64,000 bases of DNA, taken from Bradyrhizobium sp. CB1650. GTDB lineage: Bacteria; Pseudomonadota; Alphaproteobacteria; Rhizobiales; Xanthobacteraceae. Under the pieces are notes generated by a model. That model had not been told where the DNA came from, ran no database searches, and worked only from the letters and a program-made list of their open reading frames with translations. Position 1 is the stretch's first letter; each line of letters starts with the position of its first letter. The position numbers and the translations under genes are program-made. Below, one piece after another: positions 1 to 64,000 of the stretch. The stretch spans positions 930,001 through 994,000 of the forward strand of contig NZ_CP121695.1 of assembly GCF_029761915.1 (NCBI RefSeq), given 5' to 3'.

Positions 1-162
1 CGCTATGGCTGTTACGAAGCGCGGATGGCCCATCCGCACGGTCACAGCCGGCAGCAAGCGGTCGGCCAGGCGCTCGTAGCCGGGCAGCAGTCCCAAAGGA
101 TCGGTACTGCCTTCACTCTCCTCGGAAGGATCAAATTCGGAACTAAATGGTGCTCTCAACAT
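1..162 (-). CDS. N-terminal part of an unrecognised protein cut by the window edge
   Basis: A minus-strand reading frame starts with ATG at 160-162 and stays open to base 1, giving 54 residues. It begins MLRAPFSSEF and contains DPLGLLPGYERLADRLLP followed by a VTVRMGHPRF stretch. I think similar N-termini occur in large proteins of defence islands, but I cannot name the family with confidence. It lies downstream of the nuclease/helicase start-to-stop direction break, only 26 bp from that gene's stop, so the two may be cotranscribed. Function unknown. Confidence 0.55.
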   Translation of the reverse strand, partial: MLRAPFSSEFDPSEESEGSTDPLGLLPGYERLADRLLPAVTVRMGHPRFVTAIA

Positions 163-188
163 GACTTTCTACTCTAATAAAGAAGCGC

Positions 189-3100
189 TCACGGTCGGTT
201 CAGCGCAATCGACTCGGCGTGAGCAAACAGGTTCAGGCGGCGAAGGTCGTCGATCTTCGTCCACGCGCCTTCGAGGAGCTGGGCGCCGTGAACGACAAGA
301 GCCAGGCATTGCGCACGGCTCACGGCAACGTTGAAGCGGTTCGGGTTGAAAAGGAATTCGGTGCCGCGTGGCGCTTCTACCCCTCTCGATGTCGTCATCG
401 AGACGATCACGACCGCGGCTTCCTGACCCTGAAACTTGTCGACCGTGCCGACCTGGGCACCCGGCGGCAGGAGCTGCTTCAGCAGGTTCACCTGTAAGTT
501 ATAAGGCGCGACGATCAGAATGTCCTTCAGCGTCATCGGCGACACGTTATCGCCCCGCACGATTTCGTGGGTCTGTAATTCTCGAACCAGCGCCGCGATG
601 GCTTCCGCCTCGGCGCGGCTCGATTGCGTGCAGCCGTCATGCGCGATCGGAACAAAGGAGAGTCCGGCCGGCCGAAGGGCGTCGTGCGCGCCGGGCCGCA
701 GCCGAAGATAACGGGTCTTGGTCGAGGGGTGTGCTCCAAGCCGCCCGTCGTAGATTGCATCGGAAATAAATCCGCAAAGGGACGGATGCAGGCGGCGGCT
801 CTCATTCAATAGGATGCCGCGGTCGTCCGCCACGGTTGCCCGATCCTCCAGAAGGTACTCAAGGCTTGAGAGGCCGGTCTCGCCGGGATGCACGCCCTGA
901 ACGGGTTGGGGAAGCTGCATCTGATCGCCGACCAGCACGATGTTCGCTGCGGCGGCTCCCATTGCGACGAGATTGCCAAGGGATACCTGGCCTGCCTCAT
1001 CGATGAACAAATAGTCGCACGTTCCACGCTGATCGTCGCGGCAGAAATGAAACACCGTCCCGCCGACAAGACGATGGTGCGCCGTCACGTCCTCCGAATT
1101 GACGACCGTGACGACGTTGGCGCTGGTGTATTCCGTCTCGGGTTTGCCATCGTTGCCCTTCTTGGCGCCGCGGAAGCGGAATCCCGTCTCGGCGGCGCGC
1201 GCGTCCACCTCGGCAAGCAGTTTGTTGATCGCCTTGTGCGAGTTCGACGACACGCCGACGCGCTTGCGGGCGCGGAGCAGCGCGACGATCGCTTGCGCCG
1301 CCGTATAGGTCTTGCCCGTTCCAGGCGGTCCTTGAATGAAGAGATAGCTATGGTCGAGGTCGGTGACGGCGCGGATTACGGCTTCGGTCAGGGGCTCGTC
1401 TGCGCTGCGGATCGGCAATGCTGCGGTCCGGCCTCTCAAACGCGGCGCACGGCGCATCAGAATATCGAGTAATGCCTGATCGTCCTCGCTCGCCCCGCTG
1501 GCGAAGCGACTGGCAAACGCCAGCACGGCATCAGGAACGCCCTGCAGATCGATCGGCGCGGAAACAAGGCTGAAACGCTTCGGCATGGGAGGAGCCTTCG
1601 CGGCCCGGCGGAGCACGACGCGCCCATCCTCGGCTGAAATTTCCACGATGGCACCAGCATTGCCGATGGTTTCGGCGATCTTTGGTTTGTCCCCAACCTT
1701 GAGCTTTGTGTCCTGTGGTGGAAAGACATACGTCGTATCAAATGACCGCTTGACCGGCACCGGCACCGTGGACGTGTCAACCTGAAGACCGCCGAGGCTT
1801 TCGGCATCGTCGACCAGTTCGTCTTCGGACCAGGCCTGCCGCTCGAACAGCGCCCACCATCCAGGTTTCTGCGACCGCTGATGATACCACAACAGCTCGG
1901 CGAGAAGTTCGCGCACGCGCGCATCGCCGTGCGCACAGGCCCGTACGGCTGCCGCAAGAGCCTGCTTGCGGGCCTCACGCTGGGCGCGCTCGGCCGACTG
2001 CTCGCGCTTTTCGGGGGCGGTGTCGTCGACAATCTCAAGATTGACGCCGGCCGGGCGCTGCTTCTCGAGCCACGCGTGCAGGTGCGCGGTCGAAACGCAG
2101 TCGTCCTTGTTGTAGGCGGCAATCGAATCGAGAATGGTGTTGTCCTTCGTAAGGCACCACCGCTCGTATTCGACGATGCTATCTGACGCAGTCTGCACTT
2201 CGCCGCTGCGCTCGCGCCAATAAAGGCCTTCAAGGTCTTTGATCGAGTAGCTCTCGGTCGAGGCGCGCAGCGCCTGCACCACGACACGGTAAAGATCAAC
2301 GAAACGGCGCTCGCGCAGGAGCTGGTCGAGTTCCGCTTCCATCGTTGCGTACCGCATGGCGAGCCGCTTGAGCGCGGTTGTCTCGTAGGCGGCGTAGTGA
2401 TAAATGTGCGCGTTGGGGTGGCGACGCATCTGCTCCATCAGGAGACGCATCAGTTTTTCAAACGCCACCTTCTCCTCTACGGGGCTGTGGGCCCAGATCG
2501 GCTGGAAGGCAAGCTCGCGAGCTCCGTTCAAGCGGCCGTAGACGCCGAACAGATATTCGAGCCCTTCGCCGGCCAGAGGATCACCTTCCATGTCGAAGTA
2601 GAGATCGCCGTCGTCGGGCGCCGGGAGCATCGCGAAGCCGCGCCCCCGCGCGTAGGACAATAGTTCGAAGCTGTGTTGGCCGATCGCGCGGGCAGCGCCC
2701 TGAAGGCGGGCCTGCGCCGACAGTTTCGCCAGCGTTTCCGCGGCCATGCCGTCGACCTTGGTGCTTGCCGGCAGAGCCGCCAAGTGCGCGAGCGTGGTGA
2801 CGTCAGCCGTTGCGAGCTTGGCGACTTGTGCTCCGCTGATGCCGGCGACGAAGAACGGGCTGTCGGCCTCGCGCCAATCGGACTCACAGCGCGCCTTGTA
2901 GTCGCATTGTGCGCAAGCGGCACAGGGCTGCGACTTGGTGACGCGCTTCTCTTCGGCGACGAAGCGCTCGAAGCTGCGCATGAGCCGCCGAAGAATAAAT
3001 CTTGTGCGCCGGAGATCAAAGCGCACTGGCTCGCCGGCCGCGACGTGAATGACGCCGCCCTGCACGGGTATCCCGAGCATATCGTCCAGCAACTCGGCAT

Positions 3101-3512
3101 AGACCCCGAGTTGCAACACATATTCGCCTTTGGCCGATCGCGAGAGCTTCGCGTCTTCGGGCTCAAAGGTAGACGCGTCGTGGTCGCCGTTTTGCACTAA
3201 GAAGTCCGGATAGCCGAGCCACGCCTCCTTCGTCAGCGTGCCCTGATATATGAGCTTCGCGCCGCGCGCGATGGCTTCCCGCGTCAGTCGGGTCCGGTCC
3301 GCGAGACTGCCGCCCGAAGGGATGCGCTCGGCGGGACCGAAGCGCTCTTCGAGCCGCGCGAGCACAGCGGCCTCATGTTCGAAGCCCTTGTCGCGGATGA
3401 GCTGCAGGGTCGCATCCGCGTCCTCGGGCGGCTTGATGCCAGCAAGCCAGAGCGCGGTCTGGTGCGGGCAGCCGAGATAGTCATTGAGGCGTGAGGCGGA
3501 AAGCGGATGCAT
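189..3512 (-). CDS. RecB-like nuclease fused to SF1 (Dna2/Upf1-like) helicase
   Basis: This 1107-residue protein is a predicted DNA-processing enzyme. The N-terminus (about 1-230) is a TM0106-type RecB-like nuclease: PDFLV, an acidic-x-K element (EDAKL) and the LQLGVYAEL helix typical of PD-(D/E)xK enzymes. A Cys cluster (CAACAQCDYKARC, near 200) could hold Fe-S or zinc. An RNase H-like segment follows (DLYFDMEGDP, near 307). The C-terminal half is an SF1 helicase with Walker A GPPGTGKT (near 727), Walker B IDEAGQ (near 837), VGDQMQLPQP, GTVDKFQGQE (near 1024) and NVAVSRA. The start MHPLSASRLNDYLGCP matches the family N-terminus. It lies 51 bp downstream of the WYL gene, probably in one transcript. 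The family is known from predicted defence and repair contexts; the substrate here is unknown. Confidence 0.88.
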   Translation of the reverse strand: MHPLSASRLNDYLGCPHQTALWLAGIKPPEDADATLQLIRDKGFEHEAAVLARLEERFGPAERIPSGGSLADRTRLTREAIARGAKLIYQGTLTKEAWLGYPDFLVQNGDHDASTFEPEDAKLSRSAKGEYVLQLGVYAELLDDMLGIPVQGGVIHVAAGEPVRFDLRRTRFILRRLMRSFERFVAEEKRVTKSQPCAACAQCDYKARCESDWREADSPFFVAGISGAQVAKLATADVTTLAHLAALPASTKVDGMAAETLAKLSAQARLQGAARAIGQHSFELLSYARGRGFAMLPAPDDGDLYFDMEGDPLAGEGLEYLFGVYGRLNGARELAFQPIWAHSPVEEKVAFEKLMRLLMEQMRRHPNAHIYHYAAYETTALKRLAMRYATMEAELDQLLRERRFVDLYRVVVQALRASTESYSIKDLEGLYWRERSGEVQTASDSIVEYERWCLTKDNTILDSIAAYNKDDCVSTAHLHAWLEKQRPAGVNLEIVDDTAPEKREQSAERAQREARKQALAAAVRACAHGDARVRELLAELLWYHQRSQKPGWWALFERQAWSEDELVDDAESLGGLQVDTSTVPVPVKRSFDTTYVFPPQDTKLKVGDKPKIAETIGNAGAIVEISAEDGRVVLRRAAKAPPMPKRFSLVSAPIDLQGVPDAVLAFASRFASGASEDDQALLDILMRRAPRLRGRTAALPIRSADEPLTEAVIRAVTDLDHSYLFIQGPPGTGKTYTAAQAIVALLRARKRVGVSSNSHKAINKLLAEVDARAAETGFRFRGAKKGNDGKPETEYTSANVVTVVNSEDVTAHHRLVGGTVFHFCRDDQRGTCDYLFIDEAGQVSLGNLVAMGAAAANIVLVGDQMQLPQPVQGVHPGETGLSSLEYLLEDRATVADDRGILLNESRRLHPSLCGFISDAIYDGRLGAHPSTKTRYLRLRPGAHDALRPAGLSFVPIAHDGCTQSSRAEAEAIAALVRELQTHEIVRGDNVSPMTLKDILIVAPYNLQVNLLKQLLPPGAQVGTVDKFQGQEAAVVIVSMTTSRGVEAPRGTEFLFNPNRFNVAVSRAQCLALVVHGAQLLEGAWTKIDDLRRLNLFAHAESIALNRP

Positions 3513-3563
3513 GGCGCGGGAGAATAGAAATGGGGTGCGACAAAATTGGACGTAGGCTCTGGG

Positions 3564-4586
3564 CTAGGATGCCTTCTTCGAGTCAAGGACGTAAGTGAAA
3601 CGCAGGGGTTCTTCGTGATGCGCCAGCGCAGCGCGCAATTCGGTGGTGATCTGCTGGCGCAACGAAACAGGCTCGACGATCTCGATCTTGTTGCCCCATG
3701 TAAAGAGATGCCACGCCAGCTCCAGCATTCCACTCGCGCGGAAGCGCACGATGACGCCGCCTTCGGGATGCTCTTCGACGACCTGGCTCGAATGGAATCG
3801 GTGGTTCTTGAAATCGTCCATGCCGCCCGGGAGCACATGCAGGACCACGTCTTCCTGCTCGCCCTCGAAATAGGCGAAGGCCGTATTGGCGAACGCCGCG
3901 AGGTCGAAGTCCGCCGGAGGAGCCGCAGTCTCGTCAAGACATTCGAGCTGCTCGATCCGATCGAGCCGCCAGTGCTTCGGCTTGCTCGTGCCGGTATCCG
4001 CGCCGATCAGATAATTCATACGGCCAAAAATGATGCCATAAGGCACGACATCGCGCGAAGCTCCCGGCCTTGAGCCGCCGCGGTAGATGAAGCGCAACAA
4101 TTTCAACTCCAGGAGCGCACGGCGAAGCATCATAAGGGTGGCTGGGTCCTCCGTTGGTCGCGGTCCTGCCTGTACCGCGATGCGTTCGGCGCGCAGCAAA
4201 GCCTCAACGTCGGTCTCGGTGGCACGGCGGCGCCCGTGCCGCATGGCCGCGCGGATTTTCTTCTCAAGCCCGGCGAGCGATGCAGCGCGCCCGGTCGCTC
4301 CGGACTCTTGCAGTTCGGTAACGACGACGCCGAGGTCGCTCAGCTCTTCGGTGGTCGGGTCCTGAAAGAAACCGTCGAGACCCTTCGGTATATGGAAACG
4401 CTTCTTCGGGTGATCCGGGATTTCTTCCATTTGCGGGAACACCGTGCGGATCGTGTCCCGCATGCGCTCGACGGTGCGGCGCTCGCATCCCGTCACCTGG
4501 CACATCTCGTCCAGCGTCAGGCCCTCGGCGCTGCTCGCCAGGGCGCGCGCCAATTCCAGGATGTTCCGTGTCGTGTCGTAGCGCAT
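3564..4586 (-). CDS. WYL-domain transcriptional regulator
   Basis: The protein has an N-terminal HTH (LTLDEMCQVTGCERRTVERMR spans residues about 24-44) and a central WYL-type domain with LLRFIYRGGS, PYGIIFGRMNYLIG and a C-terminal WCX-like strand region ending near LAWHLFTWGNKIEI. WYL proteins bind nucleic acid or nucleotide ligands and often repress or activate defence islands. I chose the ATG at 4586 (MRYDTTRN) because family members usually begin there; an in-frame start at 4664 would add 26 residues. It is divergent from the ubiquitin-like cassette and upstream of the nuclease/helicase, so it is the obvious candidate regulator of both. That role is inferred. Confidence 0.85.
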   Translation of the reverse strand: MRYDTTRNILELARALASSAEGLTLDEMCQVTGCERRTVERMRDTIRTVFPQMEEIPDHPKKRFHIPKGLDGFFQDPTTEELSDLGVVVTELQESGATGRAASLAGLEKKIRAAMRHGRRRATETDVEALLRAERIAVQAGPRPTEDPATLMMLRRALLELKLLRFIYRGGSRPGASRDVVPYGIIFGRMNYLIGADTGTSKPKHWRLDRIEQLECLDETAAPPADFDLAAFANTAFAYFEGEQEDVVLHVLPGGMDDFKNHRFHSSQVVEEHPEGGVIVRFRASGMLELAWHLFTWGNKIEIVEPVSLRQQITTELRAALAHHEEPLRFTYVLDSKKAS

Positions 4587-4687
4587 CGCGTGTACGTCCA
4601 AATCTGACGCAGCACGGTAGCAAAGTACAGGCTCGCGGTCACCTTGACCGAAAAGCGGCGTCAAAACAGATAGATACGGAGAATAGA
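4587..4687. promoter_or_regulatory. Divergent promoter region between WYL gene and Ub-like cassette
   Basis: This 101-bp gap separates the divergently transcribed WYL regulator and the ubiquitin-like cassette and must contain both start regions unless the WYL gene starts at 4664. An AT-rich stretch (AACAGATAGATACGGAG) immediately precedes the cassette start and includes a weak GGAG ribosome-binding site. No clear palindrome was seen. Confidence 0.4.
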
Positions 4688-5440
4688 ATGAGCCACGAAA
4701 CCGATCCCCTTCCGCACGGCGAAGGCGAAGAGCCGAATCGCCACGACCGCGAGGGGGGGCATGGCAATCATCATCACGATGGCGAGCGCGAGCATCATCA
4801 TCCGCATCATGAGGTGTGGAAGCTGAATGTTCAGGGTGTCATCATCGAGTCGCAGAAGCCCGAGATTGTCGTCCGGGAGGCGATCCAGCAAGCCGGCTTC
4901 AATCCCGATGCGCCGTGGATCATCGTGCTCAAGGTGGCGGGCGAGCCGAAGCGGGAGGTGGATCTCTCCTTTGTTATCGACCTGCGCCACAAGGGCATCG
5001 AGAAGCTCCGCCTTACCCCGCGGCAGATCAACAACGGGGAGATGTGCGGGCAGCGTCGCGCCGCTTTCGCGATGCTGCCGCAGGACGAGGCGCTCCTTGA
5101 TCGCCTCGGCTTCGACTGGGAAACCCTGGTCGATGCCGGCCGCCGCTGGCTGATCATCCGCAACTACATGCTTCCGCCGGGGTATCGGGTTGCGACAGCG
5201 ACGATCGGCATTGAGGTGCCGGTCAGCTATCCGGGCGCCCAGCTCGACATGTTCTACTGCCATCCGCCGCTCGCGCTTTCCTCCGGCGGCGCGATCCCTC
5301 AGACGCAGCAGATCGAGACGGTCATCGGCTTGCCTTTTCAGCGTTGGTCGCGCCACCGCCAGTGGGACTCGGCGCGCGATACGTTGGCGACGCACCTCGC
5401 TCTCGTCGATGAATCTTTGCACCGTGAGGTCGGGCAATGA
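4688..5440 (+). CDS. Ubiquitin-like (multiubiquitin) domain fused to prokaryotic E2-like domain
   Basis: A 250-residue protein with a very His-rich N-terminus (residues 25-41 contain HHH, HHHPHH). It is followed by a beta-grasp ubiquitin-like domain of the multiubiquitin type (about 42-115; VWKLNVQG, then DAPWIIVLKV) and a C-terminal domain like prokaryotic E2 family E (about 118-250). That domain includes GFDWETLVDAGRRW, PPGY, PVSYPGAQLDMFYCHPPL and a final HRQW. Cys191 in the DMFYC motif is a candidate conjugating or structural residue. Comparative genomics of such operons predicts transfer of the Ub-like module by the E1/JAB partner encoded next. The ATG at 4688 is chosen because the upstream in-frame extension is not family-like. 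The stop overlaps the next ATG by 4 bp. Confidence 0.85.
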   Translation: MSHETDPLPHGEGEEPNRHDREGGHGNHHHDGEREHHHPHHEVWKLNVQGVIIESQKPEIVVREAIQQAGFNPDAPWIIVLKVAGEPKREVDLSFVIDLRHKGIEKLRLTPRQINNGEMCGQRRAAFAMLPQDEALLDRLGFDWETLVDAGRRWLIIRNYMLPPGYRVATATIGIEVPVSYPGAQLDMFYCHPPLALSSGGAIPQTQQIETVIGLPFQRWSRHRQWDSARDTLATHLALVDESLHREVGQ

Positions 5441-6828
5441 ATCGGCGCCACACCCTGGTGCTGCCCGCGAAGCTGGCGGACGAGCTTCGCGCGCATCTTT
5501 TTCCCGGCGACGGTCTCGAAGCCGCCGCGCTCTTGCTCTGCACGGTGACGGGCCAACGCCGCCAGAAATGGCTCGGCCGCGAAGTTATTTGCGTTCCTCA
5601 CGCAGGCTGCACGCGCCTGCCTGACTTCATCACCTGGCCGGGTGAATATGTGGAGGTGGCGATCGACCGAGCGGCGGCCCGCGGCGACGCGGTCATCGCC
5701 GTCCACGCGCATCCGGGTGGGCTCTTCGCCTTCTCTGCTGCCGACGACGAAAGCGACCGTATCCTGATGAGTGCCATCCGGCACGGCACCGACCGCACGG
5801 CGGGCTCGGCGATAATGATACCGAGCGGAGCGATGCGGGCGCGTATCTACTATCAGGACGACCGCGCCACGCCGTTCGACTTCATGATGAAAGGCGGAAC
5901 TGATATCGAAACCTGGTGGAATGACGGGGCGACGGCCTCAGGCCCGTTGAAGCCGGCGATGGCTTTCACCGGTGAAATGCGGACGTCGCTCGGGCGTCTC
6001 AGCGTTTGCGTGATCGGCGTGTCGGGGACCGGCTCGATTGTTGCCGAGCAGCTCGCCCGCCTCGGTGTCGGCGAGATCATTCTCATCGATTTCGACAGGA
6101 TCGAGGAGCGTAACCTCAACCGCATCCTGAACGCGACGCACGCCGACATCGGCTCCCTGAAGGTAGAGATGTTTGCCGACGCCATCCGGCGCTACCGATC
6201 CGATGGCGAGGTGGTCAGCGTGCCGCACTCCGTCGCGACGCGCGAAGCCGTCCTCGCGGCGTGCGAGGCCGATATTCTATTCTCCTGCGTTGATTCCGCG
6301 GAAGGGCGGCATATCGCTGACCGGCTGAGCGCCTGTTTTGCGATGCCGCTGTTCGACGTCGGCGTTGCGATCCCGACCGAGGCGTTGCCGATCGGTGGCC
6401 GCCGCATCGCGGAAGTCTACGGTCGGGTTGACTATGTCTATCCGGGCGGCTCAAGCCTGATGGATCGCGGCGTCTACGATGCGGCGCTTCTGGAGGCCGA
6501 GTACCTCGCGCGCACGGCCCCCCAGGCGCTCGCCAGGAAAATCGCGGACGGCTATTTGCGGGGAATGACGGAGGAGGCGCCGGGGGTCATCACACTCAAC
6601 ATGCGCGCGGCCTCGGCCTGTGTCGTCGAATTTATCGCGCGGCTGTTTCCCTTCCGCGAGTTCGCGAACGAAACGCGGGCACGCACAATCTTCATGCTTG
6701 CTGAAGGCGATGAAGACGTGTTTGCCGAAAGCCAGTTCCAAAATGGACTCCGCTTTCCGGTGGCCGAAGGCGCGGCCGAGCCACTCCTCGGGTTACCCGC
6801 GCTGGCCATGCAGCGGAGAGTCGCATGA
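5437..6828 (+). CDS. JAB metallopeptidase-E1 (ThiF-like) adenylyltransferase fusion
   Basis: This 463-residue protein combines two activities of a ubiquitin-like cycle. The N-terminal JAB/JAMM domain has Glu28 and the zinc motif H90-A-H92-P...S100-x-x-D103, expected to trim or remove Ub-like modifiers. The C-terminal E1-like domain (about 180-440) has the nucleotide-binding GVSGTGS loop (194-200), LIDFDRIEERNLNR (216-229) and LFSCVDSAEGRH further on, consistent with ATP-dependent adenylation of the Ub-like C-terminus. It overlaps both neighbours by 4 bp (ATGA), indicating translational coupling. JAB-E1 fusions beside multiubiquitin/E2 genes are a known predicted bacterial arrangement; activity here is inferred. 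Confidence 0.9.
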   Translation: MNRRHTLVLPAKLADELRAHLFPGDGLEAAALLLCTVTGQRRQKWLGREVICVPHAGCTRLPDFITWPGEYVEVAIDRAAARGDAVIAVHAHPGGLFAFSAADDESDRILMSAIRHGTDRTAGSAIMIPSGAMRARIYYQDDRATPFDFMMKGGTDIETWWNDGATASGPLKPAMAFTGEMRTSLGRLSVCVIGVSGTGSIVAEQLARLGVGEIILIDFDRIEERNLNRILNATHADIGSLKVEMFADAIRRYRSDGEVVSVPHSVATREAVLAACEADILFSCVDSAEGRHIADRLSACFAMPLFDVGVAIPTEALPIGGRRIAEVYGRVDYVYPGGSSLMDRGVYDAALLEAEYLARTAPQALARKIADGYLRGMTEEAPGVITLNMRAASACVVEFIARLFPFREFANETRARTIFMLAEGDEDVFAESQFQNGLRFPVAEGAAEPLLGLPALAMQRRVA

Positions 6829-7160
6829 AGAAAAAACCGCTTTGGTTGCGCCGGATTATAGCTGCCATCACGCCCCGTCGCGCACTCACAATCGTCGAAG
6901 GGGATATGCTGCCTGAGAGAATGCCGCTTTGGAATCTTGTCATGGCTCGCGACGATGATGACGACTGGTCGGTCGGCATGCGATGTCCTTGCGGGTGCGG
7001 GCAGCGGCTTGAGATGATGGTGTTGAAGGAGGTAAAGCCGCGCTGGGACGTTTCCACTGATTCGCGCGGCCACGTGACGCTGCATCCTTCGGTCTGGCTG
7101 CGCGAGGGATGTAGGTCCCACTTCTGGGTGCGGTCGGGCAAGGTGATCTGGTGCGATTGA
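6825..7160 (+). CDS. DUF6527-like Cys-rich protein of the Ub-like cassette
   Basis: A 111-residue protein with a basic N-terminus (MKKKPLWLRRI), then CPCGCGQRLEMM (residues about 51-62) and a C-terminal CRSHFWVRSGKVIWC element. The four or five Cys and the His suggest zinc binding. This pattern fits the DUF6527 family, which recurs as the last gene of multiubiquitin/E2/JAB-E1 operons. Its role is unknown; a zinc-ribbon or RING-like adaptor is one possibility, but nothing in the sequence proves it. It starts inside the E1 gene's stop (ATGA overlap), so it is the third gene of the unit. Confidence 0.75.
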   Translation: MKKKPLWLRRIIAAITPRRALTIVEGDMLPERMPLWNLVMARDDDDDWSVGMRCPCGCGQRLEMMVLKEVKPRWDVSTDSRGHVTLHPSVWLREGCRSHFWVRSGKVIWCD

Positions 7161-7357
7161 CTGAATCGTTCAGTGCGTTGCCGAGCAGATAAGTCAAGGC
7201 CACGCCCCTGATCAGTGCGGTACGGACATCGGAGTGGACTAGCGGCACCGACTTCCTCGGCGGCGTCGCCGGGCACGACCCACTATCCACAGCAACGGCG
7301 AAAACGCTGGTTAATTTGAGAGAGCGGCGTCAACGTTCGCCGAAAGGGAATCACGTC

Positions 7358-8488
7358 ATGCGAATCATCCATTCCGCCGACTGGCAGATCGGCAAGGTAT
7401 TCAAGCAGTTCGACGCAAAGGAGGAGACGCTGCGGCAGGCGCGTCTGGTCGCGATCGAACGCCTGGGTGTCCAGGCCAGGGAGAACGGCGTTCGGCACGT
7501 CCTCGTCGCCGGCGACGTTTACGACAGCGAGGCGCCCAGCGCCCACACGCTGCGCGCGCCGATCGAGCGCATGAAGACGTTCGGGGACATTCACTGGCAC
7601 CTGCTGCCGGGTAACCACGATCCCCACCGACCGGAGGGCGTCTGGGATCGCGTCGCGCAGCTCGGGCCGCCCGACAACATCCACCTCCATCTTGCGCCGG
7701 GAGCGACGGTGCTCGACGAGGACGCAGTCCTTCTGCCAGCGCCGCTGCTCCGCAAGAGCGAATTCGACGACATAACGGCATGGATGGACGCGGCGCCGAC
7801 CCCGCCCGGCGCGCTGCGGATCGGGCTTGCGCACGGATCCGTAGTCGACTTCGGCAACGGAGGCGAAGCTTCCAACCCGATCGATCCCACGCGCGCGGCG
7901 AAGGCGCATCTCGACTATCTCGCGCTCGGCGACTGGCACCGCACTCTGCAGGTGGGCGCGAAGACATGGTACGCGGGAACGCCCGAGCCAGATCGCACCG
8001 GCGGCCAGGAGCAGGGGACCGCGCTCCTCGTCGACATCGCGGGTCCGGGCGCGCCTCCCTCGATCACCCGGCTCGTCACCGGCACCTACCGCTGGATCAC
8101 GCGCTTGGAGCGGATCGACGACGAAGCGGCATCCGCCGATCTCGATCGGCGCCTGCGAGAGGAGCCCGATCTCGCGCGGCTAATACTACGCCTTAAGCTG
8201 GAAGGCAGTCTGCCGTTGGCCGCATACGGCGACTTCCGACGCCGCATGGTCGATCTCGAAGCCGCGGTGTTCGATCTGGATCTGGATGAGGCCTCGCTGG
8301 CGGCGCGGCCGACGCAGGCGGATCTGGAGGCCATCGATTTCGACGGCGTGCTGCGGCGTTCCGCCGATCGACTCAAGAAGGTCGTCGACGACTCGTCCGC
8401 CGCACCCGATCTGCGGCGGCGCGCCGAGGAGGCGCTCGTCGAACTCTATCTCCGCGTGGCCGGCGCTGTCCGCGAGGAGGCCGCCTGA
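7358..8488 (+). CDS. SbcD/Mre11-like metallophosphoesterase (DNA exonuclease)
   Basis: The protein carries calcineurin-like phosphoesterase motifs in order: HSADWQIGK near the N-terminus (family DxH motif), VLVAGDVYDS (GDxxD), LLPGNHDPHRP (GNHD), GLAHGSV, and YLALGDWHRT (GDxH). It is 376 residues. The start at 7358 has AAGGG eight bases upstream; the longer frame from 7316 adds an unlikely basic leader. Its stop overlaps the start of the SMC-like ATPase gene, the classic sbcDC/mre11-rad50 layout. The pair probably processes DNA ends or hairpins. It lies 197 bp after the Ub-like cassette, so joint transcription is possible but not shown. Confidence 0.88.
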   Translation: MRIIHSADWQIGKVFKQFDAKEETLRQARLVAIERLGVQARENGVRHVLVAGDVYDSEAPSAHTLRAPIERMKTFGDIHWHLLPGNHDPHRPEGVWDRVAQLGPPDNIHLHLAPGATVLDEDAVLLPAPLLRKSEFDDITAWMDAAPTPPGALRIGLAHGSVVDFGNGGEASNPIDPTRAAKAHLDYLALGDWHRTLQVGAKTWYAGTPEPDRTGGQEQGTALLVDIAGPGAPPSITRLVTGTYRWITRLERIDDEAASADLDRRLREEPDLARLILRLKLEGSLPLAAYGDFRRRMVDLEAAVFDLDLDEASLAARPTQADLEAIDFDGVLRRSADRLKKVVDDSSAAPDLRRRAEEALVELYLRVAGAVREEAA

Positions 8489-11166
8489 TGCTCATCAACG
8501 CACTCAGCGTCGAAGGAATCGGGCGCTTCGCCGGCGTCGCCCGCGTGGACGGGTTCGGTGCAGGCGTGAACGTACTGGCCGCGGGCAACGAGGTCGGCAA
8601 GTCCACACTCTTCAAGGCCATCCGCGCGTGCCTGTTCCTCCGTCACGACAGCAAGACCCAGGAGCTAAGGGATCTCGGATCCGACGATAGCCAGCTTCCC
8701 GCCACCGTCGAACTGGACTTCGACCACGAGGGTCGGCGCTACGTTATCCGGAAGAGCTTCCTCCGTTCTCCCTTCGCCGTCCTGACGGAGGACGGCCGCG
8801 AGATCGCCCGCGCCGGTGAGGCCGACAAGGCGATCTGGGACATCCTGGGCATGGCGCCCGGGAGCGGGCGGAGCATCGACGACGGCGCGTTCGGTCTTCT
8901 ATGGGTAGGGCAGGGCGCCTCGTTCAGCGCGCCCGTTCCAGGTTCGGGCGCTTCTTCGCTCCTCAACTCTGCCATCGAATCGGAGGTCGGAGCGCTCGTT
9001 GGCGGGGAGCGCGCGCGGCTGGCGATCGACGAGATCACCGGCGAAATACGGCGAAACATGACCGACAGCGAGCGCGGTCCGCGCAGTGACGGCCCGCTCG
9101 CCCGCGCCCGCGAACGGCTTGAGCATTGGCGAAAGGCGGAAGCCGACGGCTTGGCCAAGGTCGGCGCCCTCGAAAAGCAGTTCGCCGAACTTGCGCAACA
9201 CCGCAGGCGGCATCGCGAAGTCACGGATCCGGTCGCCGCGGCGCACATGACAGAGGGGCTCACGGACGCCCGAAACAAGCTGCGCGAAGCGCAAGCCGCG
9301 CACCAGGAAATCCGGAGCCTCGAGGCGGAGACATCGGCGGCGCGGCGCGCGCTCGAAGGCGCGGCTCAACGCCTGCGGCAGCTCCGCGAAATCGCCGAGC
9401 GCGTGGATCGCAACCGCTCTCTCGAAGCGGATCTGAACGGAAGCCTGCCTGGAATTCTCGCGCAGGAGGAGGAAGCCCGGGCATCGCTCGCTCGCACCGT
9501 GGAGGCGTCAGCGGCGACCGAAGGCGAAGCCAAGGAGCTGACCGTCCGGGAGCAGCATCTCGGACGATTGGCGGCCGCGGTGCTTCGCGCCTCGCGCAAA
9601 GACGAATTGATCCGGCGGCTGGACGTGCTCGAACGGGCCGCCGGCAGTCTCAGAGCGATCGACGCCCAGCTCTCGCAGTTCCGCGTCGATCCGGAGACCG
9701 CCGCCAGGCTCGACGACCTCGACCGTCAACTGGCGTCGTTGGACGCGCAGCTATCGGCGGCCGCGGCGACCCTGGCGATCGAAGTGGGCCCGGCGGGTGC
9801 CGGGCAGGTGCGGGCCGGTTCGCTCGGCGTCGACGGCAACCACGTCACGGCCGTGCTGGCGCCGACGAAGATCACGATCGGCGATATCGCGACGATCACG
9901 GTCACGCCAGCTCTCCATCCCCGGCATGAAGCGCGCAAGCGCCTCGATGCCGACAGGTCGGCGCTCCTTGCTGCGTCCGGTGTGGACGACGCCGCGGAGG
10001 CTCATGCGATCCTGACGCGCCGTCGCGATCTCGATCACGACCGTCGTGGCGTGCTCGCCGAGCTGAAGAGCCTCGAAGCGAGCGACGATCCGACGAGAGC
10101 GGGCGCCGCGGTGAGGTCCGAGCTCGCCGAGGTGCAGGCGGCCATCGACGTCGTCCTCGCGGCGACCGCCCGAGCGGCGCTGCCTGGTCAGGCGGAGATC
10201 GATTCCGAAAGACTCGGTCACGAGCAGAGGCGCGCTTCGCTCGAAGCTCGACGCGAAAAGCTCGCGGCCGCGAGGCAGGAGCATCAGCGAGCCGTGGAAG
10301 CTGCGGTCGTGCGCCGCGCCGACGTTTCGACCAGACTGGAATTCGTGCGTAAGAGCATTGCCGAGGACCTCGTCCTCTGTCCCGACGCCGACCGCGCGGC
10401 CCGCGACGCCGCGCTGGTCGCCGAAGTGGCGGCCTGTGAAACCATGCTGCAGACCAAGGCGGCCACGCTGGCCGCCGTCCGGCAGGCGGCCCCAGATGCA
10501 GCCGAGATCGACCGCCGCGAACTGCGTTGCTCCCGGCTAGAGAAGGCGCTCGAAAACCACAACGCGGAGCTCATGTCGCTGGAGCGTGACATCGGCCGGT
10601 TGACCGGACAGATCCAAGCGGCCGGAGGCGACGGCATCGGCGAAGCGTACGCCGCCGCGCAAGAACAGCGGAAGATCGCCCAACGCGAATGCGCGCGCAT
10701 CGAGGAACGCATCGCTACGCTGCAGTTGTTGCGCGACACGGTCGGCGACTGCCTCGCAGAAGGCCGCGAACGCTACTACGAGCCCGTTCGGCGTCACCTG
10801 CGGCCCTATCTGAACGATCTCTTTCCGGGAGCTGAACTCGAGCTGGGCGATGGCTTCGCTATCACCGGTATGAAGCGCACGCGTTCGGAGAGCTTCAGGC
10901 GGCTTTCCGGCGGAACCCAGGAGCAGATCGCGGTACTCGTGCGCCTGGCCATGGGAACGTTGCTTGCCGAACGGGGAGGCAACGTGCCGGTCGTCCTCGA
11001 CGACGCTCTGGTCTATTGCGACGACGAACGCATCAACATGATGTTCGACGCTCTCAGCCGCGCCGGCCGGCATCAACAGGTCATCGTCCTAACCTGTCGA
11101 TCGCATTCATTCGCGCCGCTGGGGGGAAACAAGCTGCGCGTGCAGATGGACGATGAATTCCATTAG
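8488..11166 (+). CDS. SbcC/YhaN-like AAA ATPase with coiled coil
   Basis: An 892-residue SMC-like ATPase, expected partner of the upstream nuclease. N-terminal P-loop at about 33-41 reads AGNEVGKST, where RecF/SbcC-type proteins usually have G at the first position. Long Ala/Glu/Arg-rich coiled coils fill about 190-420 and 480-750, separated by a beta-rich insertion (about 430-480, containing VLAPTKITIGDIATITV). I see no CxxC zinc hook at the middle. The C-terminal lobe has the signature RLSGGTQEQI (near 805) and Walker B VVLDDALVYCDD (near 835). It overlaps the nuclease gene and ends the island's intact block. Confidence 0.87.
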   Translation: MLINALSVEGIGRFAGVARVDGFGAGVNVLAAGNEVGKSTLFKAIRACLFLRHDSKTQELRDLGSDDSQLPATVELDFDHEGRRYVIRKSFLRSPFAVLTEDGREIARAGEADKAIWDILGMAPGSGRSIDDGAFGLLWVGQGASFSAPVPGSGASSLLNSAIESEVGALVGGERARLAIDEITGEIRRNMTDSERGPRSDGPLARARERLEHWRKAEADGLAKVGALEKQFAELAQHRRRHREVTDPVAAAHMTEGLTDARNKLREAQAAHQEIRSLEAETSAARRALEGAAQRLRQLREIAERVDRNRSLEADLNGSLPGILAQEEEARASLARTVEASAATEGEAKELTVREQHLGRLAAAVLRASRKDELIRRLDVLERAAGSLRAIDAQLSQFRVDPETAARLDDLDRQLASLDAQLSAAAATLAIEVGPAGAGQVRAGSLGVDGNHVTAVLAPTKITIGDIATITVTPALHPRHEARKRLDADRSALLAASGVDDAAEAHAILTRRRDLDHDRRGVLAELKSLEASDDPTRAGAAVRSELAEVQAAIDVVLAATARAALPGQAEIDSERLGHEQRRASLEARREKLAAARQEHQRAVEAAVVRRADVSTRLEFVRKSIAEDLVLCPDADRAARDAALVAEVAACETMLQTKAATLAAVRQAAPDAAEIDRRELRCSRLEKALENHNAELMSLERDIGRLTGQIQAAGGDGIGEAYAAAQEQRKIAQRECARIEERIATLQLLRDTVGDCLAEGRERYYEPVRRHLRPYLNDLFPGAELELGDGFAITGMKRTRSESFRRLSGGTQEQIAVLVRLAMGTLLAERGGNVPVVLDDALVYCDDERINMMFDALSRAGRHQQVIVLTCRSHSFAPLGGNKLRVQMDDEFH

Positions 11167-11604
11167 AGCGGCGAGTACCGGACTGCCTCCTGCATCGGTG
11201 CCCAGCATAGCCCGTTCGAGGTCTCGAACGAAGTGCTGCTCGGCGTGATTCGAGATCACGAAGTCGCGCGCAGGTCAGGAGCGGTCTTGCTCGGCAAGCG
11301 CGATGCCTGGCGAGGGTATACGCCGCCGCGCTCGGGTGTGGATGGGATCGCCGCGCTCGTGCGCTTGGTCGATGCCGACCAAGTCGACAGACCGGCCACC
11401 GGCCTCGGAGGTGCGGAGGTGACTCCAGGCAGCTCTATTCTGGATATGGACCGGCGCCCCGGGGTTTTTGGTGCAGACAAGCGGGATCGGCTGGTGGGGC
11501 TGGCTCGATCGATCGACCGGCATGCGCTGCCGAACTGGCCGGTCTGCAAGGCGCTCAAGAACTGGAAACATGGGGAAAGCGTGCTCGTGCTGGTTGAATC
11601 GACC
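11167..11604. other. 438-bp stretch without a recognisable gene
   Basis: A plus-strand frame (11233-11655) is open but has no family features that I recognise; the opposite strand also has open frames. GC-rich codon-like composition suggests it may be decayed coding DNA between the SbcC-like gene and the transposase scar. Confidence 0.4.
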
Positions 11605-11718
11605 TTAAGCACGAGCGAAACCGACAATGTTCAGTTTTTGGAGCGCGACGTCTAGCGGAAAGCATTCGGTCCACCCCGTTGCGATGTCCACCATTGTTAG
11701 CGTCTGAATGAAGGCGCC
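11605..11718 (-). pseudogene. Integrase-catalytic transposase fragment
   Basis: The minus-strand translation contains GAFIQTLTMVDIATGWTECF, the characteristic DDE/rve core strand around the second catalytic Asp in integrase-type transposases with the TLTxxDxATGWTE signature. About 37 residues remain before a stop; no upstream catalytic region or terminal repeats were seen. It sits at the 3' edge of the decayed treS gene and probably marks the element that caused the rearrangement. Confidence 0.65.
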
Positions 11719-11819
11719 GGATTGGGATCGGCGGCAATCAGGCTGGCATCGACCGCAAAAGCGGCCCCCTCGACCCACCCCTTCTGCCATGCAGCGCCGG
11801 GACCACGGTCGCGAACAGC

Positions 11820-12800
11820 TTTCGCGTCGTTGCCTGGCCGCATTGACGTGTTGGTATCCGTACGGCCCATTGTCGATCACGGGCGTGCATGGATGGTCGC
11901 TTTCGGTGAAGCCGGCCTGCGGTTCGGTCGACCATTGCATCGGTGTGCGCGCGCAAGCTCGCTCGGGCAGATCGAGACTGTCGCCCATTGCGATTTCGTC
12001 GCCGTAGCGAATGACCGGCGTTCCCGGCAGCGTGCACATCAGGCTGTAGGCGAGCTCGAGCCGCCGCCGGTCGCCCCGAGCATCGGCGCAAGCCGCCGCC
12101 GGATACCGCGGTCGTAAAGCTGCATGCTCGTCTCAGGAGCGAACGCCTTGAACACGACCTCGCGTTGCGCCTGGGTCAGGCGACTTGGGCGGTCGCAGGC
12201 CGTGGCTTGGTCGCCGTCAGCGATTTCGCAAGCGGCCGGGAGTCCGCGGAGGCGAGCGCGTAGAACAGGTGCTGGTTGACGTGAAAATTGAACATCAAGT
12301 GCATCCGGTCGCCGTCGCGGCCGAAATATTCCATGTCGGTTTCCGGCAATACGTTGGCCTCGGCGAGGATGATGGCGTTGCCCTGCCGCCATTGCAGGAA
12401 TTCACGAAAGACGCGCAGCATGTCGTATTGCTCAATGGGCTTGCGCACCTTGGCGCCCTTGGTCGCGATCACCATGCTGGTCGGACGTGTGATTGACGAC
12501 GAGATCGATGATGACGCGAATACCGCACTGCCGGCAGCCATGGGTAAATTCGACGAAGTCACCGAGCGTACCGTAGCGCGGATCGACGCCGTAATAATCC
12601 GAGATATCGTACCCGTCGTCCCGGCCAGGCGAGGGCTGGAACGGCATCAGCCAGATCGCTGTGATACCGAGCCCATGCAGATAATCCAGCCGCCGCAACA
12701 GCCCTTTGAAATCGCCGATGCCGTCGCCATTGGCATCCATATAGGTGCCGACGGAAAGGCAATAGAAAACGCCATTCTTGTACCAGAGGTCGTCGATCAA
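11820..12800 (-). pseudogene. Decayed trehalose synthase / alpha-amylase family gene (treS-like)
   Basis: Pieces of a GH13 enzyme occur on the minus strand in different frames. They are an N-terminal piece (about 12794-12485) with LWYKNGVFY, GDFKGL, GITAIWLMPFQPSP, DYYGVDPRYGT and IDLVVNHTSDQH; a middle piece (about 12463-12210) with LRVFREFLQWRQGNAI, ILAEANV and HLMFNFHVNQHLFYAL; and a C-terminal piece (12039-11820) with CTLPGTPVIRYGDEIAMG and ARTPMQWS. The segment that should hold the catalytic nucleophile Asp between the first two pieces is missing, so the product would be inactive. TreS normally interconverts maltose and trehalose. The gene is damaged by an internal deletion near 12480 and at least one more frame change. 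Confidence 0.8.
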
Positions 12801-13171
12801 AGGCTGCCTCGTTGGTCCAGCCGGATGTCTTGGCTGCCACGGGACAATCAGTGGGCAGTCAATGGGTTCCGCGCGAATCAGTCCCGCTCCCGCGCAAGCT
12901 TTGAGGTCCAACAACCATCTTCGGGCGACGCATTATTTTCGAAGTGGGCTTCGTTATTGATGCACCTCACGGTTAGCAAAAGCAGCCGCCGCGGGAGAAC
13001 CAACGGCGGGGATGCCTTGGACGAGTTATGCGCAGATCTGGACAACGCGCGGCTGGAGAGGGGACGCAGGTGATGCGTACAAGGATAGCAGCGTCGCGAG
13101 AGGTCCCGGATAGGACAGGAACTGGGCGGGCAATTTCGGCATTTTATCATCTTATAATAGGAGGAAATCAC

Positions 13172-13372
13172 ATGGACTGGAACCAAGTGGAAGGAAACTG
13201 GAAAGAGGTCAAAGGTAAGGTCAAGGAGAAATGGGCCAAGCTGACGGACGATGATCTGACCGAGATCAATGGCAAGCGCGATCAACTCGAAGGCAGCCTA
13301 CAGAAGCGCTACGGCTATGCAAAGGATCAAGCCCGCAAGGATGTTGATACTTGGATTTCGACATTGCCGTAA
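13172..13372 (+). CDS. CsbD family stress-response protein
   Basis: A 66-residue, highly charged protein starting MDWNQVEGNWKEVKGKVK, the hallmark of the CsbD family, with a GYAKDQARKDVD tail. CsbD proteins are small stress-induced proteins of unknown biochemical function (first known as sigma-B targets in Bacillus). The start at 13172 follows an excellent AGGAGGA at 13159-13165; the longer open frame upstream is not family-like. It lies alone between the treS and fdhD remnants. Confidence 0.92.
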   Translation: MDWNQVEGNWKEVKGKVKEKWAKLTDDDLTEINGKRDQLEGSLQKRYGYAKDQARKDVDTWISTLP

Positions 13373-13578
13373 GGATGGTCTGAAACGACCGATCTGTGAG
13401 CCGCGCCGGGTTCGGTGTAGCGTCGCTTGAGCTATGTGGGATGTCTGCCGCCGCGCTCCAATTTTCAAAGCGAAGCCATGTCCGCTTATTCGGCTGGACT
13501 TGGCGAAGCCCATTGACGATGTCTGCCGCCAGAACGTGGCACCCCCGCCGCCGGATTTTCCAGCCCGACAGGAGAGAC

Positions 13579-13860
13579 ATGATCGTGCGCGAGGACGTCG
13601 GCCGCCACAATGCGCTCGACAAGCTTGCCGGCGCCCTCGCGGTGGAGGGGAGTGTCGGGACGCGCTGGCGCCGTCACCCTCACGAGCCGGATATCGGTGG
13701 AGATGGTGCAAAGGACCGCCGCGATCGGCGCCGGCGTCATCATCGCAATTTCAGCGCCTACCGCGCTCGCAATACGGACGGCTGCAACGGCATCACGCTG
13801 GTCGGCATCGCAAGCCGACGCGAATTCGAGGTCTTCAGCCATTTCGCCGGAATTCTCTGA
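13579..13860 (+). pseudogene. Remnant of fdhD (formate dehydrogenase accessory sulfurtransferase)
   Basis: The C-terminal third of FdhD can be read with two compensating frame changes: MIVREDVGRHNALDKLAGAL (from 13579), then in another frame LTSRISVEMVQRTAAIGA and IAISAPTALAIRTA (about 13670-13785), then back to ITLVGIASRREFEVFSHF ending at 13860. FdhD transfers sulfur to the molybdenum cofactor of formate dehydrogenases. The N-terminal part with the catalytic Cys motif is absent, so the gene is dead. No formate dehydrogenase gene lies nearby. Confidence 0.8.
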
Positions 13861-13876
13861 TCCGGAATTCTCTGAT
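13847..13876 (+). repeat. 15-bp perfect tandem duplication
   Basis: The unit CCGGAATTCTCTGAT occurs twice head to tail (13847-13861 and 13862-13876) right over the stop codon of the fdhD remnant. It looks like slippage or a repaired break. Confidence 0.9.
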
Positions 13877-13985
13877 GATGTGCCGCACGAATATCTGGCC
13901 CGAAAGGGCGCAATCGCTGCCCTGGCGTCCGGCGGCGCCGCCACGATCGAATGGGCTGGCACGCCGGTCAGCCCACGGACTGAGC

Positions 13986-14861
13986 CTATGGCACGGCCGT
14001 TCTCTTTGGCTCCAATCTGTCGGCAAAGGCCATCCACTCCGGGAGCGGCGCGCCGTCGCGGTGCCGGCCGCCGGCAACTGCCGCCGCCCACGCGCTCACA
14101 GCCCCGAGCAGTGTGGCGGCGGCCAAGGAGAACGCGAGAACGATCGTGCTGCGACGCGCATGAGCGATCGCCGTTTTCGAGCTCTCTATGGCCTGATCGA
14201 CCCGCCGCTCGGAGTCGCCGGCCGAAAGGCCGATCAGCGCCTGGATCTGCTGGATCAGATAGGTCCGGTCATCTCCGTTCACACCGTTGTGGCTCGACGA
14301 GGTCATGAGAATCCGGCCCGCCTCGGCGCGTTCGGCGCTGATATCGGCATTCGCAGGCCGACGCGGGGAGCGCAACAGCCGATCGAGTTCGTAGCTCAGG
14401 AGCGGCTCGGCAACCGTATTGTTGGCCAATGTCGTCGATGAAGACGCGCGATTGACCGCGGCCGCGCCAACAATGCCTGCCAGGACAGCGCCAAGTAGAA
14501 CCGCGAGCGCCCATGCCGCCAGCCCATGAAGTCCGTCGCGCATCTCCCTTTCGGCACCGCTCGTCGCATCGATGCCGCCGCGAACTCGCCCCGCAATGTA
14601 GCCGCCCAGACCAAAACTGACGATCGCCTGCAAGGTCAAATAAAGCCCAGAGAGTAGCGACAGCGCGGGAGACGCGTCTCGCCAGGTTGGCGAGGTTGAG
14701 CTGACACCGAGACCGATGGCGACGCCAAAGGTCACCAGAATAAAGGTAAATGCCGTCGCGACGAACGCGCCTGCGACGATGGGCGTCCATCGCAAATATC
14801 GCCCTTGATCGGGAATTGTCGGCGCTTCGTCCTCGATGAGCGTGGGACCTTCGATGGTCAT
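13986..14861 (-). CDS. Hypothetical multi-pass membrane protein
   Basis: A 291-residue protein with four likely membrane segments: IVAGAFVATAFTFILVTFG (about 28-47), a Leu/Ser-rich segment with GLYLTLQAIVSFGLGGYIAG (about 70-91), AAWALAVLLGAVLAGIVGAA (about 114-134) and a C-terminal STIVLAFSLAAATLLGAV (about 243-261). A soluble loop lies at about 135-240. Rhizobiales genomes have similar membrane proteins of unknown function. The start MTIEGPTLIEDEAPT is plausible. A 24-residue membrane peptide is encoded immediately upstream on the same strand, probably cotranscribed. Confidence 0.65.
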   Translation of the reverse strand: MTIEGPTLIEDEAPTIPDQGRYLRWTPIVAGAFVATAFTFILVTFGVAIGLGVSSTSPTWRDASPALSLLSGLYLTLQAIVSFGLGGYIAGRVRGGIDATSGAEREMRDGLHGLAAWALAVLLGAVLAGIVGAAAVNRASSSTTLANNTVAEPLLSYELDRLLRSPRRPANADISAERAEAGRILMTSSSHNGVNGDDRTYLIQQIQALIGLSAGDSERRVDQAIESSKTAIAHARRSTIVLAFSLAAATLLGAVSAWAAAVAGGRHRDGAPLPEWMAFADRLEPKRTAVP

Positions 14862-14872
14862 GATCGAAGTCC

Positions 14873-14947
14873 TCAGCGCAGACCGAAGAACGAAAGGATG
14901 GCCATTATCACGACGATCAGGCCGATCAGATAGATCAGCTGGTTCAT
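14873..14947 (-). CDS. 24-residue single-span membrane peptide
   Basis: An ATG at 14945-14947 follows a strong GGAGGA seven bases upstream on the minus strand and encodes MNQLIYLIGLIVVIMAILSF plus four residues before TGA. Nearly the whole peptide is one hydrophobic helix. It stops 12 bp before the larger membrane protein gene. The good ribosome-binding site, uninterrupted hydrophobicity and operon-like spacing support a real small gene; its function is unknown. Confidence 0.7.
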   Translation of the reverse strand: MNQLIYLIGLIVVIMAILSFFGLR

Positions 14948-15339
14948 TTCAGTCCTCCAGTTCCGCTCCGGCCTGATAATTGCATTTAGTTCGGAAGGTT
15001 CCTGTCGGATGCTAATGATGCCATGCAACACGCCAGCGCTATCCGCTGCGATTGCCGTGCGTCATTGCTGCGACAGTCGCCGAATAGGCTCTCGGCAGCT
15101 TATCGATTGGCTCGCCGTCGCTCAAACGCGCCCGTTAGCCCGTTCGCTTGCTCAATGGCCGCTTAGCGCCAGAAGCCGCTTCCCGCCCAGTCGCAGTTTG
15201 ACGACATTCTGCTTTCGGCACCCGTCGACCGTAGGCTCAGCCGAAAACGGAAATAGCGTTAAGCCGGCTGTAGCGCAGCGGCCCTGGAGTACAGGCAGAA
15301 CATTCTTCATCCTTCGGCTTATCTAGCCGGAGCGGCGTC
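14948..15339. other. 392-bp intergenic stretch
   Basis: It must contain the promoter of the minus-strand small peptide/membrane protein pair and that of the plus-strand DUF2934 gene. A plus-strand frame at 15009-15326 is open but shows no domain or ribosome-binding site. I saw no RNA gene. Confidence 0.4.
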
Positions 15340-15957
15340 ATGGACTACCGGGGTGAACTTCAGAGACTGCAACATCAGCTCGAGCTGGCCGAACGCGCGA
15401 TCCCATTAATTGCGGATCAGGCCACCGCTGAACGGCTTGAACGGCTCGCAAAGGACATCAAGGGCCGGCTCGATGACCTCCAGGCGGCCACTTCGCGCGA
15501 GCAGATCAGCAGGCGCGCTCATGAGCTTTGGCAGGACGCCGGTCAGCCACAAGGGCGCGACCTTGAATTCTGGCTGCGCGCCGAACGGGAATTGCGGGCC
15601 AAGCATGTTCGGCGAGGGTCCGGACAACCCGCGGCGAGCTGCGCCAACGATGTGACAAAGGCGCCCTGGAACCGCAAACACGCCGACAACTTGAATCGGC
15701 AGGCCAGTTTTCACGCCGATGGCTGGCCCGCACGGCCCTCGCCTCTATCTCCACGATACCCCCAAGGAGAGGCCGTGCATTGTCGGGAGGTTGGCATGGG
15801 GCACGCCTACGAGGACGACATCCGCAGACGCGCATACGAGCTCTGGGCAGAAGCTGGCAAGCCTGACGCGCGCATGGATGAGTTTTGGTATGAGGCCGAG
15901 CGCCAGCTCAAAGAGGAGCAAGTAACGCAGGAGCTCGGGATACCCGATACTGTTTGA
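15340..15957 (+). CDS. Protein with two DUF2934 repeats
   Basis: The 205-residue frame contains two copies of the DUF2934 helix-turn module: ISRRAHELWQDAGQPQGRD with FWLRAERELRAK (about 52-90) and IRRRAYELWAEAGKPDARMD with FWYEAERQLKEE (about 160-196). DUF2934 proteins are small, mostly rhizobial proteins of unknown function. An N-terminal coiled helix precedes the first copy (RLQHQLELAERAIPLIADQA). The linker between copies (about 95-150) is Arg/Pro/Ala-rich and low in structure. An internal ATG before the second copy (MGHAYEDDIRRR, about 15796) resembles a normal single-DUF2934 start, so this may be a fusion of two genes. Confidence 0.75.
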   Translation: MDYRGELQRLQHQLELAERAIPLIADQATAERLERLAKDIKGRLDDLQAATSREQISRRAHELWQDAGQPQGRDLEFWLRAERELRAKHVRRGSGQPAASCANDVTKAPWNRKHADNLNRQASFHADGWPARPSPLSPRYPQGEAVHCREVGMGHAYEDDIRRRAYELWAEAGKPDARMDEFWYEAERQLKEEQVTQELGIPDTV

Positions 15958-16179
15958 CGGCGATCCTGCCCGCGCTGGCTCGATCGACAGATCGATCACC
16001 TCATCGGTAAAGTCAAACCAAGCGAATGGGAGCACCGCGACGCAGGCGGCTCCATGGGAAAGAACGTCGCCCGGTGTACGAAGCGTAACAGCCTAGAAGT
16101 AGGTCTTCGTCAGTACTTCGCTCGTTACCTTGCCAGTTCCTTCAGCGCCGGTTGCACGACATCCCATTCAGATCTCGAG

Positions 16180-16312
16180 CCCTAAAGACGCCCCCGGCCG
16201 AGGGGGTCTCTGGGTCTGGAGGCCGGGGCCGTTGGAGGTTCTTGGCGGTAATGGGATCGCCAAGAATCGCGAGCCTAGGAAACTTAGGCAAGCAGTTCTG
16301 TTCGCCTTCGTG
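16180..16312. repeat. Structured dispersed repeat, copy 1
   Basis: This segment matches 31959-32099 over about 135 bp. Shared blocks include GCCCTAAAGA at the left, GGAGGCCGGGGCCGT, CTTGGCGGTAATG, CGCCAAG and TTCTGTTCGC/CTCTGTTCGC at the right. Two hairpins are conserved: a GGCC-rich stem (CCCCGGCC pairing with GGCCGGGG) and CTTGGCG/CGCCAAG around a variable GTAAT-type loop. It lies between the DUF2934 gene and an IS21 scar, in non-coding DNA. Confidence 0.75.
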
Positions 16313-16371
16313 TCAAACGCCATCCGGAACTGCCCCCTTTGCGTCCTGAAGAACTGCCCCCACCATCTGGG

Positions 16372-17027
<656 letters not shown>

Positions 17028-17666
17028 ATGGACTTTGCCTCTTTCTCGAGCGCACTGATGCGTTTGATCCAGGTCCATGGACCCTGGATCATTTCCGTGG
17101 TCGTTGCGCTGGAAAGCGCCGGCGTGCCCCTCCCCGGGGAGACTATCCTTGTTGCTGCCGCACTCCTGGCCGCCGCCACCAATCAGATCGATATCGTTGT
17201 CGTGGTAGCCGCGGCCGCTGCAGGTGCAACCATCGGAGACGGGATCGGATACACGATCGGGCGCCGGTTCGGAATGCCGCTTCTTCGCAAATACGGGCGA
17301 TATATTCGTCTGGATGAAAACCGATTGCTGATCGGTCGATACCTGTTTTTTCACTTTGGCAGCGCAGTCGTGTTTTTTGGTCGCTTCATCGCGGTGCTGC
17401 GCATGTTTGCGGCTTTGCTTGCCGGCGCAAATGGCATGCCGGCGGGCCGCTTTTTCCTCTTCAACGTTAGCGGGGGTATCTGCTGGGCGTGTCTCTTCGG
17501 CTTTGGGACCTACGTTGTCGGAACCGAAATCTACAAGATTTCTGAAACGCTGAGCCTGGTGTCACTGGGATTGTTTATTGGCGCTGGAACTGCGCTTTCA
17601 ATCATCATGCGGCGATATGAAATCGTGCTTCTTCGTCACGCCCAGCGCGCGCTGCCGGATGGCTGA
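17028..17666 (+). CDS. DedA/VTT family membrane protein
   Basis: A 212-residue integral membrane protein with the DedA signature: ESAGVPLPGETILVAAALLA (about 29-48), then GATIGDGIGYTIGRRFG (about 66-82), FFGRFIAVLRMFAALLAGAN (about 115-134) and a C-terminal GTYVVG helix. DedA/VTT proteins act in lipid (undecaprenyl phosphate or phospholipid) translocation and membrane homeostasis in the inner membrane. The conserved Glu and the FxGRF-xxxxR motif needed for activity are present. It is followed by a small possible ORF and a strong hairpin. Confidence 0.9.
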   Translation: MDFASFSSALMRLIQVHGPWIISVVVALESAGVPLPGETILVAAALLAAATNQIDIVVVVAAAAAGATIGDGIGYTIGRRFGMPLLRKYGRYIRLDENRLLIGRYLFFHFGSAVVFFGRFIAVLRMFAALLAGANGMPAGRFFLFNVSGGICWACLFGFGTYVVGTEIYKISETLSLVSLGLFIGAGTALSIIMRRYEIVLLRHAQRALPDG

Positions 17667-17771
17667 TGCAGAACGAAAGTTCGCTGTTGGTGGCTGACAT
17701 GATCAATTTGTGGGTGCAGCCTAGCCGCTGGTTGGAGCGGAAGGCGATTTCGGCTGGCGGCGCGATGATGG

Positions 17772-17921
17772 ATGCGCGGTTTGACCAGCCACGCAGTACT
17801 TGTCCCTGCGTTTCTCGCCGTCATCGCCACGCTTGTGTCGAAACTGCCGAACGCGATCGAGCTGCATCTCAGGTGCGTACCGCCCGATGATCCAGTGCGG
17901 CTCCTTTCGCGCAGCCCCTAA
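17772..17921 (+). CDS. Possible 49-residue hydrophobic peptide
   Basis: An ATG at 17772 opens a frame reading MRGLTSHAVLVPAFLAVIAT, a plausible membrane segment, then LVSKLPNAIELHLR and a stop. The ribosome-binding site is weak (GGCGG), so this is a low-confidence small gene. It is the only coding candidate in the 344-bp gap between the DedA gene and the Rieske fusion gene. Confidence 0.25.
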   Translation: MRGLTSHAVLVPAFLAVIATLVSKLPNAIELHLRCVPPDDPVRLLSRSP

Positions 17922-17929
17922 GCCACGGC

Positions 17930-17955
17930 ATCCTCTCGCCTTGGCGCGAGAGGAT
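17930..17955 (+). terminator. Perfect 10-bp hairpin upstream of the Rieske fusion gene
   Basis: ATCCTCTCGC (17930-17939) pairs perfectly with GCGAGAGGAT (17946-17955) around a six-base loop. No T-run follows, so it could be a Rho-assisted terminator for dedA or a leader structure of the next gene, which starts 55 bp downstream. Confidence 0.45.
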
Positions 17956-18010
17956 CCCTATGTTGCGGAGTACCTGCAGTGCCACCAAAGCGGCAATGGG
18001 AGGTATGCTC

Positions 18011-19792
18011 ATGGACGCGCCTAGCAAGGAATTTGCGCTGGCGGGCAGCCTTGAGGAGCTGAAGGTCAAGGGGCGGCTCGTTGTGCATGGTGGCCATCGT
18101 CCGATCCTCGTCATCTACGATCGCGGGCGCGTCTTCGCCCTCGACAATCGGTGCCCGCACATGGGCTTCCCGCTCGAGCGCGGCAGCGTCGAGGACGGCA
18201 TCTTGACCTGTCACTGGCACCACGCGCGCTTCGATCTTGAAAGCGGCTGCACCTTCGACCTATGGGCGGACGACGTGCCGATCTGCCCGGTCGAGGTGCG
18301 CAATGGTGACGTCTGGGTGAAGACCACGTTCACGGATGCCGATCTCGCCGCGCACTGGCAGCAGCGGCTTGCGAACGGCCTCGCCCACGACCTCGGCCTC
18401 GTCATTGCCAAGGCCGTGCATGGTCAGCTCGCGGCCGGCGTACCGCAGGCCGAAATCATCCGCCAGTTGGCGCTGTTCGGGACACAAAATCGCGACGGCT
18501 GGGGCGTGGGTCTTACGATTCTTACGGCACTCGCCAATCTCCTGCCTGTGCTGCCCGAGGAGGAAGCCTATCTCGCTCTGTTTCACGGCGCACAGCGCGT
18601 GGCAGCGGACTGCGACGACGCGTCGCCGCGGCGGGAACGCGCGCCGCTGGGCAGCCGGCCGGATCCGGCCGCGCTCAAACGCTGGCTGCGGCGTTGGACA
18701 AACGTCCGCCATCGCGAGGCGGCCGAGCGCACCCTGCTCACGGCGATTGCGGCCGGCTTCTCCCCGGCTGAACTCGCCGATGCCCTGTTCGCCGCCGCGA
18801 CCGGGCGGGCGTTCGCCGACACCGGGCACTCGCTCGACTTCATCAACAAGGCGTTCGAGTGCCTCGACCTGGTCGGCTGGCAACACGCGGCGGCTCTGCT
18901 GCCGACTGTCGTCGGTCAGATGGTCGTGGCCCGTGGCGCCGAGGAATCGACGGCCTGGCGCCAGCCCTTTGACCTTGTTGCCTTGTCTGAGGAAGCAACC
19001 AGTGAACTCGCGGACCTGTTCGCTGTCGGACGCCGCTCGCCTGACTGGTCGGGCCACACCGCACTGGCTCGAGAGCTGCTCGGTGACGATCCGGCCATGA
19101 TCGTTGAGGCGCTGAAGCAGGCGATCCGCGCCGGGGCCGCTCCTGCCGACCTTGGCCAATCCCTCGCGTACGCGGCCGCGCTCAGGGTGGCGCGCTTCGG
19201 CAATGCCAACGAGCACGCCGATTGGGAGACGGCGCATCACGTCTTCACCTACGCCAACGCAGTCCACCAGATGCTGACGCGGATCGGGACGGCCAACGTC
19301 GATACTCACGGCACGGCCGTCCGCGGCGTGTTGCACGGAGCGATGGCGCTCTACCTTGCTCGCTATCTCAATGTGCCGCCGGCGCGCATCCCGGGCGACG
19401 GCGGGGAGCAGCTCGATGCTCTGCCCGCGGATCCGGAGACGATCGGCGCCGCCTTGCTCGACGCCTTCGACCGGCAGCGACAGGTCGATCTCGCCGCGAG
19501 CCTGGTGGCACGGCATCTCACGCTCGGCCATTCGCCGCAGGCGTTGATCGCCACGCTCGCGCACGCGGTGCTGCGCGAAGATGCAGGCTTCCATGCGTAT
19601 CAGATGCTGGAGGCGGGGGTGCGGCAATTCGGCGCCTGGGGCGACACGGCCGAGGGCCGGCACATCCTCATCGCCGTTGCCCGCTATCTGGCGGCACATT
19701 CACCGACCGAACGCGCGTCCCTGCAGACAGCCGACATCGCCCGCCGCTTGATGCGGGGTGGCGAGCTGCATCAAGAGGCTGGATCGTTCTGA
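18011..19792 (+). CDS. Rieske [2Fe-2S] domain fused to a large helical domain of unknown function
   Basis: The 593-residue protein begins with a Rieske ferredoxin-like domain (about 1-105) carrying RCPHMGFPLERG and LTCHWHHARFDLESG, i.e. CxH and CxxH cluster ligands. The remaining 480 residues are Ala/Leu-rich helices with several His in ETAHHVFTYANAVHQML and GTAVRGVLHGAMALYLARYL. I do not recognise a catalytic fold there. GGGAGG at 17998-18003 sits seven bases before ATG 18011; an ATG at 18005 is also possible. The Rieske part probably transfers electrons to the C-terminal domain or to a partner, but no reductase is encoded nearby. Confidence 0.8.
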   Translation: MDAPSKEFALAGSLEELKVKGRLVVHGGHRPILVIYDRGRVFALDNRCPHMGFPLERGSVEDGILTCHWHHARFDLESGCTFDLWADDVPICPVEVRNGDVWVKTTFTDADLAAHWQQRLANGLAHDLGLVIAKAVHGQLAAGVPQAEIIRQLALFGTQNRDGWGVGLTILTALANLLPVLPEEEAYLALFHGAQRVAADCDDASPRRERAPLGSRPDPAALKRWLRRWTNVRHREAAERTLLTAIAAGFSPAELADALFAAATGRAFADTGHSLDFINKAFECLDLVGWQHAAALLPTVVGQMVVARGAEESTAWRQPFDLVALSEEATSELADLFAVGRRSPDWSGHTALARELLGDDPAMIVEALKQAIRAGAAPADLGQSLAYAAALRVARFGNANEHADWETAHHVFTYANAVHQMLTRIGTANVDTHGTAVRGVLHGAMALYLARYLNVPPARIPGDGGEQLDALPADPETIGAALLDAFDRQRQVDLAASLVARHLTLGHSPQALIATLAHAVLREDAGFHAYQMLEAGVRQFGAWGDTAEGRHILIAVARYLAAHSPTERASLQTADIARRLMRGGELHQEAGSF

Positions 19793-19906
19793 ACATCACG
19801 CGCTAAGGACGATTTGAAGTGACAAAGCCTGCGCCGACCAACCGAGACGCGCTTCCATCGCCATTTTCGCGTTGCCTCTGCTTTGCGAATGAATATGACG
19901 GCCGGA

Positions 19907-21190
19907 TCATGTCCCGGACAGAACCGCGATAGCACGGCCCCCTTGGGGGTCGTCCGACCCGGCGGCGGTCGCGCCTGTCTGGACTTCGATCGTCGGCGTC
20001 ACGCCCACGCCCTCCAGGCGCTCACCATCGACCCGGACATCTTCGACCGCGAGCAGCAGCGGGCCGCCTCCGATGAGGAATGCGGTGGCGGCAAGGACAG
20101 CGCCCTCCGTCCGGGTGCCGATGAGTTCGCCCAGCCGGTACTTTTTGAACCCATAGGCAAGGACCTCCTTGCCGCTGCGCGTACGGCCGTTGATGAGCAT
20201 CGCAACGGGCTTGCGCCACTTCACATTCACGAATTCGCTAGTGCCGCTTCGGCCTGTGACCTGCATTGTTGGCGCGCGCGGATTGAAGAGATCGAGATAT
20301 TCGGGTTGCGCGCCGCCCCAGCCATCTCGCAAATCCCAAATCAGCGCGTCCGCGTCTCTTAACGCCCCTTGAGACAGCAGGGATTCAAGAGCGCGTTGGT
20401 AGACGGAGCCGGCATAGCACCACACATGGACATAGCCGATGCGTCGTCCGTTGGACTCAATGATGCGCGCACTCGACTCCAATCCACGAAGGAACATTTT
20501 GGTGGGCTCAAGATCGACTGGCGTGACCGGGACTTGCAGCACCAAGGCGCCTCGATTGACCTGCAAGACAAGCGATTTGCCGACCTTCCCACGAAAGGAC
20601 CCGATCGGCTCAAATGCCTTCCCGTCCGCCGCAATGATTTCGTCACCGGCACGGAGTCCCGCCTGCTGCGCTGGCGCTCCATCTATGACGCCGGTAATCG
20701 TGTTGCAACCCCTCGCCTCGAAACCTGAAATGATACCGATGCCGGGGTATGAGATGCGGCCGTCTGGAAACGCACGCTGCAGTCCCCGGCGTCGCAGGGC
20801 GCCGACAAAGATGTCTGCAAGCTGATAGTATTCCGGCTCATCCGGCGTATAGAAGCGCGTATGTGAAGCGTGCAACTCAGACAGCATGGCGTTAATGACG
20901 CGCGCCAGGGAGTCCTGCGAGGTTGCCCGCTCGACGTCTGGGAGGTATCTCGCCCGAACCGCCGGCCAGTCCAGCCAGTTGTGACGTGGATCGAAAAAGC
21001 GATCACGCACGGTCTGCCAAACGCTCTCGAAGGTCGCGACGCCATCAGCGGGAACATAGGAGTCGTTGGCCTCTCCCTTGAGAGGCTCCGCGGCGCTCGG
21101 GGCCTTCGCAGCCACGGCACATGCTGTAACCATGGCTGCGAGTCGCAACACTTGGCGACGCGAAGGCGATGTATCGACAACCTCTTTCAT
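19907..21190 (-). CDS. S41 family (C-terminal processing-like) peptidase, Tat-exported
   Basis: A 427-residue protein from ATG 21190. The N-terminus has a Tat-like signal (SPSRRQVLRLAAMVTACAVAA). A tail-specific protease N-terminal region (VWQTVRDRFFDPRHNWLDW) is followed by a PDZ domain (IDGAPAQQAGLRAGDEIIAA, about 185-205) and the S41 catalytic core: YVHVWCYAG, LIWDLRDGWGG and LINGRTRSGKEVLAYGFKK, with the nucleophile Ser followed by Lys as in this class. It is expected to cleave periplasmic proteins. A longer frame from 21274 exists, but the Tat motif supports 21190. Confidence 0.85.
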   Translation of the reverse strand: MKEVVDTSPSRRQVLRLAAMVTACAVAAKAPSAAEPLKGEANDSYVPADGVATFESVWQTVRDRFFDPRHNWLDWPAVRARYLPDVERATSQDSLARVINAMLSELHASHTRFYTPDEPEYYQLADIFVGALRRRGLQRAFPDGRISYPGIGIISGFEARGCNTITGVIDGAPAQQAGLRAGDEIIAADGKAFEPIGSFRGKVGKSLVLQVNRGALVLQVPVTPVDLEPTKMFLRGLESSARIIESNGRRIGYVHVWCYAGSVYQRALESLLSQGALRDADALIWDLRDGWGGAQPEYLDLFNPRAPTMQVTGRSGTSEFVNVKWRKPVAMLINGRTRSGKEVLAYGFKKYRLGELIGTRTEGAVLAATAFLIGGGPLLLAVEDVRVDGERLEGVGVTPTIEVQTGATAAGSDDPQGGRAIAVLSGT

Positions 21191-21407
21191 CGTCTGAACT
21201 CGCGGTGGAGCGCCTGCCGGGGCGCGTTCGGCGGCCATTCGATCCCGGCACGTTACCGAATCCTCGCGCTCCATTGGCGAAAATCAGGAGGTGCCAGCGA
21301 TCCTGCCACCACGAGGCTACTTCCCGCAGAACTTTCGCCTGTCGGGCTCACGCCCCGTTGAGGATGAAATCGCCGTCAGGACGGGCGTCATGGCGGCGGT
21401 TGCCGAA

Positions 21408-22100
21408 TCAGTCGTCCGCGATGGCCGCCAAATCCGTCCTCACATCGAGAAATCGTCCAACCAGCAGTGCCCCCCGAACGGTCCGGCTCGAGCTTAAGAT
21501 GAAGACGAGCCCCAGCACCATCAGCAGCACGCCGAGCCAGGTTGCCGTCCATCCTCTCCCGTCGTCGGCCGCCTCGACGATGGGAAAGGCGACCGTCGCC
21601 GGAGGCACGGAGGCGGCAACCGCTTCGCTGACAGCCGGCGCGGCCGCCAGAAGCGTCTCCACGTCGACCTGGCGCGGGGTGGGACGGTCGGGCGTAAGCT
21701 GATCAGTCGCAGGCATGGGAACGACGGGCTCCGGCACGAGGGCCGCGGCCCAGGTAGCGAGGACGGGAGCAGCGTCGGCCACCTTGAACTCGGGCGTAGG
21801 CGGGGTCGGCTGGGGCGTTTCCGCCGCTCCGGAGCGCAGCAGCTCCGCGCGCGCATCTACGATCGCCTTGCGCTTGCGCAGCGTGGGCTCGTTCTTCTTG
21901 GCAGCGGGCACACGATGCCTGGCGGCTTGGCCATGCGGCTTCTTCGCCGGCGCGGTCCCCTCGGCGGCCTGGAACCAGCATTTGCGGTGACCGTCGAAAC
22001 GATAGACCCAGTGCTGGCCGTCGGCCGTCGGCTCGCCGGGTTGCGAGAGGCACTCCTCTGCGGCGGGAGCGGACGACCCCGCCGCCCTGGTTCGGCGCAA
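21408..22100 (-). CDS. Hypothetical Pro/Ala-rich protein with C-terminal membrane anchor
   Basis: A 230-residue frame apparently starting at TTG 22100. The N-terminus contains EECLSQPGEPTADGQHWVYR and HRKCWFQAAEG, a recurrent rhizobial motif of unknown function. A basic KKPHGQAARHR stretch and a Pro/Ala-rich middle follow, then one membrane helix (WLGVLLMVLGLVFILSSS, about 188-205). It looks like a membrane-tethered protein with a flexible stalk. The start codon is uncertain because no ATG lies in frame upstream. Confidence 0.6.
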   Translation of the reverse strand: MRRTRAAGSSAPAAEECLSQPGEPTADGQHWVYRFDGHRKCWFQAAEGTAPAKKPHGQAARHRVPAAKKNEPTLRKRKAIVDARAELLRSGAAETPQPTPPTPEFKVADAAPVLATWAAALVPEPVVPMPATDQLTPDRPTPRQVDVETLLAAAPAVSEAVAASVPPATVAFPIVEAADDGRGWTATWLGVLLMVLGLVFILSSSRTVRGALLVGRFLDVRTDLAAIADD

Positions 22101-22287
22101 GATAACACATCCATCTGACCCCTCAATGTCGTTGCGGCATTGCGGCCCGGCTCAATGCAGTTAAGCGTCACGAGTGTCGGTCTCTGCGATAGAGGGCGGC
22201 CTGCTGATTTCCGCTTCGCCTTGCAAGCGACCGAGGTCGTGTGGCGATGCAATACAACGCGATGGCCCAGAACCGACGTGCGAGCCA

Positions 22288-22770
22288 TCATGCGTCGCGA
22301 GGAACGATGTAGAGCAGATGAGGCAGTATAAGCTCTGGAGAATAATAAAATGGCCCTTCGCCGATCCTGATGGCTCCCATTCGCTTGTAGAAGCCTTCGG
22401 CCGAAGGTTCGGCGTGGATCATCAGGGCACCGGCTTTCAGCTCCTTGGCACGCGTGACGGCCGCCTCGAAAAGCAGCCGGCCAACGCCGCGTTTCCAAAA
22501 CGGTGGATCGACGAAGATGCCGTAGAGCTGCGCAATACCCAGAACTGCGGTTGGCGTCACAGTTACAACCCCAACTGCCTCTCCAGCCTCGTCTTCCGCC
22601 ACTCGAACATAGCCGCCGGCGATCAACGGCATCGTGACGGTGAGTGCCGGCATCACCCGATCGATGAAAGCCTCGTCGTACCCTGCTTGTGCAGTAGCGC
22701 GCACGCAGAGGCGCGTGAGGCCGCGCTGGTCTTCCGGCTTGGCACCGCGAATTGAATAAAGTTCCGCCAT
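22288..22770 (-). CDS. GNAT family N-acetyltransferase
   Basis: A 160-residue protein with the GNAT acetyl-CoA fold: AGGYVRVAEDEAGEAVGVVT (strands 2-3), LYGIFVDPPFWKRGVGRLLF (strand 4 and the R/Q-x-x-G-x-G/A pyrophosphate loop, here KRGVGRLL) and a C-terminal SAEGFYKRMGAIRIGEGPFY. The substrate cannot be predicted. It is transcribed alone; the 3' end lies near a short inverted-repeat-rich intergenic region. Confidence 0.88.
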   Translation of the reverse strand: MAELYSIRGAKPEDQRGLTRLCVRATAQAGYDEAFIDRVMPALTVTMPLIAGGYVRVAEDEAGEAVGVVTVTPTAVLGIAQLYGIFVDPPFWKRGVGRLLFEAAVTRAKELKAGALMIHAEPSAEGFYKRMGAIRIGEGPFYYSPELILPHLLYIVPRDA

Positions 22771-23388
22771 CTAACAGATCGATCGAAAGATGCCGTCCTG
22801 GCGTGTGGGAAAGCCGAGACCGGTCGCAAAGGGTCAACCGCGCCGTTCAGCCTCGTCCAACAGTAAAGCACGGATCTACAGCGGACGTGCGGGCGATTTC
22901 CAACTTGTTCGGCTCCGGGCCCAGGCCGTGTAGAAACTCGACGTCATCGTCTTGAGATAGATTGTGATTCCTTGAGACACAGACAGAGAAGATCGAGCGT
23001 TCTCGCGAACGACTGGCAAACAACCTCCCATGGAATTGTTTTCTATCGAATCTCCTGACGTCGGAGTTTCCACACAGTCTGGGCCAACTCCAGACATCTA
23101 ACGGAGCAGCAGTCGTCGCCTCCGCACGGGACGTTATTAGGTCGTGGCCGCGCACTTACTGCGACCAGCGATGCGCAAATTGACATCGGTGAGGATGACA
23201 GCCCCGGCGAACGTATCGAGCGCCGTCTCGAACGGCGCGGCAACCATGCTCTTGACGTCAAGAACCTGGCTGTCCGCCACCGCGTGCTGAAGGTGCGGGA
23301 GTATGTGCCATCCACCAAAGAAAGGGATATAACTATTTCCGTAGTCTCCAGGGTTCGCTTAGGCCGCACCGAGATACCGAGGGGAGCC
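22771..23388. other. 618-bp intergenic region upstream of cyclase 1
   Basis: No recognisable gene. The plus-strand frame of the downstream cyclase stays open for some distance upstream (about 23156-23388) without homology I can name, and the minus-strand frames lack ribosome-binding sites. It must contain promoters for the GNAT gene and cyclase 1. Confidence 0.4.
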
Positions 23389-26300
23389 ATGCAGCAGATT
23401 GCGGACTGGCTCAACGCACTTGGCCTAGGGCAATACGCGCAGCGCTTTGCCGAGAACGACATTGATCCAAGCGTTCTGCGTGATCTCACCGACCATGACC
23501 TCGAGAAAATCGGTGTCTCGCTCGGCCATCGCAGGAAGATATTGCGCGCGATTGCGGAGCTCGATGAGATCAGACCGAGATCCGCTCCTGCTCCTCGGAC
23601 CGAGCCGGAAAGACGTCAGCTCACGGTGATGTTCGCTGATCTTGTTGGTTCGACAGCGCTCTCGACAAGACTCGACCCTGAGGACTTGCGGGAAATCATT
23701 AGCGCGTACCACCGCTGCTGTGCCGAGCAGATCGAGAAATTTGGTGGGTTCGTTGCCAGATACATGGGCGACGGCGTACTCGCATATTTCGGCTACCCGC
23801 GGGCGGATGAAGACGATGCTGAGCGCGCGGTATGCGCCGGGCTGGCATTGGTCACGGCCGTGGCAGGACTCGATGCCGGCCCAGAGGGAATGTTGCGAGT
23901 GCGAGTTGGCATTGCCACTGGTTTGGTGGTCATAGGGGAGGGCGCGTCGCAGGAACACGAGGTCGTCGGTGAGACCCCGAATCTGGCCTCGCGGCTTCAG
24001 GCGCTGGCCGAGTCACAGACCGTGGTCATCGACGGCAGCACCTGTCGCCTCGTCGGTGGACTCTTTGAGTATGTCGCTCTCGGGAGCGTGTCCATCACAG
24101 GCTTCAGCGCCCCGGTGCCGGTCTGGCGAGTGATCGGTGCGAGCGCGATCGATAGCCGCTTCGAGGCCTTGCGCGTCGGCAGGACGCCCCTGCTGGGCCG
24201 CGATGAGGAGATCGAGCTGCTGATGCGCCGCTGGCAGCAAGCAACACGCGGCGATGGCTCGGTCATGTTGATATCGGGTGAGGCCGGGATCGGCAAATCG
24301 CGCCTCGCCGAGACTGTGGTGGAGCGCCTGAGCGATGAGCCACACATCCGCTTGCGCCGTTTCTGCTCACCGCACCACCAGGACAGCGCGCTTTTCCCGA
24401 CCATCTCACAGCTCGAGCGGGCAGCGGGATTCCGGCGAGACGATACGGACCAGCAACGGTTGGACAAGCTCGAGGCGTTGCTCGCGGAGGCAAGCGCTGA
24501 CCTCAGCGACGCTGTCCCTCTGATCGCGGACTTGCTGTCCGTGCGGGTCGGCGATCGCTATCCACCGCTCAGCTTCACCCCGCAGAAGCGCAAGGAGAAG
24601 ACGCTTGGGGTCCTCCTGGCTCAGCTCGAGGGACTGGCGGCGCGCCGGCCCGTGCTGATGGTGTTCGAGGACGTGCACTGGATCGACCCCACCTCGCTCG
24701 ACCTGTTGGACCTCATCGTCGACCGGGTGGCAACCCTCCGGGTGTTGCTGATCGTCACGTTCCGGCCAGAGTTCGCGCCGACCTGGATCGGGCGCTCGCA
24801 CGTGACATTGATCAGCCTCAGTCGTCTGCCGCGTCGACAACGTGCCGAGATGATCATGCGGGTGACCGGCGGCAAGGCGCTGCCCCAGGAGATCGCCGAA
24901 CACATCATCGATCGGACCGATGGCGTACCGCTGTTCATCGAGGAATTGACCAAGGCGGTGATCGAGAGCGGCATGCTGACCGACGCAGGCGACCGCTTTG
25001 ACGCGACGGGACCCGTGCCTCGGCTCGCCATCCCGACCTCGCTCCAAGCGTCGCTCCTGGCACGGCTCGATCGCTTGGCACCCGTGCGCGAGATGGCGCA
25101 GATCGGAGCCGCCCTCGGGCGATCGTTCTCGCATGAGCTGATTAGCGCCGTCGCGGCGATGCCGCAGCGGCAGGTGGACGCGGCTTTGGCGCAGCTCGTG
25201 GGCGCCGAATTGGTCTTCCAGCGGGGCACCCCGCCCGATGCCGAGTACACCTTCAAGCACGCGCTGGTCCAGGACGCAGCCTATAGCACCTTGCTGCGCG
25301 GTCGACGCCGGCAGATCCATGCCCGCATTGCGACAACGCTGGAGAGCGAGTTCCCTGAAATCGTGGCCACTCAGCCGCAACTCATGGCCCACCATTGTGT
25401 CGAGGCCGGGTTCAACGAGAAGGCGGTCAGCTACCGGCTCAAGTCCGGCCAGCAGGCGGTCGCACGATCGGCGATGACGGAAGCGGTGTCGCAGTTGCAG
25501 AGGGGCCTGGAATTGCTGGCGAACATGCCCGAGGAGTCCCGGCCCCTTGAGCACGAGCTTGACCTGCAAATCGCCCTCGGACGGGCCCTGATGGCAACCC
25601 GTGGGTATTCGGCGCCGGTCGTGGCCGACACCCTCGTCAGGGCGCGAGCGCTCGCCGAGCGGTTCGATCGACCGGATCGTCTCGCTCCGCTGCTCTATTT
25701 CCAATGGGGTTTCCATATGGTTCGGGCCGAGCACGAGCTGGCGGTGTCCCTTGCCGAGCAGTTGGAGACATTGGGCCAGACAAGAAAAGATCAAACCATT
25801 CAGTTGCTGGGCCACTATATCCATGGCGCCAGTTGCTACTTCCGCGGGGAGTTTGTGACAGCGCGCGCCCTTCTCGAGCTGTGTGACGGCTTGAGACATC
25901 CGGCCGCTCGCGCGACTTGCGCCGCCATAGCGGTGGCCGATCCGCACGCGGCGAGCCTGGGTCACCTGGCGTTGACATTGACGCTTCTGGGCGATCTCGA
26001 TCAGGGACGCACACGCGTGGACGAGACGTTGTCGGAAGCCCGCCGGCTCAACCATCCGTTCACGGTGGCCTTTGTGTTGAGCAAGGTGTGTGCGGTCGAG
26101 GCGGCCGCCGGCTGGCTGCATCATGCACGGCGGCACGCGGAGGAGCTGGAGACTCTCTCGAATGAGCACGGATTTCCGCTCTGGTTGGGCTTAGGACTGC
26201 TTCACCATGGTCGGTCAGTGACAGCACTTGGACAGGCCCAGGATGGCCTCGCGGTGCTCGCGAGAGGGCTCTCGGTGCTTCGTTCTGCCGGAGCCGTCGT

Positions 26301-26703
26301 ACACACGCCGCTCGCGCTCTGCTTTCTCGCCGAGGCTCACACGAAGGTCGGGCATCTGCAGGAGGCGCAGAATTGCCTCGTCGAGGCTGCACAGCTCATC
26401 GAGACGACCGACGAGCGGTCCAGTGAGGTCGAGTTGCATCGACTTCGAGGCGATCTGATGAATGCGCGAGGCGACCAAGCCGCTGCGGAGCAAAATTATT
26501 ATCGAGCGCTCGCTGCGGCGAAGCGCCAGAGCGCGAAGACATTTGGGCTGGGCGCTGCGACCAGCCTCGTCCGTCTGTGGCGCGAGCAAGGCAAGCGCGC
26601 GGAAGCTCGCGACCTCCTCGCGCTGGGGTATGGCTGGTTCACCGAAGGCTTCGACACGCCGCTCCTGCGGGATGCCAAGGCACTGCTCGACCAGTTGGCT
26701 TGA
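23389..26703 (+). CDS. SAM / class III nucleotide cyclase / P-loop ATPase / TPR protein (1)
   Basis: A 1104-residue signalling protein. Residues 1-62 form a SAM domain (WLNALGLGQYAQRFAENDI). A class III adenylate/guanylate cyclase domain follows (about 78-240) with metal-binding Asp in VMFADLVGST and ARYMGDGVLAYFG. Next comes a STAND/AAA-type ATPase with Walker A SGEAGIGKSRLAE (near 306) and Walker B VLMVFEDVHWIDPTS (near 425). The C-terminal half is TPR-like (about 680-1100). The ATG at 23389 has GAGGGGA upstream and is where the SAM domain begins. It is the first of three paralogues in this window. It is expected to make cAMP or cGMP in response to a signal sensed by the ATPase/TPR part; the signal is unknown. 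Confidence 0.92.
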   Translation: MQQIADWLNALGLGQYAQRFAENDIDPSVLRDLTDHDLEKIGVSLGHRRKILRAIAELDEIRPRSAPAPRTEPERRQLTVMFADLVGSTALSTRLDPEDLREIISAYHRCCAEQIEKFGGFVARYMGDGVLAYFGYPRADEDDAERAVCAGLALVTAVAGLDAGPEGMLRVRVGIATGLVVIGEGASQEHEVVGETPNLASRLQALAESQTVVIDGSTCRLVGGLFEYVALGSVSITGFSAPVPVWRVIGASAIDSRFEALRVGRTPLLGRDEEIELLMRRWQQATRGDGSVMLISGEAGIGKSRLAETVVERLSDEPHIRLRRFCSPHHQDSALFPTISQLERAAGFRRDDTDQQRLDKLEALLAEASADLSDAVPLIADLLSVRVGDRYPPLSFTPQKRKEKTLGVLLAQLEGLAARRPVLMVFEDVHWIDPTSLDLLDLIVDRVATLRVLLIVTFRPEFAPTWIGRSHVTLISLSRLPRRQRAEMIMRVTGGKALPQEIAEHIIDRTDGVPLFIEELTKAVIESGMLTDAGDRFDATGPVPRLAIPTSLQASLLARLDRLAPVREMAQIGAALGRSFSHELISAVAAMPQRQVDAALAQLVGAELVFQRGTPPDAEYTFKHALVQDAAYSTLLRGRRRQIHARIATTLESEFPEIVATQPQLMAHHCVEAGFNEKAVSYRLKSGQQAVARSAMTEAVSQLQRGLELLANMPEESRPLEHELDLQIALGRALMATRGYSAPVVADTLVRARALAERFDRPDRLAPLLYFQWGFHMVRAEHELAVSLAEQLETLGQTRKDQTIQLLGHYIHGASCYFRGEFVTARALLELCDGLRHPAARATCAAIAVADPHAASLGHLALTLTLLGDLDQGRTRVDETLSEARRLNHPFTVAFVLSKVCAVEAAAGWLHHARRHAEELETLSNEHGFPLWLGLGLLHHGRSVTALGQAQDGLAVLARGLSVLRSAGAVVHTPLALCFLAEAHTKVGHLQEAQNCLVEAAQLIETTDERSSEVELHRLRGDLMNARGDQAAAEQNYYRALAAAKRQSAKTFGLGAATSLVRLWREQGKRAEARDLLALGYGWFTEGFDTPLLRDAKALLDQLA

Positions 26704-27188
26704 TGCGATTCATCTCTTGCGTGCACACCTGCACTCCAAGGTTTGACGCACTTTGGTCGATGATCTCATGAAGTGTTATCCGCTGCTCGTCGCCGCCGCA
26801 GGATTGCGTGACGCGCAATTCTCTTCGATTCGTCTAGGGCGGCCAGAAGAGCTTCCCAGCCTGCATTCAACCACGTGCCGAAACATGGTATCGTAAGAAT
26901 GTGCGAACGCGATGGGAGGCGTCTCATGACTGAGGTGCTCATCATTAGGGCGATTACTCGCGCCAGATTTTCCTTCTGGGATCGTAAGGGTCGCGCTCGA
27001 CGGCGAGCGCGCCACCTGATCGGCTGGAGATTTCACCGCGTCGCCGACCTCAACGTCGCCGCGATGCTGTCCTGAGCCCAGCCGGCGCGGACGGATTTCG
27101 GCGCGTTCCCGAAAGCTGTGAAATCTCTCGCGACGCTCCTGAGACCCGCGGCTCGTCCGTGCGTGAATTGCAACGGTAGGAGGGCATA
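26704..27188. other. 485-bp intergenic region
   Basis: AT-richer than its surroundings in 26776-26960. No RNA gene or conserved small ORF was recognised. A GGTAGGAGGG ribosome-binding site for the downstream lactonase-like gene lies at its right end. Confidence 0.4.
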
Positions 27189-28325
27189 ATGAGACGACGC
27201 CGCGTATTGCAACTCGGGCTCAGCGGGATCGCTGCGCTCGGCGCCGTTCCCCGGATCGGAGCGCAGAGGGCGATGGCTGCTGATAGCCACGAAACATTCG
27301 TCTACGTATCGAACGCTGGCACCAAGGACATCTATGTCCTCGGCATGAACCGCGATACCGGTGAGCTCACCATGGTCGAGAGGGCGCTGGTGCCCGGCGC
27401 GGAGAAGACGTCGCTGGTCAGCTTGCCGATGGCGCTGGCCCCAAACAAGCGCTTCATTTACGCGCAACTGCGTAGTGAGCCGTATCCGGTGTCGACGTTC
27501 TCCATCGACCACACCAGCGGGAAGCTCACCCATCTCGACGCGACGCCACTCGTCGATCAGATGGCCTACGTCAACGTCGATAAGACTGGCAAACACCTGC
27601 TCGGCGCGTCCTATACCGGTGCCAAGGTGGCAGTCTATCCGATCGACGCACGCTATATTGTCGAAGGCAAGGCGATCCAGATCATCGACACCAAGCCGAA
27701 GGCGCACTGCGTCTTCGTTGACGCCAGCAACAAACATGTCTATGTGCCGGTGCTCGGGGCCGACTACGTCATGCAGTTCAAGTTCGATGTCAACACCGGC
27801 ATGCTGAAGCCCAACGATCCGCCCACAGTCGCCACCAAGGCCGGCGCCGGTCCGCGCCATTTCACTATCCACCCGAATGGCAAATGGGGTTATCTCATCA
27901 CTGAGACGACCGCGACGATCGGCACCTATTCGATCGAAAAGGACAGTGGTACTCTTGTTGAGGTGGCATACGTCGACACCGGCGATTACAACCAAAAAGA
28001 TTCGGCCTTCGCATCCGACATCCATATCACGCCGAACGGCAAATTCCTTTATGGCGCCGTCCGCACAACCAGCATGCTGCATGGGTACAAGATCGATCCC
28101 GAAAAGGGCACGCTGACTGGGATCGGCAAATGGCCGACCGAGAAGACTCCGCGCGGCTTCAACATCGATCCGCGCGGCAAGTTCTTGCTCGCCGTGGGGA
28201 TGGATTCAGCGAGCCTGACTGTCCATGCGATCGACCAGGACAGTGGCGAGTTGAAGAACGTCAAGCAATATCCGATGGGCAAGCAGCCGAACTGGGTTGA
28301 GATCGTCGATAGGATCCGCGACTAG
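27189..28325 (+). CDS. Exported beta-propeller protein, 6-phosphogluconolactonase/YbhE-like
   Basis: A 378-residue protein with a Tat-like leader (MRRRRVLQLGLSGIAALGAV) and a seven-bladed propeller of repeated blade motifs: FVYVSNAGTKDIYVLGMNRD near the N-terminus, HVYVPVLGADYVMQFKFD, PRHFTIHPNGKWGYLITE, and PRGFNIDPRGKFLLAVGMDS near the C-terminus. The lactonase family (Pgl/YbhE) includes cytosolic 6-phosphogluconolactonases and exported homologues of unknown substrate. The signal sequence argues against a pentose-phosphate role here. AGGAGGG lies six bases before the ATG. It is transcribed alone between two cyclases. Confidence 0.85.
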   Translation: MRRRRVLQLGLSGIAALGAVPRIGAQRAMAADSHETFVYVSNAGTKDIYVLGMNRDTGELTMVERALVPGAEKTSLVSLPMALAPNKRFIYAQLRSEPYPVSTFSIDHTSGKLTHLDATPLVDQMAYVNVDKTGKHLLGASYTGAKVAVYPIDARYIVEGKAIQIIDTKPKAHCVFVDASNKHVYVPVLGADYVMQFKFDVNTGMLKPNDPPTVATKAGAGPRHFTIHPNGKWGYLITETTATIGTYSIEKDSGTLVEVAYVDTGDYNQKDSAFASDIHITPNGKFLYGAVRTTSMLHGYKIDPEKGTLTGIGKWPTEKTPRGFNIDPRGKFLLAVGMDSASLTVHAIDQDSGELKNVKQYPMGKQPNWVEIVDRIRD

Positions 28326-28585
28326 CCGCCCCTTATACTGGCGATGGAACTAGCTACTTGGCAGAAGAGGGGTATCCGTTCATCCAGGGTGAGGCCAAAC
28401 TGCTCGAAGTGCCGTTGAAGATCACTTCCGCAACGGGTCATTCTCGACAGAACCAGCCGGACCTGCCTGCCACCTAATGTCCGCCTTGACCTGCAAGCGA
28501 CCGAAGCACCACGTCGCAACCAGATAACGCGACGGGCCATGACCCGACATCTCAGGTCCGGTCGACAGCGGTTATCCAATGATCC

Positions 28586-31500
28586 CTAAATCGTGAACTC
28601 GGACAATGAAGCCTGCGCGCGGCGCTCGAAGATGACTGCACCCTGGCGCTTGGCGATATCGGCAGCGGTTGCGAAGGCTGATCGTGCCTCAGCCTTGTTG
28701 CCGCGGTCGAGCGCCAGAAGGCACGCGCCGCGCAGGCGATAGATCTCGGGCAGGTAGATGCCGATGCCGGCCTCGTCGATTCCTGCGATCGCGCGGTCGA
28801 GATGACCGAGCGCGTCCGCGGACCGTCCTGCGGCAAGCAGAACTTCGGCTGCGAGGCCAAGATAATATTGCGGCAGTGGACCGGCCGCTGTGGCGTTGGC
28901 GATCTCGGTATCGATCAGCCGCACGGCGTCTGCTGCGGCTGCGCCGTTTGCGGTGGCCCACCCGACCAGGATCAGGCTGCTGGCGCGCCATGGCGGCAGG
29001 CCGAACTTGTCGGCCAGCGCGGCCGCGCGATGGGCCGCCGCGTAGGCAGCCTCGCGGTCTCCGCCAAGCTGGTGGCCCATACCGGTGCTGTGCAGCCCGT
29101 GCGCAAGGCTGTTTGGATGATCGAGCATTTCGGCGAGTGCGATGGCTTGCGTGAATTGCTGTCTTGCGTAGTGTTCTTCACCCGACAATTGCCACGAATT
29201 GCCGCATTGCGCATGCGCGCAGACGCAGGGATCGTGGCCGCCAAACGCGTGCGCAAGGTGACGGTGCTGCGTCACATCATAAAGCGAGATGGCGTGCCGG
29301 CTGCCCTCGAGCACACCGCGGACATCGCCGCGAAAATGCGCGGTCGAAAGCTGGCAATGATAGGCTTCGAGCAACAACTCCCGATCGGCGGACTGTTGCG
29401 CGAGCGATACCAGTTCGTTGGCGCGGTCGCGCGCCAACGCCGTCTTGCGGCGGAGATTTGCGTTGATCCAAAGGCCCCATTTGGCCTGAAAGGATGCGGG
29501 GCGATCGCCGAGCTCCTCGCCGATCTCGGCGGCTTTGGTATAGGCCGTTTCGGCCTGCATACTCTGCAGGCCGTGCGCGACCACCGACGCCGAGCCAAGC
29601 TTCAGCCAGAAGTCCAGCTGTCGCCGCATGCCGTTCTGTGGCGGCAGGGTCTTGGCGAGCTCAAGACCCGCGGTGAAATGCGCAATCGCTTCCGCATAGG
29701 CCGAGCGACCCACGGCCTGGTCGCCGGCGCACATACGATAATCGCAAGCGAGAGAAGGTATCCCCGCTTCGCCGAAATGATAGGCCAGCAACTCCGGTTC
29801 GCGCGCCGCGAGATCGCCAAAACGTTGTTCCAGAGCCTGGGCGACGCGCCCGTGCCATGCCCGGCGGCGCATCAGCAACAGGCTTTCATAGGCGGCGTCA
29901 CGCACCAGCGCGTGCTTGAAGTTGAAGCTCCGCTCGAGGCCGCGCTCCTCGGGAAATACAATTCCCGCGGCGACCAGCTTTGCCAGCATGTCTTCCAGCT
30001 CGTCGTTGTCCTTGCCAGCAACCGCGTCCAGCAAGGCGAAGGTGAATTGCCGGCCGATCACCGCGGCAATTTGGGCCACCTCGCGCGCGCCGCCGAGGCG
30101 GTCGAGGCGGGCCATTAGCGAGTCCTTCAGTGTCGCCGGCACGGAATCCCCGCCCGCCGATTCCATTACGCTTCGGGTCAGCTCTTCGACGAACAGGGGC
30201 ACGCCATCGGTTTTGGCGATGATCGCGGCGACCGTGTCCGCCGCCAGTCCATGCGCGGCAGCGACGCTGGCGACCACCTGCATGCATTCGGGACGGCCGA
30301 GGCGTCCAAGCGTGATCAGCGTGGCGTGTGGCCTTGACAGCCAGGACGGGGTGAAGTCCGGCCGCGCCGACACCACGACAAGGAGCCGCGCGCGGCTGAT
30401 GCTGTCGGCCAATCGCGTCATCATTTCGAGCGTGGTCGCATCGATCCAGTGTGCGTCTTCCAGCACGATCAGCACCGGATCGTTGTCGCTGGTCCGCGTC
30501 ATGATCTCGATGGTGAGCGCGAGCGTCGCGGCCTTGCGCTGCGCCAGCGATGCGGCGGGAGCTGGCTCAGTCAGCGGGATCGACAACAGCTCGGCCAACA
30601 GCGGCAGCGCAGCCGGATTGGCGATGTGCCGCGCGGCAAGCAGGGCGCGGAGTTTCTCGGTGCGCGCATCCGGCGGATCGCCAGGCCCAAGGCCGGCGGC
30701 GCGGTTGAGATGCTGGATGACGGGGTAGAGCGCGCTGTCGCTGTGATAGGGAGAGCACTGCAGATTGATGCGTGCATGAGCTTCGGCTGCGAGCTCTTGC
30801 TGTAGCGCCTCGATCAAGTGCGATTTGCCGATGCCGGCTTCGCCGATCACGGTCAATATCTGGCCTTCGCCTTGCTGTGCCAGATGCCAGCGTTCGCGCA
30901 TCAGGCCCACTTCATGGGCCCGGCCGATCAGCGGCAGGCCTCCGGCGCGGATCGCCGCAAAGCGGCTTTCGATCGGGGTTTCCTTGCATACCTGCCAGGC
31001 CGACACCGGGCGGCTAAAGCCCTTCAGCTCGTGCTCGCCGAGGTGGGTAAGCTCGAAAAGGCCGCCTAACAGCTTTTGGGTCGACTCGCTGACGAGAATG
31101 CAGTTCGCGCTGGCGAGCGCCTGCAGCCTTGCCGCGAGGTTGGGCGTTTCACCGACGATGGTCCGCTCCTGCGCCATGCCGGTACCGATGATTTCGCCGA
31201 CCACGACGAGGCCGGTGGCGATGCCGATCCGCGCCTGCACGGTCGTGCCGTCAGGCAATTCAATTGCGCCGACTTCCGACAGAATTCCAATCCCGGCGCG
31301 GACGGCGCGCTCCGCCGCGTCCTCGAAGGCGCGCGGGAAACCGAAATAGGCCAGCACGCCATCACCCATGAACTTGGCGACGAAACCACCGTAACGCCCG
31401 ATCGCACCGGCCACCGCATCCTGGTATCGCCGGATCAGGCCGCCGAGCAGCTCCGGATCGAGCTGCGCCGACAGCGCCGTGGAGCCGACCATATCGGCGA

Positions 31501-31825
31501 ACATCACGGTCACTTGCCGCCGCTCGGCATCGCCAGGGCCGGATTTCTCCGCGGCATGCGATTTTTCGGCGGACGGGAGCGATGCGGCCGAAGCCGATTT
31601 GTCGAGCGAGGAAGGCTTGTCGAAGGAGGAAATCGGGGCCGCCTCGGAGCTGCGCGCCGCGATCGCCTTCAAAAGCCGGCGGCGATTGCCCAGGGACAGG
31701 CCTAGTTGCTCGAGATCGTGGTCATCAAGGTCGGGCAGAATATCCAGGTCAATGTCGTTCGCCTCGAACGCGTCGGCGTATTGCCCCAGATTGTTGCCCC
31801 GTAGCCAGTCGCGAAGATCGCTCAT
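28586..31825 (-). CDS. SAM / class III nucleotide cyclase / P-loop ATPase / TPR protein (2)
   Basis: A 1079-residue paralogue of the two other large cyclases. Domain order: SAM (1-60, WLRGNNLGQYADAFEANDID), a Ser/Ala-rich linker, class III cyclase (about 100-265; VMFADMVGSTALSAQLDPE and AKFMGDGVLAYFGF), ATPase with Walker A IGEAGIGKSHLIEAL (near 330) and Walker B VLIVLEDAHWIDATT (near 450), then TPR-like repeats. Both cyclase metal Asp residues are present. I chose the ATG at 31825 (MSDLRDWL), where the SAM domain starts. It is encoded convergently with the lactonase-like gene and is separated from it by about 260 bp. Confidence 0.92.
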   Translation of the reverse strand: MSDLRDWLRGNNLGQYADAFEANDIDLDILPDLDDHDLEQLGLSLGNRRRLLKAIAARSSEAAPISSFDKPSSLDKSASAASLPSAEKSHAAEKSGPGDAERRQVTVMFADMVGSTALSAQLDPELLGGLIRRYQDAVAGAIGRYGGFVAKFMGDGVLAYFGFPRAFEDAAERAVRAGIGILSEVGAIELPDGTTVQARIGIATGLVVVGEIIGTGMAQERTIVGETPNLAARLQALASANCILVSESTQKLLGGLFELTHLGEHELKGFSRPVSAWQVCKETPIESRFAAIRAGGLPLIGRAHEVGLMRERWHLAQQGEGQILTVIGEAGIGKSHLIEALQQELAAEAHARINLQCSPYHSDSALYPVIQHLNRAAGLGPGDPPDARTEKLRALLAARHIANPAALPLLAELLSIPLTEPAPAASLAQRKAATLALTIEIMTRTSDNDPVLIVLEDAHWIDATTLEMMTRLADSISRARLLVVVSARPDFTPSWLSRPHATLITLGRLGRPECMQVVASVAAAHGLAADTVAAIIAKTDGVPLFVEELTRSVMESAGGDSVPATLKDSLMARLDRLGGAREVAQIAAVIGRQFTFALLDAVAGKDNDELEDMLAKLVAAGIVFPEERGLERSFNFKHALVRDAAYESLLLMRRRAWHGRVAQALEQRFGDLAAREPELLAYHFGEAGIPSLACDYRMCAGDQAVGRSAYAEAIAHFTAGLELAKTLPPQNGMRRQLDFWLKLGSASVVAHGLQSMQAETAYTKAAEIGEELGDRPASFQAKWGLWINANLRRKTALARDRANELVSLAQQSADRELLLEAYHCQLSTAHFRGDVRGVLEGSRHAISLYDVTQHRHLAHAFGGHDPCVCAHAQCGNSWQLSGEEHYARQQFTQAIALAEMLDHPNSLAHGLHSTGMGHQLGGDREAAYAAAHRAAALADKFGLPPWRASSLILVGWATANGAAAADAVRLIDTEIANATAAGPLPQYYLGLAAEVLLAAGRSADALGHLDRAIAGIDEAGIGIYLPEIYRLRGACLLALDRGNKAEARSAFATAADIAKRQGAVIFERRAQASLSEFTI

Positions 31826-31958
31826 GCAGTCGGCCCCCCAGCTTCCCGGAAGGCAGATTGCCACACTTTTATAGAACTTGGGGACTGGATTTCGATGAGC
31901 GCAAGCAAGGGACGTGCCTGAAGGCCGCCAATGGGTCAAAACCGGCGATCCTTGTACG

Positions 31959-32099
31959 CCCTAAAGAAAAGCGGCCCCGGCCGTGGGGTTTCTGGGGTGA
32001 TGGGGAGGCCGGGGCCGTCGGAGGTCCTTGGCGGTAATGAGTCGCCAAGCATCGGGAGCATAGGTGATTTCGGACGTCAGCTCTGTTCGCTTTGGGACG
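31959..32099. repeat. Structured dispersed repeat, copy 2
   Basis: Second copy of the element at 16180-16312. Here the GC stem is perfect (GGCCCCGGCC with GGCCGGGGCC) around a 24-base G-rich loop, and the second hairpin reads CTTGGCG-GTAATGAGT-CGCCAAG. The loops differ from copy 1 while the stems hold, which argues for a structured RNA or DNA element. It lies upstream of a small plus-strand gene. Confidence 0.75.
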
Positions 32100-32139
32100 T
32101 TGGGCATACCGTTCTATTCGGGGAACGGAGCACGCCGCG

Positions 32140-32304
32140 ATGAAAGACATGCAGGCTCAGTTGGAAAAGCTTCGCAAGGACGCGGCGGAGTGCGCCCTGA
32201 TCCGAGACCTCGCGACCGACCCAAAGAAACGAGAGCTTTTCACAAGGCTGGCCGATCATCTGTCAGTTCTGGCAGTCGTCAGAATGGACACCACTCGTAG
32301 GTGA
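32140..32304 (+). CDS. Small hypothetical protein, possibly frameshifted at its end
   Basis: A 54-residue frame starting MKDMQAQLEKLRKDAAECAL then IRDLATDPKKRELFTRLADHL. I recall the same core in small rhizobial proteins of unknown function. The final residues (AVVRMDTTRR) look unlike the usual tail, so a late frameshift is possible. The start at 32140 was chosen over the upstream in-frame ATG because of the family-like N-terminus. It sits just after the structured repeat. Confidence 0.5.
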   Translation: MKDMQAQLEKLRKDAAECALIRDLATDPKKRELFTRLADHLSVLAVVRMDTTRR

Positions 32305-32564
32305 AGGTGAGGCGCTTCCGACCTTCGGTGACAGTCCGGTCGCACTTCCCCTGCTTAACTTCGAGGATCTCCGGGCCGGGCGAATACTCGCCTTCACTCG
32401 CGCAGCGCATGGTCAGGCTGCATAGCGCATTTCCCGAAGCTTAATCTCGGTTTCGTATTTGGAGCCTTCCGTCAATTTTGTGGCTCGCGGCTTGCGCCAG
32501 CTACCTGTTGCAGACAATCTTATCATCTATTTTAACTTGTATTTGTGGTGTGATGGGGGCGAGC

Positions 32565-32795
32565 ATGCAGCGCCGGCTTGCGGCAGTATTGGCTGCGGAC
32601 GTGGTCGGGTATAGCCGGCTGATGGGAACGGACGAGATTGGGACGCTCAAATCTCTCAAGTCGCACCGTCGCGAATTGGTCGATCGAGGGATTGCGGAGC
32701 ATCGGGGACGGATCGTTAAGACATCCAACCTTGCATGGCCCACAATGTGGCCCCCGTTCCCCGGCGGGGGCTTTCAGATTCGGACGCTGTCATAA
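32565..32795 (+). pseudogene. Truncated class III cyclase N-terminus
   Basis: From the ATG at 32565 the frame reads MQRRLAAVLAADVVGYSRLM, then an EIGTLKSLKSHRRELVDRG segment and HRGRIVKT, the first third of a class III nucleotide cyclase domain including the first metal Asp. After VKTS (about 32724) the sequence switches to unrelated residues, losing the GDG element and everything after it. The product would be inactive. This is the fourth cyclase-derived sequence in about 18 kb, but it belongs to a different subfamily from the three large proteins (no SAM domain). Confidence 0.75.
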
Positions 32796-32980
32796 AACCT
32801 TTAAGCCAATTTGCTCAACGAGATCTGTCGGCCATCGCCACTGCCTATGGGGCAGGGAAGTTTAATGTGGCCGCAAGGGGCCGTCTGAATTTTAGAGCTA
32901 GGCAGGCGGCCCCGCTGGCGCCTTACTTTGGTGGAATCTGGCCGTGGCGCACGCGCCTCTGCGCTTTCGGATTTTTTCCC

Positions 32981-33085
32981 TTAGCGGACCAGCACTGCGA
33001 TGGCGGCCATAAACCCCAGCACCAGCAAGGTACCAGCCGCGAGGGCGACAAGGTCGATCGACGGGTTGTGGAAGTGAAGGCGCAT
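32981..33085 (-). CDS. 34-residue single-span membrane peptide
   Basis: ATG at 33083-33085, preceded on the minus strand by a perfect AGGAGG five bases upstream. The product begins MRLHFHNPSIDLVALAAGTL and ends with a hydrophobic stretch plus VR. It has one clear membrane helix (residues about 10-32). The opposite strand has a longer open frame, but that frame lacks a ribosome-binding site. Function unknown. Confidence 0.65.
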   Translation of the reverse strand: MRLHFHNPSIDLVALAAGTLLVLGFMAAIAVLVR

Positions 33086-33334
33086 TGTCGCCTCCTGTAT
33101 TGCCCCCGCATCAAGGCCCCGCCGCCACCTTCGAGGGGCATAAGCACCCCAGCGACGGGACCCATGCGGGCCCCGGGGAAAGAGCCCGCGCTAAAGCAAC
33201 GGTCGCGGTGGACGATCCGTTCCTTGGCTCAAATAGGGTAAGAGAACCAGCATTTAGCCGGTTCAAATAAGCAATTTGGCAATTCAAAATGAACCATCGA
33301 TATATAGACCATCCTAAATGAACTGGAGGGTCTC

Positions 33335-33715
33335 ATGTGCTACGTCAGAGCTTATCTCAGGGCCTCCACCGACGAGCAGGACGCGCGAGCAGGTCGAGAC
33401 CTTCGCCTCGATTTGCCTACATCGTGGATGATGGCGACTCGCGGCGGCGACTTCATCGCCCGCATGTTCGAGGCCATCAACGGCATGCTCCTCGACATGC
33501 TCGCCGCGGTCGCGCGCAAGGACTATGACGACCGGCGCCGCCGGCAGGCTCAGGGACAGGCCAAGGCGAAGGCAGAGGGTCGCCGCGCGGAGGACGTAGA
33601 GCGCAACGCCGCCATTGGCCGCATGCTCGCCGCTGGCCAGAGCTGGAGCACCATCCAGGCCGCCACCGGCTGCAGCCGTGCCACCATCGCTAAGATCGCC
33701 AAGCGCGCTGCCTGA
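33335..33715 (+). pseudogene. Serine recombinase (resolvase) with internal deletion
   Basis: The frame starts MCYVRAYLRASTDEQDARAG, which contains the catalytic-Ser strand (RAST) of serine recombinases. It then jumps directly to LDLPTSWMMATRGGDFIARM and the C-terminal HTH (WSTIQAATGCSRATIAKIAK). Roughly the middle 70 residues of the catalytic domain are absent, although the frame is kept. It probably has no recombinase activity but may still bind DNA. AT-rich DNA precedes it (33250-33330). Confidence 0.8.
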
Positions 33716-33766
33716 AGTTACCGCCTGAGAACTTCAACCAACGGCACGCCACGCGGGCCGTTTTAT

Positions 33767-34036
33767 TTGATCGCCACCGCAGACCGCGAGCCCGGCCCGG
33801 CTGTGCGCTGGCGTGACCTCAGCCGGCTTTCGACACCCGCCAAGAGGAAGGCCGCTGCCATCACCGCGATATTAACGGGGAATCCTTCTCACCTGGACAG
33901 GCTGAACCGAGACTTCGGCGAATGGGAGCGGCTGAATTGGAAGTCTGAAACCGTCAAGGCGATGAAGGCGAACGAGGCCGCTAAGAAGCCAATGGCGATG
34001 CCGCACCGTGAACGATTCTATTCTACCGGACTCTGA
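33767..34036 (+). CDS. Hypothetical protein, uncertain start
   Basis: An 89-residue frame beginning at TTG 33767 with RLSTPAKRKAAAITAILTGN and DFGEWERLNWKSETVKAMKA, ending RERFYSTGL. It is charged and helical, with no recognised family. It starts 51 bp after the recombinase remnant and might be part of the same mobile scar. No strong ribosome-binding site was seen. Confidence 0.35.
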   Translation: MIATADREPGPAVRWRDLSRLSTPAKRKAAAITAILTGNPSHLDRLNRDFGEWERLNWKSETVKAMKANEAAKKPMAMPHRERFYSTGL

Positions 34037-34079
34037 GTGCCCGCTAGTGGCGCCAACCGTCTTTGTCGAGGTCTATCCT

Positions 34080-34292
34080 CTAGCCCTCCGGCGGGCGCGG
34101 TGTATCTCCACTCGCCGGCAGGTTACAGACAGGGCACGGCGCGCCGGCCGCGCCGCAGCCGCAGGCGTGCAGGCCTGCCCAAGGGCGGTCCGGATGCGCT
34201 TCGCACACCCGTCGCACCGGTAGCAATTGACCGGGTGTCCTTCCTGCTTGCTCCGGATCGGCATTGCGGATCAGCTCCGTTCTCGAGGGCAA
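34080..34292 (-). pseudogene. Frameshifted small Cys-rich (zinc-ribbon-like) protein
   Basis: One minus-strand frame ends HACGCGAAGAPCPVCNLPAS, and an overlapping frame reads VNCYRCDGCAKR just upstream. Joined by a single frameshift they would make a small protein with two Cys pairs, like zinc-ribbon proteins seen in rhizobial islands. As it stands neither frame has all the Cys. Family name unknown. Confidence 0.4.
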
Positions 34293-34399
34293 CTATACCG
34301 CCAGTGTGCGAAAGCGGACAGAACTGATTGCCGAGTTCTCCTAGGCTTTTAGCGGCCTCGTCATCGCAGCGCCGGAGGCTGCTCTTCCGCGCTCGCAAA

Positions 34400-34561
34400 A
34401 TGGCTCCTCTCGGCATCGCACTGATCGCGATCGGCGCCGCACTCGTGTGCGTCGGCTTCATCTTCTGGCGCCGACGCGACGAGCAGATCGACGAAGTCGA
34501 TCGTCCAAGGAGATTTCCCCCGTCGAAGATCCTGGAATCGCGGAAGTGCTCAGCCGACTGA
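34400..34561 (+). CDS. Small single-span membrane protein
   Basis: From the ATG at 34400 the product starts MAPLGIALIAIGAALVCVGF and continues IFWRRRDEQIDEVDRPRRFP. It is one hydrophobic helix followed by a charged cytoplasmic tail, 53 residues in all. The frame is open further upstream without a better start. The residual frame after its stop (to about 34612) looks coding-like (MEPEIRDEREHRKL), so the gene may have been longer before a mutation. Confidence 0.45.
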   Translation: MAPLGIALIAIGAALVCVGFIFWRRRDEQIDEVDRPRRFPPSKILESRKCSAD

Positions 34562-34612
34562 ATGCGATGGAGCCGGAGATCCGCGACGAGCGCGAACATC
34601 GTAAGCTTTGAG

Positions 34613-34990
34613 AGGTGATGCCGCCGTCGTCACCGAGCCGGCGCCCTTGCGGATGCCGAAGCGCAAGCGACGCATCGTGCGGTGATTCACGGATCGCGTG
34701 TTGCACTGAAATGGTTCATTTGAAGGCTGTTTGTGCTGACAAATTTCGGCGCGATGCCGAAGCAGGTTCGGTGACGGCTACCGACAACCTGCCTGCGTTC
34801 TCTCCGTAAGACCGCGCCAGAGCCTTACCAACGCGCGCACCGCGGAGCTGTGCGCGGCGCGGATCGGTCACCGGGACGGCGACGGCGCAGCGCAAAACGT
34901 TCCCCCTTTGAAGTATATTTGATCCGCGATTGAAACGCGCACTGCCGCTCGTTGGTTGGAGGGTAATGGAAACTACTCTCGGAGATCCCC
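34613..34990. other. 378-bp stretch with no supported gene
   Basis: Short open frames on both strands have no ribosome-binding sites or recognisable domains. The right end holds the GGAGATCCCC start region of the small peptide gene at 34991. Confidence 0.35.
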
Positions 34991-35083
34991 ATGACCGACG
35001 GGGATATGCTCGTCCTGGCCGGATTGGCCGGCTTCGCGTGGTGGACATACGTCTTTCTGCCTCTGGTCTATTTCTACAGCTGA
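34991..35083 (+). CDS. 30-residue single-span membrane peptide
   Basis: ATG at 34991 with GGAG nine bases upstream encodes MTDGDMLVLAGLAGFAWWTY plus ten mostly hydrophobic residues and TGA. Almost the entire length is one membrane helix rich in aromatic residues. Its style matches the other two tiny membrane peptides in this window, but the sequences are unrelated. Confidence 0.55.
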   Translation: MTDGDMLVLAGLAGFAWWTYVFLPLVYFYS

Positions 35084-35387
35084 GGACGGGTTGTTTGGTG
35101 GAGGTTCTGCCGCTTTTGGAGCTCAGCAAGCTACGGCAAGCTGCTGACGCCGAGCGCGTTTCCGCGCGCTGATACGCCTCTCCTAGTAGAAGCATCGTCG
35201 CCGTCCCCAATGGGGTTGTAAGCTCGTGGGAACCGTGAAGGGGACCAAGCTTTGGGCAGGCGATTGTGTCACAACGTCAGAGCTCAGGGGCAGTACACCT
35301 GCCACCGAACCCGCCGCGCCGGAAACACCTCCCGAAGCACCTGACAAACAGTAGGCAGTCGAGATCGCGCCGGGAGGAAGTTTTTTG
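35084..35387. other. 304-bp intergenic stretch
   Basis: No gene recognised. The minus-strand frame covering 35183-35467 lacks a ribosome-binding site. GGGAGGAAG at its right end serves the next ORF. Confidence 0.35.
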
Positions 35388-35621
35388 ATGTCCAACCGAG
35401 AAAAAGATGCGACGCTAAAGCGCGAAGCAACCGTCGAACAGTTATTGCGGCGTGCGGCCAGGCGCACCCCTCCAAGCCAAGCCTTTTCAGTAGTCCCTTA
35501 CGCCCAGGAGACAGACGCGAATCGCGAGTTTGCGCCGGATCGCGATGCGGACGCTATCGTATGGTTCCTTCCGATATTCATGGTCGCTCATGCAATCTGC
35601 GTGAAGATCGGCGCCATCTAG
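35388..35621 (+). CDS. Small hypothetical protein
   Basis: A 77-residue frame with a strong GGGAGGAAG seven bases before ATG 35388. It starts MSNREKDATLKREATVEQLL, a charged amphipathic helix with RRAARR. The C-terminus is hydrophobic (AIVWFLPIFMVAHAICVKIG), so it could be membrane-associated. No family recognised. Confidence 0.5.
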   Translation: MSNREKDATLKREATVEQLLRRAARRTPPSQAFSVVPYAQETDANREFAPDRDADAIVWFLPIFMVAHAICVKIGAI

Positions 35622-35770
35622 CTCACGGCATGTGTGTGACCGCCCACAGGCGGAGGCCGCCATCCGAAAGGCGCCATTGCTTTCGCGCGCCCGTTCCGGT
35701 TGAGATCGCCCTGGCAGAGGGCAGGAATAGTGTTCAGCAAGAAGGGGCAGGCTCTAGCGCAGAATTTGGA

Positions 35771-36058
35771 ATGCCCAGCGGCGACAAGCTAAAGAGTGAG
35801 ATTGCCACGCTACTAAAACCAGGATCAAACGGATCAGGACCTGAAAGTTTCACCCGCTTTCGAGCTCTGCTTATGAATCGGGGCGAGGACTGGCACCGTC
35901 TAATGGACGCCGGTAAGCACGTTGCGGCGGCACTTCCTAGTTTCGTATCGATCGACGAGGCCCTGCATTACCTCTCCGATGATCCAGATGCCGTCCTTAT
36001 AGGCAAATATGCGATCGCCTGGCCGGCGAGCTCGACGCCAGGAAGGCCGTTGACCTGA
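35771..36058 (+). CDS. Hypothetical protein truncated at a recombination junction
   Basis: From the ATG at 35771 the frame reads MPSGDKLKSEIATLLKPGSN, with RFRALLMNRGEDWHRLMDAG and FVSIDEALHYLSDDPDAVLI further on, a helical soluble protein of no known family. At about 36012 (GKYAIA) it runs into sequence that in another frame encodes the histidine kinase HAMP/HisKA region, and it stops soon after. It is probably the 5' part of a gene cut by the same event that beheaded the kinase. Confidence 0.4.
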   Translation: MPSGDKLKSEIATLLKPGSNGSGPESFTRFRALLMNRGEDWHRLMDAGKHVAAALPSFVSIDEALHYLSDDPDAVLIGKYAIAWPASSTPGRPLT

Positions 36059-36819
36059 GCACGCTGTCGGCGAAGGGCGCGCCGAGCGAGCTGCAGCCCT
36101 TTCTGGGGTCGATCAACGCGCTGCTCGAACGCATCCGCACCATGATGGATCAGCAGCGGCGGTTCGGCGCGGACGCCGCTCACGAACTTCGCACGCCGAT
36201 CACAGCGCTCAGCCTGCAGACCGAAAATCTCGATCCGCTCGACATGCCCCCGGCGGCTCGAGACCGTGTCGAAGCCTTGAAGAGCGGCATGCGGAGAATC
36301 AGACATCTGCTCGATCAGCTCTTGGCTCTGGCAAGGCAGGACCTCGCCTCCCAGGAGGCAGGCGAGGAGGTATATCTGGCTCAGATCGCGAAAGGAGTCG
36401 TCGCGGATCTTCTGGCGGAGTCCTCCGCGCGCGAGATCGATCTAGGCTTCACGACGGCCGAACCGATCTCCGTGACTGCAGATCCGCTCGCCATCCTCTC
36501 CCTCGTCCGCAACCTCGTCGAAAACGCCGTGAAGTACACGCCGAACGGCGGCCGGGTGGATCTGAGCGTCTATCGCGAAGCGAATGCCGCCGTCCTGAAC
36601 GTCGAAGACAACGGACCGGGCGTCCCGCCGCAGGACATCGAACGTATATTCGAGCCGTTCTATCGGGGACGCAGGCCGACCGGCGACGGTTCCGGGCTTG
36701 GCCTGTCAATCGTGAAGCGCATCGTCGACAGATGCGGCGGCTCGATCGAATTCGAAAACGTCACCGAGACCGGCAGATCAGGCCTTCGTGCAACGGTGCG
36801 ATTGCCGGCGTCCGATTGA
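36016..36819 (+). pseudogene. 5'-truncated sensor histidine kinase
   Basis: The frame begins within a HAMP-like region (RLAGELDARKAVDLSTLS) and continues through HisKA with phosphoacceptor His (RRFGADAAHELRTPITAL), the N-box (LVRNLVENAVKYTPNGG), the G1 box (VEDNGPGVPPQDIERIFEPF) and the G2 box (GDGSGLGLSIVKRI). The N-terminal sensor and membrane segments are absent and no response regulator is adjacent. From the internal ATG at 36142 a 225-residue soluble kinase core could be made. The fusion point near 36016 makes a pseudogene most likely. Confidence 0.8.
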
Positions 36820-36977
36820 GTACCGTACGTCGACGCCCTTTTGGGGCCGCCGTTTCTTCGGCAAAAATTCACGAAAGGCTAATTCGCTTCTAAGGCAATT
36901 GTACGAAGCTGTCCGAGCTGGGCGAGGGGTCGAGAAAACACGAAGCGCCGCAAACAAATCGGAAGTGGGAGACGATT

Positions 36978-37277
36978 ATGAATAATTCCATCCAATCATC
37001 CAACGCTTCGTCTGTTCAGTTGGAAGGGGCCACCGTGATAGGCCCGGACGGCGATCGAATCGGATCGATCGAAAGCGTCACCATCGACCGGACGAGTGGT
37101 TCGCTGTCCCACGTGGTGACGAGCGTTAGACGCTTCGGATTCGTCGCGGTCCGGCATTTGCTTCCTTGGCACCGCCTCGACTACGACCGTCGGCTCGCCG
37201 CCTATCGGGTGGATTTCACACATCGGCAGTTGCAGGCTGCTTCGCTACCCCAAGATCCCTTCGGTTACGGACTTTGA
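36978..37277 (+). CDS. PRC-barrel domain protein
   Basis: A 99-residue protein with the PRC-barrel pattern: EGATVIGPDGDRIGSIESVT (about 16-35), VTIDRTSGSLSHVVTSVRR and LLPWHRLDYD (about 61-70). PRC-barrel proteins occur in photosynthetic reaction centres, RimM and many small stress proteins; this stand-alone form is common in rhizobia with unknown role. GGGAG lies about seven bases before ATG 36978. Confidence 0.85.
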   Translation: MNNSIQSSNASSVQLEGATVIGPDGDRIGSIESVTIDRTSGSLSHVVTSVRRFGFVAVRHLLPWHRLDYDRRLAAYRVDFTHRQLQAASLPQDPFGYGL

Positions 37278-37459
37278 CCGATTCCGTTTGTCGGGCGTGC
37301 GGAATGCGCACGCTCAGAACTCCCCGGAAAGCGAAACCGACGCTACCTCGCGAACGCGACCGCTGCGATCAGGCCACTGCGCGCTTCGGTTTCGGTGCGA
37401 CAACTGAAACCCTTTGCGTTTGGGCGATCGCGAGACCAAGCCCTGTTCCTTCAATCTCC

Positions 37460-37769
37460 GGAGCGGTCTCGAACCCGACAATGTCCGAAGATCAGTACGA
37501 AACCGCCTTGATCGATCTCATCAATTGGAAGCGCGCCAGCAAGCTGATTGTGCCAAAGTGGCGCCCGCGGGGCGCGAATGTGGTTGACCCGATGGAGACG
37601 CTCGGCGAAGCGTCGGTGGCGCTGCGGCGGAGCCCAAGGATCCGAAGAAAGCGCGCAGGAAGAGGCGTCGAGCGGCCAGAAGGAGATGCTGATATTCATC
37701 GCTGGCAAGAAGCCGGCGAAGGCCGCCACGAAGAAGACGGTAACGAAGCCGCAGCGGAAGTCAGCCTAG
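37460..37769 (+). pseudogene. C-terminal remnant of a Ku gene
   Basis: The frame from 37481 reads DQYETALIDLINWKRASKLI, closely matching the DHYETALIDLVNQKRAGKPI of the intact Ku at 45073-45999. A frameshift follows, and a second frame continues QKEMLIFIAGKKPAKAATKK to the stop at 37769, matching the intact Ku tail. The Ku core barrel is missing. It is a second, dead ku copy about 7.6 kb upstream of the intact gene. Confidence 0.85.
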
Positions 37770-37895
37770 CGCAATGACAAACTACTGATGCTCTGTCCGC
37801 TGTGCCTCCAATAGCGGCGCTACAGCGGACATGCCGCGTGGTCGGGGTTGGGCACATGTGTGGACGTTTCTTACAAACTTCGTGACATGAGCCCA

Positions 37896-40800
37896 TCATC
37901 GCGACAGCGCGTCGAGTAAGATTTTTGCCTCCTTCAAGTCGGGCGTGCCGAAGCCCTCGGTGAACCAGCCGTAGATCGGGGCGAGGAGATCGCGGGCTTC
38001 TGCGTTCCTGCCTCGGTCGCTCCAGAGCCGCCCGAGGCTTGTGGCAGCACGCAGCTCCAGCGTCTTTGCACTCTGTCCGCGGCTGACTTCGATTGCGCAT
38101 CGAAAACACGCTTCGCTCTCGTCGTGTTGCCCGCGCGCCGCAAGCAGCCGACCCCTAAGGCTGTGCATTTCGGCCTGCCACCAAACTTCACCGCTCACCG
38201 CTGTCAGGGCGAGCGCATCCTTCAACAATTCGAGCCCTTCGTCCGGCCTGCCGAGATCTGCTTTAGCGCTTGCCAAAACGGCCAACATGTAAGGTCTGGT
38301 GACTTGGCGGACAGCCGAAAAGAGCGCGAGCCCCTGTTCCATCGAAGCGATTCCGTGCTCGAGTTCGGCGCTATCGGCCGTCGCCCACCCCAAGAAGAAA
38401 GTCCCAGCGCCGCGCATCATGGGAAAGTCGTGCTCTTGCGACAGTTCGATCAGCTCAGATGCAAGATCGCGGCAGGATTGTCTCTGGCGGCCGACCTGAA
38501 GGACGATCGCACAGAACCACATTGCCAGGGCGAGGCTGTACGGATGGGACAAGCTCCGAGCCAACGTGACGGCCTCTCCACCGAGTTTCATTGCCTTTTG
38601 AGGGAAGCCTAAAAGAGCCAGGTTGATCGCGCCGGCCGCGCGAGCGCACACGCCAGGATCATGACCACTGAACGCGAACGCGAGAGCATGATGCCGGGTG
38701 CAGTCGTATTGTGAAATGCCTTTTTGAGAGTGATCGCCTGCAGCGGCCAAGTTGCCGCACCAAAGCGACGTCGCCCACTTCGCGTGATGGCCCTCTAGGA
38801 CGAGATCATCAGCGCCCAAGCGCTGCGCGAGCCCGAGAAGCTCGTCGGCATGAGCGGTCGCCGCACGCAAGCGTCCGGAGCTCATCGAATGATAGTAGAG
38901 GCCCCACAGTGCCTTGAACCGCGCTGAGTTTTCTTCACCCGCCTCGAGAGCCACGGCGCGGCTATAGATCGCTTCGACGTCCGGTGACCCTGGGCCCTTC
39001 ACCATCATAAGGGCCGGCCCGAGCTTGACGCACAACTCCAGCTCTTTCGCTACACGATCGGGTTTTTCACCAAGCTTGCGCAAGATGTCCAGCGCAACGG
39101 AAAAGTGATGAATGGCCTCGGCGTGGCCCGAGCGTACCATCGCCAAATCCCCCGCTCGTTGCCAATACTCGACCGCGGCATCACTGCGCCCGGCCTCTGT
39201 GAAGTGATGCGCCAATACTTCCGGCTCGACCGCAGCGATGGCGGCAAAATCATCGCGTAACACTTCCCCGACGCGGCGGTGCAAAACCTGGCGTCGGCTC
39301 TTAAGCAAATTCTCATAAGCTGCATCTTGGATCAGCACGTGCTTGAAGCGATAATTGGCATCGGGCGGTAGGCCCTGCACCAGCAGAATGTCCGCCTCGG
39401 CCAGCCGTTCCAGCGCAATCTGTAGCGGCCTGTCCTCCATAGCGGTTACGGCGCGAAGGAGTGTGTAGGAAAAGTCGCGCCCGATAACGGCGCCGATCTG
39501 GGCCACCTCGCGCGCCGGGCCAAGCCGGTCGAGCCGCGCCGTCAACGATTGCTGCAGGGTGGGCGGAATCGCCTGGATGCCCCGCCCGCCGCTCTCCAGC
39601 AAGAGCCGTGTCATCTCCTCGACAAACAGCGGCACGCCGCCGGTGCGCTCGGTCACGCCGTCAACCACTTCCCTTGACAGCGCACAGCGAGAGGCAAGCT
39701 CGCCGACCATCTGGCGCACCTGCAAGCGATCGAGCGGAGCCAGTGAGATTGTGCTGTGATGCGAGCGCATGCCCCATGGCGGACGGAACTCCGGCCGGGC
39801 GGTGATGAGAACGAGCAAGGGCGCCAGCGCACCGCGTTCGGCGATGCCGCGCAATAGCTCGAGCGTGGTCGGATCAGCCCAGTGCACATCTTCAAGTGCC
39901 AGCACCACCGGCTGAGTTCGCGCGCCGGCCATGACCCAATTCGTGAGCGCTGTCAGCTGTCGGCGCCGCAATTCTTCCGGCTCTAAAGTCGGCGCACGGT
40001 CCTGCGGCAAGGGGATGTCCAATAATGGCGCGAGCAAGCTGACATTCTCCGCCGGGTCGAGTTTGACCAGCGCCAACGTATTCTCCAGGTCCGCGAGACG
40101 CCGCTCGGCGGGTATGTCGGCGCCGCCGAAGCGCTGCCGGCCCCAATCGGCGATCGGATGCAGCGGCGTGTTCTGCAGAAGCTGCGAGCAACTCCATTCG
40201 ACCCAAGTGTGTGGCACCTCGCGCAGCCGCGGATGGAATTCCTCGATCAGGCGGGATTTTCCCAATCCTGGCTCGCCCACGATCATCACCAACTGACCGT
40301 CGCCCCGCCGCGCCCGCTCCCAGCGCCGCATCAACATCGCGATCTCTTCTTCGCGCCCCACCAGCGGCGCGAGATGGCGCTGTCCGGCGCGGCGCCCGCC
40401 GCCGCTTGCCCGCACCAGTTGGTACAATGTCACCGCCTCCGGCACGCCCTTAAGTTCATGGCTGCCGCGGCCCTCAACGACGAACAACCCGGCGACCTGG
40501 TGCTGCACCCGCGCCGTCACCACGATCGTACCCGGCTCCGCCAGCGCCTGCACCCGCGCTGCAACGTTCGGCGCGTCACCGTAAATCTCGCCCGCCGCGT
40601 CGATCACGACCGCTCCGGTTTCAATGCCGATGCGCGCGTTGAGCGCTGGCTTGCCAGCCTCAGTATTCTTGCGGTTCACCTCGGCGAGTGCGCGTTGGAC
40701 CAAGAGCGCCGCCCGCGCCGCGCGTTCGGCGTCATTCTCCTGCGCCACCGGATAGCCGAACAGCACCATGACCCCGTCGCCCAACTTCTTGCTGACATGG

Positions 40801-41240
40801 CCGCCCATCTCGGTCACCGCGGTGCACGCGGCATCGAGATAACCTCCGACGAGATCGCGCCACTCCTCAGCGTCGAGCTGCGCGGAAATGCTCGTCGAGC
40901 CGACGAGATCACAGAACATCACAGTGACATAGCGGCGCTCGCCGCTGGCCTCGGCGGAGATCGGCGGTGGCGTCGCGGTCGGGATTGGCTCTGACGCGAT
41001 GGGTGTACGACGCTGCGCTGCAGTTGCCCTGGCGGGCGCGGCTGGTGCGTTCTTCTCGATACCGTCGATGTCGGCGATCGCGCGCAACATTTTTCGGCGA
41101 TCACCGATGACGACCCCGAGATCTTTCAGGTCCTGATCGGTCAGCTCACGAAGGACCGAGAAATCAATGCGATTCTCAGCAAAGCGCTGGGCGTACTCGG
41201 ACATGCCGAGCTTTTCGAGCCAGTCGGCAACCTGCTGCAT
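37896..41240 (-). CDS. SAM / class III nucleotide cyclase / P-loop ATPase / TPR protein (3)
   Basis: A 1114-residue paralogue of the other two large cyclases. The SAM domain (WLEKLGMSEYAQRFAENRID) is followed by a Pro/Ala-rich linker and a cyclase domain (about 105-270; VMFCDLVGSTSISAQLDAEE, KKLGDGVMVLFGYP). Next is an ATPase with Walker A VGEPGLGKSRLIEEF (near 330) and Walker B VVLALEDVHWADPTT (near 455), then TPR-like repeats to the end. Metal-binding Asp residues are intact. It is 47 percent-type diverged by eye rather than a recent duplicate: linkers and TPR regions differ clearly. Its 3' end is convergent with the Ku remnant. Confidence 0.92.
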   Translation of the reverse strand: MQQVADWLEKLGMSEYAQRFAENRIDFSVLRELTDQDLKDLGVVIGDRRKMLRAIADIDGIEKNAPAAPARATAAQRRTPIASEPIPTATPPPISAEASGERRYVTVMFCDLVGSTSISAQLDAEEWRDLVGGYLDAACTAVTEMGGHVSKKLGDGVMVLFGYPVAQENDAERAARAALLVQRALAEVNRKNTEAGKPALNARIGIETGAVVIDAAGEIYGDAPNVAARVQALAEPGTIVVTARVQHQVAGLFVVEGRGSHELKGVPEAVTLYQLVRASGGGRRAGQRHLAPLVGREEEIAMLMRRWERARRGDGQLVMIVGEPGLGKSRLIEEFHPRLREVPHTWVEWSCSQLLQNTPLHPIADWGRQRFGGADIPAERRLADLENTLALVKLDPAENVSLLAPLLDIPLPQDRAPTLEPEELRRRQLTALTNWVMAGARTQPVVLALEDVHWADPTTLELLRGIAERGALAPLLVLITARPEFRPPWGMRSHHSTISLAPLDRLQVRQMVGELASRCALSREVVDGVTERTGGVPLFVEEMTRLLLESGGRGIQAIPPTLQQSLTARLDRLGPAREVAQIGAVIGRDFSYTLLRAVTAMEDRPLQIALERLAEADILLVQGLPPDANYRFKHVLIQDAAYENLLKSRRQVLHRRVGEVLRDDFAAIAAVEPEVLAHHFTEAGRSDAAVEYWQRAGDLAMVRSGHAEAIHHFSVALDILRKLGEKPDRVAKELELCVKLGPALMMVKGPGSPDVEAIYSRAVALEAGEENSARFKALWGLYYHSMSSGRLRAATAHADELLGLAQRLGADDLVLEGHHAKWATSLWCGNLAAAGDHSQKGISQYDCTRHHALAFAFSGHDPGVCARAAGAINLALLGFPQKAMKLGGEAVTLARSLSHPYSLALAMWFCAIVLQVGRQRQSCRDLASELIELSQEHDFPMMRGAGTFFLGWATADSAELEHGIASMEQGLALFSAVRQVTRPYMLAVLASAKADLGRPDEGLELLKDALALTAVSGEVWWQAEMHSLRGRLLAARGQHDESEACFRCAIEVSRGQSAKTLELRAATSLGRLWSDRGRNAEARDLLAPIYGWFTEGFGTPDLKEAKILLDALSR

Positions 41241-41463
41241 CGCGGCCCCCTAGGGATTTCACGCTATCCAGTCCGGACCGAGAGGACAAAAAGTCTACCA
41301 CGCGAGCCAATTTATTGCACGCCCGCACGGCGGGTTGCATGTCCGGTCAGTCACAAAAACTCAACGTGAGCAGATCCAGTCCGCTATGCTCCGTTGAACG
41401 GACCTCAATGAGACGATGTCGCCACTGCGCTGATGGGCCCAAGCGGACCAAGGGCGGCCCGAG

Positions 41464-42003
41464 CTACTTCGGATTGCGCGGGAACGGGATGAACCCGTCC
41501 CGGTTCGGCATTCTCACCTTGGGCAGCGATTGCGCATCGATCACATCGTTCGACCCGACGACCCCGTTGAGATTGAGGATATAGGCCGATACCGCGTAGA
41601 GTTCATCCGCGGTGAGCGATTTCGACTCTTGGAATGGCATGGCGCGGCGGATGTAGTCGAACAGCGTCGTTGCATAGGGCCAGAAACTTCCCACAGTCTT
41701 TACTGGTATTTTGTCCGGCGCCAGTGTACCCATGCCGCCGGCGAGCGCTCCAGCGAGCGCGACACTGGGATTGATTCCCTTCTCGCCGTGACAGGCCTGA
41801 CATTTCGCGACATAGATCGCTTCCCCCTCGATTGCGGTGCCACGACCAGGCGGCAGACCTGCGCCATCCGGTCCGATGCTGATGTCCCACGCTGCGATAT
41901 CGGCGGGCGCGATCGGTTGGCCGAACTGCGGGGCCTGGGCCACGGCCGCCGGTGCAATGGTCAACATAGTTACGCAGACTGCAATGGCTTTAAGCGTAGA
42001 CAT
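41464..42003 (-). CDS. Single-haem cytochrome c, SoxD-like partner of the sulfite/sulfane dehydrogenase
   Basis: A 179-residue exported cytochrome with a signal peptide (MSTLKAIAVCVTMLTIAPAA) and one haem c site, CQACH, in YVAKCQACHGEKG, followed by a C-terminal MPFQESKSLTADELYAVSAY with the likely axial Met. It starts inside the last codons of the molybdoprotein gene (14-bp overlap) after GGGGGAGG, so the two are translationally coupled. Classical SoxD has two haems and is about twice as long; this short form is closer to the cytochrome partner of sulfite dehydrogenases. Confidence 0.88.
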   Translation of the reverse strand: MSTLKAIAVCVTMLTIAPAAVAQAPQFGQPIAPADIAAWDISIGPDGAGLPPGRGTAIEGEAIYVAKCQACHGEKGINPSVALAGALAGGMGTLAPDKIPVKTVGSFWPYATTLFDYIRRAMPFQESKSLTADELYAVSAYILNLNGVVGSNDVIDAQSLPKVRMPNRDGFIPFPRNPK

Positions 42004-43261
42004 TGCTGGCCTCCCCCATCTCGTCGATGCGCCAGCTTGCGATGGCGTTGTAGTGGTAGACCCCACGCAAGCCGCGCTCGTCGGCGAACTGCGCGCGCGT
42101 TGGTTGCACCATGCCCGTGTCATCAGTGGCGCGACTCTGCAGCACGGCGGGACCGCCATTCCATTGCCACGCTGCGCGGAAGCGCACGGGCGCCTTTGGC
42201 AGGATAGGGCCCTGCAAAGCTGCCGGCGCCCAGCTTCGTCCGCCGTCAGCCGACACGTCGACCTGCCGGATGCTGCCATTGCCCGACCACGCCAACCCGG
42301 AAATCTCGTAGAATCCCGGTTCCTTCAGCGCGAGTCCCGGCGATGGACGCGTGATGACGGATTTTACTTCGATCGGGAACACGAACTGCCAGGCCTTTTC
42401 ATCCTTGAGCAGGATCGTGTATTTCGATGTTTCGTCTTTGGTCATGGCGGGTCCGGCAGTCAGCTTGAGCCGGCGCAGCCACTTCACGTTCATATTGCCC
42501 TCGAAACCAGGCAGCAGCAGCCGCACCGGATAGCCGTTCGAGGGCCGCACTCGCTCGCCGTTCTGATAGAGACAGAGCAGCGCATCATCCATCGCCTTGG
42601 TGAGCGGGATGCTGCGGCTCATGGCGGCAGCATCAGCGCCCTCGGCGATCACCCAGCGCGCCTCAGGTTCGATGCCGGCTTCGTCGAGCAACGTGGAGAG
42701 CCGCACGCCGGTCCATTCAGCGCAACCCAGCAGGCCGTGAATGGCCGCTACATTGAGCGGCTGGGCTTGAGGCGCGTTGAGCGCCTGGCTATTGCCGCCA
42801 CACTCGATGAAGGCGATGCGCGATTGCATCGGATAGCGCGACAGCGCTTCGACCGTAAACACAAGCGGTCGCTTCACAAGTCCATGGATCACCAAGCGGT
42901 GTTGATCGGGATCGATTTCTGGGGTGCCGGAATGGCTACGCTCGAAATGCAGCCCAGATGGCGTGATCGTTCCTTCGAGCATGTGCAGCGGCGTGCGGGC
43001 TGCGCCGACACCGGCCGGATTGGGAGGCGGCGGAAAGACTTTGACCACCTTGCTCTCGAATGGTGAGGGCTGGCCATAGCCCGCAAATCCCAGACCCGGC
43101 ACCTTCATCCATGGCTGCACCGTAAGCGGTTCTGCCGATCCGCAGGACAGGCCCGCGCTCGTCGCACCAACAATGAGCGCGCCTTCAAGAAAGATACGGC
43201 GGCTTAGAACCCCATTGCCCGCCGCCGGATCGCCTGGTTCGGGATGTGTCTTTCTAACCAT
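41990..43261 (-). CDS. soxC: SoxC-like molybdopterin sulfite/sulfane dehydrogenase
   Basis: A 423-residue sulfite oxidase family enzyme. The N-terminus has a Tat signal (SRRIFLEGALIVGATSAG). The molybdopterin domain contains RIAFIECGGNSQALNAPQA with the Mo-ligand Cys, WTGVRLSTLLDEAGIEP, and GYPVRLLLPGFEGNMNVKWL. A C-terminal dimerisation domain has DVSADGGRSWAPAAL. It should oxidise sulfite or protein-bound sulfane sulfur in the periplasm and pass electrons to the cytochrome encoded next. The ATG at 43261 has GAGGGAGGG upstream. Other sox genes are absent from the window, so the pathway assignment is uncertain between SoxCD and a SorAB-like enzyme. Confidence 0.88.
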   Translation of the reverse strand: MVRKTHPEPGDPAAGNGVLSRRIFLEGALIVGATSAGLSCGSAEPLTVQPWMKVPGLGFAGYGQPSPFESKVVKVFPPPPNPAGVGAARTPLHMLEGTITPSGLHFERSHSGTPEIDPDQHRLVIHGLVKRPLVFTVEALSRYPMQSRIAFIECGGNSQALNAPQAQPLNVAAIHGLLGCAEWTGVRLSTLLDEAGIEPEARWVIAEGADAAAMSRSIPLTKAMDDALLCLYQNGERVRPSNGYPVRLLLPGFEGNMNVKWLRRLKLTAGPAMTKDETSKYTILLKDEKAWQFVFPIEVKSVITRPSPGLALKEPGFYEISGLAWSGNGSIRQVDVSADGGRSWAPAALQGPILPKAPVRFRAAWQWNGGPAVLQSRATDDTGMVQPTRAQFADERGLRGVYHYNAIASWRIDEMGEASNVYA

Positions 43262-43890
43262 GAGCGGCCCTCCCTCGTTTCGCGTGCCCGTGCGGACAGC
43301 GGGTGCTCGGTCGGTGACCGGCAAAAAAGGATGGTCGGTTCTATTGAGAGTGCAATGCCCGCCGACGGCATTCTTCGCTGCCATTCGCCTCGAACGGAGA
43401 CGTCGGCACGTCCCGTTTCAAAAAAAGCAGCTCTAAAAAAGATTACAGGATCCCGTGCCCATCCAAAAGACCTTCATATTGGCCAGGATGTCGCACACCA
43501 ATCCAGTCAAAACCAATGACTCCGATGTCCGAGATGGGCCCACATCCGGACTCATGTAGCAGCACGCATCATGGCAATCCGTGCCATCATTACCGAGTTG
43601 CCGAATGGCGGGCTGCGCTCAACCTCGCTCTAAGCACAATACAGGCGGGTACTCACAAATCGCGACCGTTCTCTAAGTGATGTCTGCTTAGCTCTCAAGA
43701 GCGGCGGAAAGCGGAAATCGTGGGAGGTCCGGCCAGGGCGAAAAGCGGTCATCGTCCAAAAATGGGCACTGCGGCGTCGAGGAGACGTGACATTGGAATG
43801 AAGCGTGCGGGATTTGCGCCTGAGATCGGAACGGTGTCACCTCTTCCGCGCGAGGACGGTTAACGTCCTGGCCTATTGAGGAGTGTTCCG
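43262..43890. other. 629-bp intergenic region
   Basis: It contains the promoter of the dehydrogenase/cytochrome pair and that of the DUF3551 gene. No gene recognised. Short degenerate motifs of the type GATGTCTGCTT...AAGCGG (43680-43760) resemble relic intergenic sequences common in this lineage. Confidence 0.4.
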
Positions 43891-44160
43891 ATGCGCGTTC
43901 CAGTGCTTGCAATTCTCGTGACCGGCGCACTCTGCGCAGCCACATCCGTGCAAGCGCAGACCTACGATCCCGCCTACCCGGTTTGCCTCCAGGTTTATAC
44001 GGGCGGCTTCATGGATTACTATTTCGAGTGCGCCTACACCAATATGGCCCAGTGTCAGGCCTCCGCATTGGGCCGCGCGGCATCATGCGTCGTCAATCCC
44101 TACTTTGCCGGGAAAGGCGGAAAGCCCGCAGTGCGTCACAAGCGAACGCATCATCAGTGA
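43891..44160 (+). CDS. DUF3551 family exported protein
   Basis: An 89-residue protein with a signal peptide (MRVPVLAILVTGALCAATSV, cleavage near VQA-QT) and the DUF3551 core: YPVCLQVYTGGFMDYYFECA, then MAQCQASALGRAASCVVNPY. Four conserved Cys are likely to form two periplasmic disulfides. The family is characteristic of Bradyrhizobium and relatives; function unknown. A GAGGAG site precedes the ATG. Confidence 0.88.
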   Translation: MRVPVLAILVTGALCAATSVQAQTYDPAYPVCLQVYTGGFMDYYFECAYTNMAQCQASALGRAASCVVNPYFAGKGGKPAVRHKRTHHQ

Positions 44161-44546
44161 CGACCGATTGAGTTCTTTGCCCTGTGTTGCCATTCCCGCC
44201 GGTTTCGTAGGATCGGCAAAGGCGTGCAAGCGCCGTGCTAGTCCACCTCGATGGGGGCTGCTGAGATCGGTCCCATATCTGCACCCGTAGCGGCGGCGTC
44301 GAGTGCCTTTCTCTCGACGCCGCCGCCTGTGCGCCAGCTCGTCATAGCTCAGTGGTAGACCCCCAGCCGTAGGACTGGGGCCTCCGTGAACAGGTCGTGC
44401 AAGACGTGACACCTTGCGCGACCGCATGCCCAACGGCTCACCGGATAGACCGTTCCTTAAAAGGAGGAACGTCGAGGCGATTGCCGAGTTTTGCCGACAT
44501 CCTCATCCGGAGAGCACCCGGAGAGGGTTGTAACGACACCTCAATT

Positions 44547-44574
44547 GGCCCCAGCTCAAGCTGGGGCCTTTTTT
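44547..44574 (+). terminator. Strong intrinsic terminator
   Basis: GGCCCCAGCT and AGCTGGGGCC form a perfect stem around CA (44547-44568), followed directly by six T (44569-44574). This is the clearest factor-independent terminator in the window. It would end any plus-strand transcript from the DUF3551 gene or from the tRNA-like sequence near 44340. Confidence 0.9.
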
Positions 44575-44576
44575 CT

Positions 44577-44652
44577 GCCCGTCGTAGCTCAGTGGTAGAG
44601 CGGCTGATCTGTAATCAGTGTGTCGCTGGTTCGAGCCTGGTCACGGGCCCCA
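44577..44652 (+). tRNA. tRNA-Thr(UGU)-like gene, probably degenerate
   Basis: The sequence has a standard A box (TAGCTCAGTGGTAGAGC), an anticodon arm GCTGA-TCTGTAA-TCAGT giving anticodon TGT (Thr), a T arm with GGTTCGAGC, and an encoded CCA (44650-44652). Oddities: position 33 would be C instead of T, there is one extra base between acceptor stem and D arm, pair 7-66 is mismatched, and the discriminator base is C. These argue for a degenerate or unusual tRNA rather than a normal elongator. Confidence 0.5.
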
Positions 44653-44685
44653 GGTCGACATCTGCCGAGGCTCAACGCAACCAAT

Positions 44686-44847
44686 TCAGCGCCTCCACGC
44701 GTACCGGCTGGCGGCTCTGAAGCGTTCGGCAGCTGGCCAATGAGCGCGGACCTTTGAGGGGCGCAAGTCGAACACCTCACGGCGCAAGCAGTGAGCGCAA
44801 CGAAACTCCACTTCGCTGGAGCCAGCCAGAGGACCTCTAACGGCCAT
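44686..44847 (-). CDS. Possible small Cys-containing protein
   Basis: A 53-residue minus-strand frame from ATG 44847: MAVRGPLAGSSEVEFRCAHC, then LRREVFDLRPSKVRAHWPAA, ending SRYAWRR. The CAHC pair followed by LRRE and FDL resembles tiny zinc-ribbon-like proteins of the lineage. GAGG lies about nine bases upstream. It is only 34 bp from the tRNA-like sequence. Confidence 0.4.
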   Translation of the reverse strand: MAVRGPLAGSSEVEFRCAHCLRREVFDLRPSKVRAHWPAAERFRAASRYAWRR

Positions 44848-45072
44848 CGGCCAAGCCTCACAATGGGGACGGGAGGAGATAGTCGATGACGGCATAGCGC
44901 GGCCTCTTCTGTCTCGCTGAGCAACCCAAAACAAGGAAGTTCCGAGCCCGTTCCAAAGCCTTGCTGAGGTGCACATGACGATTGAGGGCTTCGCAGACAA
45001 CGCTTGCTTGTCGGAACCGGGCCGCCCCGTTCGTCTTGAATCCGGGCCGTCCCTGGTCGGAGTTCTGCATAC

Positions 45073-45999
45073 ATGGCCCCGCGCGCCAACTGGAAAGGGT
45101 TTTTGCGTCTCTCGCTCGTCACCTGCCCGGTGGCGCTCTACCCGGCCACATCCGAGTCCGAAAAGATCTCCTTCAACCAGCTCAACCGGCAGACCGGCCA
45201 CCGCATCAAGTATCTCAAGGTGGACAGCGACACCGGCGACGAGGTCCCCAACGAGGACATCGTCAAGGGCTACATGCTCGACAAGGACACCTTCATCGAG
45301 GTGACCAAGGAGGAGCTCGAGGAGGTCGCGCTGGAATCCACGCGCACCATCGAGATCGATGAATTCGTCGACAAGGCCGACATCGACCCGCGCTACCTGA
45401 TCCGTCCCTACTACCTGCGGCCCGACGGCAAGGTCGGCCACGACGCCTTCGCGGTGATCCGCGAGACCATCAAGGAAATGAACAAGGTCGCGATCGGCCG
45501 CGTCGTGTTGACCAATCGCGAGCACATCATCGCGCTCGAGCCGCTGGATAAGGGCCTCGTCGGCACGCTGCTGCGCTACCCCTACGAGGTGCGCAGCGAG
45601 GCCGAATATTTCGACGAGATCCAGAACGTGAAGCTGACCAAGGACATGCTCGATCTCGCCAAGCACATCGTGAATCAGAAGGCGGGTCGGTTCGAGCCCG
45701 AGAAATTCGAGGACCACTACGAAACGGCGCTGATCGACCTCGTCAACCAGAAGCGCGCCGGCAAGCCGATAGTGCCGAAGGAGCGGCCCGCCGCCCGCAA
45801 CGTCGTCGACCTGATGGAGGCGCTGCGCCGGAGCGTTGGCGGTGCCGCGGCCGAGGCCAAGGCGCCGAAGAAGGCGGGCAAAAAGCAGCGCAAGGCGGCG
45901 GCAGGCCAGAAGGAAATGCTGATGCCGATCGAGGGCAAGAAGCCGAAGGAAACGGCCGCGAAGAAGCCCGCGGCCAGGCCGCAGCGGAGGTCGGCCTAG
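45073..45999 (+). CDS. ku: Ku protein of bacterial non-homologous end joining
   Basis: A 308-residue Ku with the bacterial core beta-barrel: MAPRANWKGFLRLSLVTCPV at the start, FNQLNRQTGHRIKYLKVDSD, and DPRYLIRPYYLRPDGKVGHD. The C-terminal extension is Lys/Ala-rich (residues about 255-308, AKAPKKAGKKQRKAAAGQ), typical of tails that bind DNA and recruit ligase D. Bacterial Ku binds double-strand ends as a homodimer. No ligD is present in the window. Its stop overlaps by 4 bp the stop of a convergent small gene. Confidence 0.93.
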   Translation: MAPRANWKGFLRLSLVTCPVALYPATSESEKISFNQLNRQTGHRIKYLKVDSDTGDEVPNEDIVKGYMLDKDTFIEVTKEELEEVALESTRTIEIDEFVDKADIDPRYLIRPYYLRPDGKVGHDAFAVIRETIKEMNKVAIGRVVLTNREHIIALEPLDKGLVGTLLRYPYEVRSEAEYFDEIQNVKLTKDMLDLAKHIVNQKAGRFEPEKFEDHYETALIDLVNQKRAGKPIVPKERPAARNVVDLMEALRRSVGGAAAEAKAPKKAGKKQRKAAAGQKEMLMPIEGKKPKETAAKKPAARPQRRSA

Positions 46000-46265
46000 T
46001 CGCCCGGCGGGCACTCTGGGCAGGTGTCGCCAATCGAATCCAGCACGTCACGCACCTCGGCAACTGCCTCGTCCGAAGACACCTCGGGCGGGGGATCCAA
46101 ATGGGCCGCCGCAAGCGCGCGCCCTCGGGCTTCCGGATTACCGCGGTCCATCATCCAGCCGTGCTCCTCACACTCGCGGACGGCGCCGGCCTCCTGCAGC
46201 ACCGAGACCGCCCAGCCCCGTAGCGTCCGGATCACGGGCGGCCTTTCCTTGAACAGCATCAGCAT
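45996..46265 (-). CDS. Small hypothetical protein convergent with Ku
   Basis: An 89-residue protein starting MLMLFKERPPVIRTLRGWAV, with LQEAGAVRECEEHGWMMDRG and an acidic tail ending GDTCPECPPGD. The CPEC pair is notable. An AGGAG lies nine bases before the ATG at 46265. I believe it is a conserved rhizobial hypothetical. It overlaps the Ku stop tail to tail. Confidence 0.65.
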   Translation of the reverse strand: MLMLFKERPPVIRTLRGWAVSVLQEAGAVRECEEHGWMMDRGNPEARGRALAAAHLDPPPEVSSDEAVAEVRDVLDSIGDTCPECPPGD

Positions 46266-46548
46266 CGAGATCGCTCCTGCCTCGGACGAATCGTTTAGGC
46301 CGGTCCACCGTTCCGGGCGGTTAGCACAGGGCAGGGATCCGCAAGCGTAGAGGCCGCGGCTTTCCACCTGTTCCGGCGAGCTTGTGAAATCCGGGCATGT
46401 CTGTGCTCCGGACTGCGGCCGGGCTAGGCCACCGCCTTGTCTTCCTTGTCGCCGCCGCGCATGACGACCTTCAGTGCGAACTCGGTAGGGGCCCGGCAGC
46501 GCCTTCGCCTCGTCGCAGGGCGATCGGTAAGTTCGCCCAGGCGGCTTA

Positions 46549-47034
46549 TCAGCTCTTCCGTTTTGTTGCCTTGGCACGTGGCTTGGACCTGCTGCTTGCG
46601 GGAGGACAGCACGCTCTGCTCGCGTCCTCCACAACCAGATTGCAGAGCTCCGGGTGCCCGTCGCAGCATTCGCTGACCAGAAACCCTATCAGCACCCGCA
46701 TTCCCTCAACGTTTGAGCGGTAGATGATGGTGCGCCCCTCGCGGGTGCTGTGGAGCAGGCCCGCCCGGACCAAGATGGCCAGATGGGTGGAGAGCGTGTT
46801 GTGCGGCGCGCCAATGGTGTCGGCGATCACGCCGGCGGTAATGCCGACCGGTTCGTGCTTGATGAGCAGCCTGAAGATCGCCAGGCGCGTAGGTTGAGCA
46901 AGTGCCGCGAGAGCAGAAATCGCGTGGGGCTCGGACAGCTCGCCTTGGACCGGCCGCGTGCTGGCGTGGCTGGCTACGGCCAGCATCGATTTCCGCATTC
47001 CGTAGTCTCCGCGCGAATCGTCCAGGTGCGTCAT
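46549..47034 (-). CDS. arsR: ArsR/SmtB family arsenic-responsive repressor, divergent from aioBA
   Basis: A 161-residue repressor. The winged HTH (ALAQPTRLAIFRLLIKHEPV, then GAPHNTLSTHLAILVRAGLL and REGRTIIYRS) is followed by a C-terminal ECCDGHPELC cluster and a second ACCPP. Adjacent Cys pairs of this type bind As(III) in the Acidithiobacillus-type ArsR. The product is longer than usual at its N-terminus (about 45 extra residues). The start at 47034 (MTHLDDSR) is preferred; a start at 46998 (MRKSML) is possible. It lies divergently beside aioBA and probably controls it through the palindrome at 47085. Confidence 0.88.
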   Translation of the reverse strand: MTHLDDSRGDYGMRKSMLAVASHASTRPVQGELSEPHAISALAALAQPTRLAIFRLLIKHEPVGITAGVIADTIGAPHNTLSTHLAILVRAGLLHSTREGRTIIYRSNVEGMRVLIGFLVSECCDGHPELCNLVVEDASRACCPPASSRSKPRAKATKRKS

Positions 47035-47084
47035 GTTTACCCCACAGGGAAGGTGACAAGCCAGCACGTTTCGACTATTGAATA

Positions 47085-47102
47085 TGTCGAGACGTCTCGA
47101 CA
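47085..47102. promoter_or_regulatory. Candidate ArsR operator (18-bp perfect palindrome)
   Basis: TGTCGAGACGTCTCGACA is a perfect inverted repeat in the arsR-aioB intergenic region, 51 bp from the arsR start. Its form and location suit an ArsR operator controlling both directions. Confidence 0.65.
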
Positions 47103-47154
47103 CATCGTAGCCCTTCGATGTGACGGGCTTGCGACAGAATAACGAGCGCTCCGG

Positions 47155-47210
47155 CCGGTAGGCGTACCGGGCCGATCTCGAGGAAACACCCGCCAGTAGG
47201 CGTACTGGCG
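47155..47210. promoter_or_regulatory. Twin inverted repeats with identical GGCG spacers upstream of aioB
   Basis: CCGGTA-GGCG-TACCGG (47155-47170) and CGCCAGTA-GGCG-TACTGGCG (47191-47210) have perfect arms and the same four-base centre, with centres 38 bp apart. The second lies 18 bp before the aioB ATG, so it would be in the mRNA leader if transcription starts upstream. They could be a second regulator's operators or RNA hairpins. No minus 24/minus 12 sigma-54 promoter was evident. Confidence 0.55.
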
Positions 47211-47228
47211 AACCCGAGGAGCATCACC

Positions 47229-47753
47229 ATGTCGCGCTGCGATCGTATGGTCGACGTCGGCCGCCGCCGTTTCATGAGCGGGGCCAGTCTCGCCGCCGCA
47301 GGAGTTGCCGTCAGCTCGATAAGACCCTCCCCCGTCCAAGCTGCGACTCCCGCAGCGGCGAGGGTGGACTATCCCGTCAATCGTCTGGCCAACGTCAAAG
47401 ATCTCAAGCTCAACGAGCCGCTGAACGTCTCCTATCCCGACGACAACGCTCCTGGCGTGCTCCTGAAGCTCGGTAAGCAAGTGCCGGGCGGCGTCGGCGC
47501 CGAGGGCGACATCGTCGGCTTCACGACGACCTGTCCGCACAAGGGTTTCACCCTCAACTACAGCGCTGCGGATCGGACCATGAACTGTCCCGGCCATTAT
47601 TCCAGGTTCGACTGCGAGGCAGGCGGCCAGCAGATCTGGGGCCAGGCCACGCAGAATCTCCCTCAATACGTGCTGCGCGTCGACGACAAGGGCGACATCT
47701 ACGCCGAAGGCGTGGACGAGTTGCTCTACGGCCGCCTTTCCAACGTGCTCTGA
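47229..47753 (+). CDS. aioB: Arsenite oxidase small (Rieske) subunit
   Basis: A 174-residue exported Rieske protein. The Tat motif GRRRFMSGASLAAAGVAV targets the folded AioAB complex to the periplasm. Cluster ligands are in TTCPHKGFTLNY and MNCPGHYSRFDCEAG (CxH and CxxH types), and the C-terminus VDELLYGRLSNVL is typical of AioB. It passes electrons from the molybdopterin subunit to a c-type cytochrome or azurin; neither is encoded here. GAGGAG precedes the ATG at 47229. aioA follows after 14 bp. Confidence 0.95.
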   Translation: MSRCDRMVDVGRRRFMSGASLAAAGVAVSSIRPSPVQAATPAAARVDYPVNRLANVKDLKLNEPLNVSYPDDNAPGVLLKLGKQVPGGVGAEGDIVGFTTTCPHKGFTLNYSAADRTMNCPGHYSRFDCEAGGQQIWGQATQNLPQYVLRVDDKGDIYAEGVDELLYGRLSNVL

Positions 47754-47767
47754 GGGGAGGAACGACC

Positions 47768-50380
47768 ATGGCCTACAAGCGTCAAATCGACCGGCTCCCG
47801 ATCATCCCCGCGGACGCCAAGGAATCCAACGTGACGTGCCACTACTGCATCGTCGGATGCGGCTACAAGGCGTACACCTGGTCCACCAGTAAACAGGGCG
47901 GCACGGCACCCGATCAGAACAAGTTCGGTGCCGATCTGAGCAAGCAGCAGAGCGCGGAGACCGTCGCCTGGTATTCGCCTTCGATGTACAACATCGTGCG
48001 CCAGAACGGGCAGGACGTGCACATCGTGATCAAGCCCGATAAGGACTGCGTCGTGAATTCGGGCTTGGGCTCGATCCGGGGCGCGCGCATGGCGGAGATG
48101 AGCTACTCCCAGCAGCGCAATACGCAGTTGCAGCGCCTGACGGATCCCATGGTCTGGCGCTACGGGCAGATGCAGCCCACAAGCTGGGAAGATGCGCTCG
48201 ACCTCGTTGCGCGCGTGACGGTCGCAGTCATGAACGACATGGGCGAAGACGGCGTGTTCGTCTCGGCGTTCGACCATGGCGGCGCCGGCGGCGGCTATGA
48301 GAACACCTGGGGCACCGGCAAGCTCTACTTCGGCGCCATGAAGGTGATGAACATCCGGATTCACAATCGTCCGGCGTACAACTCGGAAGTCCACGCCACC
48401 CGCGACATGGGCGTGGGCGAACTCAACAACTGCTACGAAGATGCCGAGCTCGCCGATACCATCGTCGCGGTCGGTACCAACGCGCTCGAGACCCAGACCA
48501 ACTACTTCCTGAATCACTGGGTCCCGAACCTGCGCGGAACTTCGCTCGACAAGAAGAAGGCCGAGTTCGGCTCGGAGCCGGTGGAGCGCGCCAAGGTCAT
48601 CATCGTCGATCCGCGTCGAACGGTGACGGTCAACGCCTGCGAGGTCGAAGCCGGCAAAGACAACGTGATGCACCTGGCGATCAATTCCGGCACCGACCTC
48701 GCCTTGTTCAATGCCTGGATGACCCACATCGCGGAGAAGGGCTGGCTCGACAAGGCTTTCATCGACGCGTCGACAACCAACTTCGACCAGATGAAGGCCG
48801 CCAACAAGATCAGCCTGGAAGACGCCGCGACGATCACGGGCCTTACCGCCGATGAAATCCGCAAATCCGCCGAGTGGATCGCCCAGCCCAAGGCGGCCAA
48901 CGCGCGTCGGCGAACGATGTTTGCGTATGAGAAGGGCCTGATCTGGGGCAACGACAATTACCGCACCAACGGCGCCCTGGTGAATGTCGCGCTCGCGACC
49001 GGCAATATCGGTCGGCCAGGCGGTGGTTGCGTGCGCATGGGCGGGCACCAGGAGGGCTACTCGCGGCCGTCCGATGCGCATGTGGGACGGCCCGCCGCGT
49101 ACGTCGATCAGCTTCTGATCGAAGGCAAGGGCGGTGTCCATCACATCTGGGGATGCGACCACTACAAGACCACGCTGAACGCATTCAAGTTCAAGCAGGC
49201 CTACAAGAAGCGCACCGACATGGTGAAGGACGCCATGATGACGGCGCCCTACGGAGACCGTCCCGCCATGATCGGCGCGATCGTCGACGCGATCAAGAAG
49301 GGCGGGTTGTTCGCGGTCGACGTCGATATCGTGCCGACCAAGATCGGCGAGGCCAGCCATGTTTGGCTGCCGGCGGCGACATCGGGCGAGGCCAATCTCA
49401 CTTCGATGAACGGCGAACGCCGCATGCGGCTGACCGAGAAATACATGGATCCGCCCGGTCAGGCGTTGCCCGATTGCCTGATCGCCGCGCGCATCGCCAA
49501 CCACATGGAACGGGTGTTGCGCGAACAGGGCAAGGCCGAGATTGCCGACCGCTTCAAGGGCTTCGACTGGCAGAACGAAGAAGATGCTTTCATGGACGGC
49601 TATCATCAGCATGAGAAGGGCGGCGAATTCGTCACCTATGCCCGGCTGCGCGCCATGGGGACGAACGGCTTCCAGGAGCCCGCGGTCGGGCTCGAGACCA
49701 CAGGGCCTGTCGCCGCCGGTACGTCGACCGGCACAACGACGGGGGAGGTCCTGAAGGGGCCGGCCATCGAAGGAACCCGCGGGAAGGAGCCGGTCCAGAA
49801 AAAGGGCGCCGCGACAACAGCGGCGGTGTCGCCGGCAACGACCGGCACCGAGCGAATCCTCGGCACCAAGCGGCTTTACGCCGACGGCAAGTTCAACAAC
49901 AAGGACGGCAAGGCCAGGTTCATGGAGACGCAGTGGCGCGGTTTGCAGGCGCCCGGCAAAGAAGCCGAGATGAAGAAATTCCCGTTCCTCATCAACAACG
50001 GCCGCGCCAACGTCACCTGGCAGAGCTCCTACCTCGACCAGGACAACGAGTTCGTCACGGATCGCATGCCTTATCCCTACCTTCAGATGAACCCGCAGGA
50101 CATGGACGAGCTGCAGCTCAAGCAAGGCGATCTGGTCGAAGTCTACAACGACAACGGCTCTACCCAGGCCATGGTCTATCCGACGCCGACCGCCAAGCCG
50201 AAGCAGACCTTCATGCTCTTCGCGCAGGCGACCGGCGTGCAGGGGAACGTGGTCTCGCCCGGGGTGAACGAATTCATCATCCCGAACTACAAGCAGACAT
50301 GGGCGAGCATCCGCAAGCTCGCGGATGCGCCGGAGGGCGTGAAGCATCTCAGCTTCAAGCCGCTCGACTACAGAGCATGA
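47768..50380 (+). CDS. aioA: Arsenite oxidase large (molybdopterin) subunit
   Basis: An 870-residue DMSO-reductase family enzyme that oxidises arsenite to arsenate. The N-terminal CHYCIVGCGYKAY (Cys24, 27, 31) binds the [3Fe-4S] cluster that distinguishes AioA. Further family blocks include FVSAFDHGGAGGGYENTWGT, NRPAYNSEVHATRDMGVGEL and CVRMGGHQEGYSRP around the arsenite site. It lacks its own Tat signal, as expected for export with AioB. Residues about 640-695 form a Thr/Gly/Ala-rich insertion (TSTGTTTGE, KKGAATTAAV) before the conserved LGTKRLYADGKF; the family is usually about 825-830 residues, so this insert explains the extra length. Confidence 0.95.
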   Translation: MAYKRQIDRLPIIPADAKESNVTCHYCIVGCGYKAYTWSTSKQGGTAPDQNKFGADLSKQQSAETVAWYSPSMYNIVRQNGQDVHIVIKPDKDCVVNSGLGSIRGARMAEMSYSQQRNTQLQRLTDPMVWRYGQMQPTSWEDALDLVARVTVAVMNDMGEDGVFVSAFDHGGAGGGYENTWGTGKLYFGAMKVMNIRIHNRPAYNSEVHATRDMGVGELNNCYEDAELADTIVAVGTNALETQTNYFLNHWVPNLRGTSLDKKKAEFGSEPVERAKVIIVDPRRTVTVNACEVEAGKDNVMHLAINSGTDLALFNAWMTHIAEKGWLDKAFIDASTTNFDQMKAANKISLEDAATITGLTADEIRKSAEWIAQPKAANARRRTMFAYEKGLIWGNDNYRTNGALVNVALATGNIGRPGGGCVRMGGHQEGYSRPSDAHVGRPAAYVDQLLIEGKGGVHHIWGCDHYKTTLNAFKFKQAYKKRTDMVKDAMMTAPYGDRPAMIGAIVDAIKKGGLFAVDVDIVPTKIGEASHVWLPAATSGEANLTSMNGERRMRLTEKYMDPPGQALPDCLIAARIANHMERVLREQGKAEIADRFKGFDWQNEEDAFMDGYHQHEKGGEFVTYARLRAMGTNGFQEPAVGLETTGPVAAGTSTGTTTGEVLKGPAIEGTRGKEPVQKKGAATTAAVSPATTGTERILGTKRLYADGKFNNKDGKARFMETQWRGLQAPGKEAEMKKFPFLINNGRANVTWQSSYLDQDNEFVTDRMPYPYLQMNPQDMDELQLKQGDLVEVYNDNGSTQAMVYPTPTAKPKQTFMLFAQATGVQGNVVSPGVNEFIIPNYKQTWASIRKLADAPEGVKHLSFKPLDYRA

Positions 50381-50417
50381 GGGCCGCGGCCCCGACCTAG
50401 CGTCGGGGCCGACCGCT

Positions 50418-51140
50418 TTACAAAGCTCTTTGCAAGGCGAGCCGGTCCTGCAGCTTGGCCGCCTCCTCCTTGCGTTCGCTGTATCGGTCGGTGAGGTAGG
50501 CGGAGCAATCGCGCGTCAGCAGCGTGAACTTCATCAGTTCTTCCATCACGTCGACGATGCGGTCGTAGTAGGGCGACGGTTTCATGCGCCCGGCATCGTC
50601 GAATTGTTCGTAGGCCTTCGCGACGGAAGATTGGTTCGGGATCGTGATCATGCGCATCCAGCGGCCGAGCACGCGAAGCTGGTTCACCGCGTTGAAGGAC
50701 TGCGAGCCGCCGCTCACCTGCATGACGGCGAGCGTCTTGCCCTGGGTCGGGCGCACTGCCCCGAGCGCCAGCGGGATCCAGTCGATCTGGGCCTTCATGA
50801 TCCCCGTGATGCTGCCGTGCCGCTCCGGACTGCTCCACACCTGTCCTTCGGACCAGGCCGAAAGTTCGCGCAATTCGACCACCTTCGGGTGATTCGCCGG
50901 CGCATCGTCCGGCAGCGGCAAGCCGGACGGGTTGAAGATCCGGCATTCCGCGCCGAACGCCTCCAGCAGGCGGGCAGCCTCTTCGGCCGCAAAGCGGCTG
51001 AACGAGCGCTGACGCAGAGATCCGTACAACAGCAGGATCCTGGGTTTGTGCGTGGACGGTACCGGCCTTAGACGGGTGAGATCGGGAAGCGATACGGCGG
51101 ACGACGAGAGGTTCGGCAGGTTAGGTAACTCAGGCATCAA
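50418..51140 (-). CDS. arsH: ArsH NADPH-dependent FMN reductase / organoarsenical oxidase
   Basis: A 240-residue flavoprotein with the FMN-binding [20 protein letters not shown] (about 37-56) and [20 protein letters not shown] (about 116-135), both classic ArsH blocks, and a long C-terminal helix with [19 protein letters not shown]. ArsH oxidises trivalent organoarsenicals and detoxifies by NADPH-dependent flavin chemistry. It is the last gene of the minus-strand ars operon and overlaps arsC by 11 bp. Confidence 0.94.
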
Positions 51141-51531
51141 TCACTTCACCGTCTTCCTTCATGAAACGGCCGATTTTGCCGTTGGATAGGATGTCCAGCA
51201 CAGCCTCCGACGGCCGGCAGAGTTTCACGCCTTTCGGCGTCACGACGATCGGGCGGTTGATCAGGATCGGGTGCTTCACCATGAAGTCGAGCAGATCGTC
51301 GTCGGTCCACTTCGGATCGTCGAGTCCGAGCTCCTTGTAGGGAGTGCCTTTCTCGCGCAGCACGGCACGCACGGGGATACCCATGGCCGCGATCAATTCC
51401 CCCAGCTTCTCGCGGCTCGGCGGCGTCTTCAGGTATTCGATGACGGTCGGCTCCTCGCCGCTTTGGCGGATCATGGCCAGCGTGTTGCGGGACGTGCCGC
51501 AGTCGGGGTTGTGATAGATCGTGACGGTCAT
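51130..51531 (-). CDS. arsC: Glutaredoxin-coupled arsenate reductase ArsC
   Basis: A 133-residue ArsC/Spx-fold reductase with the catalytic Cys11 in [20 protein letters not shown] and the arsenate-binding Arg residues downstream ([20 protein letters not shown]). It reduces arsenate to arsenite using glutathione and glutaredoxin. It overlaps the aquaporin gene by 4 bp (ATGA) and the arsH start by 11 bp, so the three are translationally coupled. Confidence 0.95.
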
Positions 51532-52229
51532 CTTGGTGTCTCCGCGATTGGTACCGGGCCGCGCGCCTTCGGCCGCCCCAGCATCCAGTTCATCAGAAGC
51601 ATGCCGGCAAAAGCGCCGACTAGCTCGGCGAGAATGAAGCCCGGCAGGTCAGCCGGGCGAATGCCCGAAAAGGTGTTCGTCAACGAGCGCGCGATCGCCA
51701 CCGCCGGATTGGCGAACGAGGTTGAGGCGGTGAACCAGTACGCCGCCGTGATGTAGAGGCCGACCAGCCAGGGCACGGCCGTGCGCTGGAAGCGGATGCC
51801 CGCGAGGATCGTGGCGACCAAGCCGAAGGCGGCGACGGCTTCGGCGAACCATTGCGCGCCGCCCGTGCGAACCTTCATCGACAAGTCGATCAGCGGCAGC
51901 GCGAACATCAGGTGGGCCGCCATCGTGCCGGCGATGCCGCCGGCGATCTGCGCGACAACGTAGAGCAGGGCTTCCTGGGGTGGGAGCTCGCGCTTGCCGG
52001 TGAAGACTAGTGTCACCGCCGGATTGAAATGGGCGCCGGAGATCGGCCCGAGGACGGTGATCAGCACGACGAGGATCGCCCCTGTCGGCAGCGTGTTGCA
52101 GAGTAGGGCTAGGGCTACGTCCTTCGTCAGCGTCTCCGCCATGATGCCGGACCCGACGACGGTAGCGACTAGAATGCCGGTCCCGAGCGCTTCCGCCGCC
52201 AGGCGCCGCGAAAGGTCGAACGTGTCCAT
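51528..52229 (-). CDS. aqpS: Aquaglyceroporin (AqpS-like) arsenite channel
   Basis: A 233-residue MIP channel with both NPA boxes: ISGAHFNPAVTLVF (about 63-76) and STSFANPAVAIARSL (about 168-182), and six hydrophobic helices. In rhizobial ars operons AqpS replaces the ArsB pump and lets arsenite made by ArsC flow out down its gradient. The gene overlaps both flanking arsC genes by 1-4 bp. No ArsA/ArsB is encoded in the window, consistent with this replacement. Confidence 0.93.
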   Translation of the reverse strand: MDTFDLSRRLAAEALGTGILVATVVGSGIMAETLTKDVALALLCNTLPTGAILVVLITVLGPISGAHFNPAVTLVFTGKRELPPQEALLYVVAQIAGGIAGTMAAHLMFALPLIDLSMKVRTGGAQWFAEAVAAFGLVATILAGIRFQRTAVPWLVGLYITAAYWFTASTSFANPAVAIARSLTNTFSGIRPADLPGFILAELVGAFAGMLLMNWMLGRPKARGPVPIAETPR

Positions 52230-52756
52230 CAGCCGGCCTTCGGCGTTGGGCGTGTCGCGCCTTCGGAGCGGCCGATCTCGCGCAGCTTGGTGCCGAGCGA
52301 GAGCTTGTCGATGCTCCTCAGCGGGAGGCTCACGAAGGTATCGATCCGATTCCTCAGGTAGCGGAACGCGGTGATGAACGCCGCCTGCCTCTCCAGATCT
52401 GAGCCTTCGGCCGCGGCGGGATCCTCGATGCCCCAGTGCGCGGTCATCGGCTGGCCCGGCCAGACGGGGCAGGCCTCACCGGCGGCGTTGTCGCAAACGG
52501 TGAAGACGAAATCCATCACCGGCGCATCAGGGGCCGCGAACTCCAACCAGCTTTTCGAGCGCATCCCGTCGACGGGATAGTCCATGCTCTCGAGTGTGCG
52601 CAGCGCCAGCGGGTGTACCGCGCCTTTCGGCGTGCTGCCGGCGGAGAAGGCCTGGAAGCGGCCGGCCCCGTCCTTCCGAAGGATCGACTCGGCGAGGATC
52701 GAGCGCGCCGAGTTGCCGGTACATAGGAATAGAACGTTGTACATCCGGTCAGGCAC
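52229..52756 (-). CDS. arsC: LMW-phosphatase-type arsenate reductase
   Basis: A 175-residue low-molecular-weight tyrosine phosphatase-fold protein. The P-loop VLFLCTGNSARSILAES (residues about 8-24) has the C-x5-R-S form, and a VCDNAAGEACPVWPG loop carries the further Cys used in the redox relay. These are features of thioredoxin-coupled ArsC. It overlaps arsR by 8 bp upstream. Having both ArsC types in one operon gives two reductant routes for arsenate. Confidence 0.92.
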   Translation of the reverse strand: MPDRMYNVLFLCTGNSARSILAESILRKDGAGRFQAFSAGSTPKGAVHPLALRTLESMDYPVDGMRSKSWLEFAAPDAPVMDFVFTVCDNAAGEACPVWPGQPMTAHWGIEDPAAAEGSDLERQAAFITAFRYLRNRIDTFVSLPLRSIDKLSLGTKLREIGRSEGATRPTPKAG

Positions 52757-53111
52757 GGCTTCGCTCCTTTCGCTTTGGAGGGCAGCAAGATTGCAGGCTC
52801 TCGACGACCGGCTGGCAAACTTCCGGCCGCCCGCCGCAGCAATCCCGAAGCAGGAAAACCGCGACGTCTCGGAATTCGGTGAGGTGGGCGCGGTAGACGA
52901 TCGAGCGGCTGCGCCGTTCGGATGTCACCAGGCGCGCACGGGTCAGAATCGACAGATGGGCCGAGAGCGTGTTGGGCGGGACTTCCAACAGGCGGGCGAG
53001 GTCGCCTGCCGCAAGGCCGTCAGGTTCGTGCCGGACCAGCGTCCGGAAGGCCTCCAGACGGGTCGGTTGGGACAGGGCGGCGAGCGCCAGGACGGCTTCT
53101 TCGATTTCCAT
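52749..53111 (-). CDS. arsR: ArsR repressor of the arsC-aqpS-arsC-arsH operon
   Basis: A 120-residue repressor with the winged HTH ALSQPTRLEAFRTLVRHEPD and VPPNTLSAHLSILTRARLVT, and a C-terminal DCCGGRPEVC plus SCCPP. The DCCGGRPEVC segment is nearly the same as the As(III) site of the three-Cys C-terminal ArsR class. Its start codon lies inside the candidate operator at 53106-53129, implying tight autoregulation. First gene of the minus-strand ars operon. Confidence 0.94.
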   Translation of the reverse strand: MEIEEAVLALAALSQPTRLEAFRTLVRHEPDGLAAGDLARLLEVPPNTLSAHLSILTRARLVTSERRSRSIVYRAHLTEFRDVAVFLLRDCCGGRPEVCQPVVESLQSCCPPKRKERSRA

Positions 53112-53129
53112 ATATCCAGACTTATGGAA
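53106..53129. promoter_or_regulatory. Candidate ArsR operator at the ars operon start
   Basis: TTCCATA (53106-53112) and TATGGAA (53123-53129) are perfect 7-bp arms separated by 10 bp, overlapping the arsR start codon. Geometry matches the site at 53188-53211. Confidence 0.6.
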
Positions 53130-53187
53130 TTATAAGGCCGGCGTCAATCCGGAACCGGGGGGCCGCCGGACGATTGGCCGATAGACA

Positions 53188-53211
53188 ATATTTCGAATAT
53201 TCTAGAAATAT
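53188..53211. promoter_or_regulatory. Candidate ArsR operator upstream of the second arsR
   Basis: ATATTTC (53188-53194) and GAAATAT (53205-53211) are perfect 7-bp arms with a 10-bp spacer that itself contains GAATATTC. It lies about 40 bp before the plus-strand arsR. Confidence 0.6.
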
Positions 53212-53250
53212 AGTTTGACGGCGTGATCGAGTAGGCGCATAGTGGTGGCC

Positions 53251-53568
53251 ATGAAGATCGATGATGCAGCCGCACGTCTTGAAGCCTTGGGTAGTTCGAC
53301 TAGGCTCAAAATCTATCGCGCCCTGGTCCGAGCCGGGCTTGCCGGCATGCCAGTTGGCCGGCTGCAGGAAAAGCTGAAGATCCCGGCGTCGACCTTGTCG
53401 CATCACGTCAAGGCGCTCGTTTCCGTAGGCCTGATCTCTCAGGTGCGCGAAGGCACCACGCTCGTCTGTCATGCCGAATACGACACCATGCGGGGACTGG
53501 TGGATTTCTTGGTCGCCGAGTGCTGCGAGGACGAGGCCGAATGCAAGGACGCCCGGACGGCGGCCTGA
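53251..53568 (+). CDS. arsR: ArsR repressor of the flavoprotein-MFS operon
   Basis: A 105-residue repressor with the HTH LGSSTRLKIYRALVRAGLAG and IPASTLSHHVKALVSVGLIS, and a C-terminal AECCEDEAEC that provides three Cys for As(III). The ATG at 53251 is preferred; a GTG at 53242 would add three residues. It heads a plus-strand unit with the flavoprotein and two transporters. It diverges from the other ars operon across about 140 bp holding two operator candidates. Confidence 0.92.
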   Translation: MKIDDAAARLEALGSSTRLKIYRALVRAGLAGMPVGRLQEKLKIPASTLSHHVKALVSVGLISQVREGTTLVCHAEYDTMRGLVDFLVAECCEDEAECKDARTAA

Positions 53569-53615
53569 TTTTTTTGCCCGATCATTCCATGATTCTAGAA
53601 GGATAGGAGAAGGCA

Positions 53616-54983
53616 GTGAGCACAGGAAAGACAGTCGCGATCATCGGTGCCGGGCCCGTCGGCCTCGCCGCCGCGGCCCACGTCTTGGAGCGAGGCATGA
53701 TGCCGGTCGTCCTGGAAGCCGGGTCGGCGCCGGGCCATTCCGTGCGGCAATGGCGGCACGTGCAGTTGTTCTCGCCCTGGGAATACAACGTCGACAAGGC
53801 TGCCGCGCGTCTGCTCGCGCCCGCCGGCTGGAAATCTCCGGACCCGCAGGTCTATCCGACCGGCGCCGAATTGCTTGAGCGCTACATTGAGCCGCTGGCG
53901 ACCAAGACCGCTCTGCGCGACATGATCCGGACGAACAGCCGCGTCAGCGCCATCGGCCGCGCCGGTTTCGACAAGGCCAAGACGAAGGGACGCGAGGCAG
54001 CTCCCTTCGAGATCCGCTACCGGAACGGCAAGGGTCCAGAGACGCTGCGCGCCGACGCCGTGATCGACGCGTCCGGAACGTGGGCCTCGCCGAATCCCGC
54101 CGGCGCCGGCGGGCTACCAGCGATCGGCGAGCCCGAGTCCGCAGCTCGCATCGCCTACGGCATGCCGGACGTGCTCGGCCGCGACCGGGCGCGCTACGCC
54201 GGCAAGACCGTCGCGGTGCTCGGTGCTGGGCACTCGGCGATCGGCACTTTGATCGACCTGACGACTCTGGCGCTGCAGGTGCCGGGCACGCGCCCGATCT
54301 GGCTGCTGCGCGGAACGGACCCGGCCAAGGCCTTCGGTGGCGGAGCCAACGACAAGCTTTCCGCACGCGGCGAGCTCGGCGCCCACTTCGCCTCACTCGT
54401 CGGATCCGGACAGGTCCAGGTCGAGGCAGGCTTTTCCGTCGCCGCCATCGCGCAGGCCGATGGCCGCCTCCGGATCGCGACCTCGTCGGCATGCTGCGGG
54501 CGCAGCGTCGTCGTCGACGAGCTGGTGGTCGCGACAGGCTTCCGTCCGGACCTATCGTTCCTCGGCGAAATCCGTCTCCGGCTCGACCCTGCGATCGAGG
54601 CGCCCGTGGCACTTGCGCCGCTGATCGATCCCAACGAGCACTCCTGCGGCACCGTGCGGCCGCACGGCGCGCGTGAACTCGCTCAGGATGGCGCCGGGTT
54701 CTATCTCGCCGGCATCAAGTCCTACGGCCGCGCGCCGACCTTCCTCATGATCACCGGCTACGAACAGGTTCGCTCGATCGCGGCCGACATCGCCGGCGAC
54801 AAGGAAGCCGCAGCGCGGGTCGAGCTGGAGTTGCCCGAGACCGGCGTGTGTACGCGCGGCGGCGTCGAGAGCGGCTCCGCGGCCGGCTGCTGCGGCGGCC
54901 CGGCAAAGGAGGAGTCCTCGGCGTGCTGCGCGGCCGACGAAACGGCCAAGAAGGCTGGCTCTCCGGGGTGCGGCTGTTCATGA
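53616..54983 (+). CDS. Flavin-dependent monooxygenase-like protein with Cys-rich tail (ArsO-like)
   Basis: A 455-residue FAD/NAD(P)-binding protein. The first Rossmann motif is AIIGAGPVGLAAAAHVLERG (about 8-27), the second VAVLGAGHSAIGTLIDLTTL (about 199-218), and VVATGFRPD marks a class B flavoprotein. The last 45 residues carry CCGG, SACCAAD and GCGCS, seven or eight Cys in a probable As(III)-binding tail. GTG start at 53616 with AGGAGAAGG upstream. It overlaps the next transporter gene by 4 bp. Such proteins in ars operons are called ArsO; the reaction is not established from sequence. Confidence 0.85.
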   Translation: MSTGKTVAIIGAGPVGLAAAAHVLERGMMPVVLEAGSAPGHSVRQWRHVQLFSPWEYNVDKAAARLLAPAGWKSPDPQVYPTGAELLERYIEPLATKTALRDMIRTNSRVSAIGRAGFDKAKTKGREAAPFEIRYRNGKGPETLRADAVIDASGTWASPNPAGAGGLPAIGEPESAARIAYGMPDVLGRDRARYAGKTVAVLGAGHSAIGTLIDLTTLALQVPGTRPIWLLRGTDPAKAFGGGANDKLSARGELGAHFASLVGSGQVQVEAGFSVAAIAQADGRLRIATSSACCGRSVVVDELVVATGFRPDLSFLGEIRLRLDPAIEAPVALAPLIDPNEHSCGTVRPHGARELAQDGAGFYLAGIKSYGRAPTFLMITGYEQVRSIAADIAGDKEAAARVELELPETGVCTRGGVESGSAAGCCGGPAKEESSACCAADETAKKAGSPGCGCS

Positions 54984-56200
54984 GCCGGGTCATTGCGGAA
55001 CGGGCGGGAGGTCCGCCCGGCGTCGTGGTCGCACTCGGGTCCGCGCAGACCATCGCGTGGGCATCGAGCTACTATCTTCCGGCTGTTCTTGCCGGGTCGA
55101 TCGCGCGGGACATGGGCGTTGCGCCGACCTGGGTGTTCGCGGCGCTGTCGGGTGCGCTCGTCATCTCCGGACTTCTCGGGCCGCGCGTCGGTCACGCGAT
55201 CGACCGGTTCGGAGGACGCCTCCTGCTCGCGACCTCGAACGCTGTGTTTGCCGCGGGCTTGCTGCTGCTATCCAGCGCCCATGGAGCGGTACTATTGATC
55301 GCCGCCTGGATGCTGCTCGGGATCGGCATGGGCATGGGCCTTTACGAAGCTGCGTTCGCGACGCTTGCCCGCATCTACGGGACGGGCTCCCGAAAATCGA
55401 TCACAGGCATCACCTTGATCGCCGGCTTCGCCAGCACCGTCGGCTGGCCGCTCACGACCTGGTTGGATGCCGAGTATGGCTGGCGCGCTGCCTGCCAGGT
55501 ATGGGCCGCCATTCACGTCTTCCTCGCGCTGCCGCTCAATCTCTCCCTGCCGCGTGCCACGCCGCAGGATCAGGCTTCGCACCCGTCATCTGGCCGGAGC
55601 TCACATCGAGGGGGCCAGAGCGAAAACTTCGCGATGGGCGTGCTCGCCTACATGTTCGCGGCGGCAAGCTTCGTCAGTTCGGGCGTCTCGGCCATCCTAC
55701 CGACGATGCTGGTCGCATTCGGCGCGACGCCGGCTCACGCCTTGCTCGCAGGAACGTTGGTCGGGCCTGCCCATGTCGGCGCTCGTCTGCTCGAAGCGGG
55801 TCTCCTCGGCCGATTCGATCCGCTGTTGTCGGCAAGACTTGCCATGCTCATGAACCCGATCGGCGTCGCCACGCTGATCGCAGGAGGCTCGTTCTTCGCC
55901 CCGGTTTTCGCCGTCCTTTACGGCGTCGGCAACGGGATCATCACGATCGCGCGCGGCACGTTGCCGTTGGCTTTGTTTGGACCGGTAGGGTTCGGCAGAC
56001 GGGTTGGCATGATTTCTCTCCCTTCCCGTCTTACAGGCGCTGCGGCGCCGCTGGTTCTCGGGATGATGGTGGAGCACCTCGGTCGCGGCGCGCTGTGGAT
56101 CAGCGCGATTGCTTCCATGTCCGCGTTCATCGCGCTTCTGCTTCTTCGTACAGGCCATGCGACATCACAGCCGGTCCAGGTGGGAGGGCACAATTCGTAG
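54980..56200 (+). CDS. MFS transporter 1 of the arsenic island
   Basis: A 406-residue, 12-helix MFS protein. Features include GSAQTIAWASSYYLPAVLAG, the loop 2-3 region GPRVGHAIDRFGGRLLLATS, GLYEAAFATLARIYG, and a hydrophilic central loop (SHPSSGRSSHRGGQSENFA). The start at 54980 overlaps the flavoprotein stop (ATGA). It probably exports an arsenical product or a related compound; the pairing with an ArsO-like flavoprotein suggests the substrate is the product of that enzyme, which is inference. Confidence 0.85.
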   Translation: MSRVIAERAGGPPGVVVALGSAQTIAWASSYYLPAVLAGSIARDMGVAPTWVFAALSGALVISGLLGPRVGHAIDRFGGRLLLATSNAVFAAGLLLLSSAHGAVLLIAAWMLLGIGMGMGLYEAAFATLARIYGTGSRKSITGITLIAGFASTVGWPLTTWLDAEYGWRAACQVWAAIHVFLALPLNLSLPRATPQDQASHPSSGRSSHRGGQSENFAMGVLAYMFAAASFVSSGVSAILPTMLVAFGATPAHALLAGTLVGPAHVGARLLEAGLLGRFDPLLSARLAMLMNPIGVATLIAGGSFFAPVFAVLYGVGNGIITIARGTLPLALFGPVGFGRRVGMISLPSRLTGAAAPLVLGMMVEHLGRGALWISAIASMSAFIALLLLRTGHATSQPVQVGGHNS

Positions 56201-57413
56201 CTTGCGCGGATGGTCGCTGATCGCGACGATGTGTATCGGCCAGGTCGGCAACCTGCTGCCGCACGTCGCCCTATCGGCCAACCTCGCTCAACACCTCATG
56301 CCGGCGTGGGGCCTGAGCGCCGCGGAAGGCGGTCTGCTCGCCAGCGGTTACGCCTTCGGCTACATGCTGGCGGTGCCGGTGCTGACGACGCTCACGGATC
56401 GCATCGATGCGCGCCTCGTTCTTCTCTGCGGATCGATCGTCAGCGGGCTGGCGACTATCGCGTTCGGTCTGTTTGCAGTCGGGTTCTGGTCGGGCGTGGC
56501 CATCTGGTCGCTCGCGGGCCTCGGTTTCGCCGGTGCGTACATGCCGGGCCTGAAGGCGCTAACCGATCGGCTGCCGGCCGGAGACACCTCCCGGGCGGTG
56601 ACGTTGTACACGTCCAGCTTCTCGCTCGGTGTGGGACTTTCCTTCCTGGTCGCTCAGCTTGTCGCGGACCGCTGGGGCTGGCGGTCGGCATTCGTGCTCA
56701 CCGGCATGGGTCCGGTCGCGATGGTCGTCGTGTGCCTGGCGATGGAGGAGCGCAGGCCCGAGCGCAAATCGGGGCAGTTGCTGGACTTCAAGCCCGTCTT
56801 CGCGAACCGGGAGGCGCTGGGCTATATCTTCGGCTACGGCGCCCACTGCTTCGAGCTCTACGGCGTCAGGACCTGGCTGGTCGGCTTCTGGACCTACGTG
56901 ATGGCGCATCAGGGCGCCCCGTCGTGGATGTCGCCGGTCGTCGTGAGCTTCGTGTTCGCCGTCGTGTCGATGCCCGCCAGCATCCTCGGCAACGAGGTCG
57001 CGCTGAAGTTCGGCCGCCACCGCGCCATCACGGCGGTAATGATTGTCTCCGCCGCGGTGGCGGTGCTGATCGGATTGAATGTCGGCGCGCCGGCGTGGGC
57101 GGTCGCGCTCCTGCTGCTGGCCTACGGCCTAACCGTTCCGGCCGACTCCGGCGCGCTGACCGCCGGCATGTCGGCAGCCGCAACGAACGAGCATCGCGGC
57201 GCGACGCTCGCGCTACATTCCACCGTGGGCTTCGGGTTATCGGCGGCCGGCGCTTGGGGAACGGGCGTGGCGCTCGATCTCGCCGGCGGACCACAGAGCG
57301 CTGCCGGATGGATGCTGGTCTTCGTCGTCCTCGCGGTCGGAATCTCGATGGGTCCTCTCGCGCTTTTGTGGGCCCGCGCCAGCCAGATGAAAAGCCCGAT
57401 TCCCGTGAAATGA
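56157..57413 (+). CDS. MFS transporter 2 of the arsenic island
   Basis: A roughly 418-residue MFS protein with SLIATMCIGQVGNLLPHVAL, GGLLASGYAFGYMLAVPVLT, the loop motif TDRIDARLVLLCGS and a C-terminal GAWGTGVALDLAGG helix. It differs clearly from the preceding transporter. The ATG at 56157 overlaps the upstream gene by 44 bp; a TTG at 56202 after GGGAGGG is an alternative start. It is the last gene of the arsR-flavoprotein-MFS-MFS unit. Substrate unknown. Confidence 0.8.
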   Translation: MRHHSRSRWEGTIRSLRGWSLIATMCIGQVGNLLPHVALSANLAQHLMPAWGLSAAEGGLLASGYAFGYMLAVPVLTTLTDRIDARLVLLCGSIVSGLATIAFGLFAVGFWSGVAIWSLAGLGFAGAYMPGLKALTDRLPAGDTSRAVTLYTSSFSLGVGLSFLVAQLVADRWGWRSAFVLTGMGPVAMVVVCLAMEERRPERKSGQLLDFKPVFANREALGYIFGYGAHCFELYGVRTWLVGFWTYVMAHQGAPSWMSPVVVSFVFAVVSMPASILGNEVALKFGRHRAITAVMIVSAAVAVLIGLNVGAPAWAVALLLLAYGLTVPADSGALTAGMSAAATNEHRGATLALHSTVGFGLSAAGAWGTGVALDLAGGPQSAAGWMLVFVVLAVGISMGPLALLWARASQMKSPIPVK

Positions 57414-57542
57414 CTGCACAAGCGTCAGCGCTCGCTCACGCTCCGCTCGGACAGGTCGCTCGAAGCGGAACGCACTCGCCGGTATGGATCCTTGAATATT
57501 AGCGATTGGACCCTTACAGCATCGTACGGGCAAGCTTGCGCC

Positions 57543-59406
57543 TTAGCCCTCGCTTCGTTGCGCGAGTTCGTACACCCAGGGCGAATGGTGATGCTCCTGG
57601 AAGACCAGGCTCAGCGACTTCCTAGGACGTGTGACGCCGACGTAGAAGCTTCGACGCGCCTCACGAAGACCGTGCGGCGTCTGTTTATCTCTGTTGTTCG
57701 GGAGATCGGAGGAGTTGACGCCGTACATGACGACGGCGTCGAATTCCCGTCCCTTCGCGCTGTGCAACGTGGTCAAGGTGACGCGTCCTGCACCTTCGAC
57801 CCTTCCGGCGAAACGGTTGAGCGGCATGTCGAGATCGTTCGCCGGATCGGTGTTCGAGATCATCTCGGAGCAGACATCCCAATCTTGTTCTGAATTGCGC
57901 GTGATCGCCTGCCACGGTTCGATCAACTCACGTTGGTACCGTTGAAGCCAAAAGTGCGTAGTCTCTCCGGTGCCGATGGACGAATTCAGGAAAGCGATGA
58001 GACGGTCCGATAGCTCCTGCACCTCGTCCTCGCTCGCGCTGCGTCCGTGGACGAGCGCGGAGGCGCGCGCGAGCAAGCGGCTGTAGCGAGGGTCGGCATC
58101 CCGCCATCCGCCCGTCGCCCAGCGCGCGCAATCCTCAACGAAGCAAGCAAGCCGCGATCCTCGTCGAACCAAGCCCTTAGGGTCTGCGCGGACGAAGGGA
58201 ATGTCTGCTTCCCTCAAGGCCTCCGCGACTTTGTCGCCATGCCAACCCGCCCGATACAGGACGGCGATCTCGTCTGGCAGGACGCCCCTCGCGAGAATAT
58301 TCGGGATGATGGTCGTGGCGATGGTCTGCGCTTGCTGATCAAGACCGAACGGGACGGCGTAGAACGCCAACTCCCCGTCCGGCGCCCCGTCGATTTCCCG
58401 ATAGTCGCGCTCCTCGCCGAGTGCGCCGAGCGAGGCGCTGATGATTTTCTTGCCGGACCGGTAGTTGAAGCGCAATCGAATCGTTCGGACATCAGCGCGC
58501 TCCGTAAGGCTCGCCAGAAGCTCCGGGTTGGCGCCGTTGAAGCCATAAATCGATTGGTCTGCGTCGCCGACCGCGAAAAGTCGGATGACTCCGCTGAAGC
58601 AGAGCAGCAGCACAAGCTCGTGCAGCGCGTGCCCAAGATCCTGATATTCGTCGACAAACAACACTGGGAAGCGTGCACTGATCGCATCCCGTATCCACCC
58701 GTATTCCTTTATCATACGATAGGCGAGCAGCGGCATGTCGTCGTAGTCGATGAGCCCTCGATTTCGCAGTTCCGCTTCGTAGGCTTCGATGAAATTCGCC
58801 AGTTCGGGGTTCTGCCCTCTCCATTCCAGCCGACTGCGATCGACGTCGCGTCGCCGCTTCTCCACGGCGAACTGCCAGCGCCGATGCGGATCTTCGGCGC
58901 CACCGATCACGGCGGTATAGGCGGCTTCCACAGCGGCGAGCGATTGCGCCCGCGTCGCGACCAATGTACAACGCGAGTTGAACAGCGTAATGTCGTTTTG
59001 GCTTGCTATCGCGATCCTCATCGTCTCCTTCTTTTCCGCGGCCAGATTTGATGTCCCCTGGCTGGTAGCCTCCTGGCACTTTACGCAACAAATCAGGCAT
59101 GCCAATGAGATCGGCCGCGCGTATGCAACCGCCATAGATCAGCGGCTCGCCTCGAGTCATGGCTTCAAAAGTGAGGCGATCACGGTCGTCCCGCGCGGTC
59201 ATTGAAAGATTAACGAACGGCGCCCGCAAGTTGCTGATCGTTTCACTCTCGAACAGCGTGCCGCGCTGCCAGAGCAACTGGACAAAGGGGTTGATCTCAT
59301 CCCTGTCAGCAATGCTGCCAAACGCGTCGAGTGCAACACGTTGTGGACATTCCACAAGGTTATATAGGATTGACGCCGTTACTCGGGGGCCCGACTGCGT
59401 CACCAT
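57543..59406 (-). pseudogene. Out-of-frame chimera: RecB-like nuclease head joined to UvrD-like helicase tail
   Basis: From ATG 59406 the frame encodes a RecB-like nuclease domain (ILYNLVECPQRVALDAFGSI, GMPDLLRKVPGGYQPGDIKS, HYAVQLALY). Near 58966 homology passes to another frame that encodes a UvrD/Rep-like helicase from about motif Ia onward: VLFVDEYQDLGHAL (motif II), FAVGDADQSIYGFNGA (III), RLRFNYRSGKK (IV), TTLHSAKGREFDAV (V) and RSFYVGVTRPRKSL (VI), ending at 57543. The helicase lacks its Walker A region. Two genes therefore appear to be joined by a deletion; neither half can work as a complete enzyme. Confidence 0.75.
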
Positions 59407-59679
59407 GTTGCTACCCGCTGCGAGTGCGCGACGGGTGCCGAGAGATCGACGCTATCCTCTGCTTCGACCGAGGTTGGCCCGATGTGCTCGATGTCGTGCA
59501 AGAGCGCCAGATTTTCTCGACTCTCGAGCTTTGATCAGGCATTCGACGCGTCCACCCGCTAACGCTGTTTGATCCTCTGGACCCACTCCCTTCCAGCCCC
59601 AGACAAGAGGCGTTTCCGACTGCCGCCGTCAGTCGAGGCGTGGGCTGACGCGACCGCGATCCTCACCGTCGGGCCGGCA

Positions 59680-59868
59680 TCACCTTCTTTTACGCCGTTT
59701 AAGCCACTCGCGAATCGCGAGCTCGGCTACGACATATGCTGGTTTGTCGTCTTCAAGAGCAGCGTGCTTCAGCTCTTTGATGACCTCTGGATCCATATAG
59801 ATAAGGAGTTGACGGCGGCCATCATCTCGCACGCGCGAGGCTGTCGTCCCCTCCTTCGGCTTTGCCAC
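59680..59868 (-). CDS. Ribbon-helix-helix-type small DNA-binding protein
   Basis: A 62-residue basic protein from GTG 59868 (GGAGAG upstream). Core: RRQLLIYMDPEVIKELKHAA then PAYVVAELAIREWLKRRKRR, a strand followed by two helices typical of RHH partition or antitoxin proteins. Such proteins usually neighbour a ParA ATPase or a toxin; none is seen here. Its upstream DNA carries three copies of an AGATAGCTA repeat, likely its own operator. Confidence 0.65.
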   Translation of the reverse strand: MAKPKEGTTASRVRDDGRRQLLIYMDPEVIKELKHAALEDDKPAYVVAELAIREWLKRRKRR

Positions 59869-59885
59869 GCGTTCTCTCCGCTCGA

Positions 59886-60019
59886 AGATAGCTACCTATC
59901 CAGCGAAGAAGCCTACCACTGCTTGCCCCCTGCAGGAAGGCTGCATACCGGCGATCTAGGGCAATCCACAGAAAGCGGTGGCCATAGATAGCTAGATAGC
60001 ATATAGATAGCTAAATAGC
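59886..60019. repeat. AGATAGCTA direct repeats (operator or partition-site like)
   Basis: ATAGATAGCTAGATAGC (59984-60000) and ATAGATAGCTAAATAGC (60003-60019) differ by one base and start 19 bp apart. A related AGATAGCTACCTATC lies at 59886-59900, 18 bp upstream of the RHH start codon. The palindromic TAGCTA core and spacing near two DNA turns suit RHH binding. Confidence 0.75.
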
Positions 60020-60120
60020 GAGCTATAAATGGCTGACTGTGCTGAGATGTTTGAGCTCCTACGCGAGCGATGGCGTTTGGCGATTAAAAAGTGGGTCGCA
60101 GGGTCCAAGGAGGATTCGTG

Positions 60121-60714
60121 ATGGCCAGCGAGGTGCGCCTTCAGTGGCCAAAGGCCACGTCTGCGATTCCGGCTGGTTCCGCAAATTTCGAGAATCTGGT
60201 CGTGCAGTTCTCGGTCTCGGCGAGTGTCCGGTCGTTCGAGTTTCTAGCATCGCTGCCCGTATTCGGAACCCGGGTGGCGGTCGAGATGCTGGTAGCCACC
60301 CGCCACGACGGCCGTTTCGCCTATGAGCTAGTTGATGAGATGCCCGTACGCGATGTCGACACGGAGGGTCTGCTCCTCATAGCACTTCAGCAGCGCGGGA
60401 TACGGCTTGTTGAGGTCGACGCATTTCGCCTGAACGCGGAGCCAGAGGCAACTAATCGCGCGCTGATTTGGAGATGCCGTGATCGGCCGGTGGAGAGCAG
60501 GGTGAAGAGGGCTGTCGAAGCCGCGTTGATTCAGCACGGTCCTCTCCCGGCTCGAACGTTGGGAAGCATATTGGAGTTGCCCGATCCGCTGCCAACGCTG
60601 TGTGCGCTTGCCTGCCAAGGCACAGTGGGACTGGATTTATCGCACAAGCTCAACGGACGAACACGTGTAGTGAAGCTCGGTGGACAGAGCAGTTTGGCGC
60701 CGGCTGGACGCTAA
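60121..60714 (+). CDS. TnsA-like endonuclease subunit of a Tn7-like element (tentative)
   Basis: A 197-residue protein with excellent AAGGAGG seven bases before ATG 60121. It contains ASVRSFEFLASLPVFGTRVA, AYELVDEMPVRDVDTEGLLL, IALQQRGIRLVEVDAFRLNA and a C-terminal winged-helix-like TLCALACQGTVGLDLSHKLN. This arrangement, with EGLLL-type helix, short EVD strand and a C-terminal LDL-type wing, resembles divergent TnsA proteins, which cut the 5' ends of Tn7-like transposons. Catalytic residues are not certain by eye. Support comes from tnsC- and tnsD-like fragments downstream. Confidence 0.5.
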   Translation: MASEVRLQWPKATSAIPAGSANFENLVVQFSVSASVRSFEFLASLPVFGTRVAVEMLVATRHDGRFAYELVDEMPVRDVDTEGLLLIALQQRGIRLVEVDAFRLNAEPEATNRALIWRCRDRPVESRVKRAVEAALIQHGPLPARTLGSILELPDPLPTLCALACQGTVGLDLSHKLNGRTRVVKLGGQSSLAPAGR

Positions 60715-60732
60715 GAGCAACGGAGTACGGCG

Positions 60733-61287
60733 ATGTGGCAACAAGATTTCGTCGACCGAAATCCCGAGGTTTTCGTGCGTTCGTATCGGGGGGTTGCGTT
60801 TTCACCCGGTTATCCCTGCTGCGGCGAGGGTTGGCGGGACATCGTTGCGCGGCTTGTGGAGCGGGTATCGTTCGCGGCGGCCGGTTACCGAATTCACTTC
60901 ACTCAGATTTGGGAATGTCATGGGGCATTGAGAGTGCATTGGAGGGCAGAAAGCAGAATTCCGGCTGAGGTGGACGCCGCAATCAGCGAGGCCATTGCTT
61001 TGGCTGAAGCGCGATCGCAATGCAGCTGTTCCCAATGCGGAGCGGAAGGAGTTCTTTTCAGCAGTGGCACGCGGCTCATCACTCTCTGTCCGGAGCACGC
61101 AACGGGCATCCCAGTACCCGTGGCTTCGGGTCTTGAAAACGTGCACGTCGTGCGGGAGGGCATCGGCACGAAATCGGCAATTGTGGTCCGCCGATACGAC
61201 CGGGGCCTAGACGCTTTCGTCAGGGTGCCGGCATCCACGATCACGGCATTAGGAGTGTCACTGCGAAGCTCGCCCGCCAGTAACTGA
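60733..61287 (+). CDS. Hypothetical zinc-finger-like protein of mobile elements
   Basis: A 184-residue protein. GVAFSPGYPCCGEGWRDIVA and FTQIWECHGALRVHWRAESR form the N-terminal domain. A zinc-finger-like CSCSQCGAEGVLFSSGTRLI and TLCPEHATG follow, and RRYDRGLDAFVRVP is near the end. I recall similar proteins on plasmids and integrative elements, with no known function. It begins 18 bp after the TnsA-like gene where tnsB would be expected. Confidence 0.6.
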   Translation: MWQQDFVDRNPEVFVRSYRGVAFSPGYPCCGEGWRDIVARLVERVSFAAAGYRIHFTQIWECHGALRVHWRAESRIPAEVDAAISEAIALAEARSQCSCSQCGAEGVLFSSGTRLITLCPEHATGIPVPVASGLENVHVVREGIGTKSAIVVRRYDRGLDAFVRVPASTITALGVSLRSSPASN

Positions 61288-61340
61288 ATGCTGATGGCCT
61301 TAGCACACGTTCTATCAGCAGCGGTGGAAGGAGAAGGTCC

Positions 61341-61655
61341 ATGCTGGTCGTTACTGTTGAACTCTGGCCGGGCGGCTCGGCCTGGATGCGAGGCTGCATC
61401 GCGTCGATGCGCATCGAAAATATATCGAATCTCGCCCCGGTTTCGGACTATCTCGTCGAGGCTGTGGAAGAATTCAATCCGCTGACGGAGCATCCGCGGC
61501 GCACTACGGAGTGCCTCGCAGCCGTGACGGACGGGACGGATGTCGACATCGTCGAGAAGCTGGACCGCGCCTGCCGGCGCTCCGGTTATCGTCCATTCGC
61601 GCAAACCGCACACATGAGAAGTCAGTGCGAAGAACTGAAGAAGCGGTGGACTTGA
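61341..61655 (+). CDS. Conserved hypothetical protein
   Basis: A 104-residue protein starting MLVVTVELWPGGSAWMRGCI, then IENISNLAPVSDYLVEAVEE and NPLTEHPRRTTECLAAV. The N-terminal VTVELWPGG and ISNLAPVSDY motifs recur in a conserved alphaproteobacterial hypothetical family often found on plasmids and islands. GAAGGAGAAGG precedes the ATG. It is not a transposition gene by appearance. Confidence 0.65.
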   Translation: MLVVTVELWPGGSAWMRGCIASMRIENISNLAPVSDYLVEAVEEFNPLTEHPRRTTECLAAVTDGTDVDIVEKLDRACRRSGYRPFAQTAHMRSQCEELKKRWT

Positions 61656-61786
61656 CCCCGATACAGCGACCGAAACCTGAGCCCGACTTGCAAAACGAAG
61701 ACGGCCGAACCGTATCTGGTCAGATGTCGTATGAAGACCAGTCGCTTGAGTTTTTGAAGCAGCTAAAGGAGGGGTCTCGTAAATGA
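61646..61786 (+). pseudogene. Probable 3' stub of tnsB
   Basis: A 46-residue frame from GTG 61646: PIQRPKPEPDLQNEDGRTVS, then YEDQSLEFLKQLKEGSRK. It overlaps the tnsC-like start by ATGA, the coupling expected between tnsB and tnsC. The Pro/charged linker and final helix would fit a TnsB C-terminus. The catalytic DDE part is absent. The identification rests mainly on position. Confidence 0.35.
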
Positions 61787-62070
61787 AACAGCAAGACCCC
61801 CGGCCCCCTAAAGCGGTTCCCGCCGAATATCTTCAGGCTGAAATGCCGGAGCATCGCGGAAACCCCCTAATTGAGGCGATACCTCCATTTCGGGCGGCCA
61901 GGGAGCTTATGCCCTTTTTCGGCAAGTACCCGCTCGTCGAGGAGACTGATCGCCTTTTGCCGACCAAGCTGAGGATGTTAGCAGTCCTTCGCCTGAATGA
62001 TTATCTTGAGCCGCTTCATGATCAGTTCGATTTCGTGGAGCAAATCGAGACAGTTATTCTTAGTGGATAG
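61783..62070 (+). pseudogene. N-terminal fragment of a TnsC/TniB-like AAA ATPase
   Basis: A 95-residue product with EHRGNPLIEAIPPFRAAREL, then LMPFFGKYPLVEETDRLLPT and RLNDYLEPLHDQFDFVEQIE. NPLIEAIPP, the P-x-x-x-E-x-x-R/D-x-LP and RLxxxxxPL blocks match the N-terminus of TnsC/TniB-like transposition regulators. It stops before the Walker A. The DNA after the stop belongs to the tnsD-like gene, so a deletion fused the two. Confidence 0.6.
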
Positions 62071-63248
62071 TGTGCGCGACGCACGCCGAGTTATTGCGGC
62101 TTTCTACGGCAATGCTATTTTCTAAGAAATTCAGCACACAAGACGCTACGAATTTCATCGACTTCGATGCTGCCCCCTACTGCGCCGATCTAACTTCGAA
62201 GGAACGCTCAATTGCTGAACTCGTATTAAGAAAGTGCGTCTGCTTTCTCCGCGGAACTCCGACCGAGTGGAAGGATGCGCATTTGCCCTCCCAATACAAT
62301 CGGAGGGCGATGGCGCTCGGTTATCTCGAAGGCACACGGAATCCCAAGCGTCTCTCTCAGCAACGGCTCAGGGGAGAGTTTAGCGAGTTGTACAGTCCCG
62401 AATTCCTGGCCAAGATTGGCTGCAATTGTGCACCCAACTCGACATGGATCACTGAGATATTTCGGGTCTCAAGCAAGAATCACTTCCACCCGCTATTCCA
62501 CGCGTTGATCCAGGTGTTCCTGGAAGACAAGTGCGCAAGCCGTCGGTCTGATTCTGTCCAGATAAATGAGTCCGGCGAATGGAAATGCCCTAATCGTTAC
62601 GCTCGGCACGACGCAGAGTTTCGCCTTCCAGTAGTGTGCAACCGTTGGTGCAAAGGCCGTAGATACTTTTCGGCGAGATGTCCCTGTGGCTACGGTTTTA
62701 CCTTTAGGCATGGAAGCTCAGGCGATCCGATTCTTCCGGAGATAACGCACGTTTTTGCTTGGGGGCCGTGCTTTGAGCGGGAGGCAAATAGACTTAAAGA
62801 CGACGAGGGACTTTCACCTCAAGAGATCTCTTGCACGATGGATGTTTGCTACGAAGTGGTAGTTCGGCTCCTTCAACGGAAGAAGAACAAGTTTGAGTAC
62901 TCCGAGCGGGAAATCCATGCCTGGAGGAGCAAGTGGCTAAAGAGCAGGTCAAATATCTTGTACTTACGGTTGCTCCGCAATGATCGTACTTGGCTCGCGG
63001 CGCAGGAAAAGAAAGTGAGCCGTGGGGGGCAGGGGGGCAAAAAGAATTGGGCTGCCCTCGATAGGACTTACGCGCCGCTGCTTCGGTCGGCTGTAGAAAG
63101 GCTCAAGGCGAAATACCCGAGGCGGCGCGTAAGCTATCTCGCGGTTGAGGTGGAGAGCGGCATTAAATCACTAAAAGTCAAGGCGTGCAGACTTCCCATT
63201 TGTTCGAAAATCTTATCCAAGGTTATCGAACCGGGCCGACGTGCGTAA
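62070..63248 (+). pseudogene. TnsD/TniQ-like target selector lacking its N-terminus
   Basis: A 392-residue frame from GTG 62070. It begins inside the protein at CATHAELLRLSTAML and continues with YSPEFLAKIGCNCAPNSTWI, NHFHPLFHALIQVFLEDK (the FHPLxHxLL block typical of TnsD), a Cys/His zinc region (CPNRYARHDAEF...CNRWCKGRRYFSARCPCGYG) and a C-terminal WAALDRTYAPLLRSAVERLK helix-turn-helix. The N-terminal TniQ domain that contacts TnsC is missing. GC content is visibly lower than in neighbours. Confidence 0.6.
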
Positions 63249-63390
63249 AAACTATTTGTCTTGAGAAATGGCTCGAGTTCAGATAGCTTTGCTCGCTTGC
63301 AAAGACTTTCAGCATCCTGGGATTCGACGCTATCACGTAAATTGCTGGCGTTTGTACCGGATTGAGCAAAAACTATATTGTCCCTTGATA
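63247..63390. mobile_element. End of a Tn7-like element with two TnsB-site-like repeats
   Basis: AAAAACTAT-TTGTC-TTGA (63247-63264) and AAAAACTATATTGTCCCTTGA (63368-63388) are direct repeats. On the minus strand they read GACAAATAGTTTTT and GACAATATAGTTTTT, very similar to the GACAAAATAGTT core of TnsB sites in Tn7. The outer repeat lies about 8 bp from the point where radC homology resumes (63391), as in Tn7 ends. The expected terminal TGT appears as TAT. Confidence 0.6.
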
Positions 63391-63782
63391 GCCATGCTGG
63401 AGCGGCAATAGTCGATCACCTCGTTCCAGGACGACAGCGCGTTGCGGCTCTTGACCTCGCCCTTGGTCACGCGGCTCGCGGCGGCGGCGATCAATTTGAG
63501 CTGGTTGATTGCGGATTCGCCTACGCCCTCGACCTCGCGCAGCCGTGCGACGGGCGCATGAACGACCTCGGCAAACGAGCCGAAAATCCTGATCAGCGTC
63601 TTCGCGAGTGGCTTGGTGTCGCGCCGCGGCAGCGCCGGGAACAGCGCCATCTCCAGGAGTTCGTAGTCGCTCAGCGCGTCGGGACCTGCGCTGTAGAAGC
63701 GCTCGCGCAGCCGCTCGCGATGGCCGTGATAGTGCGGCGTGTCCTCAGCCTTGGTGTTGCCGGGGTCGGATTTGGCGGGCAT
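63333..63782 (-). pseudogene. radC: radC interrupted by the Tn7-like element
   Basis: From ATG 63782 the frame gives the RadC N-terminal region: HYHGHRERLRERFYSAGPDA, LSDYELLEMALFPALPRRDT and a helix-hairpin-helix-like LREVEGVGESAINQLKLIAA. Homology runs to VIDYCRSSMA (63391), exactly where the transposon-like end begins; the last residues to the stop at 63333 are foreign. The JAB-like catalytic domain of RadC is lost and its other part is not in the window. Confidence 0.9.
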
Positions 63783-63842
63783 CGCGCGCCAGCATCGCCG
63801 CGGGTCACGTCTTTTGCAACCGTCAATTGCGATTGCGCTGCG

Positions 63843-64000
63843 TTAGCGGCCCGGCTTCAACCCCGGCACCAGCGCGGCGAGCCGGTCCTTGATCGGGCGC
63901 CCGAACATCGATCCGCCCCTGCCTGACGGCGGGGGACCCGGCGGAGGTCCGCGGCGCCCGACGGTCGCGTCAGTGCGTCGGTCGACGCCGAGCGTCAGCG
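63843..64000 (-). CDS. C-terminal part of an unidentified protein cut by the window edge
   Basis: A minus-strand frame is open from the right edge to TAA at 63843-63845. It reads through a Gly/Pro/Arg-rich stretch (RRGPPPGPPPSGRGG) to SMFGRPIKDRLAALVPGLKP then GR. Located 60 bp upstream of radC in the same direction, so probably chromosomal flank. Family not recognised. Confidence 0.4.
   Translation of the reverse strand, partial: LTLGVDRRTDATVGRRGPPPGPPPSGRGGSMFGRPIKDRLAALVPGLKPGR

Follow-up and report, generated by a model that had tools for sequence, protein, structure and literature searches.

A single-Ubl Bub operon of Bradyrhizobium sp. CB1650 in a conserved module with a DriD-like regulator, a nuclease-helicase gene and predicted shared operators

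The DNA analysed here, referred to as the window, is a stretch of 64,000 nucleotides from Bradyrhizobium sp. CB1650. Near its start, three genes joined by ATGA overlaps lie on the plus strand, bubAB (4688..5440), bubCD (5437..6828) and a gene for a DUF6527 protein (6825..7160), downstream of a divergent WYL regulator gene (3564..4586, minus strand) that is followed on its own strand by a nuclease-helicase gene (189..3512). Gene identities, folds, conservation of the module and operators were computed. BubAB consists of a His-rich N-terminal tail (residues 1-43), a single beta-grasp ubiquitin-like domain (Ubl, 44-117), a linker and an E2-like Prok-E2_E domain (about 122-250), and BubCD is a JAB/JAMM protease fused to a ThiF/E1-like adenylyltransferase. 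Both proteins matched solved Citrobacter Bub proteins in sequence as well as in fold, BubCD with an E value of 1e-129 over residues 6-457 (PDB 9ea4). The third protein matched PF20137 (3.9e-23) and was 42% identical to the product of the third gene of the Citrobacter Bub operon. Judged from these matches, the bubAB, bubCD and DUF6527 genes are real and are members of the known Bub (bacterial ubiquitination-like) family. The host genome (9.43 Mb) contained a single Prok-E2_E match at E≤0.001, and a BubAB relative 88% identical to that of the window was found in Bradyrhizobium sp. UFLA03-84, among the best 120 of 1098 matches.

A reading of the sequence alone (the sequence-only reading) had proposed a compact cassette of ubiquitin-like type next to a divergent WYL regulator gene, which the domain matches and the solved Citrobacter relatives confirmed. 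The JAMM residues that it had named (H90, H92, S100 and D103) were all in place and the ATGA overlaps were found as claimed, while its beta-grasp (42-115) and E2 (118-250) folds correspond to the Ubl and E2-like domains delimited above, which match Bub. It had described such operons as predicted ubiquitination-like systems; the kind was right, and with solved structures in the Bub family they are no longer predictions only. These domains could also be read as an E1-Ubl system that conjugates nothing to proteins, for instance a sulfur carrier. We judge this most improbable, given that the E2-like domain is fused to the Ubl, that JAB is fused to E1 and that the match to Bub runs nearly end to end.

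The DUF6527 protein was aligned with 34 sequences chosen from the best 120 of 506 matches. Across the 35 aligned sequences C54, C56, C58, C96 and H99 were invariant and C110 was near-invariant. This conservation makes a metal site probable, so that the protein is probably metal-binding.

The gene order BubAB-BubCD-DUF6527 and a Ubl-E2 fusion with the NNG|E sequence are shared with the Citrobacter Bub system (PDB 9ea4, 9ea5, 9ea8, 9eae, 9eav, 9d59), in which the fusion is a multi-Ubl protein of 362 amino acids. The window differs in having one Ubl, a His-rich tail instead of the domains that come first in Citrobacter, and C191 where Citrobacter has V, and also in its DriD-like regulator and nuclease-helicase. 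Citrobacter BubAB carries three Ubl domains, and multi-Ubl relatives form Ca2+-dependent filaments. Ubl, E1, E2 and JAB parts are likewise common to the window and the Type II Bil systems (BilABCD). In the window's BubAB no Pfam match to multiubiquitin (PF14452) was detected at E≤1, and one beta-grasp domain stands ahead of the E2 domain, as the sequence-only reading had stated. Its description as a minimal fused form holds for the single Ubl but needed refinement, since the fusion also occurs in Citrobacter Bub and the single-Ubl sub-form is common. Indeed, all 121 sequences of a BubAB alignment (the query and the best 120 of 1098 matches) aligned across the Ubl-E2 region, and by this comparison the single-Ubl Ubl-E2 fusion is a widespread sub-form of Bub.

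The N-terminal tail of BubAB (4688..4816, plus strand) contains 12 His in 43 residues, and the structure model predicted disorder at residues 1-39 and again at 114-122. Pooled over the 121 sequences, the tails were 28.7% His, with at least five His in 108 of them; at two loci of the near clade defined below (L020 and L021) the tail had no His. The second disordered stretch includes the predicted maturation site NNG|E, encoded by the codons of N115-N116-G117-E118 (5030..5041, plus strand). N115, N116 and G117 were present in 121 of 121 BubAB sequences and E118 in 118, while residues 119-123 were variable. Two relatives of 35-37% identity (L026 and L027), which represent a natural unfused form among more distant members of Bub, carry a TGA stop directly after the Gly that corresponds to G117, and this stop is in the reading frame of the E2 behind it. 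The invariance of NNG and the natural C-termini of these two relatives point to cutting after G117, presumably by the JAB domain that the neighbouring gene encodes. The fusion might instead stay uncut, the Ubl serving within it for docking or allostery with no free modifier being made, and as translated the fused Ubl indeed lacks a free C-terminus. Against such a role stand the constancy of NNG beside a variable 119-123 and the two relatives that end exactly at Gly; moreover, Citrobacter BubA (155-229) and BubB (234-361) are separate chains in the PDB that share one residue numbering, a close Citrobacter gene is a single frame, and a JAB domain is encoded by the adjoining gene. We regard an uncut fusion as very improbable.

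The sequence-only reading had also presented DMFYC as an E2-like motif. Its C191 was kept in 120 of the 121 near relatives, but T, V, F or A replaced it in many other Bub members, with V in Citrobacter. Since C191 varies across Bub, this Cys is unlikely to be the nucleophile throughout the family, and DMFYC is not supported as a general E2 active-site motif.

The product of the divergent gene 3564..4586 is an HTH-WYL-WCX transcription factor that was 51% identical (165 of 322 residues) to Caulobacter DriD. Its five best matches in the PDB were all DriD, namely 9pfq and 8tp8 over the full length (E about 2e-100) and three pieces of that protein, followed by PafBC at about 6e-6. According to PMC12340889, DriD binds single-stranded DNA (ssDNA) and recognizes the site ATACGAC-N7-GTCGTAT, which overlaps the -35 element and keeps a constant spacing to the -10; it activates an operon divergent from its own gene, at least five targets are reported, and a G at -14 is conserved in its promoters. 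Caulobacter DriD and the window have in common the domain architecture, the operator class and a target operon, predicted in the window, that diverges from the gene of its regulator.

Intergenic regions were scored against the 14 positions of the published Caulobacter DriD consensus, with shuffled sequences as control. The predicted operator of the bub promoter (GTACGTCCAAATCTGACGCAG, 4592..4612, plus strand) matched 9 of 14 positions, with a shuffle p of 0.24 when taken alone, and is thus convincing by comparison only. The corresponding sites matched 12 positions at three other loci (L005, L007 and L053) and 11 at two (L008 and L054). Taken singly, 6 of the 13 loci gave p values of 0.0095 or less and the other 7 gave values from 0.13 to 0.71; summed over the 13 loci the score was 130, the largest sum in 2000 shuffles being 114. 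A second predicted site (CTACGTCCAATTTTGTCGCAC, 3535..3555, minus strand, p 0.007 alone) lies just before the nuclease-helicase gene, and such a site was present in 13 of 13 loci (sum 142 versus a maximum of 111 in 1000 shuffles). This second site first came to light when the genome was scanned with a relaxed version of the bub site pattern, which gave 6 matches in 9.43 Mb (12 in the control), two of the 6 at the Bub locus. A consensus derived from both kinds of site and read in the direction of the genes found 26 of 26 promoters of the 13 loci without any other match in 276,592 bases, although this pattern, like the loosened one, had been tuned on these same sites. In the whole genome it had two perfect matches, both at the Bub locus, compared with the five or more targets reported for Caulobacter DriD in PMC12340889. 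Three further places, away from this locus, had one mismatch, and with up to two mismatches the number of matches (36, versus 42 in the control) was at background level.

The operators are of the TACGAC-N7-GTCGTA type with an exact 7-bp spacing. In the bub promoter a candidate -10 (CAAAGT, 4621..4626, plus strand) was placed by its constant distance from the operator centre, and the overlap of the operators with the -35 follows from this inferred -10. Position +20 was A in 23 of the 26 promoters and position +24 was T in 25, while G at +17, the place of the Caulobacter G at -14, occurred in only 5. The sequence-only reading had left open whether the WYL protein represses or induces. This can be taken further, as the protein is DriD-like and operators that cover the predicted -35 at both promoters favour activation; the window protein is accordingly predicted, by analogy with Caulobacter, to be a DriD-type, ssDNA-dependent activator of the Bub operon and of the nuclease-helicase gene.

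The same protein could be a CapW-like repressor that occupies the operator in unstressed cells and is released by ssDNA. CapW and BrxR are, like the window protein, WYL regulators beside putative immune operons, but they are repressors, and in a 2026 paper 219 of 544 Bub operons are said to have CapW (WYL) or CapH+CapP, regulators relieved by DNA damage. An operator over the -35 could equally block RNA polymerase, and of ten compared DriD residues that a paper assigns to contacts with RNA polymerase, six were kept and four were changed in the window protein (G18 to S, S118 to G, R122 to A and P125 to T). Against this, the five closest solved relatives are all DriD, an activator, and no entry named CapW or BrxR was among the 17 PDB matches at E≤10. 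Furthermore, the operator belongs to the DriD class and has the exact 7-bp spacing, and its distance to the -10 is constant at both promoters, as described for DriD-activated promoters in PMC12340889. We consider repression unlikely, though it is the strongest competitor to activation.

The gene 189..3512 encodes a TM0106-type RecB/Cas4-like nuclease combined with RNase H-like and SF1 helicase domains, and scored 268 bits against the TM0106 family (TIGR03491, cut-off 97). This layout resembles that of Dna2. Of 265 genomes from the genus, 59 had a member of the wider RecB-like family at E≤1e-60, and the family is common there without Bub. The literature searched contained no link between the TM0106 family and ubiquitin-like systems.

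The recurrent order in the loci was nuclease-helicase, WYL, divergent bubAB, bubCD and DUF6527. A near single-Ubl clade, defined by BubAB at least 60% identical over the best stretch, comprised 15 sequences including the window, or 14 after removal of L050, which repeats L002. Thirteen of these 14 non-redundant loci carried the five-gene module, L006 being the exception. In an all-against-all comparison of the 12 fully flanked loci (L003 was short), the five module families and their shadow frames were present in 12 of 12 and no other family was. The identity matrices of the five proteins over the 12 loci correlated with r from 0.77 to 0.94. Among 265 genomes of the genus, near BubAB, WYL and full-length nuclease-helicase were all found in the same 8, with identities of at least 69% (next 52%), at least 59% (next 38%) and at least 63% (next 44%, save a 203-residue piece at 67% in G093), respectively. 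Because of shared ancestry, neither the 13 loci nor the 8 genomes are independent observations. Outside the near clade, no WYL or nuclease-helicase match was found in the available sequence of two distant single-Ubl loci of 30-35% identity (L056 and L057), or of eight loci with longer, multi-Ubl forms (L009, L011, L012, L013, L055 and L089, and also L022 and L024, whose sequences are short).

These data also bear on whether the genes for the WYL protein and the nuclease-helicase form a separate pair that only happens to be a neighbour of the Bub operon. Homologues of each do occur without Bub, as the RecB-like family does in the 59 genomes mentioned and as a distant divergent DriD-like/RecB-like pair does at L079 (5656-10109; 31% and 41% identical), with no Bub match in 16 kb. 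L006, in turn, has the Bub part without the other two genes: in this single-Ubl operon from a Devosia metagenome-assembled genome (7716-10599) an Xre-like gene, recognized by eye, stands in place of the DriD-like and nuclease-helicase genes, an exchange of regulator. Nevertheless, the close forms are restricted to the 8 genomes with near single-Ubl BubAB, the order is kept in the 13 loci and both promoters of each locus have a closely similar operator, so that we find an independent pair quite unlikely. Adjacent pairs similar to that of L079 were also seen, judged by coordinates, in G081 and G206. DriD-like WYL genes of 35-37% identity were present at L082 (6916-7905) and L083 (6124-7140), with neighbours alike in both genomes, among them an apparent UvrD/AddA-type gene downstream, identified by eye.

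We read the locus as a DNA-damage-inducible Bub module of five genes, a regulon pairing Ubl conjugation with a nuclease-helicase, and assign this reading a probability of roughly 0.62. We infer its course as follows. DNA damage or phage attack would expose ssDNA, which the DriD-like WYL factor would bind, and the factor would then bind the 21-bp operators overlapping the -35 of two promoters. It would thereby activate bubAB-bubCD-DUF6527, divergent from its own gene, and the RecB/Dna2-like nuclease-helicase gene downstream of it. The JAB half of BubCD would cut the BubAB precursor after Gly117, yielding a mature Ubl and an E2-like protein, and could remove conjugated Ubl as well; the E1 half would adenylate Gly117, and the E2-like domain would help to transfer the Ubl to targets. 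DUF6527 may be a small partner that binds metal and perhaps serves as an adaptor for substrates, and the nuclease-helicase would act on the same DNA problem as the conjugation.

That Bub here shares a conserved unit with a predicted switch for DNA damage and an enzyme that cuts DNA suggests that damaged DNA turns the tagging on. A bolder and rather doubtful extension is that the module would be the bacterial equivalent of ubiquitin-based signalling after DNA damage: an ssDNA-read DriD-like activator would induce a Dna2-like nuclease-helicase together with a Ubl ligase, the Ubl would be put on repair or replication proteins, possibly on the nuclease-helicase, and the His-rich tail would give metal-dependent control instead of Ca2+-dependent filaments. 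The anti-phage function proposed by the sequence-only reading found no support here, and a 2026 paper states that phage protection by Bub had not been demonstrated and allows either immunity or a more global stress response. The outcome may be repair, phage defence or both.

Bub itself is known; as far as our searches reach, its predicted link with an activator of the DriD type, whose operator also stands before a nuclease-helicase gene, is undescribed. No description of the module was found in the papers searched on DriD and ubiquitin-like systems, DriD and CapW, or His-rich Ubl proteins, although the tables of the main Bub papers may contain it. This form of Bub offers a predicted inducer (ssDNA, through the DriD-like activator), a two-promoter regulon and a co-regulated DNA enzyme, and conjugates should therefore be sought after DNA damage, among DNA repair proteins.

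Several minor observations concern the surroundings and spread of the module. Relatives of BubAB were found in 98 plasmid records, none at 60% identity or more, and none were found in the phage collection at E≤1e-5. At L011, a conjugative plasmid of Citrobacter carries a Bub operon of the multi-Ubl kind, and a hypothetical and a winged-HTH gene lie upstream of it as a pair, putatively CapK+CapS from their sizes and order. Possible remnants were seen at L084 (6861-7451), with a piece 64% identical to nuclease-helicase residues 908-1103, and at L010 (9001-9153) and L030 (1504-1656), where 51 residues match the E2 part of BubAB with 71% identity; L010 had no other module gene within its 16 kb. 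Just downstream of the DUF6527 gene, the window carries genes for an SbcD-like phosphoesterase and an SbcC/Rad50-like ATPase (7358-11166), which the other module loci do not share. Further along, three large proteins combining a SAM domain, a guanylate/adenylate cyclase and AAA_16 are encoded within 18 kb (23284-26703, 28586-31939 and 37896-41240).
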